This document shows positions 1 through 41,275 of a stretch of DNA of 41,275 bases, piece after piece. The stretch spans positions 1 to 41,275 of the forward strand of contig JAPPGI010000146.1 in the NCBI GenBank assembly GCA_028874985.1, written 5' to 3'. The position numbers were made by a program, and so were the translations under genes. Numbering within the stretch: position 1 is the first letter of the stretch; the number at the start of each line of letters is the position of its first letter. The notes below the pieces were generated by a model. That model did not search any database, was not told where the DNA came from, and saw only the letters and a program-made list of their open reading frames with translations. The stretch comes from Gemmatimonadota bacterium. GTDB lineage: Bacteria > Gemmatimonadota > Gemmatimonadetes > Longimicrobiales > Gaopeijiaceae.

Positions 1-53
1 GAGTGTGCCATTTTCAATGCCCGAAAGTGTGCCGTTTTCGATGCCCATTGACA
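1..53. mobile_element. Probable IS21-type terminal repeats (element end)
   Basis: Two 22-bp direct copies, at 2-23 and 26-47, differ at three positions and read AGTGTGCC(A/G)TTTTC(A/G)ATGCCC. They are followed by ATTGACA ending at 53. Read on the minus strand the block starts with TGTCAATG and then carries the tandem repeats. IS21-family elements have TG...CA ends with several imperfect subterminal repeats of about this size, so the left edge probably lies in such an element. No transposase gene is visible, so the family is inferred from end structure alone. Confidence 0.45.
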
Positions 54-456
54 GCGTCTCCGCTTGGACGAGCAGCTCCAGCGCCGCCTGATAGTGTTCG
101 CCGTTCCTGCCGGCCGACTTCAGGTATCGGCTCGCTGACTCCCGCGCCCTATCGTCCAGATGAGCCTTCAGTGCCACCTCGGCATCTCTGAACCACAAAT
201 CCGGCGGTATGTCCAGCGAGTTCGCCCTCAGCAGCGCGACAATCCGATCGAGATTTCCCAAGGCTCCGATCAGGTCGTTGTCCAGCACCTGCTGGTCGGC
301 GACCAGCCGAAGACGGTCCGCTTCGATTGCAGGTGGCAGTTCCTGAGCCGTCACCGTGGATGCTACGGTCGCTAGGGCAAGCGCTGGCATCCGCAACCAC
401 TTGACGGGCCAAACACTCGAAAAGGCGAGTCTGCCGATCCCTGCAACGCTTAGCAC
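1..456 (-). pseudogene. Truncated secreted helical-repeat protein (5' part only)
   Basis: This minus-strand frame stays open from a GTG at 456 to the window edge. AGAAGGG lies about 5 bases before the GTG; an ATG at 390 is an alternative start. A hydrophobic stretch ending ALATVASTVTAQ is a plausible signal peptide. Next come about 85 residues of amphipathic helices with alternating charged and leucine positions (for example GEHYQAALELLVQAE), like the TPR-like N-terminal region of some secreted formylglycine-generating-type (SUMF1) proteins. The last codons, GIENGTLSGIENGTL, are encoded by the repeat pair at 1-53, so the true gene seems to stop at about base 54 and the rest to belong to an inserted element. 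No catalytic domain is present and the SUMF1 link is tentative. Confidence 0.5.
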
Positions 457-597
457 CCGTTCCCTTCTTGTCGGCGCATCCCGATTCCATAGCTGGCAAC
501 ACGATCCCGATTGCCGTCCGCGTAGCCGCAGCCGATTTCGCGCGTTCACGGAAGTGGTACGTACGGGGTCGGAGTCCAGGGGGGTGGCGGTGGGGAG

Positions 598-1056
598 CTA
601 AGCGCGGGTTAGCGTTCCGAACAGGCTTAGGGTACCGCAAAGTGGGGACGAGGCGGACTCCTGCAGCCGCGCCGTAGCACCGGAAAACGTGAGCGTCGCG
701 CTAGTCGTGGTCCAGGTTCCGCAGTTCGGATCACTCGTGCTCCCGGAGAAACCGCCCGCCGTTGCCGTGAAGAACCCGGTTTCGTTGATAGTGCCAGTGA
801 TTGCCGGAAGCTGGGTGGTTTCGCCCAGGAACGTTATCGAGCCGGTGATCGTCAGCTGTTCGTCAGACTGCGCGACGACCATGTTCATCGACCCGTCCAA
901 GCTCCCCCCGCCGGACAGAGATGCCGTCACGGTTCCAGTATAGGTGCCCGCCACGTCTGGAAACGAGGGTCCGGTTGAGTCGCACGCTACGGCCAACAGG
1001 ATCAACCAACCGGGTGCCGTTCTACTTGTGACGTTCCCTACCAGTTTGGATGCCAC
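598..1056 (-). CDS. Small beta-rich lipoprotein, unknown function
   Basis: The protein has about 152 residues. The GTG start at 1056 is chosen because AAAGGAAA lies 7-8 bases upstream; longer in-frame starts lack a ribosome site. The N-terminus has a hydrophobic segment ending in LLAVAC, a good lipobox, so the mature protein should be lipid-anchored. The rest is Ser/Thr/Gly-rich with alternating short strands (GTYTGTVTASL, LTITGSITF, ATLTFSGA) and two cysteines near the C-terminus that could pair. It looks like a small beta-sandwich or lipocalin-like exported protein. I recognise no family. The gene stands alone and is preceded by a plausible promoter at 1123-1150. Confidence 0.65.
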   Translation of the reverse strand: MASKLVGNVTSRTAPGWLILLAVACDSTGPSFPDVAGTYTGTVTASLSGGGSLDGSMNMVVAQSDEQLTITGSITFLGETTQLPAITGTINETGFFTATAGGFSGSTSDPNCGTWTTTSATLTFSGATARLQESASSPLCGTLSLFGTLTRA

Positions 1057-1122
1057 GGTTCGATTTCCTTTCCGATTCGTATTTTCGGGGGATGCCGCCC
1101 GTTTCCGGGGGGCTCTAGAGAG

Positions 1123-1150
1123 AATATACCTAACGTGTCCATCGTCGCAA
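1123..1150 (-). promoter_or_regulatory. Sigma-70-like promoter of the small lipoprotein gene
   Basis: On the minus strand TTGCGA (1150-1145) is separated by 16 bases from TATATT (1128-1123), giving 4/6 and 5/6 matches to consensus. Transcription would start near 1115, leaving a leader of about 60 bases before the GTG at 1056. Sequence match only. Confidence 0.45.
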
Positions 1151-1823
1151 CCACGCGTTGAACTCATCAAGAATCTTGGCCTCAAGGACGCCCATGGGTG
1201 CGCTGTAGGGAGCCTCTATATGACGTTTATATGTCCATCGTGTGCAGATATCATGTTCTTATCGTGACGAGAGAGCCGGGGAAGGATGGACCGTGGACAG
1301 ACATGCCACGCGACGGGGCTCCCGCGCGCTCGCCGGCGTCTGGCTACGGCGCCATCTCGGCCTCAACGGCTCCGGAGCCCTCCCCCCGACTTCGTCACCT
1401 TCGGCCTCGCATCGGAAGAACACGCAGCACCAGTTGCGCGGCCCCATCGGGCTCCGGTTCTTCGAACACCTGCTGCTGCTGTCTCGCGGCACCCGGAAGA
1501 CGTTCTGGACTTGGCGGGCTCGCACGCGCTCGCTCGGTTGCTTGCCAACGGTCCCGTGCCGGCCCCTGCTGGGCACGCCGAAGAGTCATCGGAGGGCGCC
1601 CTCAGGCGGCCTTCTTCCTCGCGCGGGAGAAGGAGAGTGGCGTAGGTGGGCGATACCGTTAGCGGGTGATCGTCATCGGGCTTACCGCAACCGCCCCGCC
1701 TCGGGGAACCGCCCGTTCCAGCGCCATCCACAGTCCGCTATGTTGGGATACTTCGGCACCGGAAAACCGCTTCGGCACATGTCGGGGCGGATGGTTGCCC
1801 GTGCGAAGCCGAAGTCCCGCCAT
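1151..1823. other. Gene-poor stretch, no supported coding region
   Basis: Several frames stay open on both strands, as expected at this GC content, but their translations are low-complexity Arg/Pro/Ser-rich with no recognisable domain, ribosome site or conserved-looking segment. I see no tRNA, hairpin terminator or mobile-element end. It may be decayed coding sequence. Confidence 0.4.
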
Positions 1824-1851
1824 TTGACACGGCTCTCACCGCTGTTACGAT
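1824..1851 (+). promoter_or_regulatory. Sigma-70-like promoter upstream of the thioredoxin-like gene
   Basis: TTGACA at 1824-1829 (perfect -35) is followed after 16 bases by TACGAT at 1846-1851 (4/6 -10). The nearest gene downstream starts at 2012, so the leader would be about 155 bases. Sequence match only. Confidence 0.45.
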
Positions 1852-2011
1852 ACGGTGGAACCACACATGGCTTGGATGAAAGAAACGCAGATCGTGCAGT
1901 CCCGTAAGACTTTAGATGATTTCGTGCCATGATTCACACCATTGGAACTCTGCCAGCCCGGCGCCTCGCCACGCTCGGTGCTCGAGCGGCTTTATCCACG
2001 GACTGCTAGCC

Positions 2012-2551
2012 ATGCGCGACCGGTTCGGGTCCGCCCTTCCCTTCCCCGACTACCTCGACACCGTCCGGAAGAACGAGGCCCTCTGGCGAGGCGTCTACGA
2101 GCGGGTGCGCCTTCCCGGCGACGCGGTCGACGAAGCCCGGAGGCTGCCGGGCAACTGGAGCCTGCTCGCGCTGAGCGAAGACTGGTGCGGCGACGCCGTG
2201 AACATCCTCCCGGTCGTGGCCCGCTTCGCCGAGGCGCTCCCGAACGTCGACCTGCGCGTGCTGTCCCGCGACGAGAACCCGGACATCATGGACGCGCACC
2301 TCACGGACGGCCGGAGCCGCTCGATCCCGGTGGTCATCCTCTACGACGGGGACTTCCGGGAGCGGGGCTGGTGGGGCCCCAGGCCCGGCCGGCTTCAGAA
2401 GTGGGTGATGGAGGAGGGCATGAAGATGGAACCCGGACCCCGTTACGCCGAAACGCGCAGGTTCTACGCGCGCGACAGGGGAAGGGCGATCGTCGCCGAA
2501 GTGCTCGACCTGATACGATCCGCCGCCACCGACCCGGCGACCCCCGACTGA
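2012..2551 (+). CDS. Thioredoxin-family protein with a single-Cys WCGD site
   Basis: The protein has 179 residues starting at the ATG at 2012; upstream in-frame codons encode unconserved-looking sequence. A helical N-terminal part (FPDYLDTVRKNEALW) precedes a thioredoxin fold with the active-site segment LSEDWCGDAVNILP, a strand VDLRVLSRDE, and the cis-proline loop RSIPVVILYDGDF. This matches the thioredoxin_9-like group, in which WC[GP]D replaces WCxxC. The resolving cysteine is absent (Asp-Ala), so it is not a standard disulfide reductase; a monothiol or binding role is more likely. No signal peptide is visible, so it should be cytoplasmic. It converges with the propeller gene at 2604. Confidence 0.8.
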   Translation: MRDRFGSALPFPDYLDTVRKNEALWRGVYERVRLPGDAVDEARRLPGNWSLLALSEDWCGDAVNILPVVARFAEALPNVDLRVLSRDENPDIMDAHLTDGRSRSIPVVILYDGDFRERGWWGPRPGRLQKWVMEEGMKMEPGPRYAETRRFYARDRGRAIVAEVLDLIRSAATDPATPD

Positions 2552-2603
2552 ACCGGTGGCCGCGACGCCCCGCCGCCGTGTCATGGCGCGGCCGGAGTCC
2601 CAT

Positions 2604-3800
2604 TCAGTCTCTGTCCAGTCGCAGCACCTGGGGGTGCTCCACGTCCAGTTCGTCCCGCCGGACACCCAGCACCACGTCCATTCCGATCTCCATCACGCGA
2701 AAGTCCAGGGGGAACTGCACACCTCCCAGCCAGGTCCCGTCGCCGGCCAGAACCTGCCAGGTCTCCGGCACCTGCTGCTCGCTGCGGCCGCGAAACGGTC
2801 GCAACCAGACGGCACCGGACGGGTCCGGAAGGAGACCATCGTACGCGGGACGCGTGGACGGAGCCGGGATATCGGCGACGGTGCGCTCCCACCAGGCCGG
2901 AGGATCGTCGCCCAGCATCGCGCTCCGCTCCTCGTCAATCGATTCCGGGCTGAGTGCGAGGGGGAAGCCGGGAATTCGCAGAATGCGAACCAGCTCACCG
3001 GCCGCCGTGCGTTCCTCCACCTCCATCGAACCCGCGTGCCCCAGGTAGATTCGGCCACCGTGCGTAGCGATGTGGGAGCGCCGGCCGAAGAGGGTGCCGG
3101 TCTGACCCGCCCGCGGTCCGGACACGACGACGTGCTGCTCCTCGCCCGCGGTCCGGCCGATGCTGTCCGCGCCGGCGTCGTTCGGATCGAGCCGCCAGAG
3201 TACGGTCGGCACCCGCACCAGCCCACCCGCCTCGAGGATCTCCAGCGACATCATCTCGGTTTCCACGACCAGGGTCCCGTCGTCGAGGGCGTGGGCGGCC
3301 AGCGCGAAGGGGGGAAGCGGGAGGTACCGGGCGAAAGTGAGGTCGGCGGCGAACACGGCGAGCCGGTCGGAATGGTCGAGCGCGATCAGGGTGTCGCCCC
3401 GACCGCGCGTCAGCCCGACGATCAGATCGAACTCCCCGGGTCCGTCTCCCCTGCCACCCGCGGAACCCCGGAACTCACCGGCCGCGGAATAGAGCCTGAT
3501 TTCCTCGGAACCGCCGTCCGCGACCGCAACCGAGCCGTCGGAGATCCCGACCATTCCCCGCACAGCGTGGAACAGGTGTTTCTCCCCCGACCCGCTCAGG
3601 GCCAGATCCACCAGCGGCTCCGGGTCGACGGTCCATCCCCGCGCGTCCCCCCAGAGCGGCCGTCGTGCTTCGACGACCTCCACGCCCGCACTGTCCCGGC
3701 GGGCCGCCAGGGACGGGTCGCCTACCGTGTCGCCGCACCCGGGTGCCGACGCCAGGCACGCCGCGGCGACCAGCGGCAGGCGGTAAGGTATCCTTGTCAT
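2604..3800 (-). CDS. 6-bladed beta-propeller lipoprotein
   Basis: The protein has 398 residues. The ATG at 3800 is chosen because it directly precedes an export signal, MTRIPYRLPLVAAACLASAPGC, ending at a lipobox-like Cys. The mature part has repeated propeller strands of the NHL/6-bladed type: 'GMVGISDGSVAVADGG', 'EIRLYSAAGEF', the hallmark 'GRGDGPGEF' loop, and 'DTLIALDHSDRLAVF'. Such lipoproteins occur in many copies in Gemmatimonadota-like genomes; ligands are generally unknown. A second member lies at 21209-22489. It is divergent from the VTT gene at 4100 with about 300 bases between, in which I see no clear promoter or repeat. Confidence 0.8.
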   Translation of the reverse strand: MTRIPYRLPLVAAACLASAPGCGDTVGDPSLAARRDSAGVEVVEARRPLWGDARGWTVDPEPLVDLALSGSGEKHLFHAVRGMVGISDGSVAVADGGSEEIRLYSAAGEFRGSAGGRGDGPGEFDLIVGLTRGRGDTLIALDHSDRLAVFAADLTFARYLPLPPFALAAHALDDGTLVVETEMMSLEILEAGGLVRVPTVLWRLDPNDAGADSIGRTAGEEQHVVVSGPRAGQTGTLFGRRSHIATHGGRIYLGHAGSMEVEERTAAGELVRILRIPGFPLALSPESIDEERSAMLGDDPPAWWERTVADIPAPSTRPAYDGLLPDPSGAVWLRPFRGRSEQQVPETWQVLAGDGTWLGGVQFPLDFRVMEIGMDVVLGVRRDELDVEHPQVLRLDRD

Positions 3801-4099
3801 CAGTCTGTCCGGAGGTTGGCGGTGGAGCGGCCGGATGCCCCAACGTGCCCCCCGCGGACGCATTGCGCCAGCGCCCCCTCTGCAGACCTGACCGCCCGCG
3901 GACAAACCTCCCACGGAATTCAAGCGGGTTCCCCAGGGACTCCCGACTTACCTTGGGAGGGAGCAGTTCGCGGCGGCCGGGCTTCCGGCTCCGGCAACGG
4001 ACGGGGAAACCGGGGAGGTCGGGAAGGGGTAGGGTCTGCGCGCCGACATCCCATCGGCCCGGATCGGACGGAACCTGAAAGACGGGAAGGGACCCACAG

Positions 4100-4561
4100 G
4101 TGGAAATCGCTCTCCTGACATCGGCCTTCGTCATGTCCGTCGTGAGCGGGCTGATCCCGCTCGTCAACGCCGAAGTTCTGGTGGCGGGGGCCGCCGTGGC
4201 CGTGTCGCCGGGCTACGTGATCCCGGTCATCGCCGTCTGTTCGCTGGGCCAGATGGTGGCCAAGGTCGGGCTCTACGCAGGCGCGCGCTGGCTCCCGGAA
4301 CGACTGCCGGCAAAGGCCAGGAAGCGTCTGGACCGAGCATCCGAGAAGATGAAACGGCTCGAGGAGGCCGGGTTCACCCTGGTACTCGTCAGCGGCATCG
4401 TGGGGATCCCGCCCTTCTACCTGATCACACTGGCGGCCGGGGCATTGCGGATGAACCTCGCCTGGTTCATCGTGGTGGGGCTGGTGGGCAGGGTCGTGCG
4501 CTTCGCCGTGATCGCCTACTCGGCGGTGGCGGCCGGCGGCGCCATCGAGGGTGTGATATGA
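4100..4561 (+). CDS. Small VTT/DedA-like (YqaA-type) membrane protein
   Basis: The protein has 153 residues. The GTG start at 4100 has GGGAAGGG about 9 bases upstream. It has a hydrophobic N-terminal segment (LLTSAFVMSVVSGLIPLVNAE), a second helix (VIPVIAVCSLGQMVAKVGLYAG), a charged amphipathic helix (KARKRLDRASEKMKRLEE), and then the conserved 'VSGIVGIPPFYLITLAAGAL' segment with the G-x-P-P motif, followed by a last helix. This is the VTT/SNARE-associated (DedA superfamily) layout; members act in lipid or envelope homeostasis, and some DedA proteins are lipid scramblases. It leads a translationally coupled run with the PLD-like gene, which supports an envelope-lipid role. Confidence 0.7.
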   Translation: MEIALLTSAFVMSVVSGLIPLVNAEVLVAGAAVAVSPGYVIPVIAVCSLGQMVAKVGLYAGARWLPERLPAKARKRLDRASEKMKRLEEAGFTLVLVSGIVGIPPFYLITLAAGALRMNLAWFIVVGLVGRVVRFAVIAYSAVAAGGAIEGVI

Positions 4562-4629
4562 GCACCGCCGACAGAGGGAAGCCGACGGGAACCATGCCTT
4601 TGAAGCGCGGGCGCGCCAAGCTTGAGTGA
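4558..4629 (+). other. 23-codon bridging ORF between the VTT and PLD genes
   Basis: ATG at 4558 overlaps the preceding TGA as ATGA, and the frame runs 23 codons to a TGA at 4627-4629, overlapping the TTG start of the PLD-like gene by 8 bases. GAGGGAAG lies inside it, upstream of a second in-frame ATG at 4594. It may be a leader that carries ribosomes from one cistron to the next, or the relic of a longer N-terminus lost by a frameshift. No function is assigned. Confidence 0.25.
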
Positions 4630-5761
4630 CCACCCCAAGGTCACGATCCTCGTCGATTCCGCGGCCGTCTGGAGGGCGGTCAGGTCCGATCTGGCCGAGG
4701 CCCGTGAGTACGGGTATGTCCAGACCTACTCGTTCGAGGGCGACCGGGCGGGAACAGCCCTCTCGGAGGCGCTGCTGGCGGCGCGGGCTCCGGACCTGAG
4801 GCTGCTCATCGACTCCTACGCCCGCGTGAACCACAGCGACCGCTGGATCGCGGCGCCGCGCAACCTCTTCGACCGTGCGCTCCGTGACGAGGTACGCAAC
4901 ACGCGGCGCCTCGTCCGCACCCTGCGCGCCGCAGGGGTCGGAGTCCTCTTCGGGCGCCCCTTCGGTTTCCTGGGACGCAACGCCCTGCGGCGAGACCACA
5001 AGAAGCTCGTCCTCTTCGACGACCGCGTGGCCTACGTGGGCGGGATCAACTTCTCGGAGCACAACTTCGAGTGGCACGACCTGATGGTCCGTATCGAGCA
5101 CGGCCAAGTGACGCGCTTCCTGCGCAAGGACTTCCGGAGCTCGTGGGAAGGGAGGTCGCGAATGGACTCGAGGTCCTTTTCCGGGCTCGGGCTCGGTATC
5201 CACCTGCTGCCCGGCAGGGGCAACCGCGAAGCTTTCGACGGCCTTCTCGCAAACATCGACCGCGCCGAGCACTCCATTCACGTGATCAGTCCCTACGTGG
5301 GCCCGCCCTTCACGCGGCATCTTGCGGCCGCGGCGGATCGGGGCGTCGAGGTTCACGTCGTCACGCCGCTCCACAACAACCTGGCCTACCTTCAGAAGTA
5401 CCTGCTCGCGGAGGCCGCGCGCTCCCGCTTCCACGTCTGGCTCTACCGGGACCGCATGATCCACATGAAGTGCATGCTGATCGACGACTCCACGCTCGTC
5501 ATCGGTTCCTCGAACTTCGACCCGATCGGCTACCACGGCTTTCTGGCGGAGGTCGTCGCGGTCTTCCGGTCGCCCGCGGTCATCGGGGCCTTCCGCCGCC
5601 AGGTGCTGGAGCCGGACCTGGCGGCCTCGGAGCACGTCGGGGCTTCCGAGCACACCCCCGACCCCTGGGGCAAGGTGATCGGCACGGCCGCGATCGGCGC
5701 GGCCACCCTCCTGGGCCGGGCGCTCAATCCACCCGCCGGGCGAGGTCCGCGTGGCCGTTGA
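4622..5761 (+). CDS. Phospholipase D-like / cardiolipin-synthase-like protein
   Basis: The protein has 379 residues. The only start near the conserved N-terminus is a TTG at 4622, since the frame is closed at 4601. Two HKD motifs are complete: 'RRDHKKLVLFDDRVAYVGG' in the first half and 'MIHMKCMLIDDSTLVIGSSN' in the second, each with His, Lys and Asp in the right spacing. The family joins or hydrolyses phosphodiesters; with two HKD units and a VTT partner, phosphatidyl transfer (cardiolipin synthesis) is the best guess. There is no N-terminal transmembrane pair as in classic ClsA, but a hydrophobic segment (VIGTAAIGAATLLGRAL) occurs near the C-terminus. The gene overlaps the next by 11 bases. 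Confidence 0.82.
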   Translation: MSDHPKVTILVDSAAVWRAVRSDLAEAREYGYVQTYSFEGDRAGTALSEALLAARAPDLRLLIDSYARVNHSDRWIAAPRNLFDRALRDEVRNTRRLVRTLRAAGVGVLFGRPFGFLGRNALRRDHKKLVLFDDRVAYVGGINFSEHNFEWHDLMVRIEHGQVTRFLRKDFRSSWEGRSRMDSRSFSGLGLGIHLLPGRGNREAFDGLLANIDRAEHSIHVISPYVGPPFTRHLAAAADRGVEVHVVTPLHNNLAYLQKYLLAEAARSRFHVWLYRDRMIHMKCMLIDDSTLVIGSSNFDPIGYHGFLAEVVAVFRSPAVIGAFRRQVLEPDLAASEHVGASEHTPDPWGKVIGTAAIGAATLLGRALNPPAGRGPRGR

Positions 5762-6704
5762 GCGACACACCGGCTCCCGGGCCCGCGCCATCGGCCTCTG
5801 GCTCGGTCCCGCCGCCTTCCTGCTCCTCATGGTCTTCCCGGTCGATCCCGGCAACCCCACCGCCAGCCACCTCGCCGCGGTGGCGCTTCTCATGGCGGTC
5901 TGGTGGGTCACCGACGCGATCCCCCTCTTCGCCACCGCCCTTCTCCCGCTCGTCCTCTACCCGCTCCTGGGCATCATGGCGGGTCGCGAGACCGCGCCCA
6001 TCTACTTCAACAGCACCATCGTGCTCTTCCTCGGCGGGTTCATGATCGCGCTGACCATGGAGAAGTGGAAGCTGCACCGGCGCATCGCGCTGGGCATCAT
6101 CCACGCGGTCGGCGGCGGGCCGGCGCGCATCGTGCTGGGGTTCATGATCGCGGCCGCCTTCCTGTCGATGTGGATCTCGAACACGGCCACCGCGGTGATG
6201 ATGGTCCCGATCGGGCTGGCCATCGTGCTGCAGATCGAGAGCGAGGCCGGGAAGGAGGGGGCGCGCCACTTCTCGGTGGGGCTCATGCTGGGGATCGCCT
6301 ACGGATGCACCGTCGGGGGGCTCACGACCCTCGTGGGCACGCCCCCCAACCTCTCCTTCGTGCGCATCTTCGAGATTCTCTTCCCCGAAGCGCCGCACAT
6401 CGCCTTCGGGCAGTGGCTTGTCATGGCGCTGCCGGTGGGGGCGATCATGCTGGTCGCCGCCTGGCTGCTGATCACGCGCGTCTTCCACCGCGTTCCGGAC
6501 GAGCTGGCGGTCGACCAGGACGTGGTGACCACCGAACGGGCGCGCCTCGGCGCCGTCTCGTTCGAGGAGCGCGCCGTGCTGGGGGTCTTCGTCGCCACGG
6601 CGCTGCTGTGGGTCTTCCGGGTGGACCTCCGAGGTCTTCTACGACGCCTTCGGCCCGACCGTCCGGTTCTCGGCCTTCGGAGGATCCAAGGTGGACGCGC
6701 TTGA
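5751..6704 (+). CDS. 5' half of a DASS/SLC13 sodium:anion symporter, truncated chimera
   Basis: GTG start at 5751. About the first 291 residues are a good DASS N-terminal half: helices, the 'STIVLFLGGFMIALTMEKW' scaffold segment, the 'SMWISNTATAVMMVPIG' SNT motif and the 'TLVGTPPNLSF' segment, then a cytoplasmic loop and one more helix ending 'TALLWVFRVDL'. DASS proteins are usually about 480-500 residues with a second SNT motif. Here the sequence turns after about base 6627 into 22 codons that are the out-of-frame reading of the glycan-binding gene, then stops. The second half of the transport core is missing, so dicarboxylate or anion transport is unlikely. See the chimera finding; a one-base shift would fuse this protein to the glycan-binding protein. 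Confidence 0.75.
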   Translation: MAVERHTGSRARAIGLWLGPAAFLLLMVFPVDPGNPTASHLAAVALLMAVWWVTDAIPLFATALLPLVLYPLLGIMAGRETAPIYFNSTIVLFLGGFMIALTMEKWKLHRRIALGIIHAVGGGPARIVLGFMIAAAFLSMWISNTATAVMMVPIGLAIVLQIESEAGKEGARHFSVGLMLGIAYGCTVGGLTTLVGTPPNLSFVRIFEILFPEAPHIAFGQWLVMALPVGAIMLVAAWLLITRVFHRVPDELAVDQDVVTTERARLGAVSFEERAVLGVFVATALLWVFRVDLRGLLRRLRPDRPVLGLRRIQGGRA

Positions 6705-8928
6705 CATCGAGTACGAGGAGGTGTACCGGGGAACGGCCGCTCTCAAGTTCACGATACCGGCACCGACGGATCCCTCGGGCGGCTACGCGGGCGGCGTCTT
6801 CTACGCCGGGATGCCGCGGGACCTCAGGGGATTCAACGCGCTCACATTCTGGGCGAGGGCCAGCACCGCAGCCACCCTGAACACGGTCGGAATCGGCAAC
6901 GACAACACGGGAACCTCCCTCTACCCCGCCACCATGGAGGGTCTTCCCCTCTCCACCCGCTGGACCAAATACGCGGTCCCCATACCCCTTCCCTCCAAGC
7001 TGCACAGGGAACCCGGACTCTTTCTGATGGCCGAGGGTTCCGAGTACTCGGTGGGCTATGAACTGTACTTCGACGACGTGCAGTTCGAGCAGCTGGGCAC
7101 GATCATCAACCCGCGTCCGGCCATTCCTTCGCAGACCGTCTACACCGAGGTCGGCGGTACGCTGGCGGTCGGGGGGACCCGGGTGACCTTCGACGTCGAT
7201 GGCAGGGACCATACCGTTCTGGCGTCCCCTCGCTACTTCGACTTCGGCTCTTCGGATCCGGCGGTGGCCCTGGTGGGTCCCACCGGAGACATCTCGCTGG
7301 TGGGTACCGGAAAGGCGGTCATCACCGCCAAGCTGGGTGAGAAGGCCGCGAGCGGAGGCGTCAACGTCACCGTAGTGGCCCCGCCCGCGGAGGCGCCCCC
7401 GGACCCGATAGTCCCGGCCGAAGACGTGATCTCGCTCTTCAGCGGCGTCTACGACGACGTCCATGTCGATACCTGGTCGGCCGAGTGGGACCAGGCCGAC
7501 GTCCATGACGTTGAGATCGCGGGCAACGCGGCCAAGAGGTACTCGAACCTCGTCTTCGCGGGCATCGAATTCACCTCGCAGCCCGTCGACGCCGGGAGCA
7601 TGACCGACCTGCACCTGGACCTGTGGACGAACGACGCGTCGGCCTTCCGCATCAAGCTGGTGGACTTCGGGGCCAACGGGGTCTTCGGAGGCGGGGACGA
7701 CACCGAACACGAGATCACGCTCAGCGGGACCTCGACGCCTTCGATCCAGACCGGCGTGTGGAACGTCCTGGACATCCCGCTGGACAACTTCGCGGGGCTG
7801 GCCGGCAAGGGGAACCTGGCGCAGCTGATCATCTCGGGGGCGAGTCCGATCGTCTACCTCGACAATATCTTCTTCCTGACGACAGGGCCCAGGGAGCCCG
7901 AGGAGCCGGCACCGGCCCCAACCCATCCCGCCCACCGCGTCACCTCGCTCTTCAGCGACGTCTACGAGGACGTCCACGTGGACACCTGGTCGGCCCCGTG
8001 GGACCAGGCGGACGTGGCCGATGTGGCGATCCGGGGAGACGCGATGAAGAAGTACACCGGCCTCGTCTTCGCCGGCATCGAGTTCACCTCCCAGACCATC
8101 GACGCCAGCGGCAGGTCCCACTTCCACATGGACATCTGGACACCGGACGACACCGACGCGCCCGCCGCCTTCCGGGTCAAGCTGGTCGACTTCGGGGCCG
8201 ACGGCGGCTTCGGGGGCGGAGACGACAGCGAACACGAGCTGGCCTTCACCGCGGACACCGACCCCGCCCTCGCCACCGCCGAGTGGGTGGCGCTGGACAT
8301 TCCCTTCTCCGCCTTCGAGAACCTCGCCGCGCGGGATCACCTGGCCCAGGTGATCATCTCGGGCGACCCCAACACGGTGTTTGTCGACAACGTCCACCTG
8401 TACACGGTCGGCGAACCCTCGGAGCCCGCGCCCGAGCCGGAACACGACGCCGAAGACGTCATCTCGCTCTTCAGCGACGCCTACGACGACGTCACGGTGG
8501 ACACCTGGTCGGCACCCTGGGACCAGGCGGACGTCGAGGACGTGGAGATCAAGGGGGACGCGGTGAAGAAGTACACGAACCTGGTCTTCGCGGGCATCGA
8601 GTTCACATCCGAGCCCATCGACGCCACGGACATGACCCACTTCCGCTTCGACTTCTGGACCCCGGACCCCACCGCCGACCCCGCCGCCTTCCGGGTCAAG
8701 CTGGTCGACTTCGGGGCCGACGGCAGCTTCGGCGGAGGCGACGACAGCGAACACGAGATCACGCTGACGGCGAATTCGGACCCGGGCCTAGAGACGGGCA
8801 AGTGGGTCGGCTTCGACATTCCGCTGTCCGAGTTTCCGGGGCTCAAGGAGAAGGAACACCTCGCCCAGCTGATCATTTCCGGGGATCCGAACACGGTGTT
8901 CCTGGACAACATCTACCTGCGCAGGTAG
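6691..8928 (+). CDS. Multi-module glycan-binding protein, N-terminus lost
   Basis: The GTG at 6691 has GGAGGA 7 bases upstream, but the true coding similarity begins earlier, at about 6631 (TSEVFYDAFGPTVRFSAFGG in this frame). No start lies between 6046 and 6691, and the native signal peptide is absent. Domains: residues 1-140, a beta-sandwich CBM-like module (GGYAGGVFYAG, ALTFWARAS, YELYFDDVQFE); 145-230, a BIG2/Ig-like module; then three tandem ~170-residue modules starting at 246, 417 and 590. Each has VISLFSDxYDDV, DTWSAxWDQADV, FAGIEFTS, FRVKLVDFGADG, and ends LAQLIISGD..VFxDNI. This layout matches surface glycan-binding proteins of laminarin loci. Without a signal it would stay in the cytoplasm, unless made as a frameshift fusion with the upstream transporter. 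Confidence 0.8.
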   Translation: MDALDIEYEEVYRGTAALKFTIPAPTDPSGGYAGGVFYAGMPRDLRGFNALTFWARASTAATLNTVGIGNDNTGTSLYPATMEGLPLSTRWTKYAVPIPLPSKLHREPGLFLMAEGSEYSVGYELYFDDVQFEQLGTIINPRPAIPSQTVYTEVGGTLAVGGTRVTFDVDGRDHTVLASPRYFDFGSSDPAVALVGPTGDISLVGTGKAVITAKLGEKAASGGVNVTVVAPPAEAPPDPIVPAEDVISLFSGVYDDVHVDTWSAEWDQADVHDVEIAGNAAKRYSNLVFAGIEFTSQPVDAGSMTDLHLDLWTNDASAFRIKLVDFGANGVFGGGDDTEHEITLSGTSTPSIQTGVWNVLDIPLDNFAGLAGKGNLAQLIISGASPIVYLDNIFFLTTGPREPEEPAPAPTHPAHRVTSLFSDVYEDVHVDTWSAPWDQADVADVAIRGDAMKKYTGLVFAGIEFTSQTIDASGRSHFHMDIWTPDDTDAPAAFRVKLVDFGADGGFGGGDDSEHELAFTADTDPALATAEWVALDIPFSAFENLAARDHLAQVIISGDPNTVFVDNVHLYTVGEPSEPAPEPEHDAEDVISLFSDAYDDVTVDTWSAPWDQADVEDVEIKGDAVKKYTNLVFAGIEFTSEPIDATDMTHFRFDFWTPDPTADPAAFRVKLVDFGADGSFGGGDDSEHEITLTANSDPGLETGKWVGFDIPLSEFPGLKEKEHLAQLIISGDPNTVFLDNIYLRR

Positions 8929-8974
8929 CGCGGGCGCCGGTGCTTCGCGGGGAGGCCGCCGGTTCGCGAGAGCG

Positions 8975-10210
8975 ATGACGAACTCCAGACCAGCGAAGCG
9001 GCCCGGGCCGGTCGCCCTGCCGGACGGAGGGCTGGCCAACGAGGTGCTGGAGTTCGTCTGGAGGCGGAGGGCGGTCTCCCGCGCCGACATCGCCCGCCGC
9101 ACGGGGCGTTCCCGTTCCACGATCTCCGAGGTGGTGGCCCGGCTGCTCCCGACCGGCCTGATCGAGGAGGTGGGAAGCGGGGAGAGTCGTGGGGGTAGGA
9201 GGCCCATCCTGATAGGGTTCCGGGACGGTGCCGGGAGCATTCTCGGGATGGACATTGGTGCCGCGCACGTTTCGGTGGCGTTGACCGATCTGCGGGGCCG
9301 CATACTCGCGTGGCGGCAGAGGGATCACCCGGTGCAGAGCGACCCGAAGGGTACGGCCGCGCTCGCCATGGAGTTGGGCGAGGCGTGCCTCGCCACGCCG
9401 GGCGCCGGGCCGACCGGGGCGATGGGCATCGGCGTCGCGGTGCCGAGCCCCGTCGACCCCGGGTCACCGCACCGCATTCTGGAACGCATTCTCCCCGCGT
9501 GGCACGACTTCGACCTCCTGGGCGCGCTGCGCAGCCGTTTCGGGGTGCCCGTCTTCGTCGACAACGACGCCAACCTGGGGGCGCTCGCCGAGCACCACTG
9601 GGGCAAGGCGGTGGGGATCGACGACTTCGCCTACCTGAAGGTGGCGACCGGGATCGGCGCGGGGCTGATGATCGGCGGCGAGATCTACCGGGGGGCCACC
9701 GGGGTGGCGGGCGAGATCGGCCATGTGGCCATCGACCCGAGGGGGCCGCGGTGCGTCTGCGGCAACCGCGGGTGCCTGGCGACCTTCGTGGGGACGCGGG
9801 CGCTGGTGGACCGGACCCGGTCGCTGCTCCCCGACTTTCCCGGGAGCGTGCTGGCGGGCTCCGTCCCCGACATTCGGGCGCTCGAGGACGCGGCGCTGGC
9901 CGACGACCCCCTCGCGCTCAAGGTGGTGGGCGAGGCCGCCCGGAACCTCGGCATCGTGATCGCCGGCGTCCTGAACCTCATGAACCCCGGCTCGGTCATC
10001 CTGGGCGGAAGCCTGGCGCGCCTGGGCGACCGCCTGATCGCACCGCTGAGCGGGGCGGTGGCCGGCCGCACCCTGGTCGCCTCGGCCGCCGCTTCCGAGA
10101 TCCGCACGAGCGAACTCGGCCCCCGCGCGACCGCCCTGGGCGCCGCCACGCACGTGCTGGTGGCAGCCCTCGCCGACCCCACGCTCTTTCCCGGAGTGAA
10201 GGCGCGATGA
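8975..10210 (+). CDS. ROK-family transcriptional repressor
   Basis: The protein has 411 residues. The N-terminal winged helix-turn-helix (about 20-75, SRADIARRTGRSRSTISEVV) is followed by a ROK sugar-kinase-like fold: 'SILGMDIGAAHVSVAL' phosphate loop, 'VFVDNDANLGALAEHHWG' with the catalytic-type Asp, 'GEIGHVAIDPRGPRC', and the zinc motif Cys260-x-Cys262-GxxG-Cys267. ROK repressors of this layout (NagC, Mlc, XylR) bind a sugar or sugar phosphate and release operators. It sits between the glycan-binding gene and GH16, and its stop overlaps the GH16 start (ATGA), so it is co-translated with what it probably controls. The palindrome at 27612-27636 is a candidate operator. Confidence 0.9.
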   Translation: MTNSRPAKRPGPVALPDGGLANEVLEFVWRRRAVSRADIARRTGRSRSTISEVVARLLPTGLIEEVGSGESRGGRRPILIGFRDGAGSILGMDIGAAHVSVALTDLRGRILAWRQRDHPVQSDPKGTAALAMELGEACLATPGAGPTGAMGIGVAVPSPVDPGSPHRILERILPAWHDFDLLGALRSRFGVPVFVDNDANLGALAEHHWGKAVGIDDFAYLKVATGIGAGLMIGGEIYRGATGVAGEIGHVAIDPRGPRCVCGNRGCLATFVGTRALVDRTRSLLPDFPGSVLAGSVPDIRALEDAALADDPLALKVVGEAARNLGIVIAGVLNLMNPGSVILGGSLARLGDRLIAPLSGAVAGRTLVASAAASEIRTSELGPRATALGAATHVLVAALADPTLFPGVKAR

Positions 10211-11025
10211 CCCGTCCCGCAGGAATCCCCACCCGCCGGCCGGCCCTCCCGATCCTCCTCCTCCCCCTCCTCCCCACCGGATGCGGCGGCGACCCCGAAC
10301 CCACCTGGACCATGGTCTGGAGCGACGAGTTCGAGGGTCCCGCCGGGCAGCTCCCCGGCGCGGCCAACTGGGCCTTCGACATCGGCACGGACTGGGGCAA
10401 CGCGCAGCTGGAGTACGACACCGACCGCCCCGAGAACGTCTCGCTCGACGGCAACGGCAACCTGGCCATCACGGCGCGCGAGGAGTCGTACATGGGTAGC
10501 GACTACACCTCCGGCCGCATCAAGACCCTGGGCCTCTTCGAGCATGCCTACGGGCGCTTCGAGGCTCGCATCAGGCTGCCCGCCGGCCAGGGGATCTGGC
10601 CCGCCTTCTGGATGCTGGGCAACGACTTCCCGACAGCGGGCTGGCCCGAGTGCGGCGAGATCGACGTCATGGAGTACCGCGGCCAGGAGCCGAGCGTCGT
10701 GATCGGCACCGTGCACGGACCGGGCTACTCCGGAGGCGCGGGGGTCACCGGCCGTTACACTCTCCCGGGCGCCCGCTTCGACACGGACTTCCACGTCTTC
10801 GCGATCGAGTGGACCGAAGACGGGATCAGGTGGTTCGTCGACGGGGACCACTACCACAGCGTGGACCCCGGCAATACCGGCGGCGGCAAGTGGGTCTTCG
10901 ACCACCCGTTCTTCATCCTGCTCAACGTCGCCGTGGGCGGCCACTTCGTGGGTCCCCCCGACGCTTCGACGAACTTCCCGCAGTCGATGCTCGTGGACTG
11001 GGTGCGGGTCTACCGGCGCGAGTGA
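10207..11025 (+). CDS. GH16 endo-beta-glucanase (laminarinase-type) lipoprotein
   Basis: The protein has 272 residues. ATG at 10207 overlaps the ROK stop by four bases. A hydrophobic N-terminal segment (ALPILLLPLLPTGC) ends at Cys26 followed by GG, consistent with a lipoprotein despite Pro at -3. The GH16 fold is complete: 'WTMVWSDEFEGP' at the mature start, 'GRFEARIRLP', 'GIWPAFWMLGND', the catalytic 'ECGEIDVMEYRG' with Glu151 nucleophile, Asp153 and Glu156 acid/base, then 'HVFAIEWTEDGIRWFVDG', and 'MLVDWVRVYR' at the end. The ExDxxE form with Met is the beta-bulge type typical of laminarinases (beta-1,3-glucanases). It should act outside the cytoplasm and feed the MFS transporter four bases downstream. 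Confidence 0.93.
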   Translation: MTRPAGIPTRRPALPILLLPLLPTGCGGDPEPTWTMVWSDEFEGPAGQLPGAANWAFDIGTDWGNAQLEYDTDRPENVSLDGNGNLAITAREESYMGSDYTSGRIKTLGLFEHAYGRFEARIRLPAGQGIWPAFWMLGNDFPTAGWPECGEIDVMEYRGQEPSVVIGTVHGPGYSGGAGVTGRYTLPGARFDTDFHVFAIEWTEDGIRWFVDGDHYHSVDPGNTGGGKWVFDHPFFILLNVAVGGHFVGPPDASTNFPQSMLVDWVRVYRRE

Positions 11026-11029
11026 TCCC

Positions 11030-13084
11030 GTGAGCCGGCGGACCGCCCCCGAAGACCGCGTATCCTTCCCTCACAAGGTCGTCTACGGGATCGGCGGATT
11101 CGTAAACAACCTGCTGGCGCAGGGCATCGGCAACATGATGATCGTGCTGAACCTGGCGCTGGGCATGGACTTCCGGGCCGTCGGACTTCTCGGCAGCCTG
11201 CCCCGCGCCTTCGACGCGATCACCGATCCCCTGGTCGGCTTCGCCTCCGACAAGACGAAGTCGCGCTGGGGGCGCCGCAGACCCTTCCTGTTCGTCGGCG
11301 CGATCGCCGCGGGCGTCGTCTTCGCGCTGCTGTGGCGGATGCCCGCACCGACCCAGTTCCGGCTCAAGCTGGTCGACTACGGGGCCGACGGCGTCTACAG
11401 CGGCGAAGAGACCGGCGAGCCGGCCGGGCTGCTCGAGTCGGTCGGGAGCATGCTCAAGGGGGTCGTCACGGTCGACGTGACGGACGATGTCGAGGACGAG
11501 GTCACCATTCTCCCGCCGACGCTGGTGACGGGGGCCTGGGTGGGCGTGGACGTGCCGCTCACGGACTTCGACCGGCTCGCCACCCGCGAGCACCTCGCGC
11601 AGATCCTCATCTCCGGCGACCTGAGCGAGGTCTACGTCGACAACGTCTATCTGTACCGCTCGGACGACACGGCGCGGGCGGAACCCACCGGTCGGGACGT
11701 CGAGGGACCTACCGCGCCGGGTGCGGCCGCGCCGGGCCCCACGGTGCCGGCCAAGGACGTGATCTCGTTCCTGGGCGACTCGTACGAGAACGTCCCGGTG
11801 CAGTTCTGGTCGACCGCCTGGGACAGGGCCGAAGTGGCGGACGGGCGCGCCGGGGGCGGCACGGTCAAGCACTACACCGACATGCGCTTCGCCGCCATCG
11901 ACTTCGGCGAGACCCCGGTCGACGCCCGCCGGATGACGCACGTCCACATGGACATCTGGACCCCGGAGCCCACCGGCGAGGGCTGGGGCCAGCGGTCGTA
12001 CTTCTGGTACTTCCTGATCGGGTCGCTGGTCTTCTTCCTCGCCTACACCGTCTTCGCGACCCCCTGGGTGGCGCTCGGGTACGAGCTGACACCCGACTAC
12101 AACGAGCGCACCCGCCTGATGGGCGTGCAGAACTTCGTCGCGAACATCGCCTTCATCGTCGGCCCCTGGTTCCTGGTGATCATGACCAACCCGGAGTGGT
12201 TCAGGAACCAGATGGCGGGGGCCAGGTTCCTGGCGCTGGCGATCTGCGTCACGACGATCGCGCTGGGCGTGCTGCCCGCGATCCTCCTGCGCGAGCGGGT
12301 GCCGACGGGGGCCGGCGACAGCGACGGCGGCAGCTTCGGGGAAAGCGTGATGGAGTTCCTGCGGGGTCTCCGGCAGACGATCAGGACCGGCCCCTTCCTG
12401 GTCCTGTGCATCGCGACCTTCCTGATCTTCAACAGCTTCATCATGATCTCGAACTTCCAGTTCTGGGTCTTCGCCTACTACGTCGCGGGCGGGAACGTGG
12501 CCGAAGGGGCGGGACTCGCCGGGCTGGTCGGCACGCTGGGAATCTTCGTCACCCTGCTCGTGATCGTGATCGTGACCTGGCTGGGCACGAGGATCGGGAA
12601 GAAGAACGCCTTCTTCGTGGCGACGGGCATCTCGATGTTCGGGTACGCGCTCAAGTGGTTCTGCTACACCCCCGAACACCCCATGCTGGCGCTGCTCCCG
12701 GCGCCGTTCCTGGCCTTCGGGCTGGGCGGGCTCTTCACGCTGATGGGCTCCATGATCGCGGACGTGGTCGACCTGGACGAGCTGAGCACCGGAGAGAGGC
12801 GCGAGGGGATGTTCGGGTCGATCTTCTGGTGGGTGGTGAAGGTGGGCCAGAGCGCCGCGATCCTCGCGGGCGGGTTCCTGCTCCACTCGACCGGGCTGGA
12901 TCCGGCACTGGGGGCCAACCAGCCCGACGGGACGATCTTCCGGCTGCGCTTCTACGACGCGTTCGTGCCGCTGATCGCGTCGGCGGTCGCGATCTTCGCG
13001 ATCCGGCTGTACCCGATCACCGAGACGAGGGCGCTCCGGGTGCGGGAGGAGCTGGAGCGGCGGAGGGGGGTGGGGGCGGGGTAG
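11030..13084 (+). CDS. GPH/MFS sugar transporter with an inserted glycan-binding module
   Basis: The protein has 684 residues; GTG at 11030 is four bases after the GH16 stop. Residues 1-108 are a GPH-type transporter start: TM1, TM2 with 'FDAITDPLVGFASD', the cytoplasmic 'KSRWGRRRPF' loop, and TM3 ending 'FALLWRMPAPT'. Residues 109-315 are not transporter but one permuted copy of the glycan-binding module of the 6691-8928 protein. Residues 316-684 resume with 'GEGWGQRSYFWYFLIGS' (TM4) and 'VALGYELTPDYNERTRLM', then the remaining helices. Without the insert the protein is 477 residues, a normal GPH size. GPH transporters import sugars with H+ or Na+. The insert falls in the loop predicted to face the periplasm. 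Transport may persist if the module folds independently; this is inference. Confidence 0.88.
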   Translation: MSRRTAPEDRVSFPHKVVYGIGGFVNNLLAQGIGNMMIVLNLALGMDFRAVGLLGSLPRAFDAITDPLVGFASDKTKSRWGRRRPFLFVGAIAAGVVFALLWRMPAPTQFRLKLVDYGADGVYSGEETGEPAGLLESVGSMLKGVVTVDVTDDVEDEVTILPPTLVTGAWVGVDVPLTDFDRLATREHLAQILISGDLSEVYVDNVYLYRSDDTARAEPTGRDVEGPTAPGAAAPGPTVPAKDVISFLGDSYENVPVQFWSTAWDRAEVADGRAGGGTVKHYTDMRFAAIDFGETPVDARRMTHVHMDIWTPEPTGEGWGQRSYFWYFLIGSLVFFLAYTVFATPWVALGYELTPDYNERTRLMGVQNFVANIAFIVGPWFLVIMTNPEWFRNQMAGARFLALAICVTTIALGVLPAILLRERVPTGAGDSDGGSFGESVMEFLRGLRQTIRTGPFLVLCIATFLIFNSFIMISNFQFWVFAYYVAGGNVAEGAGLAGLVGTLGIFVTLLVIVIVTWLGTRIGKKNAFFVATGISMFGYALKWFCYTPEHPMLALLPAPFLAFGLGGLFTLMGSMIADVVDLDELSTGERREGMFGSIFWWVVKVGQSAAILAGGFLLHSTGLDPALGANQPDGTIFRLRFYDAFVPLIASAVAIFAIRLYPITETRALRVREELERRRGVGAG
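11354..11974 (+). other. In-frame inserted, circularly permuted glycan-binding module
   Basis: This 621-base (207-codon) segment within the MFS gene begins in the middle of a module (QFRLKLVDYGADG) and runs through its end (LAQILISGDLSEVYVDNVYLY), a Pro/Ala/Gly linker, and the first half of the next module (KDVISFLGDSYENV, DIWTPEPT). It is exactly one repeat period of a tandem array cut at the same point. The borders carry near-identical six-base sequences, CCGACC before and CCCACC at its end, both coding Pro-Thr. Sequence is diverged from the three modules at 6691-8928 and has a longer middle loop (ETGEPAGLLESVGSML), so it came from another repeat or another protein. Confidence 0.8.
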
Positions 13085-13093
13085 GGGGGGCCC

Positions 13094-14089
13094 CTACGAA
13101 CCCGCCGTCGCCATCAGGTGATCCACATGGTGGTCCTCGGTGCAGTTCGCGGCCGAAGTCTCCAGCTGGATCGTGATGTGCCTGATCTCGAACTCCTCGT
13201 AGGCGATGCGGCGGATGCGGTCCAGCATCGTCTCGAAGTCCTCGCCGTGATCGGGGTCCACGATCACATGCGCGGTGAGCGCTTCGTATCCGGGAGTCAG
13301 CGTCCAGACGTGGATGTCGTGAATGACGGTCACGCCGGGCAGCTCCTCGATCCGGCTGCACAGGCGATACACGTCGATGTGGGCGGGGACGCCCTCCAGA
13401 AGCACATGGATCACCTTCCCCAGCAACCGCCAGGTGCTCAGCAGGATCAGGACGGCCACCACCGCACCGGAGACGGGGTCGGCGATGTCCCAGTCGTAGG
13501 CCCACACGAGCACCGCGGAGACGACGACCGCGATGGAGCCCAGCAGATCGGCGATCACGTGACGGTAGGCCGCCTCGACGTTGACGCTGTGCCTGGCGGA
13601 GGCGTGCAGCATCCACGCGACCAGGGCGTTGATCGCGAACCCGACGGCGCCGATGACCAGCATCAACCGGCCCTCGACCTCGTGATGGTGATGACCGCCG
13701 ATGTCGCCCGCGATCCGGTCGTACGCCTCCAGCAGGACGAGCGCCGAGATGACCCACAGCGTCAGGGCGTTCGCGAGGGCCGCCAGGATCTCGGCGCGGT
13801 GGTAGCCGAAGGTGCGCTCTGCGGTGGCCGAGCGGGCGGCGAAGTGCACGGCGAACAGCGCCAGGCCGATCGCGGCCGCGTCGGTGAACATGTGCCCCGC
13901 GTGGGCCAGCAGCGAGAGGCTTCCGGCGAGGACGCCGCCCACGATGTCGACGACCATGTACGCCAGCTTCATGCACATGGCGATCGTCAGGGCACGGATG
14001 CTCGCGCCGCGAAGCTCGTCCATGGTGTCGTGCCGGTGGGCGTGATCGTGATGGCCGCCGGGGCCGTGGCCGCGGGGTTTCGCAGACAT
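13094..14089 (-). CDS. Cation diffusion facilitator (CzcD/ZitB type)
   Basis: The protein has 331 residues; ATG at 14089 has GAGGA 8 bases upstream. The His-rich N-terminus (HHDHAHRH) precedes six transmembrane helices. Both metal-site motifs are present: His66-x-x-x-Asp70 in 'AHAGHMFTD' (TM2) and His177-x-x-x-Asp181 in 'RHVIADLLGS' (TM5). A His-rich loop (HHHH at 133-136) lies between TM4 and TM5 as in zinc transporters. The C-terminal cytoplasmic ferredoxin-like domain includes 'VTVIHDIHVWTLTPGYEALTAHV', and the end is His/Cys rich. It exports Zn2+ or a similar divalent cation by proton antiport. It converges with the MFS gene, 9 bases apart, and seems unrelated to the glucan locus. Confidence 0.92.
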   Translation of the reverse strand: MSAKPRGHGPGGHHDHAHRHDTMDELRGASIRALTIAMCMKLAYMVVDIVGGVLAGSLSLLAHAGHMFTDAAAIGLALFAVHFAARSATAERTFGYHRAEILAALANALTLWVISALVLLEAYDRIAGDIGGHHHHEVEGRLMLVIGAVGFAINALVAWMLHASARHSVNVEAAYRHVIADLLGSIAVVVSAVLVWAYDWDIADPVSGAVVAVLILLSTWRLLGKVIHVLLEGVPAHIDVYRLCSRIEELPGVTVIHDIHVWTLTPGYEALTAHVIVDPDHGEDFETMLDRIRRIAYEEFEIRHITIQLETSAANCTEDHHVDHLMATAGS

Positions 14090-14531
14090 GGATTTCGTCC
14101 TCGGTCAGGGTTCCACCGGGCTGGCCCGGCTTCCAATGCGCTGCCCGACAACGGCTTGCGGAGCGGGGCGGCCGTTGCGCCGGCACGGGGATGGCGCCCG
14201 CCGAAAGTGAGTGCCTCCGCGCCCGAATGTCCATAGTGCGACGATGGTGCGACGATAGTTGCCGGATGGGGCGCCGAGTTCGGGCCAATTCCGGCCAATT
14301 CGGGCTTAATCCGGCCAATTCGGGCCAATTCCGGCCAATTCGGGCTTATTCGGGGCTTATTCCCCGGCTGGGTATTCCCCGGTCCCTGGAAGTTCGTCCC
14401 CCTCAATGCAGCCCGGATCGAGTGGCCGTCCCGCGCCGTTGCCCGAACCTCCGGAACCGTGCAACTTGAGGCGGCAACCCCCTGGAGCCTGAACACCGCG
14501 GCGGTAGAGGCGTACGCCCGAATTCACCACC
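14090..14531. other. Intergenic region with short-period repeats
   Basis: A 442-base gap between divergent genes. It holds an 11-base-period duplication (GTGCGACGAT at 14236-14245 and 14247-14256) and the 10-base-period array listed separately. No credible gene is seen, and no obvious promoter could be assigned to either flanking gene. Confidence 0.5.
14279..14362. repeat. 10-bp tandem array nested in a 40-bp repeat
   Basis: About eight units of ten bases follow one another, mainly CGGGCCAATT and CCGGCCAATT with CGGGCTTAAT/CGGGCTTATT variants. The order of variants repeats after 40 bases (14281 onward and 14321 onward), so this is a two-level repeat. A ten-base period matches one helical turn, putting each unit on the same DNA face. 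It lies about 170 bases before the AlbA-type gene and about 190 before the CDF gene. Confidence 0.8.
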
Positions 14532-15932
14532 ATGACCTACGAGAAGATCAACGAATGGGCGCGGGCCGGCGAATCGGAGCAAATGGAATTCAAGGCTACG
14601 ACCGGACAGCGCCGCGAAGCCGCCCAGACAGTGTGCGCCATGCTAAACCGTCATGGCGGCCACGTGATCTTTGGCGTAGAGAACGGCGGACGCGTGGTGG
14701 GGCAGCAGATCGGCCAAGACACCCTCCGAGACATCCAACACGAACTCGGCAAGATCGATCCACCGGTCTATCCGTCAGTTTCGAAGATCGAAGTCGGACC
14801 GGACCGCGGCGTGGTGGTCGTATCCGTCCCGGGTGGGCCGAACAAGCCGTACAGCTATCGTGGCATACCGTACCAGCGAGTCGGCGATACCACCGTCGAG
14901 ATGGCCGGAGGCGAGTATCAGCACATTCTCGTGGAGCGGCTTCATGCCCAGACGCGGTGGGAGAATCAAACTGCGGACGGCTGGAGTGCGGCGGACCTCG
15001 ATCATGGTCAGATCGTCCTGACGGTCGAGGAGGCGATTCGGCGCGGTCGCATGGAGGATCCCGGGACGCGAGCCCCCCTGGAACTGCTCCGCGGCCTCAA
15101 TCTCCTCCTTCACGACGGAAGCCTGACCCGCGCCGCCGCCGTTCTCTTCGGCATTTCGGCTCGCCTCGAGGTGGAATACAGCCAGTGTCTGCTGCGCGTT
15201 GCCCGGTTTCGAGGCAACACGCGGACGGAGTTTCTGGACAATCGGCAGTTTCACGGACACGCCTTCGAGCTCCTTCGCCTCGGAAGCAGGTTCCTGAGGG
15301 AGAGCCTCCCGGTCGCCGGACGTGTCCTCCCCGGCGTCTTCGCGCGAGTGGACGAGCCGATGTACCCGGTCGAATCGCTGCGCGAGGCATTAGCCAACGC
15401 GATCTGTCATCGGGACTACAGTATCGGGGGCGGGTCGATCGCAATCGGCGTCTACGATGACCGACTTGAGATCACGTCCTCGGGCACGCTCAATTTCGGT
15501 CTCACTCCGGACGCGCTGTTCGAACCCCACGAGTCCCTTCCGTGGAATCCCCTGATCGCCGGAGTCTTCTATCGTCGCGGCATCATCGAGAGGTGGGGAA
15601 GGGGTACGATCAGGATGGCCGAGCTGGCCGACAAGGCGGGCCTCCCGAGACCCGAGATCGAAGATGCGGGGGGAGGCGTTACCGTGCGTTTCAGGCCAGG
15701 CGGCTATGTCCCGCCACGCGTGGTGGCACGAAGCGTGTCAGAGCGGCAACGCGCCATCCTCTCCCTCCTGAACGAGGCTTCGGACGGGCTGGCTCTGCGA
15801 GAAATCGTAGGGCTGCTGGGGAATGGGGACGAGGAGCGGCGACGGGTCAGGGGGGATCTGGCGCACTTGCGGGCGCTGGGTCTTGCGGTGACTCGTGGCC
15901 ATGGGCGGGGAGCGCGGTGGTGGCGGCGGTGA
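14532..15932 (+). CDS. AlbA_2 (Schlafen-like) DNA-binding / RecG-like regulator
   Basis: The protein has 466 residues. The N-terminal AlbA_2 domain (about 13-130) has 'ESEQMEFKAT', 'REAAQTVCAMLNRHGGHVIFGVEN' and 'PYSYRGIPYQRVGDTTVEM'. The central region (about 280-370) has an HATPase_c_4-like segment with 'SLREALANAICHRDYS', 'IAIGVYDDRLEITSSGTL' and 'GIIERWGRGTIRMAELA', as in COG2865 regulators. The C-terminal ~65 residues form a winged helix (ERQRAILSLLNEASDGLALREIVGLLG). Such proteins are transcription regulators or putative defence genes and are common in islands. No clear ribosome site precedes ATG 14532. Its last 86 bases overlap the 3' end of the convergent ATPase gene. Confidence 0.85.
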   Translation: MTYEKINEWARAGESEQMEFKATTGQRREAAQTVCAMLNRHGGHVIFGVENGGRVVGQQIGQDTLRDIQHELGKIDPPVYPSVSKIEVGPDRGVVVVSVPGGPNKPYSYRGIPYQRVGDTTVEMAGGEYQHILVERLHAQTRWENQTADGWSAADLDHGQIVLTVEEAIRRGRMEDPGTRAPLELLRGLNLLLHDGSLTRAAAVLFGISARLEVEYSQCLLRVARFRGNTRTEFLDNRQFHGHAFELLRLGSRFLRESLPVAGRVLPGVFARVDEPMYPVESLREALANAICHRDYSIGGGSIAIGVYDDRLEITSSGTLNFGLTPDALFEPHESLPWNPLIAGVFYRRGIIERWGRGTIRMAELADKAGLPRPEIEDAGGGVTVRFRPGGYVPPRVVARSVSERQRAILSLLNEASDGLALREIVGLLGNGDEERRRVRGDLAHLRALGLAVTRGHGRGARWWRR

Positions 15933-17091
15933 TCCGAAATGTCACCAGCTTCCCCTCCCACAGCCTGCGCACGAATGTCTCCGCGGGCAGCACTTCGATC
16001 CCGTCCGGCGTCCGGCGCGGGCGCGGCTCGAGGCAGACAACCACGCGCCGGCCGGGATCGTGTTCCAGCGCCAGGCTCCGCAAACCCTTGAGGTGGTGGC
16101 GACCGACGGTCTCGCTCGCCTTCGCCTCCACGGCCAGGGCCATGTCGCCCAGCACGAAATCGACCTCGACTCCGCTGGGAAGCCGCCAGTGCGTGAGCTC
16201 GGCGTCCAGGTCCGTGTACGCCACGAAGGCGGCAAGTTCGTGGTGCACCCAGTTTTCGAAGGCCTTGCCGTACAGCTCGGAGCCCCGATGCACGGTTCCA
16301 CGGCGGGCCAACCGGTTGACGACGCCCACGTCGGCGAAGTAGAACTTGGGTGCGCCGATCAGCCGGCGCTTGCGGCGCTTGCGCCAAGCCGGGAGCCAGC
16401 GTCCGAGAAGGGTGTCCTCGAGAATCCCGAAATAGCCCTTCACGGTGGGGCTCGACACACCGCATTCACGCGCGATGTTCGAGAAGTTCACCGGCTCCGT
16501 GTCGCTTTGCGCCGCTACGTCCAGGAAACGGGAGAAGGCGGGCAGACTGCGGACCATCCCCTCCGCCGCGACTTCCTCCCTGAGGTAGTCCGCAATGTAC
16601 GCGTCGAGCAGTTGCCGGTGGCGCGCTGCCTGGTGGATGCGCGGCAGGTACCCCCGGTTCAGCAGCCGGTCGAGGTCGAGGCCGCTGCCGATTTCGGCCG
16701 CCGTCAGACCGCGCAGCTCATAGCGGAGGGCCCGCCCGCCGAGCAGGTTCGCGGCGCCTCGCCTGACCTTCCTCGCGCTGGAACCGCAAAGCGCGAAGTG
16801 GAAGCTCCGGTTCTCCATGAGCCAGTGCACCTCGTTCAGGAGCGCCGGCACCTTCTGCACCTCGTCGATGACGACCTGACGCTCCGGATCCGGCCTGGCC
16901 GTTTCCAGTTCCATGCGGAGGAGCTCCGGGCGGGTCGCGTAGCGCCTGAACTCGTCGCTCTTGAGCAGGTCGATCCAACGGCCGCGGGGATAGTGCCGGC
17001 GCAGCAGGGTGGACTTGCCCGCCTGGCGCGGTCCCCACAGGAAGAAGGTCTCGCTCCCCGACCGTGGGAGAATGAGGTTGCGATTGAACAT
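15847..17091 (-). CDS. AAA_14-DUF4143 ATPase
   Basis: The protein has 414 residues from ATG 17091; a longer frame to 17805 runs antisense to another gene and is not credible. AAA_14 domain: Walker A 'LWGPRQAGKSTLLRR' (about 18-32), Walker B 'RQVVIDEVQKVPALL' (71-85), sensor-like 'FALCGSSARKVRRGAANLL'. After residue 200 the DUF4143 part includes a winged helix (NIARECGVSSPTVKGYFGIL) and a PD-(D/E)xK-like core 'GVEVDFVLGDMALAVEAKAS'. The family is widespread and often in islands; exact function is unknown. The C-terminal ~28 residues (after RRLWEGKLVTF) are low-complexity and antisense to the AlbA gene, suggesting that the original stop was lost. Confidence 0.88.
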   Translation of the reverse strand: MFNRNLILPRSGSETFFLWGPRQAGKSTLLRRHYPRGRWIDLLKSDEFRRYATRPELLRMELETARPDPERQVVIDEVQKVPALLNEVHWLMENRSFHFALCGSSARKVRRGAANLLGGRALRYELRGLTAAEIGSGLDLDRLLNRGYLPRIHQAARHRQLLDAYIADYLREEVAAEGMVRSLPAFSRFLDVAAQSDTEPVNFSNIARECGVSSPTVKGYFGILEDTLLGRWLPAWRKRRKRRLIGAPKFYFADVGVVNRLARRGTVHRGSELYGKAFENWVHHELAAFVAYTDLDAELTHWRLPSGVEVDFVLGDMALAVEAKASETVGRHHLKGLRSLALEHDPGRRVVVCLEPRPRRTPDGIEVLPAETFVRRLWEGKLVTFRITAATTALPAHGHESPQDPAPASAPDPP

Positions 17092-17310
17092 GTAACTCAG
17101 TTTATCATGATGACATAAAACACGCCAGCAATCTGGCGAGGTCGCGCCGACCATGGTGGCGACGGGAGCTACCCGCTGCGGGGTGGGGTGGAGGCGGTGA
17201 GTCCGGGGGGGACTTGCGGGGAGTTGGCGCCGTGACGACCGGTGTTGGGACCGGGCGCGAGCGACAATCTCCCGCGCCGTGTCCTGAGGGGCAGGATTCC
17301 GCCGCAATTT

Positions 17311-17346
17311 CATTGCAGTTATTTGCCATATCACACAAATTACCGC
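17311..17346 (+). promoter_or_regulatory. AT-rich promoter/operator region of the AbiEi gene
   Basis: This short AT-rich island in GC-rich surroundings runs up to the ATG at 17347. It holds TTGCAG (17313-17318), TTGCCA (17323-17328) and ATATCACACAAATTAC. No recognisable Shine-Dalgarno is present, so initiation may be leaderless or near-leaderless. AbiEi antitoxins repress their own operon, so an operator here is expected; I cannot define its repeats. Confidence 0.35.
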
Positions 17347-17985
17347 ATGAGATTCTCGGAACTGCTCCAGGCCGTCGAGGACGAACCCGTCTTCGAGACG
17401 GGGTTTCTGGTCGTCGGCCGACCGCCGGAGCCGGGTCTTCCGGCACAGCTTAGCCGATGGTGCGCGTCCGGTAGGCTGCTGCGGCTGCGACGCGGCCTCT
17501 TCGCGCTCGCGCCGCCGTACCGCAAGGTGATTCCCCACCCGTTCCTCGTGGCGAACCGGCTGGTGCCGGGATCGTATGTGAGCGGCCTGTCGGCGCTTGC
17601 GTTCGGGCACGCCATCCCCGAGTTCGTCCCCGAAGTCACGAGCGTCGGGGCCGGACGCGCCCACGTTCGCCGGACCCCGATCGGCAGGTACTCCTTTCGC
17701 AACCTGGCGCCCGCGCTGCGGCGCGGATACACGCTGCGGCGCCTCGGCGGCGGGCAGCGCGCGTTCGTCGCCTCGCCGGAGAAGGCTCTGCTCGACCTCG
17801 TCCACCTGCAGCCGGGGGGCGACGACCCCGACTGGATCGACGCGCTCCGGCTGAACGCCGAGGCGCTGTCGCCGGACCTACTGGAGGAGGCCGCCGCCGC
17901 GACCGGACGCCCGAAGCTCCGCCGGGCGGCGGCTCACGTGCGCGGCATGTCGGACGTCCCCCGACCGGCCTGCGAAGTCCTGTGA
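17347..17985 (+). CDS. AbiEi-type antitoxin / transcription regulator
   Basis: The protein has 212 residues. The N-terminal winged helix (about 1-65) includes 'QLSRWCASGRLLRLRRGLFAL', the typical AbiEi_1 beta-wing with Arg-rich turn. Next come 'VANRLVPGSYVSGLSALAFGHAIPE' and the 'FRNLAP' and 'AFVASPEKALLDLVHLQPGGDDPDW' segments characteristic of AbiEi-family antitoxins. It should repress its operon and block the AbiEii nucleotidyltransferase encoded next; the genes overlap by four bases (GTGA), a strong sign of pairing. Type IV toxin-antitoxin pairs of this kind give abortive phage resistance or stabilise elements. Confidence 0.88.
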   Translation: MRFSELLQAVEDEPVFETGFLVVGRPPEPGLPAQLSRWCASGRLLRLRRGLFALAPPYRKVIPHPFLVANRLVPGSYVSGLSALAFGHAIPEFVPEVTSVGAGRAHVRRTPIGRYSFRNLAPALRRGYTLRRLGGGQRAFVASPEKALLDLVHLQPGGDDPDWIDALRLNAEALSPDLLEEAAAATGRPKLRRAAAHVRGMSDVPRPACEVL

Positions 17986-18794
17986 AGGAGCACGCCCGCA
18001 CCCTCGTGCGCGGCCTTGATCCCCTGTCGGGCCGGAACGTCCTGAGGGAGTACCTCCAGGCCCGAGTCCTGGAGGGGCTGCAAAAGGCCGGAGCCATGTC
18101 GCCTCTCGCCTTCCACGGGGGCACGGCGCTGCGGTTCCTCTACGGGCTGCCCAGGTACTCGGAGGACCTCGACTTCGCCCTCGAGGGGTCCGCCGCGTCG
18201 TACGACCTGCGCGGATGGACGGCCCGCATCATCCGGCAATTCAGACGCGAGGGGTACGAGGTGGCGGGCTCCGTGCGGGACCGCGGGACCGTTCACGCCG
18301 GCTGGGTGAGGTTCCGGGGGCTGCTGCACGAAGCGGGGCTGTCTCCCCACCGGTCAGAGACCCTGGGCGTCAGGATCGATGTGGACACCGATCCGCCCGA
18401 GGGCGCCGTCACCGCCACGCGTCTCGTTCGACGGCACGTCTCGCTGCGGCTCCACCACCACGACCGCGCCTCGCTCCTGGCGGGGAAGCTGCACGCGGTC
18501 CTCAGCCGTCCATGGACGAAGGGCAGGGACATCTTCGATCTGGCGTGGTACCTGAGCGACGCGTCTTGGCCGGAGCCGAATCCGGAACTCCTGCGCGCCG
18601 CCCTCCGGCAGACCGGCGTCGACACCGGCCCGATCAGCGCCGAAGGATGGAGGCGGGTGGTCGCCGGGCGCGTGGCGGCCCTGTCGTGGGACGAGGTGTC
18701 GGCCGATGTGCGGCCGTTTCTGGGAGGCGCGGAGAGCCTGCCGGGGAGGGAGGAGGTGCTGGGCCTGCTGGAGCCCCTTCGGGCTTCGCGCTGA
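17982..18794 (+). CDS. AbiEii/AbiGii-type nucleotidyltransferase toxin
   Basis: The protein has 270 residues; GTG at 17982 overlaps the antitoxin stop. The nucleotidyltransferase core has 'LAFHGGTALRFLYGLPRYSEDLDFAL', with the GG motif at 46-47 and the catalytic Asp62-x-Asp64. Further on are 'GVRIDVDTDPP', 'LLAGKLHAVLSR' and 'KGRDIFDLAWYL', all conserved in PF08843 toxins. Members of the wider group add nucleotides to tRNA acceptor ends (MenT-type) or bind GTP (AbiEii). All key residues are present, so it appears intact. Confidence 0.9.
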   Translation: MKEHARTLVRGLDPLSGRNVLREYLQARVLEGLQKAGAMSPLAFHGGTALRFLYGLPRYSEDLDFALEGSAASYDLRGWTARIIRQFRREGYEVAGSVRDRGTVHAGWVRFRGLLHEAGLSPHRSETLGVRIDVDTDPPEGAVTATRLVRRHVSLRLHHHDRASLLAGKLHAVLSRPWTKGRDIFDLAWYLSDASWPEPNPELLRAALRQTGVDTGPISAEGWRRVVAGRVAALSWDEVSADVRPFLGGAESLPGREEVLGLLEPLRASR

Positions 18795-18853
18795 CGGGAA
18801 CCGGCCCGCGGACGCGAAGCCGACCCCATGTGCGCTTCGCGGAGGGACTCACC

Positions 18854-19546
18854 TCACTTCGCGTCGCACACGTAGTCGAACACCCTGACCGCGATCCTCC
18901 CGCAGGCGTCGGTCACCCGCCCCCAGTCCCGCCACCTGTCCGCCAGATCCCTGTACTCGGAGATATCCGGCCCGTCGAGATCATAGGGAAGCGGGTTGGC
19001 CAACTGAACCTGGAGTTGCTGGAGGGCGGACTCGCCACTCTCCTGGGGATACAGCCGGTCGAATGACCGCAGTGCTTCGCCGGTCGCCCCGGATCCCAGG
19101 AGGGTCGCCAGCGCCACGAAATCGAGGTAGTCCCTGGTGGCGTTGCGCTTGAGGATGAGGACGCCCTTGATGCGGAGGATCTCCGCCGCGGTCGGGATGG
19201 TCAGTGCCGCTCCCTCCACATCGAGCGTGGTCGTCTCCAGCGGTTCGGTGCGGATCAGTTGCCGTACCCCGGTCTGGATCCCATCCAGGCTTCCGAGGAT
19301 CTGTACGGGCCGCGCCAACCGGGCCGTTTGCCAGCCGGCGACCGATTCCAGCTGCTCGAGCACCTCGTCGAAGCGCTTCCGGAGATCGGCAAGGACGTGA
19401 TCGGCGTCCAGCGAGAAGCGGTGCTCCGCGTGGATGGCGGCTGCGGTCCCGCCGACGAGAACGGCGCCGGGTACGATCTGCTGGAGGCGCGCCGCCGAGG
19501 AGAGCAGGCGCTCCCACTCAGGAAGGTGCGCGGGACTGCCTGGCAT
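18854..19546 (-). CDS. Second nucleotidyltransferase-fold (AbiEii-like) protein
   Basis: The protein has 230 residues. 'VLVGGTAAAIHAEHRFSLDADHVLADL' (about 30-55) is a nucleotidyltransferase active-site block with GG at 32-33 and the Asp47-x-Asp49 pair. 'TIPTAAEILRIKGVLILKRNATRDYLDFVALATLLG' matches the helical C-terminal core with Lys and 'RDYLDF' found in AbiEii-like proteins. It differs strongly from the protein at 17982, so the two are not recent duplicates. Its start overlaps the 75-residue protein by 29 bases, and the HigA-type gene lies just upstream on the same strand, so the three probably form one operon. The active site looks mildly altered (Ala-Asp-His instead of Leu-Asp-Phe). Confidence 0.75.
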   Translation of the reverse strand: MPGSPAHLPEWERLLSSAARLQQIVPGAVLVGGTAAAIHAEHRFSLDADHVLADLRKRFDEVLEQLESVAGWQTARLARPVQILGSLDGIQTGVRQLIRTEPLETTTLDVEGAALTIPTAAEILRIKGVLILKRNATRDYLDFVALATLLGSGATGEALRSFDRLYPQESGESALQQLQVQLANPLPYDLDGPDISEYRDLADRWRDWGRVTDACGRIAVRVFDYVCDAK

Positions 19547-19745
19547 ACCACATCCAGAAGTGGTGGCGCTGCGCGCGCGGATCCGCCTCGTACGGGGTGC
19601 AGACCCGCTCGATCCTGTCCAGGACCGACGGATCTCGCCGGGCGGCTCGCCGCAGGTCGGCCCAATGCCGCCACTGTCCCCGAGCGATGATATCGTCGAT
19701 CGCGGCCAGGGTCAGGCGGCTGTGGCTGAGGTGGCGGTGGCGCAT
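19518..19745 (-). CDS. Small protein paired with the AbiEii-like gene (putative antitoxin)
   Basis: The protein has 75 residues: 'MRHRHLSHSRLTLAAIDDII', 'GQWRHWADLRRAARRDP', 'VLDRIERVC', 'HHFWMWYARQ'. AAGG precedes the ATG by 7 bases. It overlaps the following nucleotidyltransferase gene by 29 bases and starts 13 bases after the HigA-type stop. This helical, basic small protein preceding an AbiEii-like gene suggests a cognate partner, possibly the antitoxin. I recognise the arrangement, not a named family. Confidence 0.6.
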   Translation of the reverse strand: MRHRHLSHSRLTLAAIDDIIARGQWRHWADLRRAARRDPSVLDRIERVCTPYEADPRAQRHHFWMWYARQSRAPS

Positions 19746-19758
19746 GGTTCAGCCTTCT

Positions 19759-20064
19759 TCAGGCCACTGTGTGCCGTGGCGCCACCTGCGCAACGATCTC
19801 GCGGCCCGCCTCGATCTCGGCCCGGCGAAGCTCCAAGGTCTTCTGCAGGTTCAACCAGAGTTGCGGCGTCGTGCCGAAATACCGCGCCAGCCGCAACGCC
19901 GTATCGGCGGTCACGCCCCGCTCGCAGCGCAGCATCATCGTCACTCTGTTGACCGGCACGCCGAGCGCATCCGCCAACGCGCTGGCGGACAGTTGGAGCT
20001 CGTCGAGTTCCTCACGGAGGACTTCGCCCGGATGCACCGGCCTCGTGCCGTTCCTGGCGCTCAT
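19759..20064 (-). CDS. higA: HigA-family XRE antitoxin
   Basis: The protein has 101 residues. ATG at 20064 is chosen over the GTG at 20070 because AAGGAG lies exactly 7 bases before the ATG and overlaps the GTG position. The sequence is typical HigA: 'RPVHPGEVLREELDELQLSASALADALGVPVNRVTMML' with the helix-turn-helix, then 'GVTADTALRLARYFGTTPQLWLNLQ' and a C-terminal helix. HigA binds operator DNA and neutralises the HigB mRNA interferase. Here the upstream higB is only a stub, so this is an orphan antitoxin. It now leads an operon with the 75-residue protein and the AbiEii-like nucleotidyltransferase. Confidence 0.9.
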   Translation of the reverse strand: MSARNGTRPVHPGEVLREELDELQLSASALADALGVPVNRVTMMLRCERGVTADTALRLARYFGTTPQLWLNLQKTLELRRAEIEAGREIVAQVAPRHTVA

Positions 20065-20066
20065 TC

Positions 20067-20171
20067 TCACGCTCCTTCAGTGGTAGTCCGATTCGAGAAG
20101 GCTTGAAACGGCGCTGCGTGCTGCCCCTCGAAGAAGCGTCGCGTCCTCCGATCCCTGAAGCTCCGTATCAT
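20067..20171 (-). pseudogene. higB: higB toxin remnant with internal deletion
   Basis: From ATG 20171 the frame gives MIRSFRDRRTRRFFEG followed by QHAAPFQAF, a clear HigB/RelE N-terminus, then shifts into unrelated SNRTTTEGA and stops at 20067. Another frame just before higA ends SDYH-stop (stop at 20077-20079), which looks like the usual HigB C-terminus (VEIxDYH). Both ends of a ~90-residue toxin remain and roughly 55-60 central codons are gone, with a frame change. The toxin should be inactive. Confidence 0.7.
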
Positions 20172-20183
20172 GTGCTTCTACTG

Positions 20184-20206
20184 TACGGGGTGTTACGTCC
20201 CCCGTA
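20184..20206. promoter_or_regulatory. Inverted repeat, candidate HigA operator
   Basis: TACGGGG (20184-20190) and CCCCGTA (20200-20206) are perfect 7-bp arms around a 9-base spacer, 12 bases upstream of the higB start on the minus strand. Position and symmetry fit autoregulation by HigA, and the divergent phd gene lies about 110 bases away. Only symmetry and position support it. Confidence 0.45.
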
Positions 20207-20279
20207 AACCCGTCCGCAACCCCTACCGACGCGGGAATGCCGTTCTTGGGGGTCATCGGGAATCCGGCCACGGCCCGCT

Positions 20280-20308
20280 TTGACCATCAGGGCCAAAGTG
20301 GCTATTGT
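20280..20308 (+). promoter_or_regulatory. Sigma-70-like promoter for phd-PIN, probably leaderless
   Basis: TTGACC (20280-20285) and TATTGT (20303-20308) are spaced by the ideal 17 bases. A start 6-7 bases after the -10 would fall at or next to the ATG at 20315, and no ribosome site precedes that ATG, so the transcript is likely leaderless. Confidence 0.55.
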
Positions 20309-20314
20309 GCCTCC

Positions 20315-20566
20315 ATGCGAGAAATCACTGCCAAGGAGGCCAAGAACCGGTTCGGCCAGCTCCTCCGGTCCGCCCAGCAGGGACCCGTGCGCGTCACCCG
20401 GAACGGCACGCCGGTGGGCGTGATGCTGTCGGTGGAGCAGTTCGAACGCCTGCGCGGAACCGCCTGGGACCGGTTGGCGGCCGCGATGGACGCCATGAGC
20501 CGGGAGGCAGCCGACAACGGCCTGACGCCGGCGGCGTTGGAGTCCCTGCTCTCCGATGAGAGCTGA
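20315..20566 (+). CDS. Phd/YefM-family antitoxin
   Basis: The protein has 83 residues from ATG 20315; upstream in-frame codons lack conservation. The start 'MREITAKEAKNRFGQLLRSA' and following 'GPVRVTRNGTPVGVMLSVEQFERL' form the Phd DNA-binding fold. The C-terminal ~35 residues (DAMSREAADNGLTPAALESLL) are the acidic tail that wraps the toxin. It overlaps the PIN gene by 11 bases, as in cognate pairs. It should repress the operon with its toxin and inhibit the RNase. Confidence 0.9.
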   Translation: MREITAKEAKNRFGQLLRSAQQGPVRVTRNGTPVGVMLSVEQFERLRGTAWDRLAAAMDAMSREAADNGLTPAALESLLSDES

Positions 20567-20993
20567 CAGGGTCGTACTTGACACCAACGTTCTGATCAGC
20601 GCCGCCCTCACCCGGACCGGGCCACCTCGCAGGGTGGTCGATCTGGTCAGGGCGGGCAACGGGGTTCTCCTCTTCAGCGACGAGACGTTCGCCGAGCTTC
20701 GCGACAGGATCCTCGGTTCGAAGTTCGACCGCTACGTGGGTAGGGAATCCCGGGCAGCCTTAGTAGCGCTGCTGGCGGCGGTTGCGGAATGGGTGCCGAT
20801 CGCCGGTGCCGGCCTCCGCTGCCGCGACCCCGCCGACGACAAGATCCTGGAGACGGCGCTCATGGGTCGCGCCGACCATCTGGTGACGGGAGAAGGCGAC
20901 CTGCTCGTCATGTCGCCGTTCCATGGGATACCGATCATCACACCGGCCCGCTTTCTGGCGCTCCATAGGGCGAACGGGCGCGGCCGCAACTAG
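20556..20993 (+). CDS. PIN-domain RNase toxin (COG1569 type)
   Basis: The protein has 145 residues. Acidic metal-binding residues are present: Asp9 in 'VVLDTNVLISAAL', Glu47 in 'SDETFAELRDRI', Asp94/Asp95 in 'CRDPADDKILETALMG' and Asp107/Asp115 in 'ADHLVTGEGDLLVM'. The C-terminal 'FHGIPIITPARFLAL' is typical of this subgroup. PIN toxins cleave RNA (often tRNA or rRNA) with Mg2+ or Mn2+. It looks intact and is paired with the overlapping Phd-type antitoxin. Confidence 0.9.
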   Translation: MRADRVVLDTNVLISAALTRTGPPRRVVDLVRAGNGVLLFSDETFAELRDRILGSKFDRYVGRESRAALVALLAAVAEWVPIAGAGLRCRDPADDKILETALMGRADHLVTGEGDLLVMSPFHGIPIITPARFLALHRANGRGRN

Positions 20994-21042
20994 CCTTCAG
21001 GAGCGCGATACCGCCACCTGAGGCAGGACCTTACATTCGCCC

Positions 21043-21177
21043 ATGCCCGACAACCACACCCGGCAGATCGTCAGCGCGACGTGGAGCTTGGCCCACCTGC
21101 TCCACGACGACGGCGCCTCCTGGTCGTGCACGGCGGTGACGAAGGCTACTCTCGGCGTGGTGGGATCGAAGCGATGA
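21043..21177 (+). pseudogene. hsdM: Stub of a type I DNA methyltransferase (HsdM N-terminus)
   Basis: The 44-codon ORF begins MPDNHTRQIVSATWSLAHLL and continues HDDG. This closely resembles the opening of HsdM N6-adenine methyltransferases (xxTRQIVSKxWNxxxxLRDDG...). After about residue 24 the likeness ends and the frame stops at 21177. No other hsd sequence remains nearby. It appears to be the 5' scar of a lost restriction-modification operon. Confidence 0.5.
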
Positions 21178-21208
21178 CCCTCGAGGACATGTGCACGGAG
21201 GTGGCAAC

Positions 21209-22489
21209 ATGAAGCTGGAGCACCGGCGGCGCGGCGGCGTCCCCTTGATCACGCTTGCAGGCCTGGCGGCCGTCCTCCTGCTCATGAAAGAGAACGATCC
21301 TTCCGCAGCCCCGGCTCCCGCCGCTGCTGGATCGTCCGAAATACCCGACCTCTCCACGGCTCTGGAGATCCACGCCGTTGTGGAATGGAGAATCGCGGTG
21401 ACGTGGAACCCGGAGTACGACTGGAATCGCGGTTCCGGCGTCGTCATCTCGGAGGACGGACGGCTGTTCGTATCTCAGTACCAGGACCGGAGTATTCTGG
21501 CTATCAACGCGAGCGGCGAGACCGTGCGCGAAATCGGGCGTGCGGGCGAAGGGCCGGGCGAATTCTCGTTCCTTTCTTCCATCGGCCTGCTGGGCGACAC
21601 ACTTGTTGCCAGCGATCGGAATCTGTGGCGTGTGAGCTTCTTCGACACCGCCGGGAAGTTGCTGGAAACGCGCCGGTGGTTCGCCGACATGACACCGCAG
21701 TACGGTCTCGAAGGTGGTTTGTCCTTGTTTCCGGCCCCGCCTACGGCTTTCCTGGGAAATGGGTTGGCTTTGGTGCTGCCCAACATGGCATTGCCCATGC
21801 TGGATCCTCAGAGCGCGGGCGTTCAATCCTCAGGCTTCCGTGTGCCGCTGCTGACGATCGACGACGAGGGACGGGTCCTGGACACCTTGGCTTGGGATGA
21901 GCACTACGGATCCATCCTGAGCATCGAAAGGGGCGGCCGCGTGTTTTCTGTCGGCGTTCCGTTCCAGCCACGGACCTTCACGCGAATCATGCCGAGCGGA
22001 GGCGGGGTCGTGATCGCGAAAGAAGGCGACCCCGCGGAACCAACCGTGTCCGTCGCACGCGTCGGTCCCTCGGGAGACACGCTCTTCGCGCGCTCTTACC
22101 GGTACGCGCCGGTGCCGTTGACGGACGATCTCGTGCAAGGCGCGTTGTTCCGCGCCCAGGTGCTCCCCCCCGGCATCGAGGACGCCCCCCCGGGGATCGC
22201 GTTCGAGGGAAGCCTGCGAGATTCGGGACTGCTGCCTGCCACGCTACCCGCGCTCACCGGCCTGGCGGTCGGTCAGGACGAGTCCATCTGGCTGCGCCGG
22301 GAAGAACCGGAGGGCGAAACCGTGGCCTGGACCGTGCTCGACGGAATGGGCAGGATGCGCGGCTTCGTCTCCCTTCCGGACGGGCAACGGGTGGTCGCGG
22401 CGCGCGGCGCCGTCATGGTCGCCGTCGAGGAAGACGAACTCGGGCGCGTCACGTTGGTACGCTACCTCGTGCCGGCCCCGGGCGGGTAG
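21209..22489 (+). CDS. 6-bladed beta-propeller exported protein
   Basis: The protein has 426 residues; ATG at 21209 follows GGAGG by 7 bases. The N-terminal segment 'GVPLITLAGLAAVLLLMK' is a signal anchor or uncleaved signal. Propeller strands include 'GSGVVISEDGRLFVSQYQDRSI', 'INASGETVREIGRAG', the hallmark 'EGPGEFSFLSSIGLLGDTLVAS', and 'ALTGLAVGQDESIWLRREEPEG' near the end. It is the same type as the protein at 2604-3800 but lacks a lipobox. Function is unknown; it is exported or membrane-tethered. Its 3' end overlaps the convergent GH3 gene by 28 bases. Confidence 0.78.
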   Translation: MKLEHRRRGGVPLITLAGLAAVLLLMKENDPSAAPAPAAAGSSEIPDLSTALEIHAVVEWRIAVTWNPEYDWNRGSGVVISEDGRLFVSQYQDRSILAINASGETVREIGRAGEGPGEFSFLSSIGLLGDTLVASDRNLWRVSFFDTAGKLLETRRWFADMTPQYGLEGGLSLFPAPPTAFLGNGLALVLPNMALPMLDPQSAGVQSSGFRVPLLTIDDEGRVLDTLAWDEHYGSILSIERGGRVFSVGVPFQPRTFTRIMPSGGGVVIAKEGDPAEPTVSVARVGPSGDTLFARSYRYAPVPLTDDLVQGALFRAQVLPPGIEDAPPGIAFEGSLRDSGLLPATLPALTGLAVGQDESIWLRREEPEGETVAWTVLDGMGRMRGFVSLPDGQRVVAARGAVMVAVEEDELGRVTLVRYLVPAPGG

Positions 22490-24318
22490 GAACGGCGCGC
22501 AACCCCCATCCGCAACCCATACCCACGCGCGAAGAGCACCTCGCCCGCATCCCCCACCCCCCCCGGCCACCCCATCGGCAACCGCCCCACGAAGTCGAAG
22601 TCCCCGAACAGCACGTCCGCCACCCCTCCCCCCTCCGACCCCGGCAGCCACGCGGCCACGAACCCCGCCGACGCGGCCAGCTCCTCATCCACCACCAGCG
22701 GCCGCCCCGAAACCAGCACCGCCACCACCGGAATCCCCCGCCCACTCAGCCCCCGAATCGCGCGCAGATCCTCCGGGTGCAGCACCGCCAGCTCCAACGT
22801 GTCCCCATACGGCTCCAGCACGCCCGGCCCCGCGGGCAAATGATTCGTCCCCGGCCGAACCGGACCCGCCTCGCGAATATCCCCCAGCCCTTCGGCATAC
22901 GGACGCTCCCCGATCACCACAACCGCCGCATCGAAGTCCCCCTCTTCCTCGCCCATGCCCGGCGGCCCGCCAACACCCTCCCCACCACCACCCCCCACCC
23001 CCCCCAACACCGCCCCGGGCGCCACCGCCCTGATCCCCTCCCACACCGAAGTCCCCCCCTCGATCCGATCATTCCCCAACACCCCCTGCCACTCCACCGT
23101 GAACCCCCCGCACAACCGCCCCCGATCATCCACCCCCCACCCCGTCACCAGAATCCTCCCACCCTTGTCCAACGGCAGCACCCCACCCTCGTTCTTCAGC
23201 AGCACCAGCGACTTCCGCACCGCCTCCCGAGCCACCTCGCGGTGCGCCCGCGACCCAAAGCTGCTCCCATTGGCCCCCCGCCGCCCCCACGGCCGCCCCC
23301 GCTCGAACAGCCCGCACTCAAACTTCACCCGCAGAATCCGCCCAACCGCGTCGTCAATCCGCTCCACCGCCACATCCCCCCCCTCCACCCCCTCGCGCAA
23401 CGCCCCGATGAACTCCATCCACCTCTCCGGCACCATCACCATGTCGATCCCAGCGTTCACCGCCATCGCCACCGCCTCGCCATGGTCCCCAGCCAGCGGT
23501 TCCACCCCATTCCAGTCCGAGACCACGAAACCGCGAAACCCCATCTCCCCCTTCAGCACGTCCCGGATCAGGTAGCGGTGCGCGTGGCACTTCTCCCCGT
23601 TCCAGGAGCTCAGCGACACCATGACGGTCAACGCCCCGGCCTCCAGCGCCGACACATACGGCGCGATGTGCACTCGCCTCAACTCCTCCTCGCTCACCAC
23701 CGTGTCCCCCTGGTCCACGCCGTCCCGCGTCCCCCCGTCCCCCACCCAGTGCTTCGCGCAGGCCACCCCTCCCCCACCCTGCAACCCCCTCACAATCCTC
23801 CCCGCATACTCCCCCACCACCCCCGGATCCTCCGAGTAACTCTCATACGTCCGCCCCCAGCGCACATCCCGCGCCACCGCCAGCGTCGGCGCAAACGTCC
23901 AATCCACCCCCGCCGCCCGCACCTCCCGCGCCGTCACCCGCCCGATCCGCTCCACCAGCTCAGGATCCCCCGCCGCCCCCAGCCCGATGTTGTGCGGAAA
24001 CACCGTCGCCCCCAGCACGTTCGCATTCCCGTGAATCGCGTCCACACCATAGAGGATCGGGATCGCCAGGTGGTCCTCATCCTCCTCCATCGAAGCCGTC
24101 CAGTACGCATCGTTCATCGCCACCCAGTCCGCCGGGCGGTTGTCCCCCGGACAGGACCCCCCACCGCTCAGCACCGACCCGATGTGGTGGCGCTTCACTT
24201 CCTCCGGGCTGACGTGGGTCCGCTCCGGCTGCGTCATCTGCCCGATCTTCTGGTCCAGGCTCATGCGGGCGAGAAGCTCCCGCACCCGCTCCTCGATGTC
24301 GGAAGCACGCCCCGCCAC
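22462..24318 (-). CDS. GH3 beta-glucosidase / exo-beta-glucanase
   Basis: The protein has 618 residues; the GTG at 24318 is the only start near the conserved 'SDIEERVRELLARMSLDQKIGQM'. GH3 landmarks: 'IPILYGVDAIHGNANVLGATVFPHNIGLGA' with substrate-binding Asp93, 'AKHWVGDGGT' (188-197), and the nucleophile Asp268 in 'GFVVSDWNGVE', the form typical of exo-1,3/1,4-beta-glucanases. The C-terminal (alpha/beta)6 sandwich includes 'VLLKNEGGVLPLDKGGRILVTG', 'AAVVVIGERPYAEGLGD' and 'RGIPVVAVLVSGRPLVVD'. No export signal is visible. It lies 14 bases after the large glycosidase gene in one operon and would release glucose from beta-glucan oligosaccharides. The 3' half is unusually G-rich on the coding strand. 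Confidence 0.92.
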   Translation of the reverse strand: MAGRASDIEERVRELLARMSLDQKIGQMTQPERTHVSPEEVKRHHIGSVLSGGGSCPGDNRPADWVAMNDAYWTASMEEDEDHLAIPILYGVDAIHGNANVLGATVFPHNIGLGAAGDPELVERIGRVTAREVRAAGVDWTFAPTLAVARDVRWGRTYESYSEDPGVVGEYAGRIVRGLQGGGGVACAKHWVGDGGTRDGVDQGDTVVSEEELRRVHIAPYVSALEAGALTVMVSLSSWNGEKCHAHRYLIRDVLKGEMGFRGFVVSDWNGVEPLAGDHGEAVAMAVNAGIDMVMVPERWMEFIGALREGVEGGDVAVERIDDAVGRILRVKFECGLFERGRPWGRRGANGSSFGSRAHREVAREAVRKSLVLLKNEGGVLPLDKGGRILVTGWGVDDRGRLCGGFTVEWQGVLGNDRIEGGTSVWEGIRAVAPGAVLGGVGGGGGEGVGGPPGMGEEEGDFDAAVVVIGERPYAEGLGDIREAGPVRPGTNHLPAGPGVLEPYGDTLELAVLHPEDLRAIRGLSGRGIPVVAVLVSGRPLVVDEELAASAGFVAAWLPGSEGGGVADVLFGDFDFVGRLPMGWPGGVGDAGEVLFARGYGLRMGVARRSYPPGAGTR

Positions 24319-24332
24319 GGCCCGCCCCCCCG

Positions 24333-27300
24333 CTACATCCCGATGTGCAGGTACGTCCGGATCTCCCACTCGCGCCCGTTGTCCCCGTCCAGCTCCGGGT
24401 TGCACGACATCCTTCCGAACGCATCGGCGCTCATCCCGGGACAATAGCGCGGCGAATACTCGTCCAGCGTCCGCATCGTGGCCCGCACCCCGAACCGCGT
24501 CTGCGGCAGGTCGAACCACTCCGGCGGCCCCCGCGTGTACGAGATGTCGCCCGTGAGCTGCAGCGGGAAGGTGTGGTTGAAGTCGCGGTGGTAGTCGTAC
24601 GGCCCCCAGTCGTTCAGACGCGCCATCGCCTGGAACTTCATCGAGCCGCCGATCACGCGCAGGTCCAGCCCCGACCGGCTCACCTCGCGCTCGTCGTCGC
24701 CGTTCGGCTCGCCCGTGCCGGTGAACACGTTCGCGATCCACCCCCCACCGCCCGGGCGCTTCGACACGATCCGCGCCTTCAGCTCCCACAGGTTCCGCGC
24801 CGGGGGCGCGCCGGGGAACGGGAAGGTGGAGCGTCCGTCGGCCTGGATGCCGATGCCGGCGTCCTGCGTGGTGGGGAAGTTGAAGTAGACGAACCCGAAC
24901 GAGGCCGCGAAGCTCGCGTCCTCGCGCATGTCGCTGTCCCAGGTGTACATCCAGGTGGCGGGCGTGGGGTCGTAGGTGAAGAGGATCTCGGCGGCGCGGG
25001 TCTCGCGGTTGCCGCGCACGGCGAAGGGATCGTCGAGGATGTTGCGGGGGCGCCCCGGCTGCGGCGCGTCGGCGGGCACCGGTCCCACCAGGGGCTTCCG
25101 CCAGAGGAAGTTGGGCGCGACCTGCCAGTTGCCCGAGGTGACGGCGAAGCCGGTGAGGATGTTCCGCTGGTTGCCGCTGCCCGTGTCCTTGAGCGTCCAG
25201 CCGGTGAAGGTCTGGGTCTGCGTGAAGCCGCCGTCGGCGACAAGGCCCATGGCGGCGCCCTGCAGGTACCAGCTCAGGCGTCCCCGGGTAAAGGTGATCT
25301 TGCCCTTGGCGCCGTAGGCGTCGGACGACTTGACCACGTCGCCGAGCACCTCGGTGCCGCCCGCCGTTTCCCGCACGATCTGGAAGGGATCCCCCTCCTT
25401 GGTGCTCCCGGACCAGATGCCGCCCAGGTCCAGCGTGAGGTTGCCGCGCGACGCCGTCACGTGCAGCGTCGCCTTGCGTGTGGGCGGAAGGGGAATGGCG
25501 AAGGAGCTTGCCGCCTTGCCGGCCTCCGCCAGGTCCTTCTGGAAGATGCCCGTCGTCTCGAAGGGGCCCAGCCGTTTCCGGTACTTGACCAGCATGGCCG
25601 GGTTGGCCCCCCACCACAGCTCCGGACCGATCGCCAGCTTCCACCCGTTCAGTCCGCGCTTGCCGGTGAACTCCATCCCGACCGGCGCGATCCCGTTGTA
25701 GGTGTCCATGTTGGGCCCGTAGTTGGCCTCGGGGTACAGTCCGAAGAAGTCGCCCTCGTACCCCCAGTGGTAGTGGCCGGTGCGGTAGAAGCCCTCGAGG
25801 CTGAACCACTTGTCGTCCCAAGAGACGCTCGCGTTGTAGACCTTGAGCCGCTCGATGTCCCGGAGCGCCACGTCCCCGCCGTCGGTCCTGACGTTGCGCG
25901 GGCGGCCCCGGTTCTCGTAGAAGATCTCGTCGATCGGGTTCGTGGGCACGTCGCCCAGGAGGTTGACCGACATCTTCGCGATCATGTTCTGCACCGGGCG
26001 CGCCGTCAGGTCCGCGTAGAAGGACTGCATCTTGTCGAAGCCGCGGAAGCTCGGGTAGGAGGGGTTGCGGGGCGGCGCCTCGTCGGGGGTGCTGACCAGG
26101 GAGCCGCCGGTGCTGAAGGTCTCCAGCTCGATGCGCAGGCCGCTCAGGTGGACGCGGTCGCGGGCGCCGGCCAGCAGCGCGGCGCGGTCGCCCCGTGCCC
26201 GCAGCGCCATGTCGGCCGGCTGAATGGCGGCGAAGTGCTCCCGGATGGCGGCGAGGTCGGTGCCGGGCGCGTAGGGGTCGAGCGTGTAGGCCTCCTGGAG
26301 TGCGTACCAGGCGGCCCGCGGGTAGAGTTCGAAGAGGTTGTTGTGGTCGGTGGGACCCTTGGCGACGATCCCCCACCACTCCTCGTTCATGTTGTTGTCG
26401 CCCTCGACGAAGTCCTCGGGGTAGGCGTCGTTGGCCCAGGACGCGTTCGTATCCTGGATGTCCAGGCGGGACTCCTGGCCGAACTTCCACCAGCCGTCCG
26501 ACCACTGGAAGGTGAGGCCCCCGATCGAGTTGCCCACGAGGCCCTTCCCCGCCGACTGCTCGTAGATCTCGCGCCACTGCCCGATCAGGTACTTCGCCTG
26601 GACGACCTGGTCCTCGCGCATGTTCCTGGCGTCCCACACGTCGGCGCCGAACTCGGTGAACATGACGGGGCGGTCGAGCTTCTCCCGCACCTCCCGGAAG
26701 AGCTGCCCGAAGGAGATGCCGCGGTAGACGTTGGTGCCGAAGACGTCCAGCTCGGGGACCTCCTCGGCGATGATGTCGATGTATTGGAGATCCCCGTTGG
26801 CCATCGCGACAGGGCGGGTGGGGTCGATCTCCTTGATGCGTTCGGCCACGTCGCCGAAGAGCGAGTACATGTGGCGCGCGCGCACCTCGCTGGCCTCGCC
26901 CTCGGGCAGGTCCTCGGTCTCGGCCGAGCTCCACACCAGCCCGTAGTTGTTCTCGTTGCCGAGCAGCCACATGAGCACGCCGGGCGTGTCCCTGAAGGCG
27001 TTCACCATGTCCTCGATCTCGGCCATCACCACCGCGCGGGCGCGGGGGTCGGAGTAGTCCGTGTTCGGGTGGAAGACGCCGCCCACCGTGACCCCGTAGC
27101 GGGCCAGCGCGTGGTTCAGGATCGTGTAGATGCCGTACTTCTCGTAGATGTGCCGCACCCACTTCGGCGTGATCCCCACGTAGGCGCGGATCGCGTTTCC
27201 GCCCATCGCCTTCAGCAGCGACATCTCGCGCTCGAGCGCCGCCTCGACGATGTGGTCGGGCTCGGTCCAGAAGCTGTACGAGTAGGTGGTGCCGATGGGG

Positions 27301-27581
27301 AAGTAGTCCCAGTTGACGCCGAGCACCATCATGTCCTCGCCGTCCACCCGGAGGCGCGTGCCGGAGTCGTCCTCGACGAGCTCGATGACGGGCATGCGTG
27401 GGGCGGCGGGCTGGGCTGCGGCGGGGGCGGGGGGGACGGCGGTGGCCGTCGCGAGGACCAGGAGGGATGCGAGAGCGGCGTGGGGGCGCCGGGCGGGGGA
27501 CGAGGTGGGGGTGGGGAAGGGTGCCAGCGCGGGGGACGGCCCCGTGGCGGGGCGGCGGATCTGGTTGCGGATCTGGCTCAT
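24333..27581 (-). CDS. GH2/GH5-like TIM-barrel glycosidase fused to a beta-strand-rich (barrel-like) half
   Basis: The protein has 1082 residues; ATG 27581 follows GGAGGG by 8 bases. A long signal peptide ends about AAAQ57. Residues 65-470 are a clan A glycosidase: 'VLGVNWDYFPIGTTY', 'MGGNAIRAYVGI', acid/base Glu210 in 'LMWLLGNENNYG', 'DVFGTNVYRG' and nucleophile Glu310 in 'RPVMFTEFGAD'. From about 510 to the end the sequence is a series of 10-14-residue amphipathic strands (WFSLEGFYRTGHYHWGY, WKLAIGPELWWG, LSWYLQGAAMGLV, FAASFGFVYFNFP, RFGVRATMRTL) ending IRTYLHIGM, resembling an outer-membrane beta-barrel. Enzyme plus barrel on one chain suggests a surface- or periplasm-displayed glycosidase. 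It leads the operon with GH3; the substrate is probably beta-glucan. Confidence 0.8.
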   Translation of the reverse strand: MSQIRNQIRRPATGPSPALAPFPTPTSSPARRPHAALASLLVLATATAVPPAPAAAQPAAPRMPVIELVEDDSGTRLRVDGEDMMVLGVNWDYFPIGTTYSYSFWTEPDHIVEAALEREMSLLKAMGGNAIRAYVGITPKWVRHIYEKYGIYTILNHALARYGVTVGGVFHPNTDYSDPRARAVVMAEIEDMVNAFRDTPGVLMWLLGNENNYGLVWSSAETEDLPEGEASEVRARHMYSLFGDVAERIKEIDPTRPVAMANGDLQYIDIIAEEVPELDVFGTNVYRGISFGQLFREVREKLDRPVMFTEFGADVWDARNMREDQVVQAKYLIGQWREIYEQSAGKGLVGNSIGGLTFQWSDGWWKFGQESRLDIQDTNASWANDAYPEDFVEGDNNMNEEWWGIVAKGPTDHNNLFELYPRAAWYALQEAYTLDPYAPGTDLAAIREHFAAIQPADMALRARGDRAALLAGARDRVHLSGLRIELETFSTGGSLVSTPDEAPPRNPSYPSFRGFDKMQSFYADLTARPVQNMIAKMSVNLLGDVPTNPIDEIFYENRGRPRNVRTDGGDVALRDIERLKVYNASVSWDDKWFSLEGFYRTGHYHWGYEGDFFGLYPEANYGPNMDTYNGIAPVGMEFTGKRGLNGWKLAIGPELWWGANPAMLVKYRKRLGPFETTGIFQKDLAEAGKAASSFAIPLPPTRKATLHVTASRGNLTLDLGGIWSGSTKEGDPFQIVRETAGGTEVLGDVVKSSDAYGAKGKITFTRGRLSWYLQGAAMGLVADGGFTQTQTFTGWTLKDTGSGNQRNILTGFAVTSGNWQVAPNFLWRKPLVGPVPADAPQPGRPRNILDDPFAVRGNRETRAAEILFTYDPTPATWMYTWDSDMREDASFAASFGFVYFNFPTTQDAGIGIQADGRSTFPFPGAPPARNLWELKARIVSKRPGGGGWIANVFTGTGEPNGDDEREVSRSGLDLRVIGGSMKFQAMARLNDWGPYDYHRDFNHTFPLQLTGDISYTRGPPEWFDLPQTRFGVRATMRTLDEYSPRYCPGMSADAFGRMSCNPELDGDNGREWEIRTYLHIGM

Positions 27582-27611
27582 CGTGGCATCCCTCCGGACG
27601 GGGCCCAGGCT

Positions 27612-27636
27612 ACTTTGTTCGGTTGCCGAACAAAGT
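27612..27636. promoter_or_regulatory. Perfect palindromic operator upstream of the glycosidase-GH3 operon
   Basis: ACTTTGTTCGG (27612-27622), spacer TTG, CCGAACAAAGT (27626-27636): two perfect 11-bp arms, centred 43 bases before the ATG at 27581. This AT-containing palindrome stands out from the GC-rich surroundings and lies where a repressor would block the operon. The ROK repressor at 8975 is the natural candidate. It is not a terminator: no gene ends here and no T-run follows. Confidence 0.7.
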
Positions 27637-27831
27637 GCGGGGGGTGGGGCGGCGTGTCAAGAAACCGCTGCAACTGCCCCTCCGTTCACCGACGGACAGT
27701 CCCAGCAGTCTTCGCTGTACCGAGCGCCATGCAATGAACTCGATGGACCGGCGTATGTGAACGCGACCGCGCATCAGCCGGCGGTGGCAACCCGGCGGGC
27801 TACCGAGCGGGACACGGGAAAGGAAACGGAG

Positions 27832-28266
27832 ATGGAGACGACGATGTCGAGAGATGGTTCGATGAAATCTGCTCACACACTTCGAGGTTCGCTCGTATTG
27901 TTGGCGTTACCGGCGATTCTCGGCTGCCCGACGGACCTGGACCCCCCCCGTTCCCCCCTTTCCGGGACATGGACCGGGACCGCCGAAGCCTGGCCCTTCT
28001 TGATTGAGTGGGAGCTTCAGGAAAGTGAAGGTGTGATCGACGGTGACGGAACGCTCCCCAACGAAGCTCCCATGAACAGCCATGGGCTCGTAACCGGCTC
28101 CTACGCCCATCCCGATGTCAGGATGACGATGGAGGTGTGGGTCGATCCCGGCCTCCCCGTGTATTTGGAATGGGTGGGAACGCGGACGAGTGACGACGAG
28201 TTGAGCGGCGTCCTGAAGGGAAAGTACCCGATGACGCTATACCGAAACGGTCCGGGAGGCGAGTGA
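27832..28266 (+). CDS. Small lipoprotein, unknown function
   Basis: The protein has 144 residues from ATG 27832 (AGGA 7 bases upstream); ATG 27844 with GGAG 6 bases upstream is equally plausible. A signal 'AHTLRGSLVLLALPAILGC' ends in a lipobox Cys. The mature part is a small beta-rich domain: 'PLSGTWTGTAEAWPFLIEWELQE', 'GVIDGDGTL', 'HGLVTGSYAHPDVRMTMEV', 'LEWVGTRTSDDELSGVLKG'. This pattern of 'SGTWTG...' followed by 'G.V.GSY..P.V.' recalls small lipocalin-like exported proteins. Divergent from the glycosidase operon across the palindrome region. Confidence 0.65.
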   Translation: METTMSRDGSMKSAHTLRGSLVLLALPAILGCPTDLDPPRSPLSGTWTGTAEAWPFLIEWELQESEGVIDGDGTLPNEAPMNSHGLVTGSYAHPDVRMTMEVWVDPGLPVYLEWVGTRTSDDELSGVLKGKYPMTLYRNGPGGE

Positions 28267-28433
28267 TCGCCTCAGCTTGGGGTAGTATCGTACATGACGG
28301 GCTCGATTCCCCGCGATTCTGTCCACGGGCTTTGAAGAGAAGGCTCCGGGAACCCTGAGCAGGCTGGAGACGGGGGTTTCGGCTCGCGGGGTGGCCGCTG
28401 GCGGCCATGAACGTTATCCACGGACTCCAGCGC

Positions 28434-29060
28434 ATGAAGAAACCTGATTTCACCTCTCGCCGACCCCTCCTCACGGCCGTCGTCTCCGTCGTGCTGTGCC
28501 TTTGGGCCGGCTCGTGCTACGTCGACGATCAAGACGACGACGACTCCCGGTTGGAGCTTTCGGTAAGCGGAAGCGAACCCTTCTGGCACCCCTCCTTCCC
28601 TGACAGCGTGCTGACAAGCAACAATTCTCTCGTCGATTCCGCCGGACTGGCGGGCTTGGAGATTCAGGTTCTGGGCCACACGTTCGGGGCCCGCAGCTTC
28701 CGCTCGGGGCCGAAGCTACGGAGTGCGCCCGGGTCGGGAGACCTGCGCATCGAGCTGCGCCTCGTGCAGGGGGATCAGGTCGTCGCGCAGAGTGATACGA
28801 TCTGGAAACTGCGGACGGGGACCGCATGGCACCTCAACGTCACCCGCGGCCTCGCCCCGGAGGGCTACCTGAACTGGAAATCCCCGACCCTGGACAACCT
28901 GCTGGAACGTCCGTCATGCGGGAATCTGGGAATGTGCTTTTGCGGCGGTGTCCTGCGCATCCGGCTTCGGGATTGGGCTGCGAACTTCCCCGAAGAGGGG
29001 TTGTGGCTGCGCTGGTTCTCCCTCCCGACCAATCCACCGGATGACGTCATATACTGTTGA
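28434..29060 (+). CDS. Lipoprotein, unknown function
   Basis: The protein has 208 residues from ATG 28434, which begins MKKPDFTSRRPLLTAVVSVV and runs to a Cys in 'LWAGSC', a standard lipoprotein signal with a basic n-region. The mature part begins with an Asp-rich tract (DDQDDDD), then mixed strands ('LRIELRLVQGDQVVAQSDTIWKL', 'WHLNVTRGLAPEGYLNW') and a Cys cluster 'CGNLGMCFCGGVLRIRL' that could form disulfides. I do not recognise the family. A 20-bp perfect palindrome follows the stop by 3 bases. Confidence 0.6.
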   Translation: MKKPDFTSRRPLLTAVVSVVLCLWAGSCYVDDQDDDDSRLELSVSGSEPFWHPSFPDSVLTSNNSLVDSAGLAGLEIQVLGHTFGARSFRSGPKLRSAPGSGDLRIELRLVQGDQVVAQSDTIWKLRTGTAWHLNVTRGLAPEGYLNWKSPTLDNLLERPSCGNLGMCFCGGVLRIRLRDWAANFPEEGLWLRWFSLPTNPPDDVIYC

Positions 29061-29063
29061 GCA

Positions 29064-29083
29064 CTCCGTGCCGCGGCACGGAG
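29064..29083 (+). terminator. 20-bp perfect palindrome after the lipoprotein gene
   Basis: CTCCGTGCCG (29064-29073) is directly followed by its reverse complement CGGCACGGAG. It begins three bases after the stop at 29060. As RNA it would form a strong GC stem with a tight loop; there is no T-run, so it is either a U-less terminator or an RNA-stabilising hairpin. Confidence 0.45.
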
Positions 29084-29245
29084 CCATCAAGGGGCACACA
29101 CGCGTTGGGCTCTGGGCCTTCTGCTCCTCGGCGCCGTCTGGTACGGGGCCTGCGGCAAAGATCCGGTGGACCCTCTCGGTCGCAACCGTGCAGGAAGGCT
29201 GGCGCCGACGATGCTGACGGCGGGCTTGCCACGGCCCGCCCGACC

Positions 29246-30196
29246 TTACGGCACGACTACCGAAAGAGCCGCGGGAACGGCATCCAGCCGAACCTCCCCG
29301 GTCCGCGCCTGGTGGACATCGCCGTCGACTTCATAGCGAACGCGTTCCTCGAAACGGACCGTAAAGCCGCGGTCCTGCCGCAAGGTCACCTCCTTCGCCC
29401 CCACATGCCCGCCCTTCGCGGCCAGGTTGAACAGGCGCGCGCGCCTCGCCGGAGAGGCATCGGCGATCGCGCACGCGTCCAGCCGACCGTCGTGCAGGTC
29501 GGCATCCGGAGCGATCGGGAATCCGCCCCCGAAGATGCGCCCGTTCGAGATCGTCAGGATGAGATGCCTTCCTTCCGTGCTCCATTTCTCGCCGTCCGAA
29601 AGCCTGAGCCGCGGGGCGCGGTACAGGAACAGTTGCTGCAGTGCAGTCAGCTTGTAGAGGAGAGGCCCTCGAAGAAGACGGGCCCGCAGGGTGGCGTCTA
29701 TGACGGCGATGTCGAAGCCGAAACCCACCAGGTTGAGGAAGTGCCGGGGTGACTCCCGCCAGGCCGTGCCCGCAGCCGCCTGCGGAGTCGCGGCGGGGCG
29801 CCAGTGCGATACCACCCGGCCCACATCTATTCGTCGGGTTCTGCCCGCGGCAAGTGCGGCGACCGCGTGCTCCGGGTCGGCGTAGCTCAGCCCCAGGCTT
29901 CTGCCGAAGTCGTTGCCGGTGCCCGAAGCCAGCAGACCCAGCGAGACATCCGGATTCCCGGAAGCCACGACGCGGTCCGCCACCTGGCTCCAGGTCCCGT
30001 CACCCCCCACCGCCACGACCAGCTTCGCGCCTGCGGCGATCGCACGGTCCGCAAGCGCCGCCTCCTCGCCGGGCGCTGTCGTCGCCGCCCAATCGTAGGT
30101 CCGGAGGTGCCTGTCGAGCAGGCCCCTGTAGAGCCCGACCCGGCGCGCGCCCCGCCCGTGTCCCGAGGCGGGGTTGAAGATGACGAAGGTGTGCAC
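29246..30196 (-). CDS. Diacylglycerol/sphingosine-kinase-like lipid kinase
   Basis: The protein has 316 residues. GTG at 30196 is chosen because the family begins right there (VHTFVIFNPASGHGRGARR) and GGGGA is 5 bases upstream; a longer start would overlap the previous gene. The catalytic domain has 'LVVAVGGDGTWSQVADRVV' (GGDGT at 64-68) and 'LGLLASGTGNDFGRSLGL', the nucleotide-binding and substrate loops of the DAGK/YegS/SphK family. The C-terminal beta-sandwich includes 'FLNLVGFGFDIAVIDATL' and 'GGGFPIAPDADLHDGRLDACAI'. It phosphorylates a lipid alcohol with ATP. Being third in an operon that starts with an alpha-oxoamine synthase, its substrate might be a long-chain base rather than diacylglycerol. 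Confidence 0.87.
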   Translation of the reverse strand: MHTFVIFNPASGHGRGARRVGLYRGLLDRHLRTYDWAATTAPGEEAALADRAIAAGAKLVVAVGGDGTWSQVADRVVASGNPDVSLGLLASGTGNDFGRSLGLSYADPEHAVAALAAGRTRRIDVGRVVSHWRPAATPQAAAGTAWRESPRHFLNLVGFGFDIAVIDATLRARLLRGPLLYKLTALQQLFLYRAPRLRLSDGEKWSTEGRHLILTISNGRIFGGGFPIAPDADLHDGRLDACAIADASPARRARLFNLAAKGGHVGAKEVTLRQDRGFTVRFEERVRYEVDGDVHQARTGEVRLDAVPAALSVVVP

Positions 30197-30213
30197 CGGC
30201 GTCCCCGGCTCCT

Positions 30214-30876
30214 TCAGATGCGCTCCAGTTCCTCGAAGACCTGGACGCCGTCCCTCATCCATTGCTCGCGGAACGGACAGGTGGCCACCTGGTCCCGGTC
30301 GAGCGGTGCGGTCATCGGGTGCTCATGGAGCCGGAGCGATCCGAGTTCCTCCTCGTGCTCGCTGTGCGGGCCCCGCATGTGGATGTCCACCTTGAAGCGA
30401 TGGTCGGCGTTCACCATGAACGACTGGTACAGATGATCGACCTCTTCCCTGTGGTGGTCGGTGATCTCCATGTCCAGGACCGGCCGGTCGCCCTCGCCGA
30501 CTTCGACCCGCATCCGTGCGTCCATGGGGGTGAAGTTGATGTCGAGGTCCTTCATGTAGTGCGGGAGGTGCCAGCGTTCGATGGCATGTTGCCGTGACGC
30601 TTCGGTGCTGGTTCCGACCAGAAACGGGTAGAAGGCCGACTTGGCCATCTCCTGGCCCCGGCCCATCAGAGGCGGCACGATCACCGAGAGCACGATCTCC
30701 TGGTAGGGACCGACCATGCTGTCGGAGAAATCGAAGGCCGTGACCGCGAGAATGCCGGACTCGTGCTGTATTTCAAGGGGCTGCAGGTGCGGCGGCAGAA
30801 CACGCCGCGCGTTGGATGTGGGGAATTCGAAAAAGGCGCTGACGGCCAGCGAAAAGTGATATCGGGTCAGGGGCAT
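30214..30876 (-). CDS. Acetoacetate decarboxylase-like (ADC fold) protein
   Basis: The protein has 220 residues from ATG 30876, overlapping the upstream synthase stop by 10 bases. Segments 'LPPHLQPLEIQHESGILAVTAFDFSDS', 'VGPYQEIVLSVIVPPLM' and 'KSAFYPFLVGTSTEASRQHAIERWHLPHYMKD' fit the ADC-like fold, where a Pro-Tyr-x-Glu strand and Lys/Arg-lined cavity bind beta-keto or related acids. The catalytic Lys of true acetoacetate decarboxylase cannot be confirmed by eye. In this operon it could act on, or bind, a 3-keto lipid intermediate. The assignment rests on a few motifs, so moderate confidence. Confidence 0.55.
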   Translation of the reverse strand: MPLTRYHFSLAVSAFFEFPTSNARRVLPPHLQPLEIQHESGILAVTAFDFSDSMVGPYQEIVLSVIVPPLMGRGQEMAKSAFYPFLVGTSTEASRQHAIERWHLPHYMKDLDINFTPMDARMRVEVGEGDRPVLDMEITDHHREEVDHLYQSFMVNADHRFKVDIHMRGPHSEHEEELGSLRLHEHPMTAPLDRDQVATCPFREQWMRDGVQVFEELERI

Positions 30877-32276
30877 TTTCCGTGTTTCTTGAGAACGGAG
30901 GTGATGATTTCGGCACCTTCCTCCAGGTCCGCCCGGGTGTGAGCGGCCGAGATGGACATGCGGAACCGGGACTTGTGTTTGCCGACGGCCGGATAGCGGA
31001 CGGGGTTGAGGTAGACTCCGGCGTGGAGCAGGTCTTCGGCGATCTCGAAGACGTTGGGGTCGTCGCGGATCATGATCGATATCACCTGGGAGTTGGAATC
31101 GCCCATGTCGACTCCGGCGTCGCGCAGCAATCCATGCATGTAGCGGGTGTTGTCCCACAACCTGTCCCGCAATTCCGGCTCGTTCCTGGCGATCTCCAGG
31201 GCCTTGAGCAACCCGGCAACGACGCCCGGCGGCAGCGCGCATGAGAAGATCCGGGCGCGTGCGAACCCCTTGAGATAGACGGTGAACTCCTTGCGCGCGG
31301 CCACGAATCCTCCGAGCCCGCCCAGACTCTTGGAGAACGTGCCGAGGTGGATGTCGACCTCGTCGTCGAGACCGAAGTGCTCCGCGACGCCGCGTCCGTT
31401 CGCACCGTACACGAAGGTGGAGTGCGCTTCGTCGACCAGGAGGCGCGCTCCGTGCCGCCGGCAGACCTCGACGATCGCGGGCAGGTCGGCGACGTCACCG
31501 TCCATCGAGTAGACGCCTTCGACGATGACCAGCTTCTTGCCCTCGAAGCCGCGCAGCTTGCGGTCCAGATCGGCCGCGTTGTTGTGCTTGAAGAAGCGTG
31601 AGGTGGCCTTCGAGAGGATCATCCCGTCCACGATGCTGGCGTGCGCCAACCTGTCCGCCACGATCAGATCGCCGGGGCGCATGAGGCCCGAAATGGCCCC
31701 GAGGTTGGCGCTGTAACCGGTCGGGAAGAGGATCGCCGCCTCCTTCCCCTTGAAATCCGCCACCTCCTTCTGGAGCCTCTTGTGAAGGTCCATGGAGCCG
31801 GAGAGGATCGGTGATCCGGAGGCCCCGGCACCGTATGCGCGCACACCCTCGCAGACGGCCTCGATCACTTCGGGGCGGTAGGACAGCCCCAGGTAGTTGT
31901 ACGAGGCGAAGTTGATGAGCCCCGCGAGCGTCTTCCGGGTCTTGGGGTCCTGAATCGCCACCCGCGTCGAGGGCGCCGACCCCATGGGCAGCGCGTAGAG
32001 GTAGTAGCGTCCCCCGAACTGGGCGTCCTTGTACCACTCCCCGAACGGTTCGAGAATCCCGAACGGATCGGTTCCCGCCGCGAAGTAGAAGTTGGTGTAG
32101 TCGTAGGTCCTGAGCCGACGAAGCGACTCCGCGTCTCCGGCCCCGCGGGAGGCATGCACGGAGGCGTCCCGCCTCCCGTCTGGGCTGCCGGTACCGAAGT
32201 CCGCCCTCCCGTCATCCGCTTTCGGTCGCGCTGATGCCGGAGCAGACTCTCCGCTGGCGTGTCGGACGTTACTCAT
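30867..32276 (-). CDS. Alpha-oxoamine synthase (serine-palmitoyltransferase/KBL-like)
   Basis: The protein has 469 residues from ATG 32276, followed by a ~45-residue low-complexity lead. The PLP fold-type I core starts at 'RTYDYTNFYFAAGTDPFG', then 'LINFASYNYLGLSYRPEVIEA', 'YGAGASGSPILSG', 'ILFPTGYSANLGAISGL', 'VIVEGVYSMDGDVADLP', 'RLLVDEAHSTFVYG' (Asp282) and the Schiff-base Lys316 in 'HLGTFSKSLGGLGGF'. The family condenses an amino acid with an acyl-CoA/ACP and loses CO2 (AONS, KBL, ALAS, SPT). The GTFSKxxGGxGG block and the 'YYLYALPMGSAPSTRV' N-terminal region look closest to SPT-like enzymes. Linked ADC-like and lipid-kinase genes argue for lipid rather than biotin synthesis. Confidence 0.85.
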   Translation of the reverse strand: MSNVRHASGESAPASARPKADDGRADFGTGSPDGRRDASVHASRGAGDAESLRRLRTYDYTNFYFAAGTDPFGILEPFGEWYKDAQFGGRYYLYALPMGSAPSTRVAIQDPKTRKTLAGLINFASYNYLGLSYRPEVIEAVCEGVRAYGAGASGSPILSGSMDLHKRLQKEVADFKGKEAAILFPTGYSANLGAISGLMRPGDLIVADRLAHASIVDGMILSKATSRFFKHNNAADLDRKLRGFEGKKLVIVEGVYSMDGDVADLPAIVEVCRRHGARLLVDEAHSTFVYGANGRGVAEHFGLDDEVDIHLGTFSKSLGGLGGFVAARKEFTVYLKGFARARIFSCALPPGVVAGLLKALEIARNEPELRDRLWDNTRYMHGLLRDAGVDMGDSNSQVISIMIRDDPNVFEIAEDLLHAGVYLNPVRYPAVGKHKSRFRMSISAAHTRADLEEGAEIITSVLKKHGKCP

Positions 32277-32450
32277 ATGCGCATCCGATGTTACGCCGAC
32301 CGCACCGCCGCCGCAATGAGGGCGAGTCATTGGATCTCCACGTCGGGTCTTCCGCGTCACAACGCCTATCCATACCCGGTTGTCGGTCCGAGAGCAAACC
32401 TGCGAGGCAGCCCTCCGGGAACGGACCCGCGGGGATGCCCGTTGGCGGGA

Positions 32451-32748
32451 TCACTCGCCCTCGGCGTCCTCGTCGACTTCCCGGGCGTGGTCGTCCCCCC
32501 GGCGGGAGCGCCGGCCGCAGGTGTAGCCGGCGGACGCCTCGCAGCAGGTCCAATCTCCCTTGTCTCCGCAACGGCCGCACGACCAGATCCGGCAACAGGC
32601 ACTCCCGCGGGACCTTCCACATCGCTGCCGGCGGAGCCAGCAGATCAGCAGGATCACCAGCAGGATCTGGGGGAAGGCCGATTCGGATGGCCGATCCCCA
32701 GAACTCGGCCAGGGACGTCACGTACCAGCTGAAGAGGTCTCCAAACAT
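32451..32748 (-). pseudogene. Cys-rich single-pass membrane protein, apparently frameshifted
   Basis: ATG 32748 begins MFGDLFSWYVTSLAEFWGSA. A second frame, entered near 32685-32695, continues with a hydrophobic helix (FPQILLVILLICWL), then RRQRCGRSRGSACCRIWSCG with further Cys (nine in all, four CxxC/CC-like spacings) and an acidic tail DEDAEGE to a stop at 32451. Neither frame alone makes sense: the first becomes Pro/Arg-rich. A GTG at 32657 could start a 68-residue product from the second frame. It is either a small gene with one frameshift or a short membrane protein from the GTG. Confidence 0.4.
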
Positions 32749-32815
32749 GATTCTCCATCCTCGGTTCGGGCGGCGATTTCCTCTCGGGCATCATCCCGGC
32801 GTCAACGCCATCCCC

Positions 32816-33010
32816 CTATATGAAGGAATCGGCCCTGAGTCGATAGATCGCAAGCCCCACCCAGGCCCCGAGGACCGAACCGCCGACGGTCGCCCACATG
32901 GTCGGGGGAAAGAAGATACCCGCCCCCGCCAACACGCCGAGCACCAGGGCCCCCGCCCCGCAGTAGGCCAGCAGGGTCAACAGGTCGCGGCGACGGACGC
33001 GCGGCGTCAT
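32816..33010 (-). CDS. Small two-helix membrane protein
   Basis: The protein has 64 residues: a basic start (MTPRVRRRD), two hydrophobic helices (LLTLLAYCGAGALVLGVLAG and WATVGGSVLGAWVGLAIY) and a short polar tail. Gly-rich helices fit tight packing. GAGG lies about 11 bases upstream of the ATG. No family recognised; it lies 36 bases after the hydantoinase stop on the same strand. Confidence 0.5.
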   Translation of the reverse strand: MTPRVRRRDLLTLLAYCGAGALVLGVLAGAGIFFPPTMWATVGGSVLGAWVGLAIYRLRADSFI

Positions 33011-33046
33011 CGGGGCATCACCCTCACGGCCTGCATGTGGAATATC

Positions 33047-36000
33047 TCACGAGTCTCCTTCTCCGTATTCGCGAGCCGCAGCCTCGACGGTAACGTACCC
33101 GTCCAGCACGTCTTCGCGCACCCTTTCGCGGCTTCTGGCACGCGGATCCCCCAGCCCCCCGCCCCCCGGCGTCTCCAGCACGATGCGGCGCCCCGGGGGC
33201 ACGACCTCCCTTCCCTTCACCCGCATCTCCCCCACGCCCGGCACATGCACGCGCCCGGGAGCCCCCGCCCCGCCCCCGTCCCTTCCCCGCGCGGCGTTCC
33301 TCACCCGCTCGAACATCTTGGACACCGCGAACGGAGCGCCATCCGCGTGCGACACCTCCATGACCTGGCCCAGGCCCCCCCGATACTCGCCCGGGCCACC
33401 CGAGTCCGGGATGTACTCCTTCCGCCAGAAGATGAGCGGCGCCACCGTCTCGGTGATCTCGATCGGCGTGCTGCGAACCCCCGACGGGAACGATGTCGCG
33501 CTCAGCCCGTCCTTCCCCGGCCGCGCCCCCGTTCCCCCGGTGTGGAACGGGTTGACCACGAAGGCCTCCGAGTCCCCGTACGGGTACGTCCCGGTGAGCC
33601 CCGGCCCACCCATGAAGACCGGGTTCCAGAGACACGACGACCCCTCGGCCGGGACCGATCCGGGGGGCATGGCCCGGCCCAGGCAGCCGAGCACCACGTC
33701 GGGGAGCATCTGCCCGATCGAGTGGCGCGCGGAGACGGCGGCGGGCGGTGGCGCGTTGAGAAGGCAGCCGGACGGCGCGGTGACCTCGATCGTGCCCAGC
33801 GAGCCCGCGTTGTTGGGGACCTCGGAGCCGACCACGCAGCGCACCCCGAAGGAGCCGTACGCCCGCGTGTACGTCCCGGGGACGTTGATCCCGTACGGTG
33901 ACATGGGGGACGTGCCGGTGAAGTCGATGCGGATGCCGGCGCGCGAGACGGTGAGCGCGCACACCAGCTCCAGGTCCCGGTCGTAGCCGTCTATGGTCAT
34001 GCGGTGGCGGTAGGTGCCGGGCCTGAGGGCGCGGATGCGGTCGAGCATTGCGCGGCGGGACGCCGTGAGGATCATCTCCGCCAGCCCGTCGAGCGCATCG
34101 AGGCCGAACTCGTTCATCATGGCGATGAGGCGCTCGCCCCCGGTGCGGTTGCACGCCGCCAGCGAGTAGAGGTCGCCCTGGGCCACGTCGGGGTCGCGCA
34201 CGTTGGCGCGCACCATGCGCATGAGCGTCCCGTCCACGCGGCCGGCCCTGGTGAGGTGGCAGATGGGGATGCGGATGCCCTCCTCGAAGACCTGGTTCGC
34301 GTCGGCGCCGAAGCCGCGCCCGCCCACGTCGGCTATGTGACTGGTGGCCGCGAAGAGCGCGACCGGGCGGCCCCTGAGGAAGGTCGGGGTGACGACCGTG
34401 AAGTCGTTGAGGTGGCCGGTGCCCTCCCAGGGGTCGTTCGTGACGAGAACGTCGCCCTCGGCCAGGGTCTCGACGGGATGGTCGCGGAGGAAGAAACCGA
34501 CCGAGGCCGCCATTGCGTTGACGTGCCCGGGTGTTCCCGTGACGGCCTGGGCCAGCATGCGGCCCGAGAGGTCGAAGACGCCGGCCGAGAGGTCGCCCGC
34601 CTCGCGCACCGGTGTGGAGAAGGCGGTGCGCACCAGGGTGCGGGCCTGTTCCTCCACGACCGAGAGCAGCCGGCTCCACATGATCCGGTCCTGGAGGGCG
34701 GAGAGGCCGGCGCGGGCTGCCGCGGATGCACGGCGTTCGGCCAGCAGGTGGCCGCCGGGAAGTACGGTGGCGCGCCAGCCGCCGGGGATGACCGTCGTGG
34801 TCTGCTCCTCGGCGATCAGGGCGGGGCCGGTGACGCTGTCGCCGACCGAGAGTTCCGGGCGCGGATGAACCGCGGCGCGGACGGTTCCCTCGCCGGTCCC
34901 TTCGAAGAGATCGGTCCGGGCGGTTGGAGGGGGACCTAGCCGGAGCGCCGTCGGGTCGGTGGCCGCGGAGTCCGCGGGCTTCCCGGACTCGCCGACGTCC
35001 TCCACCGACCGCGCCGCTGCCGACACCGCCAGCGTCCAGCTCAGCACTTCAACGTCCAGCCCCGGAATCGTGCGTCCGTAGACGGCCTTGTACGCGCGGT
35101 CGAAGGCCGTCCGGAGTGCCACGACCGCCTCTTCGGACTTCGCTGCCGACCCCGTCCCGCCCCGGCCCCTCACCACCTCGCGCGGCAGCTCGACTTCGAT
35201 CTCGTGACCCTGTCCCACGTACCGCATGTAGGCATGCGCCCTCTCGGAGGTGGCCGCGCCGGGAGCGCCCTCCCGCACCACCGCCGCCGCCTCCGCCCGC
35301 ATCCCGGCCAGCACCTCGCGCACCAGAGCGGGATCGAAGCGCGACAACCGCATGTGGCGGCTCCGCACGACCTCGTACGAGATCGGCGCCAGCAGGAACC
35401 CCACCGCCGAACCCACCCCCGCGTCGACCGGCACCAGGAACCGGTCCAGCTCCAGCTTGTCGGCCAGGCGGGCCGCGTGGATCGGCGCCGACCCCCCGAA
35501 GGCGACCACGGTGCGGCCACTCAGCCCCTTCCCCCACTCGATGGCGTGGGTGCGGGCGGCGTTGGACATGTTCTCGTCCACCATCTCGCTCACCCCCAGC
35601 GCGGCCACCCGCGCGTCGAGCCCCAGCTTCGCCCCCACGCGGCCCCCGATCGCCTCCTCGGCCAGATCCCGGTCCAGCCCGATCGCACCCCCCGCGAACC
35701 GCTCCGGGTCGATCCGGCCCAACACCACGTCCGCGTCGGTCACGGTGGCGTCATCCCCGCCACGCCCGTACGCGGCCGGGCCCGGCTCCGACCCCGCGCT
35801 CTCGGGTCCCACGTGGATGCGGTCCATGTCGTCCACGCCCGCTATCGACCCGCCCCCCGCCCCGATCTCCACCATCTCGATCACCGGGATCCGCACGGGA
35901 AGCCCGCTGCCCTGCTTGAAGCGGTAGCTGCGCGCCACCTCGAAGGTGCGCGAGTGCGGCGGCTCGCCTCCGTCGATGACGCACAGCTTGGCCGTGGTGC

Positions 36001-36862
36001 CGCCCATGTCGAAGGAGAGCACGTCGCCCAGGCCGAGCTTGCGGGCCAGGTGGCCGGCCAGGATCGCCCCCCCGGACGGGCCCGATTCCACCAGGCGGAT
36101 CGGGGCCCTGATCGCGGTCGCCAGGGTGGTGAGGCCGCCCCCCGAGGTCATGAGAAGGAATGGGCACGCGAAGCCGCGCAGCCGCAGCGACACCGCAAGC
36201 CCGAGCAGGTAGCGGGCCATGAGGGGCTGGACGTACGCGTTGGCGCACGCCGTCGAGAGGCGTTCGTACTCGCGCACCTCGGGGCAGACTTCGGAGGCCA
36301 GGGTGACGACGAGGGCGGGGCGCTCGTCCGCGAGGATCTCGCCGATGCGGCGTTCGTGGGCGGGGTTGGCGTAGCCGTGGATGAGGCCGACCGCGACGGA
36401 CTCGACGTCGTGCTCGTCGAGGACCGGCAGGAGGGCGTGGACGGTGTCCTCGTCGAGCGGGACGAGGACGCGGCCATGGCGGTCGACGCGCTCCCGCACG
36501 GGGAGGCGGAGGCGGCGGGGGACGAGGGGCGGGGGGCGGTCGACGCCGATGTCGTACTGCTCGAAGCGGTTCTCCCGGGCCATCTCGAGGGCGTCGCGGT
36601 GTCCTTCGGTGACGATCAGCGCGGTGCGCGCGCCCTTGCGCTCGATGATTGCGTTGGTGGCCAGCGTGGTGCCGTGGATGACGAGCCGCACGTCGGAGGG
36701 CGCGACCGAGGCCATGTCGAGGACCCCGGCGACGCCGTCGAGGACGCCCCGCTCGGGGGCGCCGTGGGTGGTGAGCACCTTGGTGGTGACCAGGCGTGTC
36801 CCGGTTTCGAGGGCCACGTCGGTGAAGGTGCCGCCGATGTCGATGGCGAGGCGGGAGGGCAT
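33047..36862 (-). CDS. HyuA-HyuB fusion hydantoinase / 5-oxoprolinase-type protein
   Basis: The protein has 1271 residues from ATG 36862, one base after the SDR stop. Residues 1 to about 690 are HyuA: 'RLAIDIGGTFTDVALE' phosphate loop, 'IHGTTLATNAIIERKGART', 'FLLMTSGGGL', 'VLSFDMGGTTAKLCVIDGG', 'VVAFGGSAPIHAARLAD'. After an acidic/Pro-rich linker, residues from about 715 are HyuB: 'DRIMWSRLLSVVEEQARTLV', 'REAGDLSAGVFDLSGRMLAQ', 'VLVTNDPWEGTGHLNDFTVV', 'PNNAGSLGTIEVTAP' and the C-terminal 'PGGGGLGDPRAR'. HyuAB usually come as two ATP-dependent subunits (N-methylhydantoinase, acetone carboxylase relatives); one-chain fusion is the 5-oxoprolinase layout. True substrate unknown; the coupled SDR suggests a catabolic pathway for a cyclic amide or keto compound. 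Confidence 0.9.
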   Translation of the reverse strand: MPSRLAIDIGGTFTDVALETGTRLVTTKVLTTHGAPERGVLDGVAGVLDMASVAPSDVRLVIHGTTLATNAIIERKGARTALIVTEGHRDALEMARENRFEQYDIGVDRPPPLVPRRLRLPVRERVDRHGRVLVPLDEDTVHALLPVLDEHDVESVAVGLIHGYANPAHERRIGEILADERPALVVTLASEVCPEVREYERLSTACANAYVQPLMARYLLGLAVSLRLRGFACPFLLMTSGGGLTTLATAIRAPIRLVESGPSGGAILAGHLARKLGLGDVLSFDMGGTTAKLCVIDGGEPPHSRTFEVARSYRFKQGSGLPVRIPVIEMVEIGAGGGSIAGVDDMDRIHVGPESAGSEPGPAAYGRGGDDATVTDADVVLGRIDPERFAGGAIGLDRDLAEEAIGGRVGAKLGLDARVAALGVSEMVDENMSNAARTHAIEWGKGLSGRTVVAFGGSAPIHAARLADKLELDRFLVPVDAGVGSAVGFLLAPISYEVVRSRHMRLSRFDPALVREVLAGMRAEAAAVVREGAPGAATSERAHAYMRYVGQGHEIEVELPREVVRGRGGTGSAAKSEEAVVALRTAFDRAYKAVYGRTIPGLDVEVLSWTLAVSAAARSVEDVGESGKPADSAATDPTALRLGPPPTARTDLFEGTGEGTVRAAVHPRPELSVGDSVTGPALIAEEQTTTVIPGGWRATVLPGGHLLAERRASAAARAGLSALQDRIMWSRLLSVVEEQARTLVRTAFSTPVREAGDLSAGVFDLSGRMLAQAVTGTPGHVNAMAASVGFFLRDHPVETLAEGDVLVTNDPWEGTGHLNDFTVVTPTFLRGRPVALFAATSHIADVGGRGFGADANQVFEEGIRIPICHLTRAGRVDGTLMRMVRANVRDPDVAQGDLYSLAACNRTGGERLIAMMNEFGLDALDGLAEMILTASRRAMLDRIRALRPGTYRHRMTIDGYDRDLELVCALTVSRAGIRIDFTGTSPMSPYGINVPGTYTRAYGSFGVRCVVGSEVPNNAGSLGTIEVTAPSGCLLNAPPPAAVSARHSIGQMLPDVVLGCLGRAMPPGSVPAEGSSCLWNPVFMGGPGLTGTYPYGDSEAFVVNPFHTGGTGARPGKDGLSATSFPSGVRSTPIEITETVAPLIFWRKEYIPDSGGPGEYRGGLGQVMEVSHADGAPFAVSKMFERVRNAARGRDGGGAGAPGRVHVPGVGEMRVKGREVVPPGRRIVLETPGGGGLGDPRARSRERVREDVLDGYVTVEAAAREYGEGDS

Positions 36863-36863
36863 G

Positions 36864-37673
36864 TCAATGGCTGCCCGGGTCGCCCCCGGCGTCTTCGCGG
36901 AGCGGCACGGTGTAGTTGAGCGACAGCCGTCCACCGTCCGGGCAGATCGTGTCGCCGGTGATGTAGGAGGCGTAGTCCGAGGCGAGGAAGACCGCGACGC
37001 CCGCCACCTCGGACGGGTCGCCGATCCGTCCCATCGGGGTGCGCGACAGGATCCTGCGGCGGGCCTCGTCGTCGGCCGCGACCACCCGGGCCATATCGGT
37101 GAGGATGGTCCCGGGACCGATCGCGTTGACGCGGATGTCGTGCGGCGCCAGGGCCATCGCCATCGCCTTCGTCATCTGCGCGACGCCCCCCTTCGAGGCC
37201 GCGTAGGCAAGCTGGTCCGGGATCGTCACCACCGCGTTGGTCGACGACATGTTGATGATGCACCCCTTCGCGCCGCGCTCGACCATGTGCCGGGCGACGA
37301 GCCGGCCGAGCAGGAAGGACCCGCGCAGGTTCACCGCCAGGACGCGGTCGAAGTCCTCGACGGCGGCGTCCAGGATCGAGCCCGAAACTATGATCCCGGC
37401 GTTGTTGAGGAGGATGTCGCAGCCGCCGAAGCGGTCCGTGCAGGCGGCCAGCAGCGCGGCGCAGTCCGCCGGGTCGGTCACGTCGCAACGGGTGGCCGCG
37501 GTGGCCGCGCCGGTGTCGGCCGCGATGCCCCAGGCGGTCTCCGCGCAAAGGTCGTCGAGGACGTCTCCCAGCACCACATTCGCACCGTGCTCGGCGAAGG
37601 CACGGGCGCACGCTGCACCTATCCCCCTCGCCGCGCCGGACACGACGGCGGTCTTCCCCGCGAGAGAGATCAT
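36864..37673 (-). CDS. Short-chain dehydrogenase/reductase
   Basis: The protein has 269 residues from ATG 37673 (GGAG 9 bases upstream); ATG 37688 would add five residues. Rossmann motif 'TAVVSGAARGIGAACARAFAEHG' (TGxxxGxG type), 'CDVTDPADC', 'ILLNNAGIIVSG' (NNAG), catalytic Ser in 'CIINMSSTNAV' and Tyr-x-x-x-Lys in 'LAYAASKGGVAQM', 'IRVNAIGPGTILTDM', C-terminal 'ITGDTICPDGG'. A classical NAD(P)H-dependent SDR of the FabG-like group. It is translationally coupled to the hydantoinase/oxoprolinase fusion and likely reduces or oxidises a related intermediate. Upstream, an inverted repeat at 37832-37871 may mark its control region. Confidence 0.92.
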   Translation of the reverse strand: MISLAGKTAVVSGAARGIGAACARAFAEHGANVVLGDVLDDLCAETAWGIAADTGAATAATRCDVTDPADCAALLAACTDRFGGCDILLNNAGIIVSGSILDAAVEDFDRVLAVNLRGSFLLGRLVARHMVERGAKGCIINMSSTNAVVTIPDQLAYAASKGGVAQMTKAMAMALAPHDIRVNAIGPGTILTDMARVVAADDEARRRILSRTPMGRIGDPSEVAGVAVFLASDYASYITGDTICPDGGRLSLNYTVPLREDAGGDPGSH

Positions 37674-38225
37674 GCGTTCGGGCTCCATGGCGGTGGCGTG
37701 ATCAGGGGTACGGTATCTGCGGCCCCCCGCCCGGGAGGCGGACGCGCACGGCGGCTACGGCATCCGAAGTCGGGCGACGTGCTCCGTCTCCTCGGCCTGT
37801 CCGAATGGTCCGTGGCGCGTGAGGGCGGCCAGGTCTGGAGACTAGCCTACTCTCCCACGCTTCTCCAGACCGGGAGTCCTCAGGATCCGGATCGCCCCAC
37901 CCCCGGCCCGCACCCTGGCTGCAACGCCCTGCCTGGCAGCCTGCGGACAAAACCCCCGCATTCGAACGGCGATGCATTCGGGCTGGCCGCTTCGCCCTTT
38001 CCACGGACCGCTAGCATAAACTGCAAGCATTTCTGGCGCCGATCTCGTCCGATAACCTATCTTCGACGGAGTCGCTCGCCCGATCCGCGCCCCGACCGCC
38101 CCGCCCGGAGCCATTCAACACGAGGCCGCACATTGATCCCCTTCGACCGCCACACGCGTGCCACCGGAGGCCCCTTCCACGGCACACTCCGGATCAAGTC
38201 CGTGGCGCGAGCCAAGTTGATCGAC
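37674..38225. promoter_or_regulatory. Divergent intergenic region with a 10-bp inverted repeat
   Basis: This 552-base region separates the SDR-hydantoinase operon from the LRR gene. GGTCTGGAGA (37832-37841) and TCTCCAGACC (37862-37871) are perfect arms around 20 bases. The repeat could be an operator for the SDR operon or a hairpin. Near 38010-38030 there is an AT-richer patch (CTAGCATAAACTGC) that may hold a promoter for the LRR gene, without a good -35. No gene is supported. Confidence 0.4.
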
Positions 38226-41200
38226 ATGGGCCGCAAGCTCCTGGAAGGGTTCGGAGCGGGTCGGCGAACCGCAGCACGCCGATTCGCCGCGCTTCACCCA
38301 CATCGGGGAACCGGCGGCATTCCATGGATAGCGATGTTTCTGCTCTCGTCGTGCGAACCGCCACAGGCGACGACCGTGACGATCACCCCGGCCAGCGCCA
38401 CTCTGACGGCGCTGGAAGCCGGCATTCTACTGACGGCCGGCGTCCAGGACCAGCGCGGTGAGACGATGCCGGGGGTGCATGTGGCATGGGTCAGCAGCGA
38501 TGAATCCGTCGTGACGGTGCGCGAGGGTCTCGTGACCGCGAAGGGCAATGGCGCCGCGACCGTGACCGCATCCACCGGGTCGCTGGCCGCGAGCGCGCTG
38601 GTCACGGTGGACCAGGTGGTTACCGACCTGAGTCTGTCGCCGACCCTGCACATGATCGAAGCGATCGAGGACACGGTTCGGATCGAAGCCGAGGGCAGCG
38701 ACGCGAACGGACATCCGGTTCCGGACGCCGAATTCCTATGGTCGTCTAGCGACGAGTCGGTGGCGACGGTGGATTCAGCCGGACTTGTGACGGCCATGGC
38801 CCACGGCGGCGCATGGATCGCGGCGGCGGCGGATGCCGTGGAGGAGAAGGCCGCAGTGAGGGTCTCGCAGACACCGCGCACGGTCACGGTCTCACTCCCG
38901 GCCGACACTGTGATCGAGGGCCGTCTAATGCGGGCAACCGCCCATGCTACGGACGCAAACGGGCATCCCATCCCGTGGAGTCCGCTTTTCTGGTCGTCAT
39001 CCGACACTTCCGTGGCGAGGATCTTCGGAAGAGGAACGGTGCACGCTGTCGGGATCGGCCGAGCGGCGATCATAGCAGACTACGGTCCGGTCGAGGGCCA
39101 GTCGGAGATCACCGTTGTCGCCAACCCGGACCGGGCCGCACTCGTGGCGCTCTACGAGGCCACCGGCGGGCCGCACTGGACGGAAAGGCACAACTGGCTC
39201 TCAGACGTTCCCCTGGACCGTTGGACCGGCGTCAGCACCGATGGATCCGGCCGGGTCGTGAGGATCGAGCTTGTCCGGAACAATCTCAAGGGCCCGTTGC
39301 CGCCGGAACTGGGCAACCTGACCGACCTGCAGCTCCTCCGCATCCTCTCGAACGACCTGACCGGTCCGATCCCGCGCGAGCTCGAAAAGCTCTCCAATCT
39401 TCGGGAGCTTGAATTGTTTCGCAACGGCCTGACCGGGCCGATTCCGCCCGAGTTGGGAGGGCTCGCCAGCATTGAGAAACTCGACCTCCGTCTCAATCGC
39501 CTGAGCGGTTCGATCCCGCCGGAGCTGGGCCGCCTTGCCAATCTCGAAGAGCTCCACCTGAGTGGCAACAACCTCACCGGCACGATACCGCCCGAACTCG
39601 GTGAACTCGCCGATCTCACGTCCCTGAGACTTGGGACAAACGGCCTTGCCGGTCCGATACCCGCTCAGCTCGGAAGTCTTTCGAGTCTCACCTCACTCGG
39701 GCTGGCAGGGAACAACTTCGGTTCCCCGATTCCACCCGAACTGGGCGATCTCGCCAAACTCCAAGCGCTCAATATCGCCGCAAGCGGCCTTGTTGGCTCA
39801 ATCCCGCCGGAACTGGGCCGCCTCACAAGCCTGAAGAGCCTACACCTCCATTCCAACGGACTCACAGGCCGGATTCCATCCGAGTTGGGCGGTCTTGACA
39901 GCCTGACCTGGCTGTTCCTGGACTACAACAAGCTGGACGGCCCGATCCCGCCGGAACTCGGAGAACTGACCGGTCTCACAGCTCTCTGGCTCAGCAACAA
40001 CGCCCTGACCGGACAAATCCCGCCGGAACTCGGGAACCTGTCCAGCCTGGAGAGCCTTCTGCTCCTAAACAATGAGCTGAGTGACTCCATCCCCGCCGCA
40101 TTGGGGAACCTCCCCGCTCTGACGTCGATGTGGCTCCAGGCCAACGAACTCACCGGCGCAATCCCGCCGGAATTGGGCCGACTGCCCAAGCTGGTGTCAC
40201 TCCGCCTCCAATTCAACAACCTGACCGGTCCGATCCCGCCCGAACTCGGAACACTGACCAGTCTGCGGGGACTCGACCTCCACGACAACAACCTCGAGGG
40301 CACCCCGCCCGGGGCGCTCGGTGCGATTTCAGAGCTGCAGCGCCTGGAGCTGTCGAACAATGCCGAGTTGTCCGGACCACTTCCGGACAGCTTCACCTAC
40401 CTGCGCAGCCTCGAATCCCTCCATGCGGTTGGAACCGACTTGTGCGCACCGTCGGATCCCGATCTTCAAGCCTGGCTCGCGGATGTGATCGCGCAACGCA
40501 TCGCGAACTGTGATGGCCGCAGGGAAAAGGCGTACCTGACCCAGGCCGTGCAATCTCGAGAATTCCCGGTGCCCCTCGTCGCGGGCAGAGATGCTCTGTT
40601 GCGGGTGTTCGTCACGGCCACGAAGAAGACGACCGAGGGCATTCCAGGCGTGATTGCCAGGTTCTACCGGAACGGCAAGGAGACGCACGCGGTGACCATA
40701 CCCGCGAAGTCCACTCCCATCCCGGTCGAGGTCGACGAAAGCACGCTGACGAAATCCGCCAACGTGACGATTCCCGATTCCATCGTTCAGCCCGGCCTGG
40801 AAATGGTGATCGAGATCGATCCGGATGGCACGCTGGACGACTCCCTGGGAGTGCCGAAGCGGATTCCGGATAGCGGCCGGCTTGCCGTTGATGTACGGAG
40901 GGTGCCACTGTTCGATCTCACCATTGTGCCGTTTCTGTACAGCGAAGACCCGGATTCTTCGATCATCGACCTGGTCGACGACATGGCCGAAGACCCGGAG
41001 GGTCATGAGGAGCTCGATGCCACCCGTCTGTTTCTGCCGATTGACAGCTTTGCGGTGAGCGCGCACGCGCCTGTCGTTACGTCCACGAACAATGCACACG
41101 AGTTGCTGTCGGAGACCAAACTGTTGCATGGGATGGAGGGTGCCACGCACTACTATATGGGAACGATGGCCGGACGGGTAACCGGAGCGAGCGGAGTGGC

Positions 41201-41273
41201 GATTCTGGGAGGCAAGATGAGTTGGCTCTTCACCTGTCGTGGTGGGTGGGGAGGATCCGAAGCTGAATCATAG
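38226..41273 (+). CDS. BIG2-LRR lipoprotein with a truncated C-terminal domain
   Basis: The protein has 1015 residues from ATG 38226; a short start at 38334 (MFLLSSC) is possible but has no n-region. A lipobox-type segment 'IPWIAMFLLSSC' implies lipid anchoring. Three BIG2/Ig-like domains follow (hallmarks 'VAWVSSDESVVTV', 'FLWSSSDESVATVDSAGLVT', 'FWSSSDTSVARI'). An LRR cap 'LVALYEATGGPHWTERHNWL' leads to about 15-16 plant-type LRRs of 24 residues (LxGxIPPELGxLxxLxxLxL). The C-terminal part ('KAYLTQAVQSREFPVPLVAG' to 'HYYMGTMAGRVTGASGVAILGG') looks like the start of a secreted metallopeptidase-type domain, but stops before any HExxH. The last ~18 residues do not fit and probably come from an inserted element or frameshift. 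Likely a surface adhesion or processing protein. Confidence 0.8.
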   Translation: MGRKLLEGFGAGRRTAARRFAALHPHRGTGGIPWIAMFLLSSCEPPQATTVTITPASATLTALEAGILLTAGVQDQRGETMPGVHVAWVSSDESVVTVREGLVTAKGNGAATVTASTGSLAASALVTVDQVVTDLSLSPTLHMIEAIEDTVRIEAEGSDANGHPVPDAEFLWSSSDESVATVDSAGLVTAMAHGGAWIAAAADAVEEKAAVRVSQTPRTVTVSLPADTVIEGRLMRATAHATDANGHPIPWSPLFWSSSDTSVARIFGRGTVHAVGIGRAAIIADYGPVEGQSEITVVANPDRAALVALYEATGGPHWTERHNWLSDVPLDRWTGVSTDGSGRVVRIELVRNNLKGPLPPELGNLTDLQLLRILSNDLTGPIPRELEKLSNLRELELFRNGLTGPIPPELGGLASIEKLDLRLNRLSGSIPPELGRLANLEELHLSGNNLTGTIPPELGELADLTSLRLGTNGLAGPIPAQLGSLSSLTSLGLAGNNFGSPIPPELGDLAKLQALNIAASGLVGSIPPELGRLTSLKSLHLHSNGLTGRIPSELGGLDSLTWLFLDYNKLDGPIPPELGELTGLTALWLSNNALTGQIPPELGNLSSLESLLLLNNELSDSIPAALGNLPALTSMWLQANELTGAIPPELGRLPKLVSLRLQFNNLTGPIPPELGTLTSLRGLDLHDNNLEGTPPGALGAISELQRLELSNNAELSGPLPDSFTYLRSLESLHAVGTDLCAPSDPDLQAWLADVIAQRIANCDGRREKAYLTQAVQSREFPVPLVAGRDALLRVFVTATKKTTEGIPGVIARFYRNGKETHAVTIPAKSTPIPVEVDESTLTKSANVTIPDSIVQPGLEMVIEIDPDGTLDDSLGVPKRIPDSGRLAVDVRRVPLFDLTIVPFLYSEDPDSSIIDLVDDMAEDPEGHEELDATRLFLPIDSFAVSAHAPVVTSTNNAHELLSETKLLHGMEGATHYYMGTMAGRVTGASGVAILGGKMSWLFTCRGGWGGSEAES

Positions 41274-41275
41274 GG
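41214..41275. mobile_element. Foreign-looking sequence at the right edge, possible element end
   Basis: After 'GVAILGG' the reading frame of the LRR protein changes character (KMSWLFTCRGGWGG) and stops at 41273. An element end could begin near TGAGTTGGCTC (41219 onward). There is too little sequence to see repeats or a family; a simple frameshift is the alternative. Confidence 0.25.

Follow-up and report, generated by a model that had tools for sequence, protein, structure and literature searches.

A non-canonical phosphosphingolipid-type pathway probably exists in Gemmatimonadota and Krumholzibacteriota, and three adjacent genes of a Gemmatimonadota bacterium would encode the half of it that comprises backbone synthesis and the kinase. 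This reading draws on gene content and order, on conservation and co-occurrence of the genes, and on protein folds and residue losses, from which all reactions were inferred. The DNA analysed (the window, 41,275 nucleotides) lies on contig 61 of a 4.25-Mb MAG (230 contigs, 95% complete), whose closest relatives are Gemmatimonadota MAGs. One of these is assigned to the BD2-11 clade, and several carry the label Gammaproteobacteria, which is probably wrong. The features discussed are the following.

30867..32276, minus strand: SPT-like alpha-oxoamine synthase (AOS), 469 amino acids, ATG at 32276, stop at 30867, PLP lysine K316 in GTFSKS
30214..30876, minus strand: ADC-fold protein without the catalytic lysine, 220 amino acids, ATG at 30876, stop at 30214, His106 at the lysine position
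29246..30196, minus strand: DAGK/YegS-type lipid kinase, 316 amino acids, GTG at 30196, stop at 29246, GGDGT motif
32351..32405, no strand: deletion scar, bases 5364-7922 of the related locus L027 absent, flanks collinear on both sides
4100-4561: VTT-domain protein, confirmed by Pfam
4622-5761: PLD-like enzyme, confirmed by Pfam

The AOS, ADC-fold, and kinase genes

An earlier note on this DNA had described three genes that overlap or lie 17 bases apart, and this packing was confirmed: the AOS and ADC genes overlap by 10 bp, and a 17-bp gap, which contains AGGAG before the GTG start of the kinase gene, separates ADC from DAGK. An alternative kinase ORF of 338 amino acids from ATG 30262 would overlap the ADC gene. 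Related loci came from a scan that covered 84,980 genomes. The ADC-fold gene lies directly behind the AOS gene in 60/60 Gemmatimonadota and Krumholzibacteriota loci (the contig of L064 ends within the ADC-fold gene), and the operon is therefore not a chance arrangement. The DAGK gene is third in 29 of these 60 loci, and some genomes have a split set, with AOS-ADC at one site and ADC, with or without DAGK, beside the head-group operon described below at another. The outgroup loci from Aminicenantes (L087) and Acidobacteria (L088) have an AOS gene without an ADC-fold gene behind it. Recent horizontal transfer of the operon was considered and is not supported: GC3 of the three genes is 0.81-0.86 versus 0.92-0.96 in several neighbours, but values in the related loci L027 and L028 are similar.

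The AOS matches Pfam Aminotran_1_2 (2e-58), and its best match among solved structures is the Sphingobacterium SPT 3a2b (E 2.8e-84), followed by a Thermus AOS and a Sphingomonas SPT. Its PLP-site motifs SYNYLGL, DEAHS, and GTFSKS are SPT-like, the last corresponding to GTFGKA or GTLGKA in BioF- and KBL-type enzymes. Members of the AOS clade carry a phenylalanine two residues past the DEAHS serine, where other AOS have glycine. In a 58-row tree, which included several long-branched reference rows and was built without eukaryotic SPT, CqsA, SphA, and sulfonolipid synthases, the AOS clade was monophyletic (support 100/96) and shared a node with the SPTs (84/91); KBL, BioF, and ALAS fell outside this node. 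The majority of canonical SPTs, among them a distinct Gemmatimonadota set, made up a clade of their own (99/97), and the AOS clade was sister to this clade and not nested within it. This tree, which the earlier note had proposed as a check, gave no firm grouping with BioF or KBL, the outcome that the note had named as refuting; the AU test was less clear-cut, with a KBL grouping rejected only marginally (p 0.048) and a BioF grouping not rejected (p 0.096). Scores stayed below all NCBIfam SPT equivalog cut-offs (365.9 of 640, 346.8 of 500, and 275.2 of 670 bits) and reached no equivalog of the enzyme's own superfamily, the score for TIGR00858 bioF being high but sub-cut-off (371 of 426 bits). 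Given the marginal AU test together with the motif and tree picture, we call the enzyme SPT-like and not SPT, a naming made from sequence comparison that places it, with moderate support, with SPT rather than with KBL or BioF.

The middle protein lies just under the Pfam ADC cut-off (PF06314, 6.7e-7, 29.5 versus 29.8 bits), and PDB sequence searches with the protein or its profile returned no relative, so that the match came by fold comparison only. In a Foldseek search its model (pLDDT 94) matched only ADC-superfamily chains below an E-value of 0.001 (E 4e-11), and it aligned to this superfamily with Z up to 22.2 over 199 residues (rmsd 2.5). It is like the superfamily members 3bh2, MppR, and Swit_4259 in fold and in the E60 position but lacks their nucleophilic lysine: among 73 sequences this position holds His in 43, Tyr in 28, Thr in one, Phe in one, and Lys in none, and the LPK of two annotated Burkholderiaceae ADC proteins aligns to LPH in the window protein. 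Residues E35, R95, E177, and H186 are invariant in the 73 sequences and E60 nearly so. Tyr-type proteins occur only beside an AOS gene without DAGK (28/28), and His-type proteins beside AOS and DAGK (34), DAGK alone (3), AOS alone (2), or neither (3).

Because the lysine of established ADC chemistry is absent (0/73), Schiff-base decarboxylation is not expected, and the idea of a classical decarboxylase was abandoned. The ideas that remain are that the protein may carry out acid-base chemistry on a beta-keto amine or may present a lipid. The next fold match, a 25-phosphosteroid lyase (Z 7.5, rmsd 6.1), was also rejected, since such Z values are common background; that lyase works on the product of a kinase. 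The earlier statement that an ADC-fold partner lies outside the known bacterial sphingolipid routes holds within the literature searched, in which no paper connected ADC with SPT. In the closed genome G026, two further copies of the ADC-fold gene (L154 and L155) lie away from the lipid cluster; no recognisable lipid operon adjoins either copy, and a methyltransferase gene lies two genes downstream of the L155 copy.

The third gene encodes a protein with the Pfam domains DAGK_cat (3.4e-26) and YegS_C (1.4e-23), a GGDGT motif, and a score above the cut-off of TIGR00147, the YegS/Rv2252/BmrU lipid kinases (124.9 versus 118.65 bits). A CpgB-type identity was not supported: in a comparison with the Roseomonas kinase at the CpgB position, only the GGDG region aligned (E 0.15).

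The head-group operon of related loci

In 19-20 loci, two of them from Krumholzibacteriota, a divergent operon adjoins the AOS gene and encodes a PlsC-type acyltransferase (PF01553), a Tam41-fold nucleotidyltransferase, and a CDP-alcohol phosphotransferase (CDP-OH_P). The middle protein, here called CpgC-like, has weak sequence similarity to Tam41, and a model built from nine sequences (pLDDT 81) had as its best solved match CTP-bound Tam41 (7ecd, E 3.3e-9). It is like the Tam41 CDP-DAG synthases (7ecd, 6ig4) in fold but only 12% identical, and its lipid substrate is presumably a sphingoid lipid phosphate.

The CpgC-like protein is homologous to a Roseomonas hypothetical protein (35% identity, E 2e-29) encoded between DAGK and AcpR-SPT. 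The gene order in Roseomonas marmotae (CDP-OH_P, DAGK, CpgC-like, SPT, ACP) equals that of Caulobacter CC_1159 (CpgA), CC_1160 (CpgB), CC_1161 (CpgC), CC_1162 (Spt), and CC_1163 (AcpR) (PMC11324152, PMC10331486), which places the homologue at the CpgC position by synteny. Through Roseomonas synteny, the Tam41-fold protein is thus a putative CpgC orthologue. Homologues on plasmids lay in ACP-AOS clusters in 4/4 loci examined (two Roseomonas, Diaphorobacter, and Pseudomonas); near the Diaphorobacter gene is a lysophospholipid acyltransferase that shows no detectable similarity to the PlsC-type enzyme of the cluster.

The CDP-OH_P is nearest to PIP and archaetidylinositol-phosphate synthases (E 9.5e-35) and scores below the PIP synthase equivalog cut-offs of NCBIfam (120 of 180 and 95 of 170 bits). 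An inositol-phosphate synthase was found in 12/12 cluster-bearing genomes tested versus 8/12 genomes without the cluster. Elsewhere in the window genome (G000, contig C121, 49566-51276; L178), a PIP-synthase-like gene is followed by one for inositol-phosphate synthase; most of the relatives tested keep this pair, which suggests that the group makes phosphatidylinositol.

The head-group genes co-occur with the ADC-fold gene. Among 58 relatives, the CDP-OH_P of the module is present in 15/17 genomes with ADC and in 0/41 without it, and the CpgC-like protein itself in 14/17 genomes with ADC. In a set of 150 genomes drawn from the whole phylum, ADC and the CpgC-like protein occur together in 21, ADC alone in three, the CpgC-like protein alone in two, and neither in 124 (Fisher 2e-20, shared ancestry ignored).

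A proposed pathway and its relation to known systems

In the pathway that we propose, the SPT-like AOS would form a 3-keto long-chain base by condensing an acyl thioester with an amino acid (probably serine); the ADC-fold protein would act on or present this beta-keto amino lipid by chemistry without a Schiff base; the PlsC-type enzyme would add a second acyl chain; the DAGK-type kinase would place a phosphate on the terminal hydroxyl; the CpgC-like enzyme would use CTP to form a CDP-lipid; and the PIP-synthase-like phosphotransferase would attach inositol phosphate. The window organism has only the genes for the first, second, and fourth of these steps, so its end point would be the amino lipid or its phosphate, or else the operon is decaying. 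Points that count against the pathway are the unreached SPT equivalog cut-offs, the BioF grouping that the AU test did not reject, the absence of CerR and mostly of CerS, the distance of the kinase and CDP-OH_P from the Roseomonas CpgB- and CpgA-position proteins, and the lack of the head-group operon in the window genome.

The closest known counterpart is the ceramide phosphoglycerate cluster of Caulobacter crescentus (spt, cpgA-C; PMC11324152, PMC10331486, PMC12275187), which likewise brings together an SPT-type synthase, a DAGK-fold kinase, a CpgC-position protein with CDP-DAG-synthase-like features, and a CDP-alcohol phosphotransferase. There, CpgB is a proven ceramide kinase (PMC11324152, PMC10331486), and for CpgC the literature states that no mechanism has been identified (PMC12275187). 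Unlike in Caulobacter, the AcpR, AasR, CerS, CerR, and Lpt genes are absent at the locus, which has ADC-fold and PlsC-type genes instead; the kinase belongs to the YegS/TIGR00147 type and does not closely resemble the one at the CpgB position, and the phosphotransferase is nearer to PIP synthases, which suggests that inositol phosphate takes the place of glycerate.

The canonical CerS-SPT-CerR ceramide cluster likewise starts with an SPT-type AOS, but both partner genes are missing from the AOS-ADC clade, which branches separately in the AOS tree. The earlier note had advised looking for ceramide synthase and reductase genes elsewhere in the genome, and no strong homologue was found in G000: there was no CerR match at 1e-20, and the CerS match had only 30% identity (1.1e-13). 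Within the window's family, the AOS-ADC genomes that were tested gave no strong CerR match, and a clear CerS match came only from G033 and G027. A canonical ceramide route in the window organism is therefore unlikely, as judged by homology. In sister Gemmatimonadota families (L158-L160), a canonical-looking SPT gene is accompanied by a CerS-like GNAT gene and a CerR-like epimerase gene, so that the phylum apparently also has complete ceramide clusters.

The sphingolipid-like pathway of the earlier note is largely borne out by the SPT-like motifs, the SPT node, and the phosphosphingolipid-type head-group module of relatives. The VTT and PLD genes that it had cited as lipid context are real but lie 24 kb away and do not belong to the conserved cluster. 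A more tentative but still plausible extension is a separate, independently assembled bacterial ceramide-type pathway, in which the lysine-less ADC-fold protein and the PlsC-type enzyme would replace CerR and CerS, and the head group would be added via CDP-ceramide and inositol phosphate. For the attachment of head groups to bacterial ceramides, an NDP-activated ceramide has been raised as a possibility (PMC11324152). The six genes make this idea directly testable, as they bring together a kinase, a PIP-synthase-like enzyme, and a CpgC homologue whose structural model matches CTP-bound Tam41. If true, ceramide-type lipids would be built without CerS and CerR in two phyla, the ADC fold would serve lipid synthesis in a role other than decarboxylation, and inositol sphingolipids would be suggested for the largely uncultured Gemmatimonadota.

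Truncation in the window and alternative readings

The window is collinear with L027, whose AOS is 86% identical, over 29233-32350, then 32406-32762, and then 33061-36858. In L027 the head-group operon (PlsC, CpgC-like, CDP-OH_P) lies at 5371-8018, and most of it is missing in the window; its genes were not found elsewhere in the window genome assembly. The window thus contains a truncated cluster, with the 2.5-kb head-group operon missing and both flanks kept. The outer flank of the deletion (33047-36934) encodes a fusion of hydantoinase A and B, oxoprolinase-type and 1295 amino acids long, which is conserved at 86% beside the cluster in L027.

It is possible, if somewhat doubtful, that the window operon is a decaying remnant without present function after the loss of the head-group genes, which would be compatible with the proposed pathway in relatives. 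The clean loss is consistent with this, as are the 43 amino-acid-changing and 39 silent changes in AOS and ADC on the window branch versus 13 and 35 on the L027 branch (Fisher p 0.006, ancestry ignored). Against it, the three frames are intact with their catalytic motifs, the ratio of about 1.1 is far below the neutral 2.5-3, and DAGK shows no comparable rise in amino-acid change; two further genomes (G048 and G050) likewise have AOS-ADC-DAGK without the head-group module. The intact frames and the ratio below neutrality indicate that the remaining genes are still partly constrained, possibly in early decay.

We regard it as unlikely that the AOS makes another alpha-amino ketone, from a different amino acid or a non-lipid acyl donor, and that the cluster represents a new class of non-sphingolipid phospholipid. 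The sister position to canonical SPT, the diagnostic phenylalanine, the unreached SPT equivalogs, and the absence of CerS and CerR would fit such a class, but the SPT motifs at the PLP site and the occurrence of the CpgC-like partner otherwise in SPT loci count against it. An assembly or binning artefact in an organism with the full pathway is less probable still: a 230-contig MAG invites this suspicion, but the junction is internal to a contig, the sequence on either side of it is collinear with L027, and the head-group genes are nowhere else in the assembly. Very improbable is a BioF (biotin) or KBL (threonine-catabolic) enzyme with unrelated neighbours, which the bioF score and the AU result for BioF would allow, given the tree and motifs, the conserved lipid-enzyme neighbourhood with no adjoining bio genes or tdh, and a KBL-type paralogue at another place in the genome.

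Two other regions of the window were recorded. A DUF4143/AAA_14 ATPase is encoded at 15847-18794, and an AbiEii-type nucleotidyltransferase nearby is possibly part of a type IV toxin-antitoxin system. A long ORF with leucine-rich-repeat-like and Ig-like repeats (36381-41273) reaches the window edge, and its true start is probably internal.
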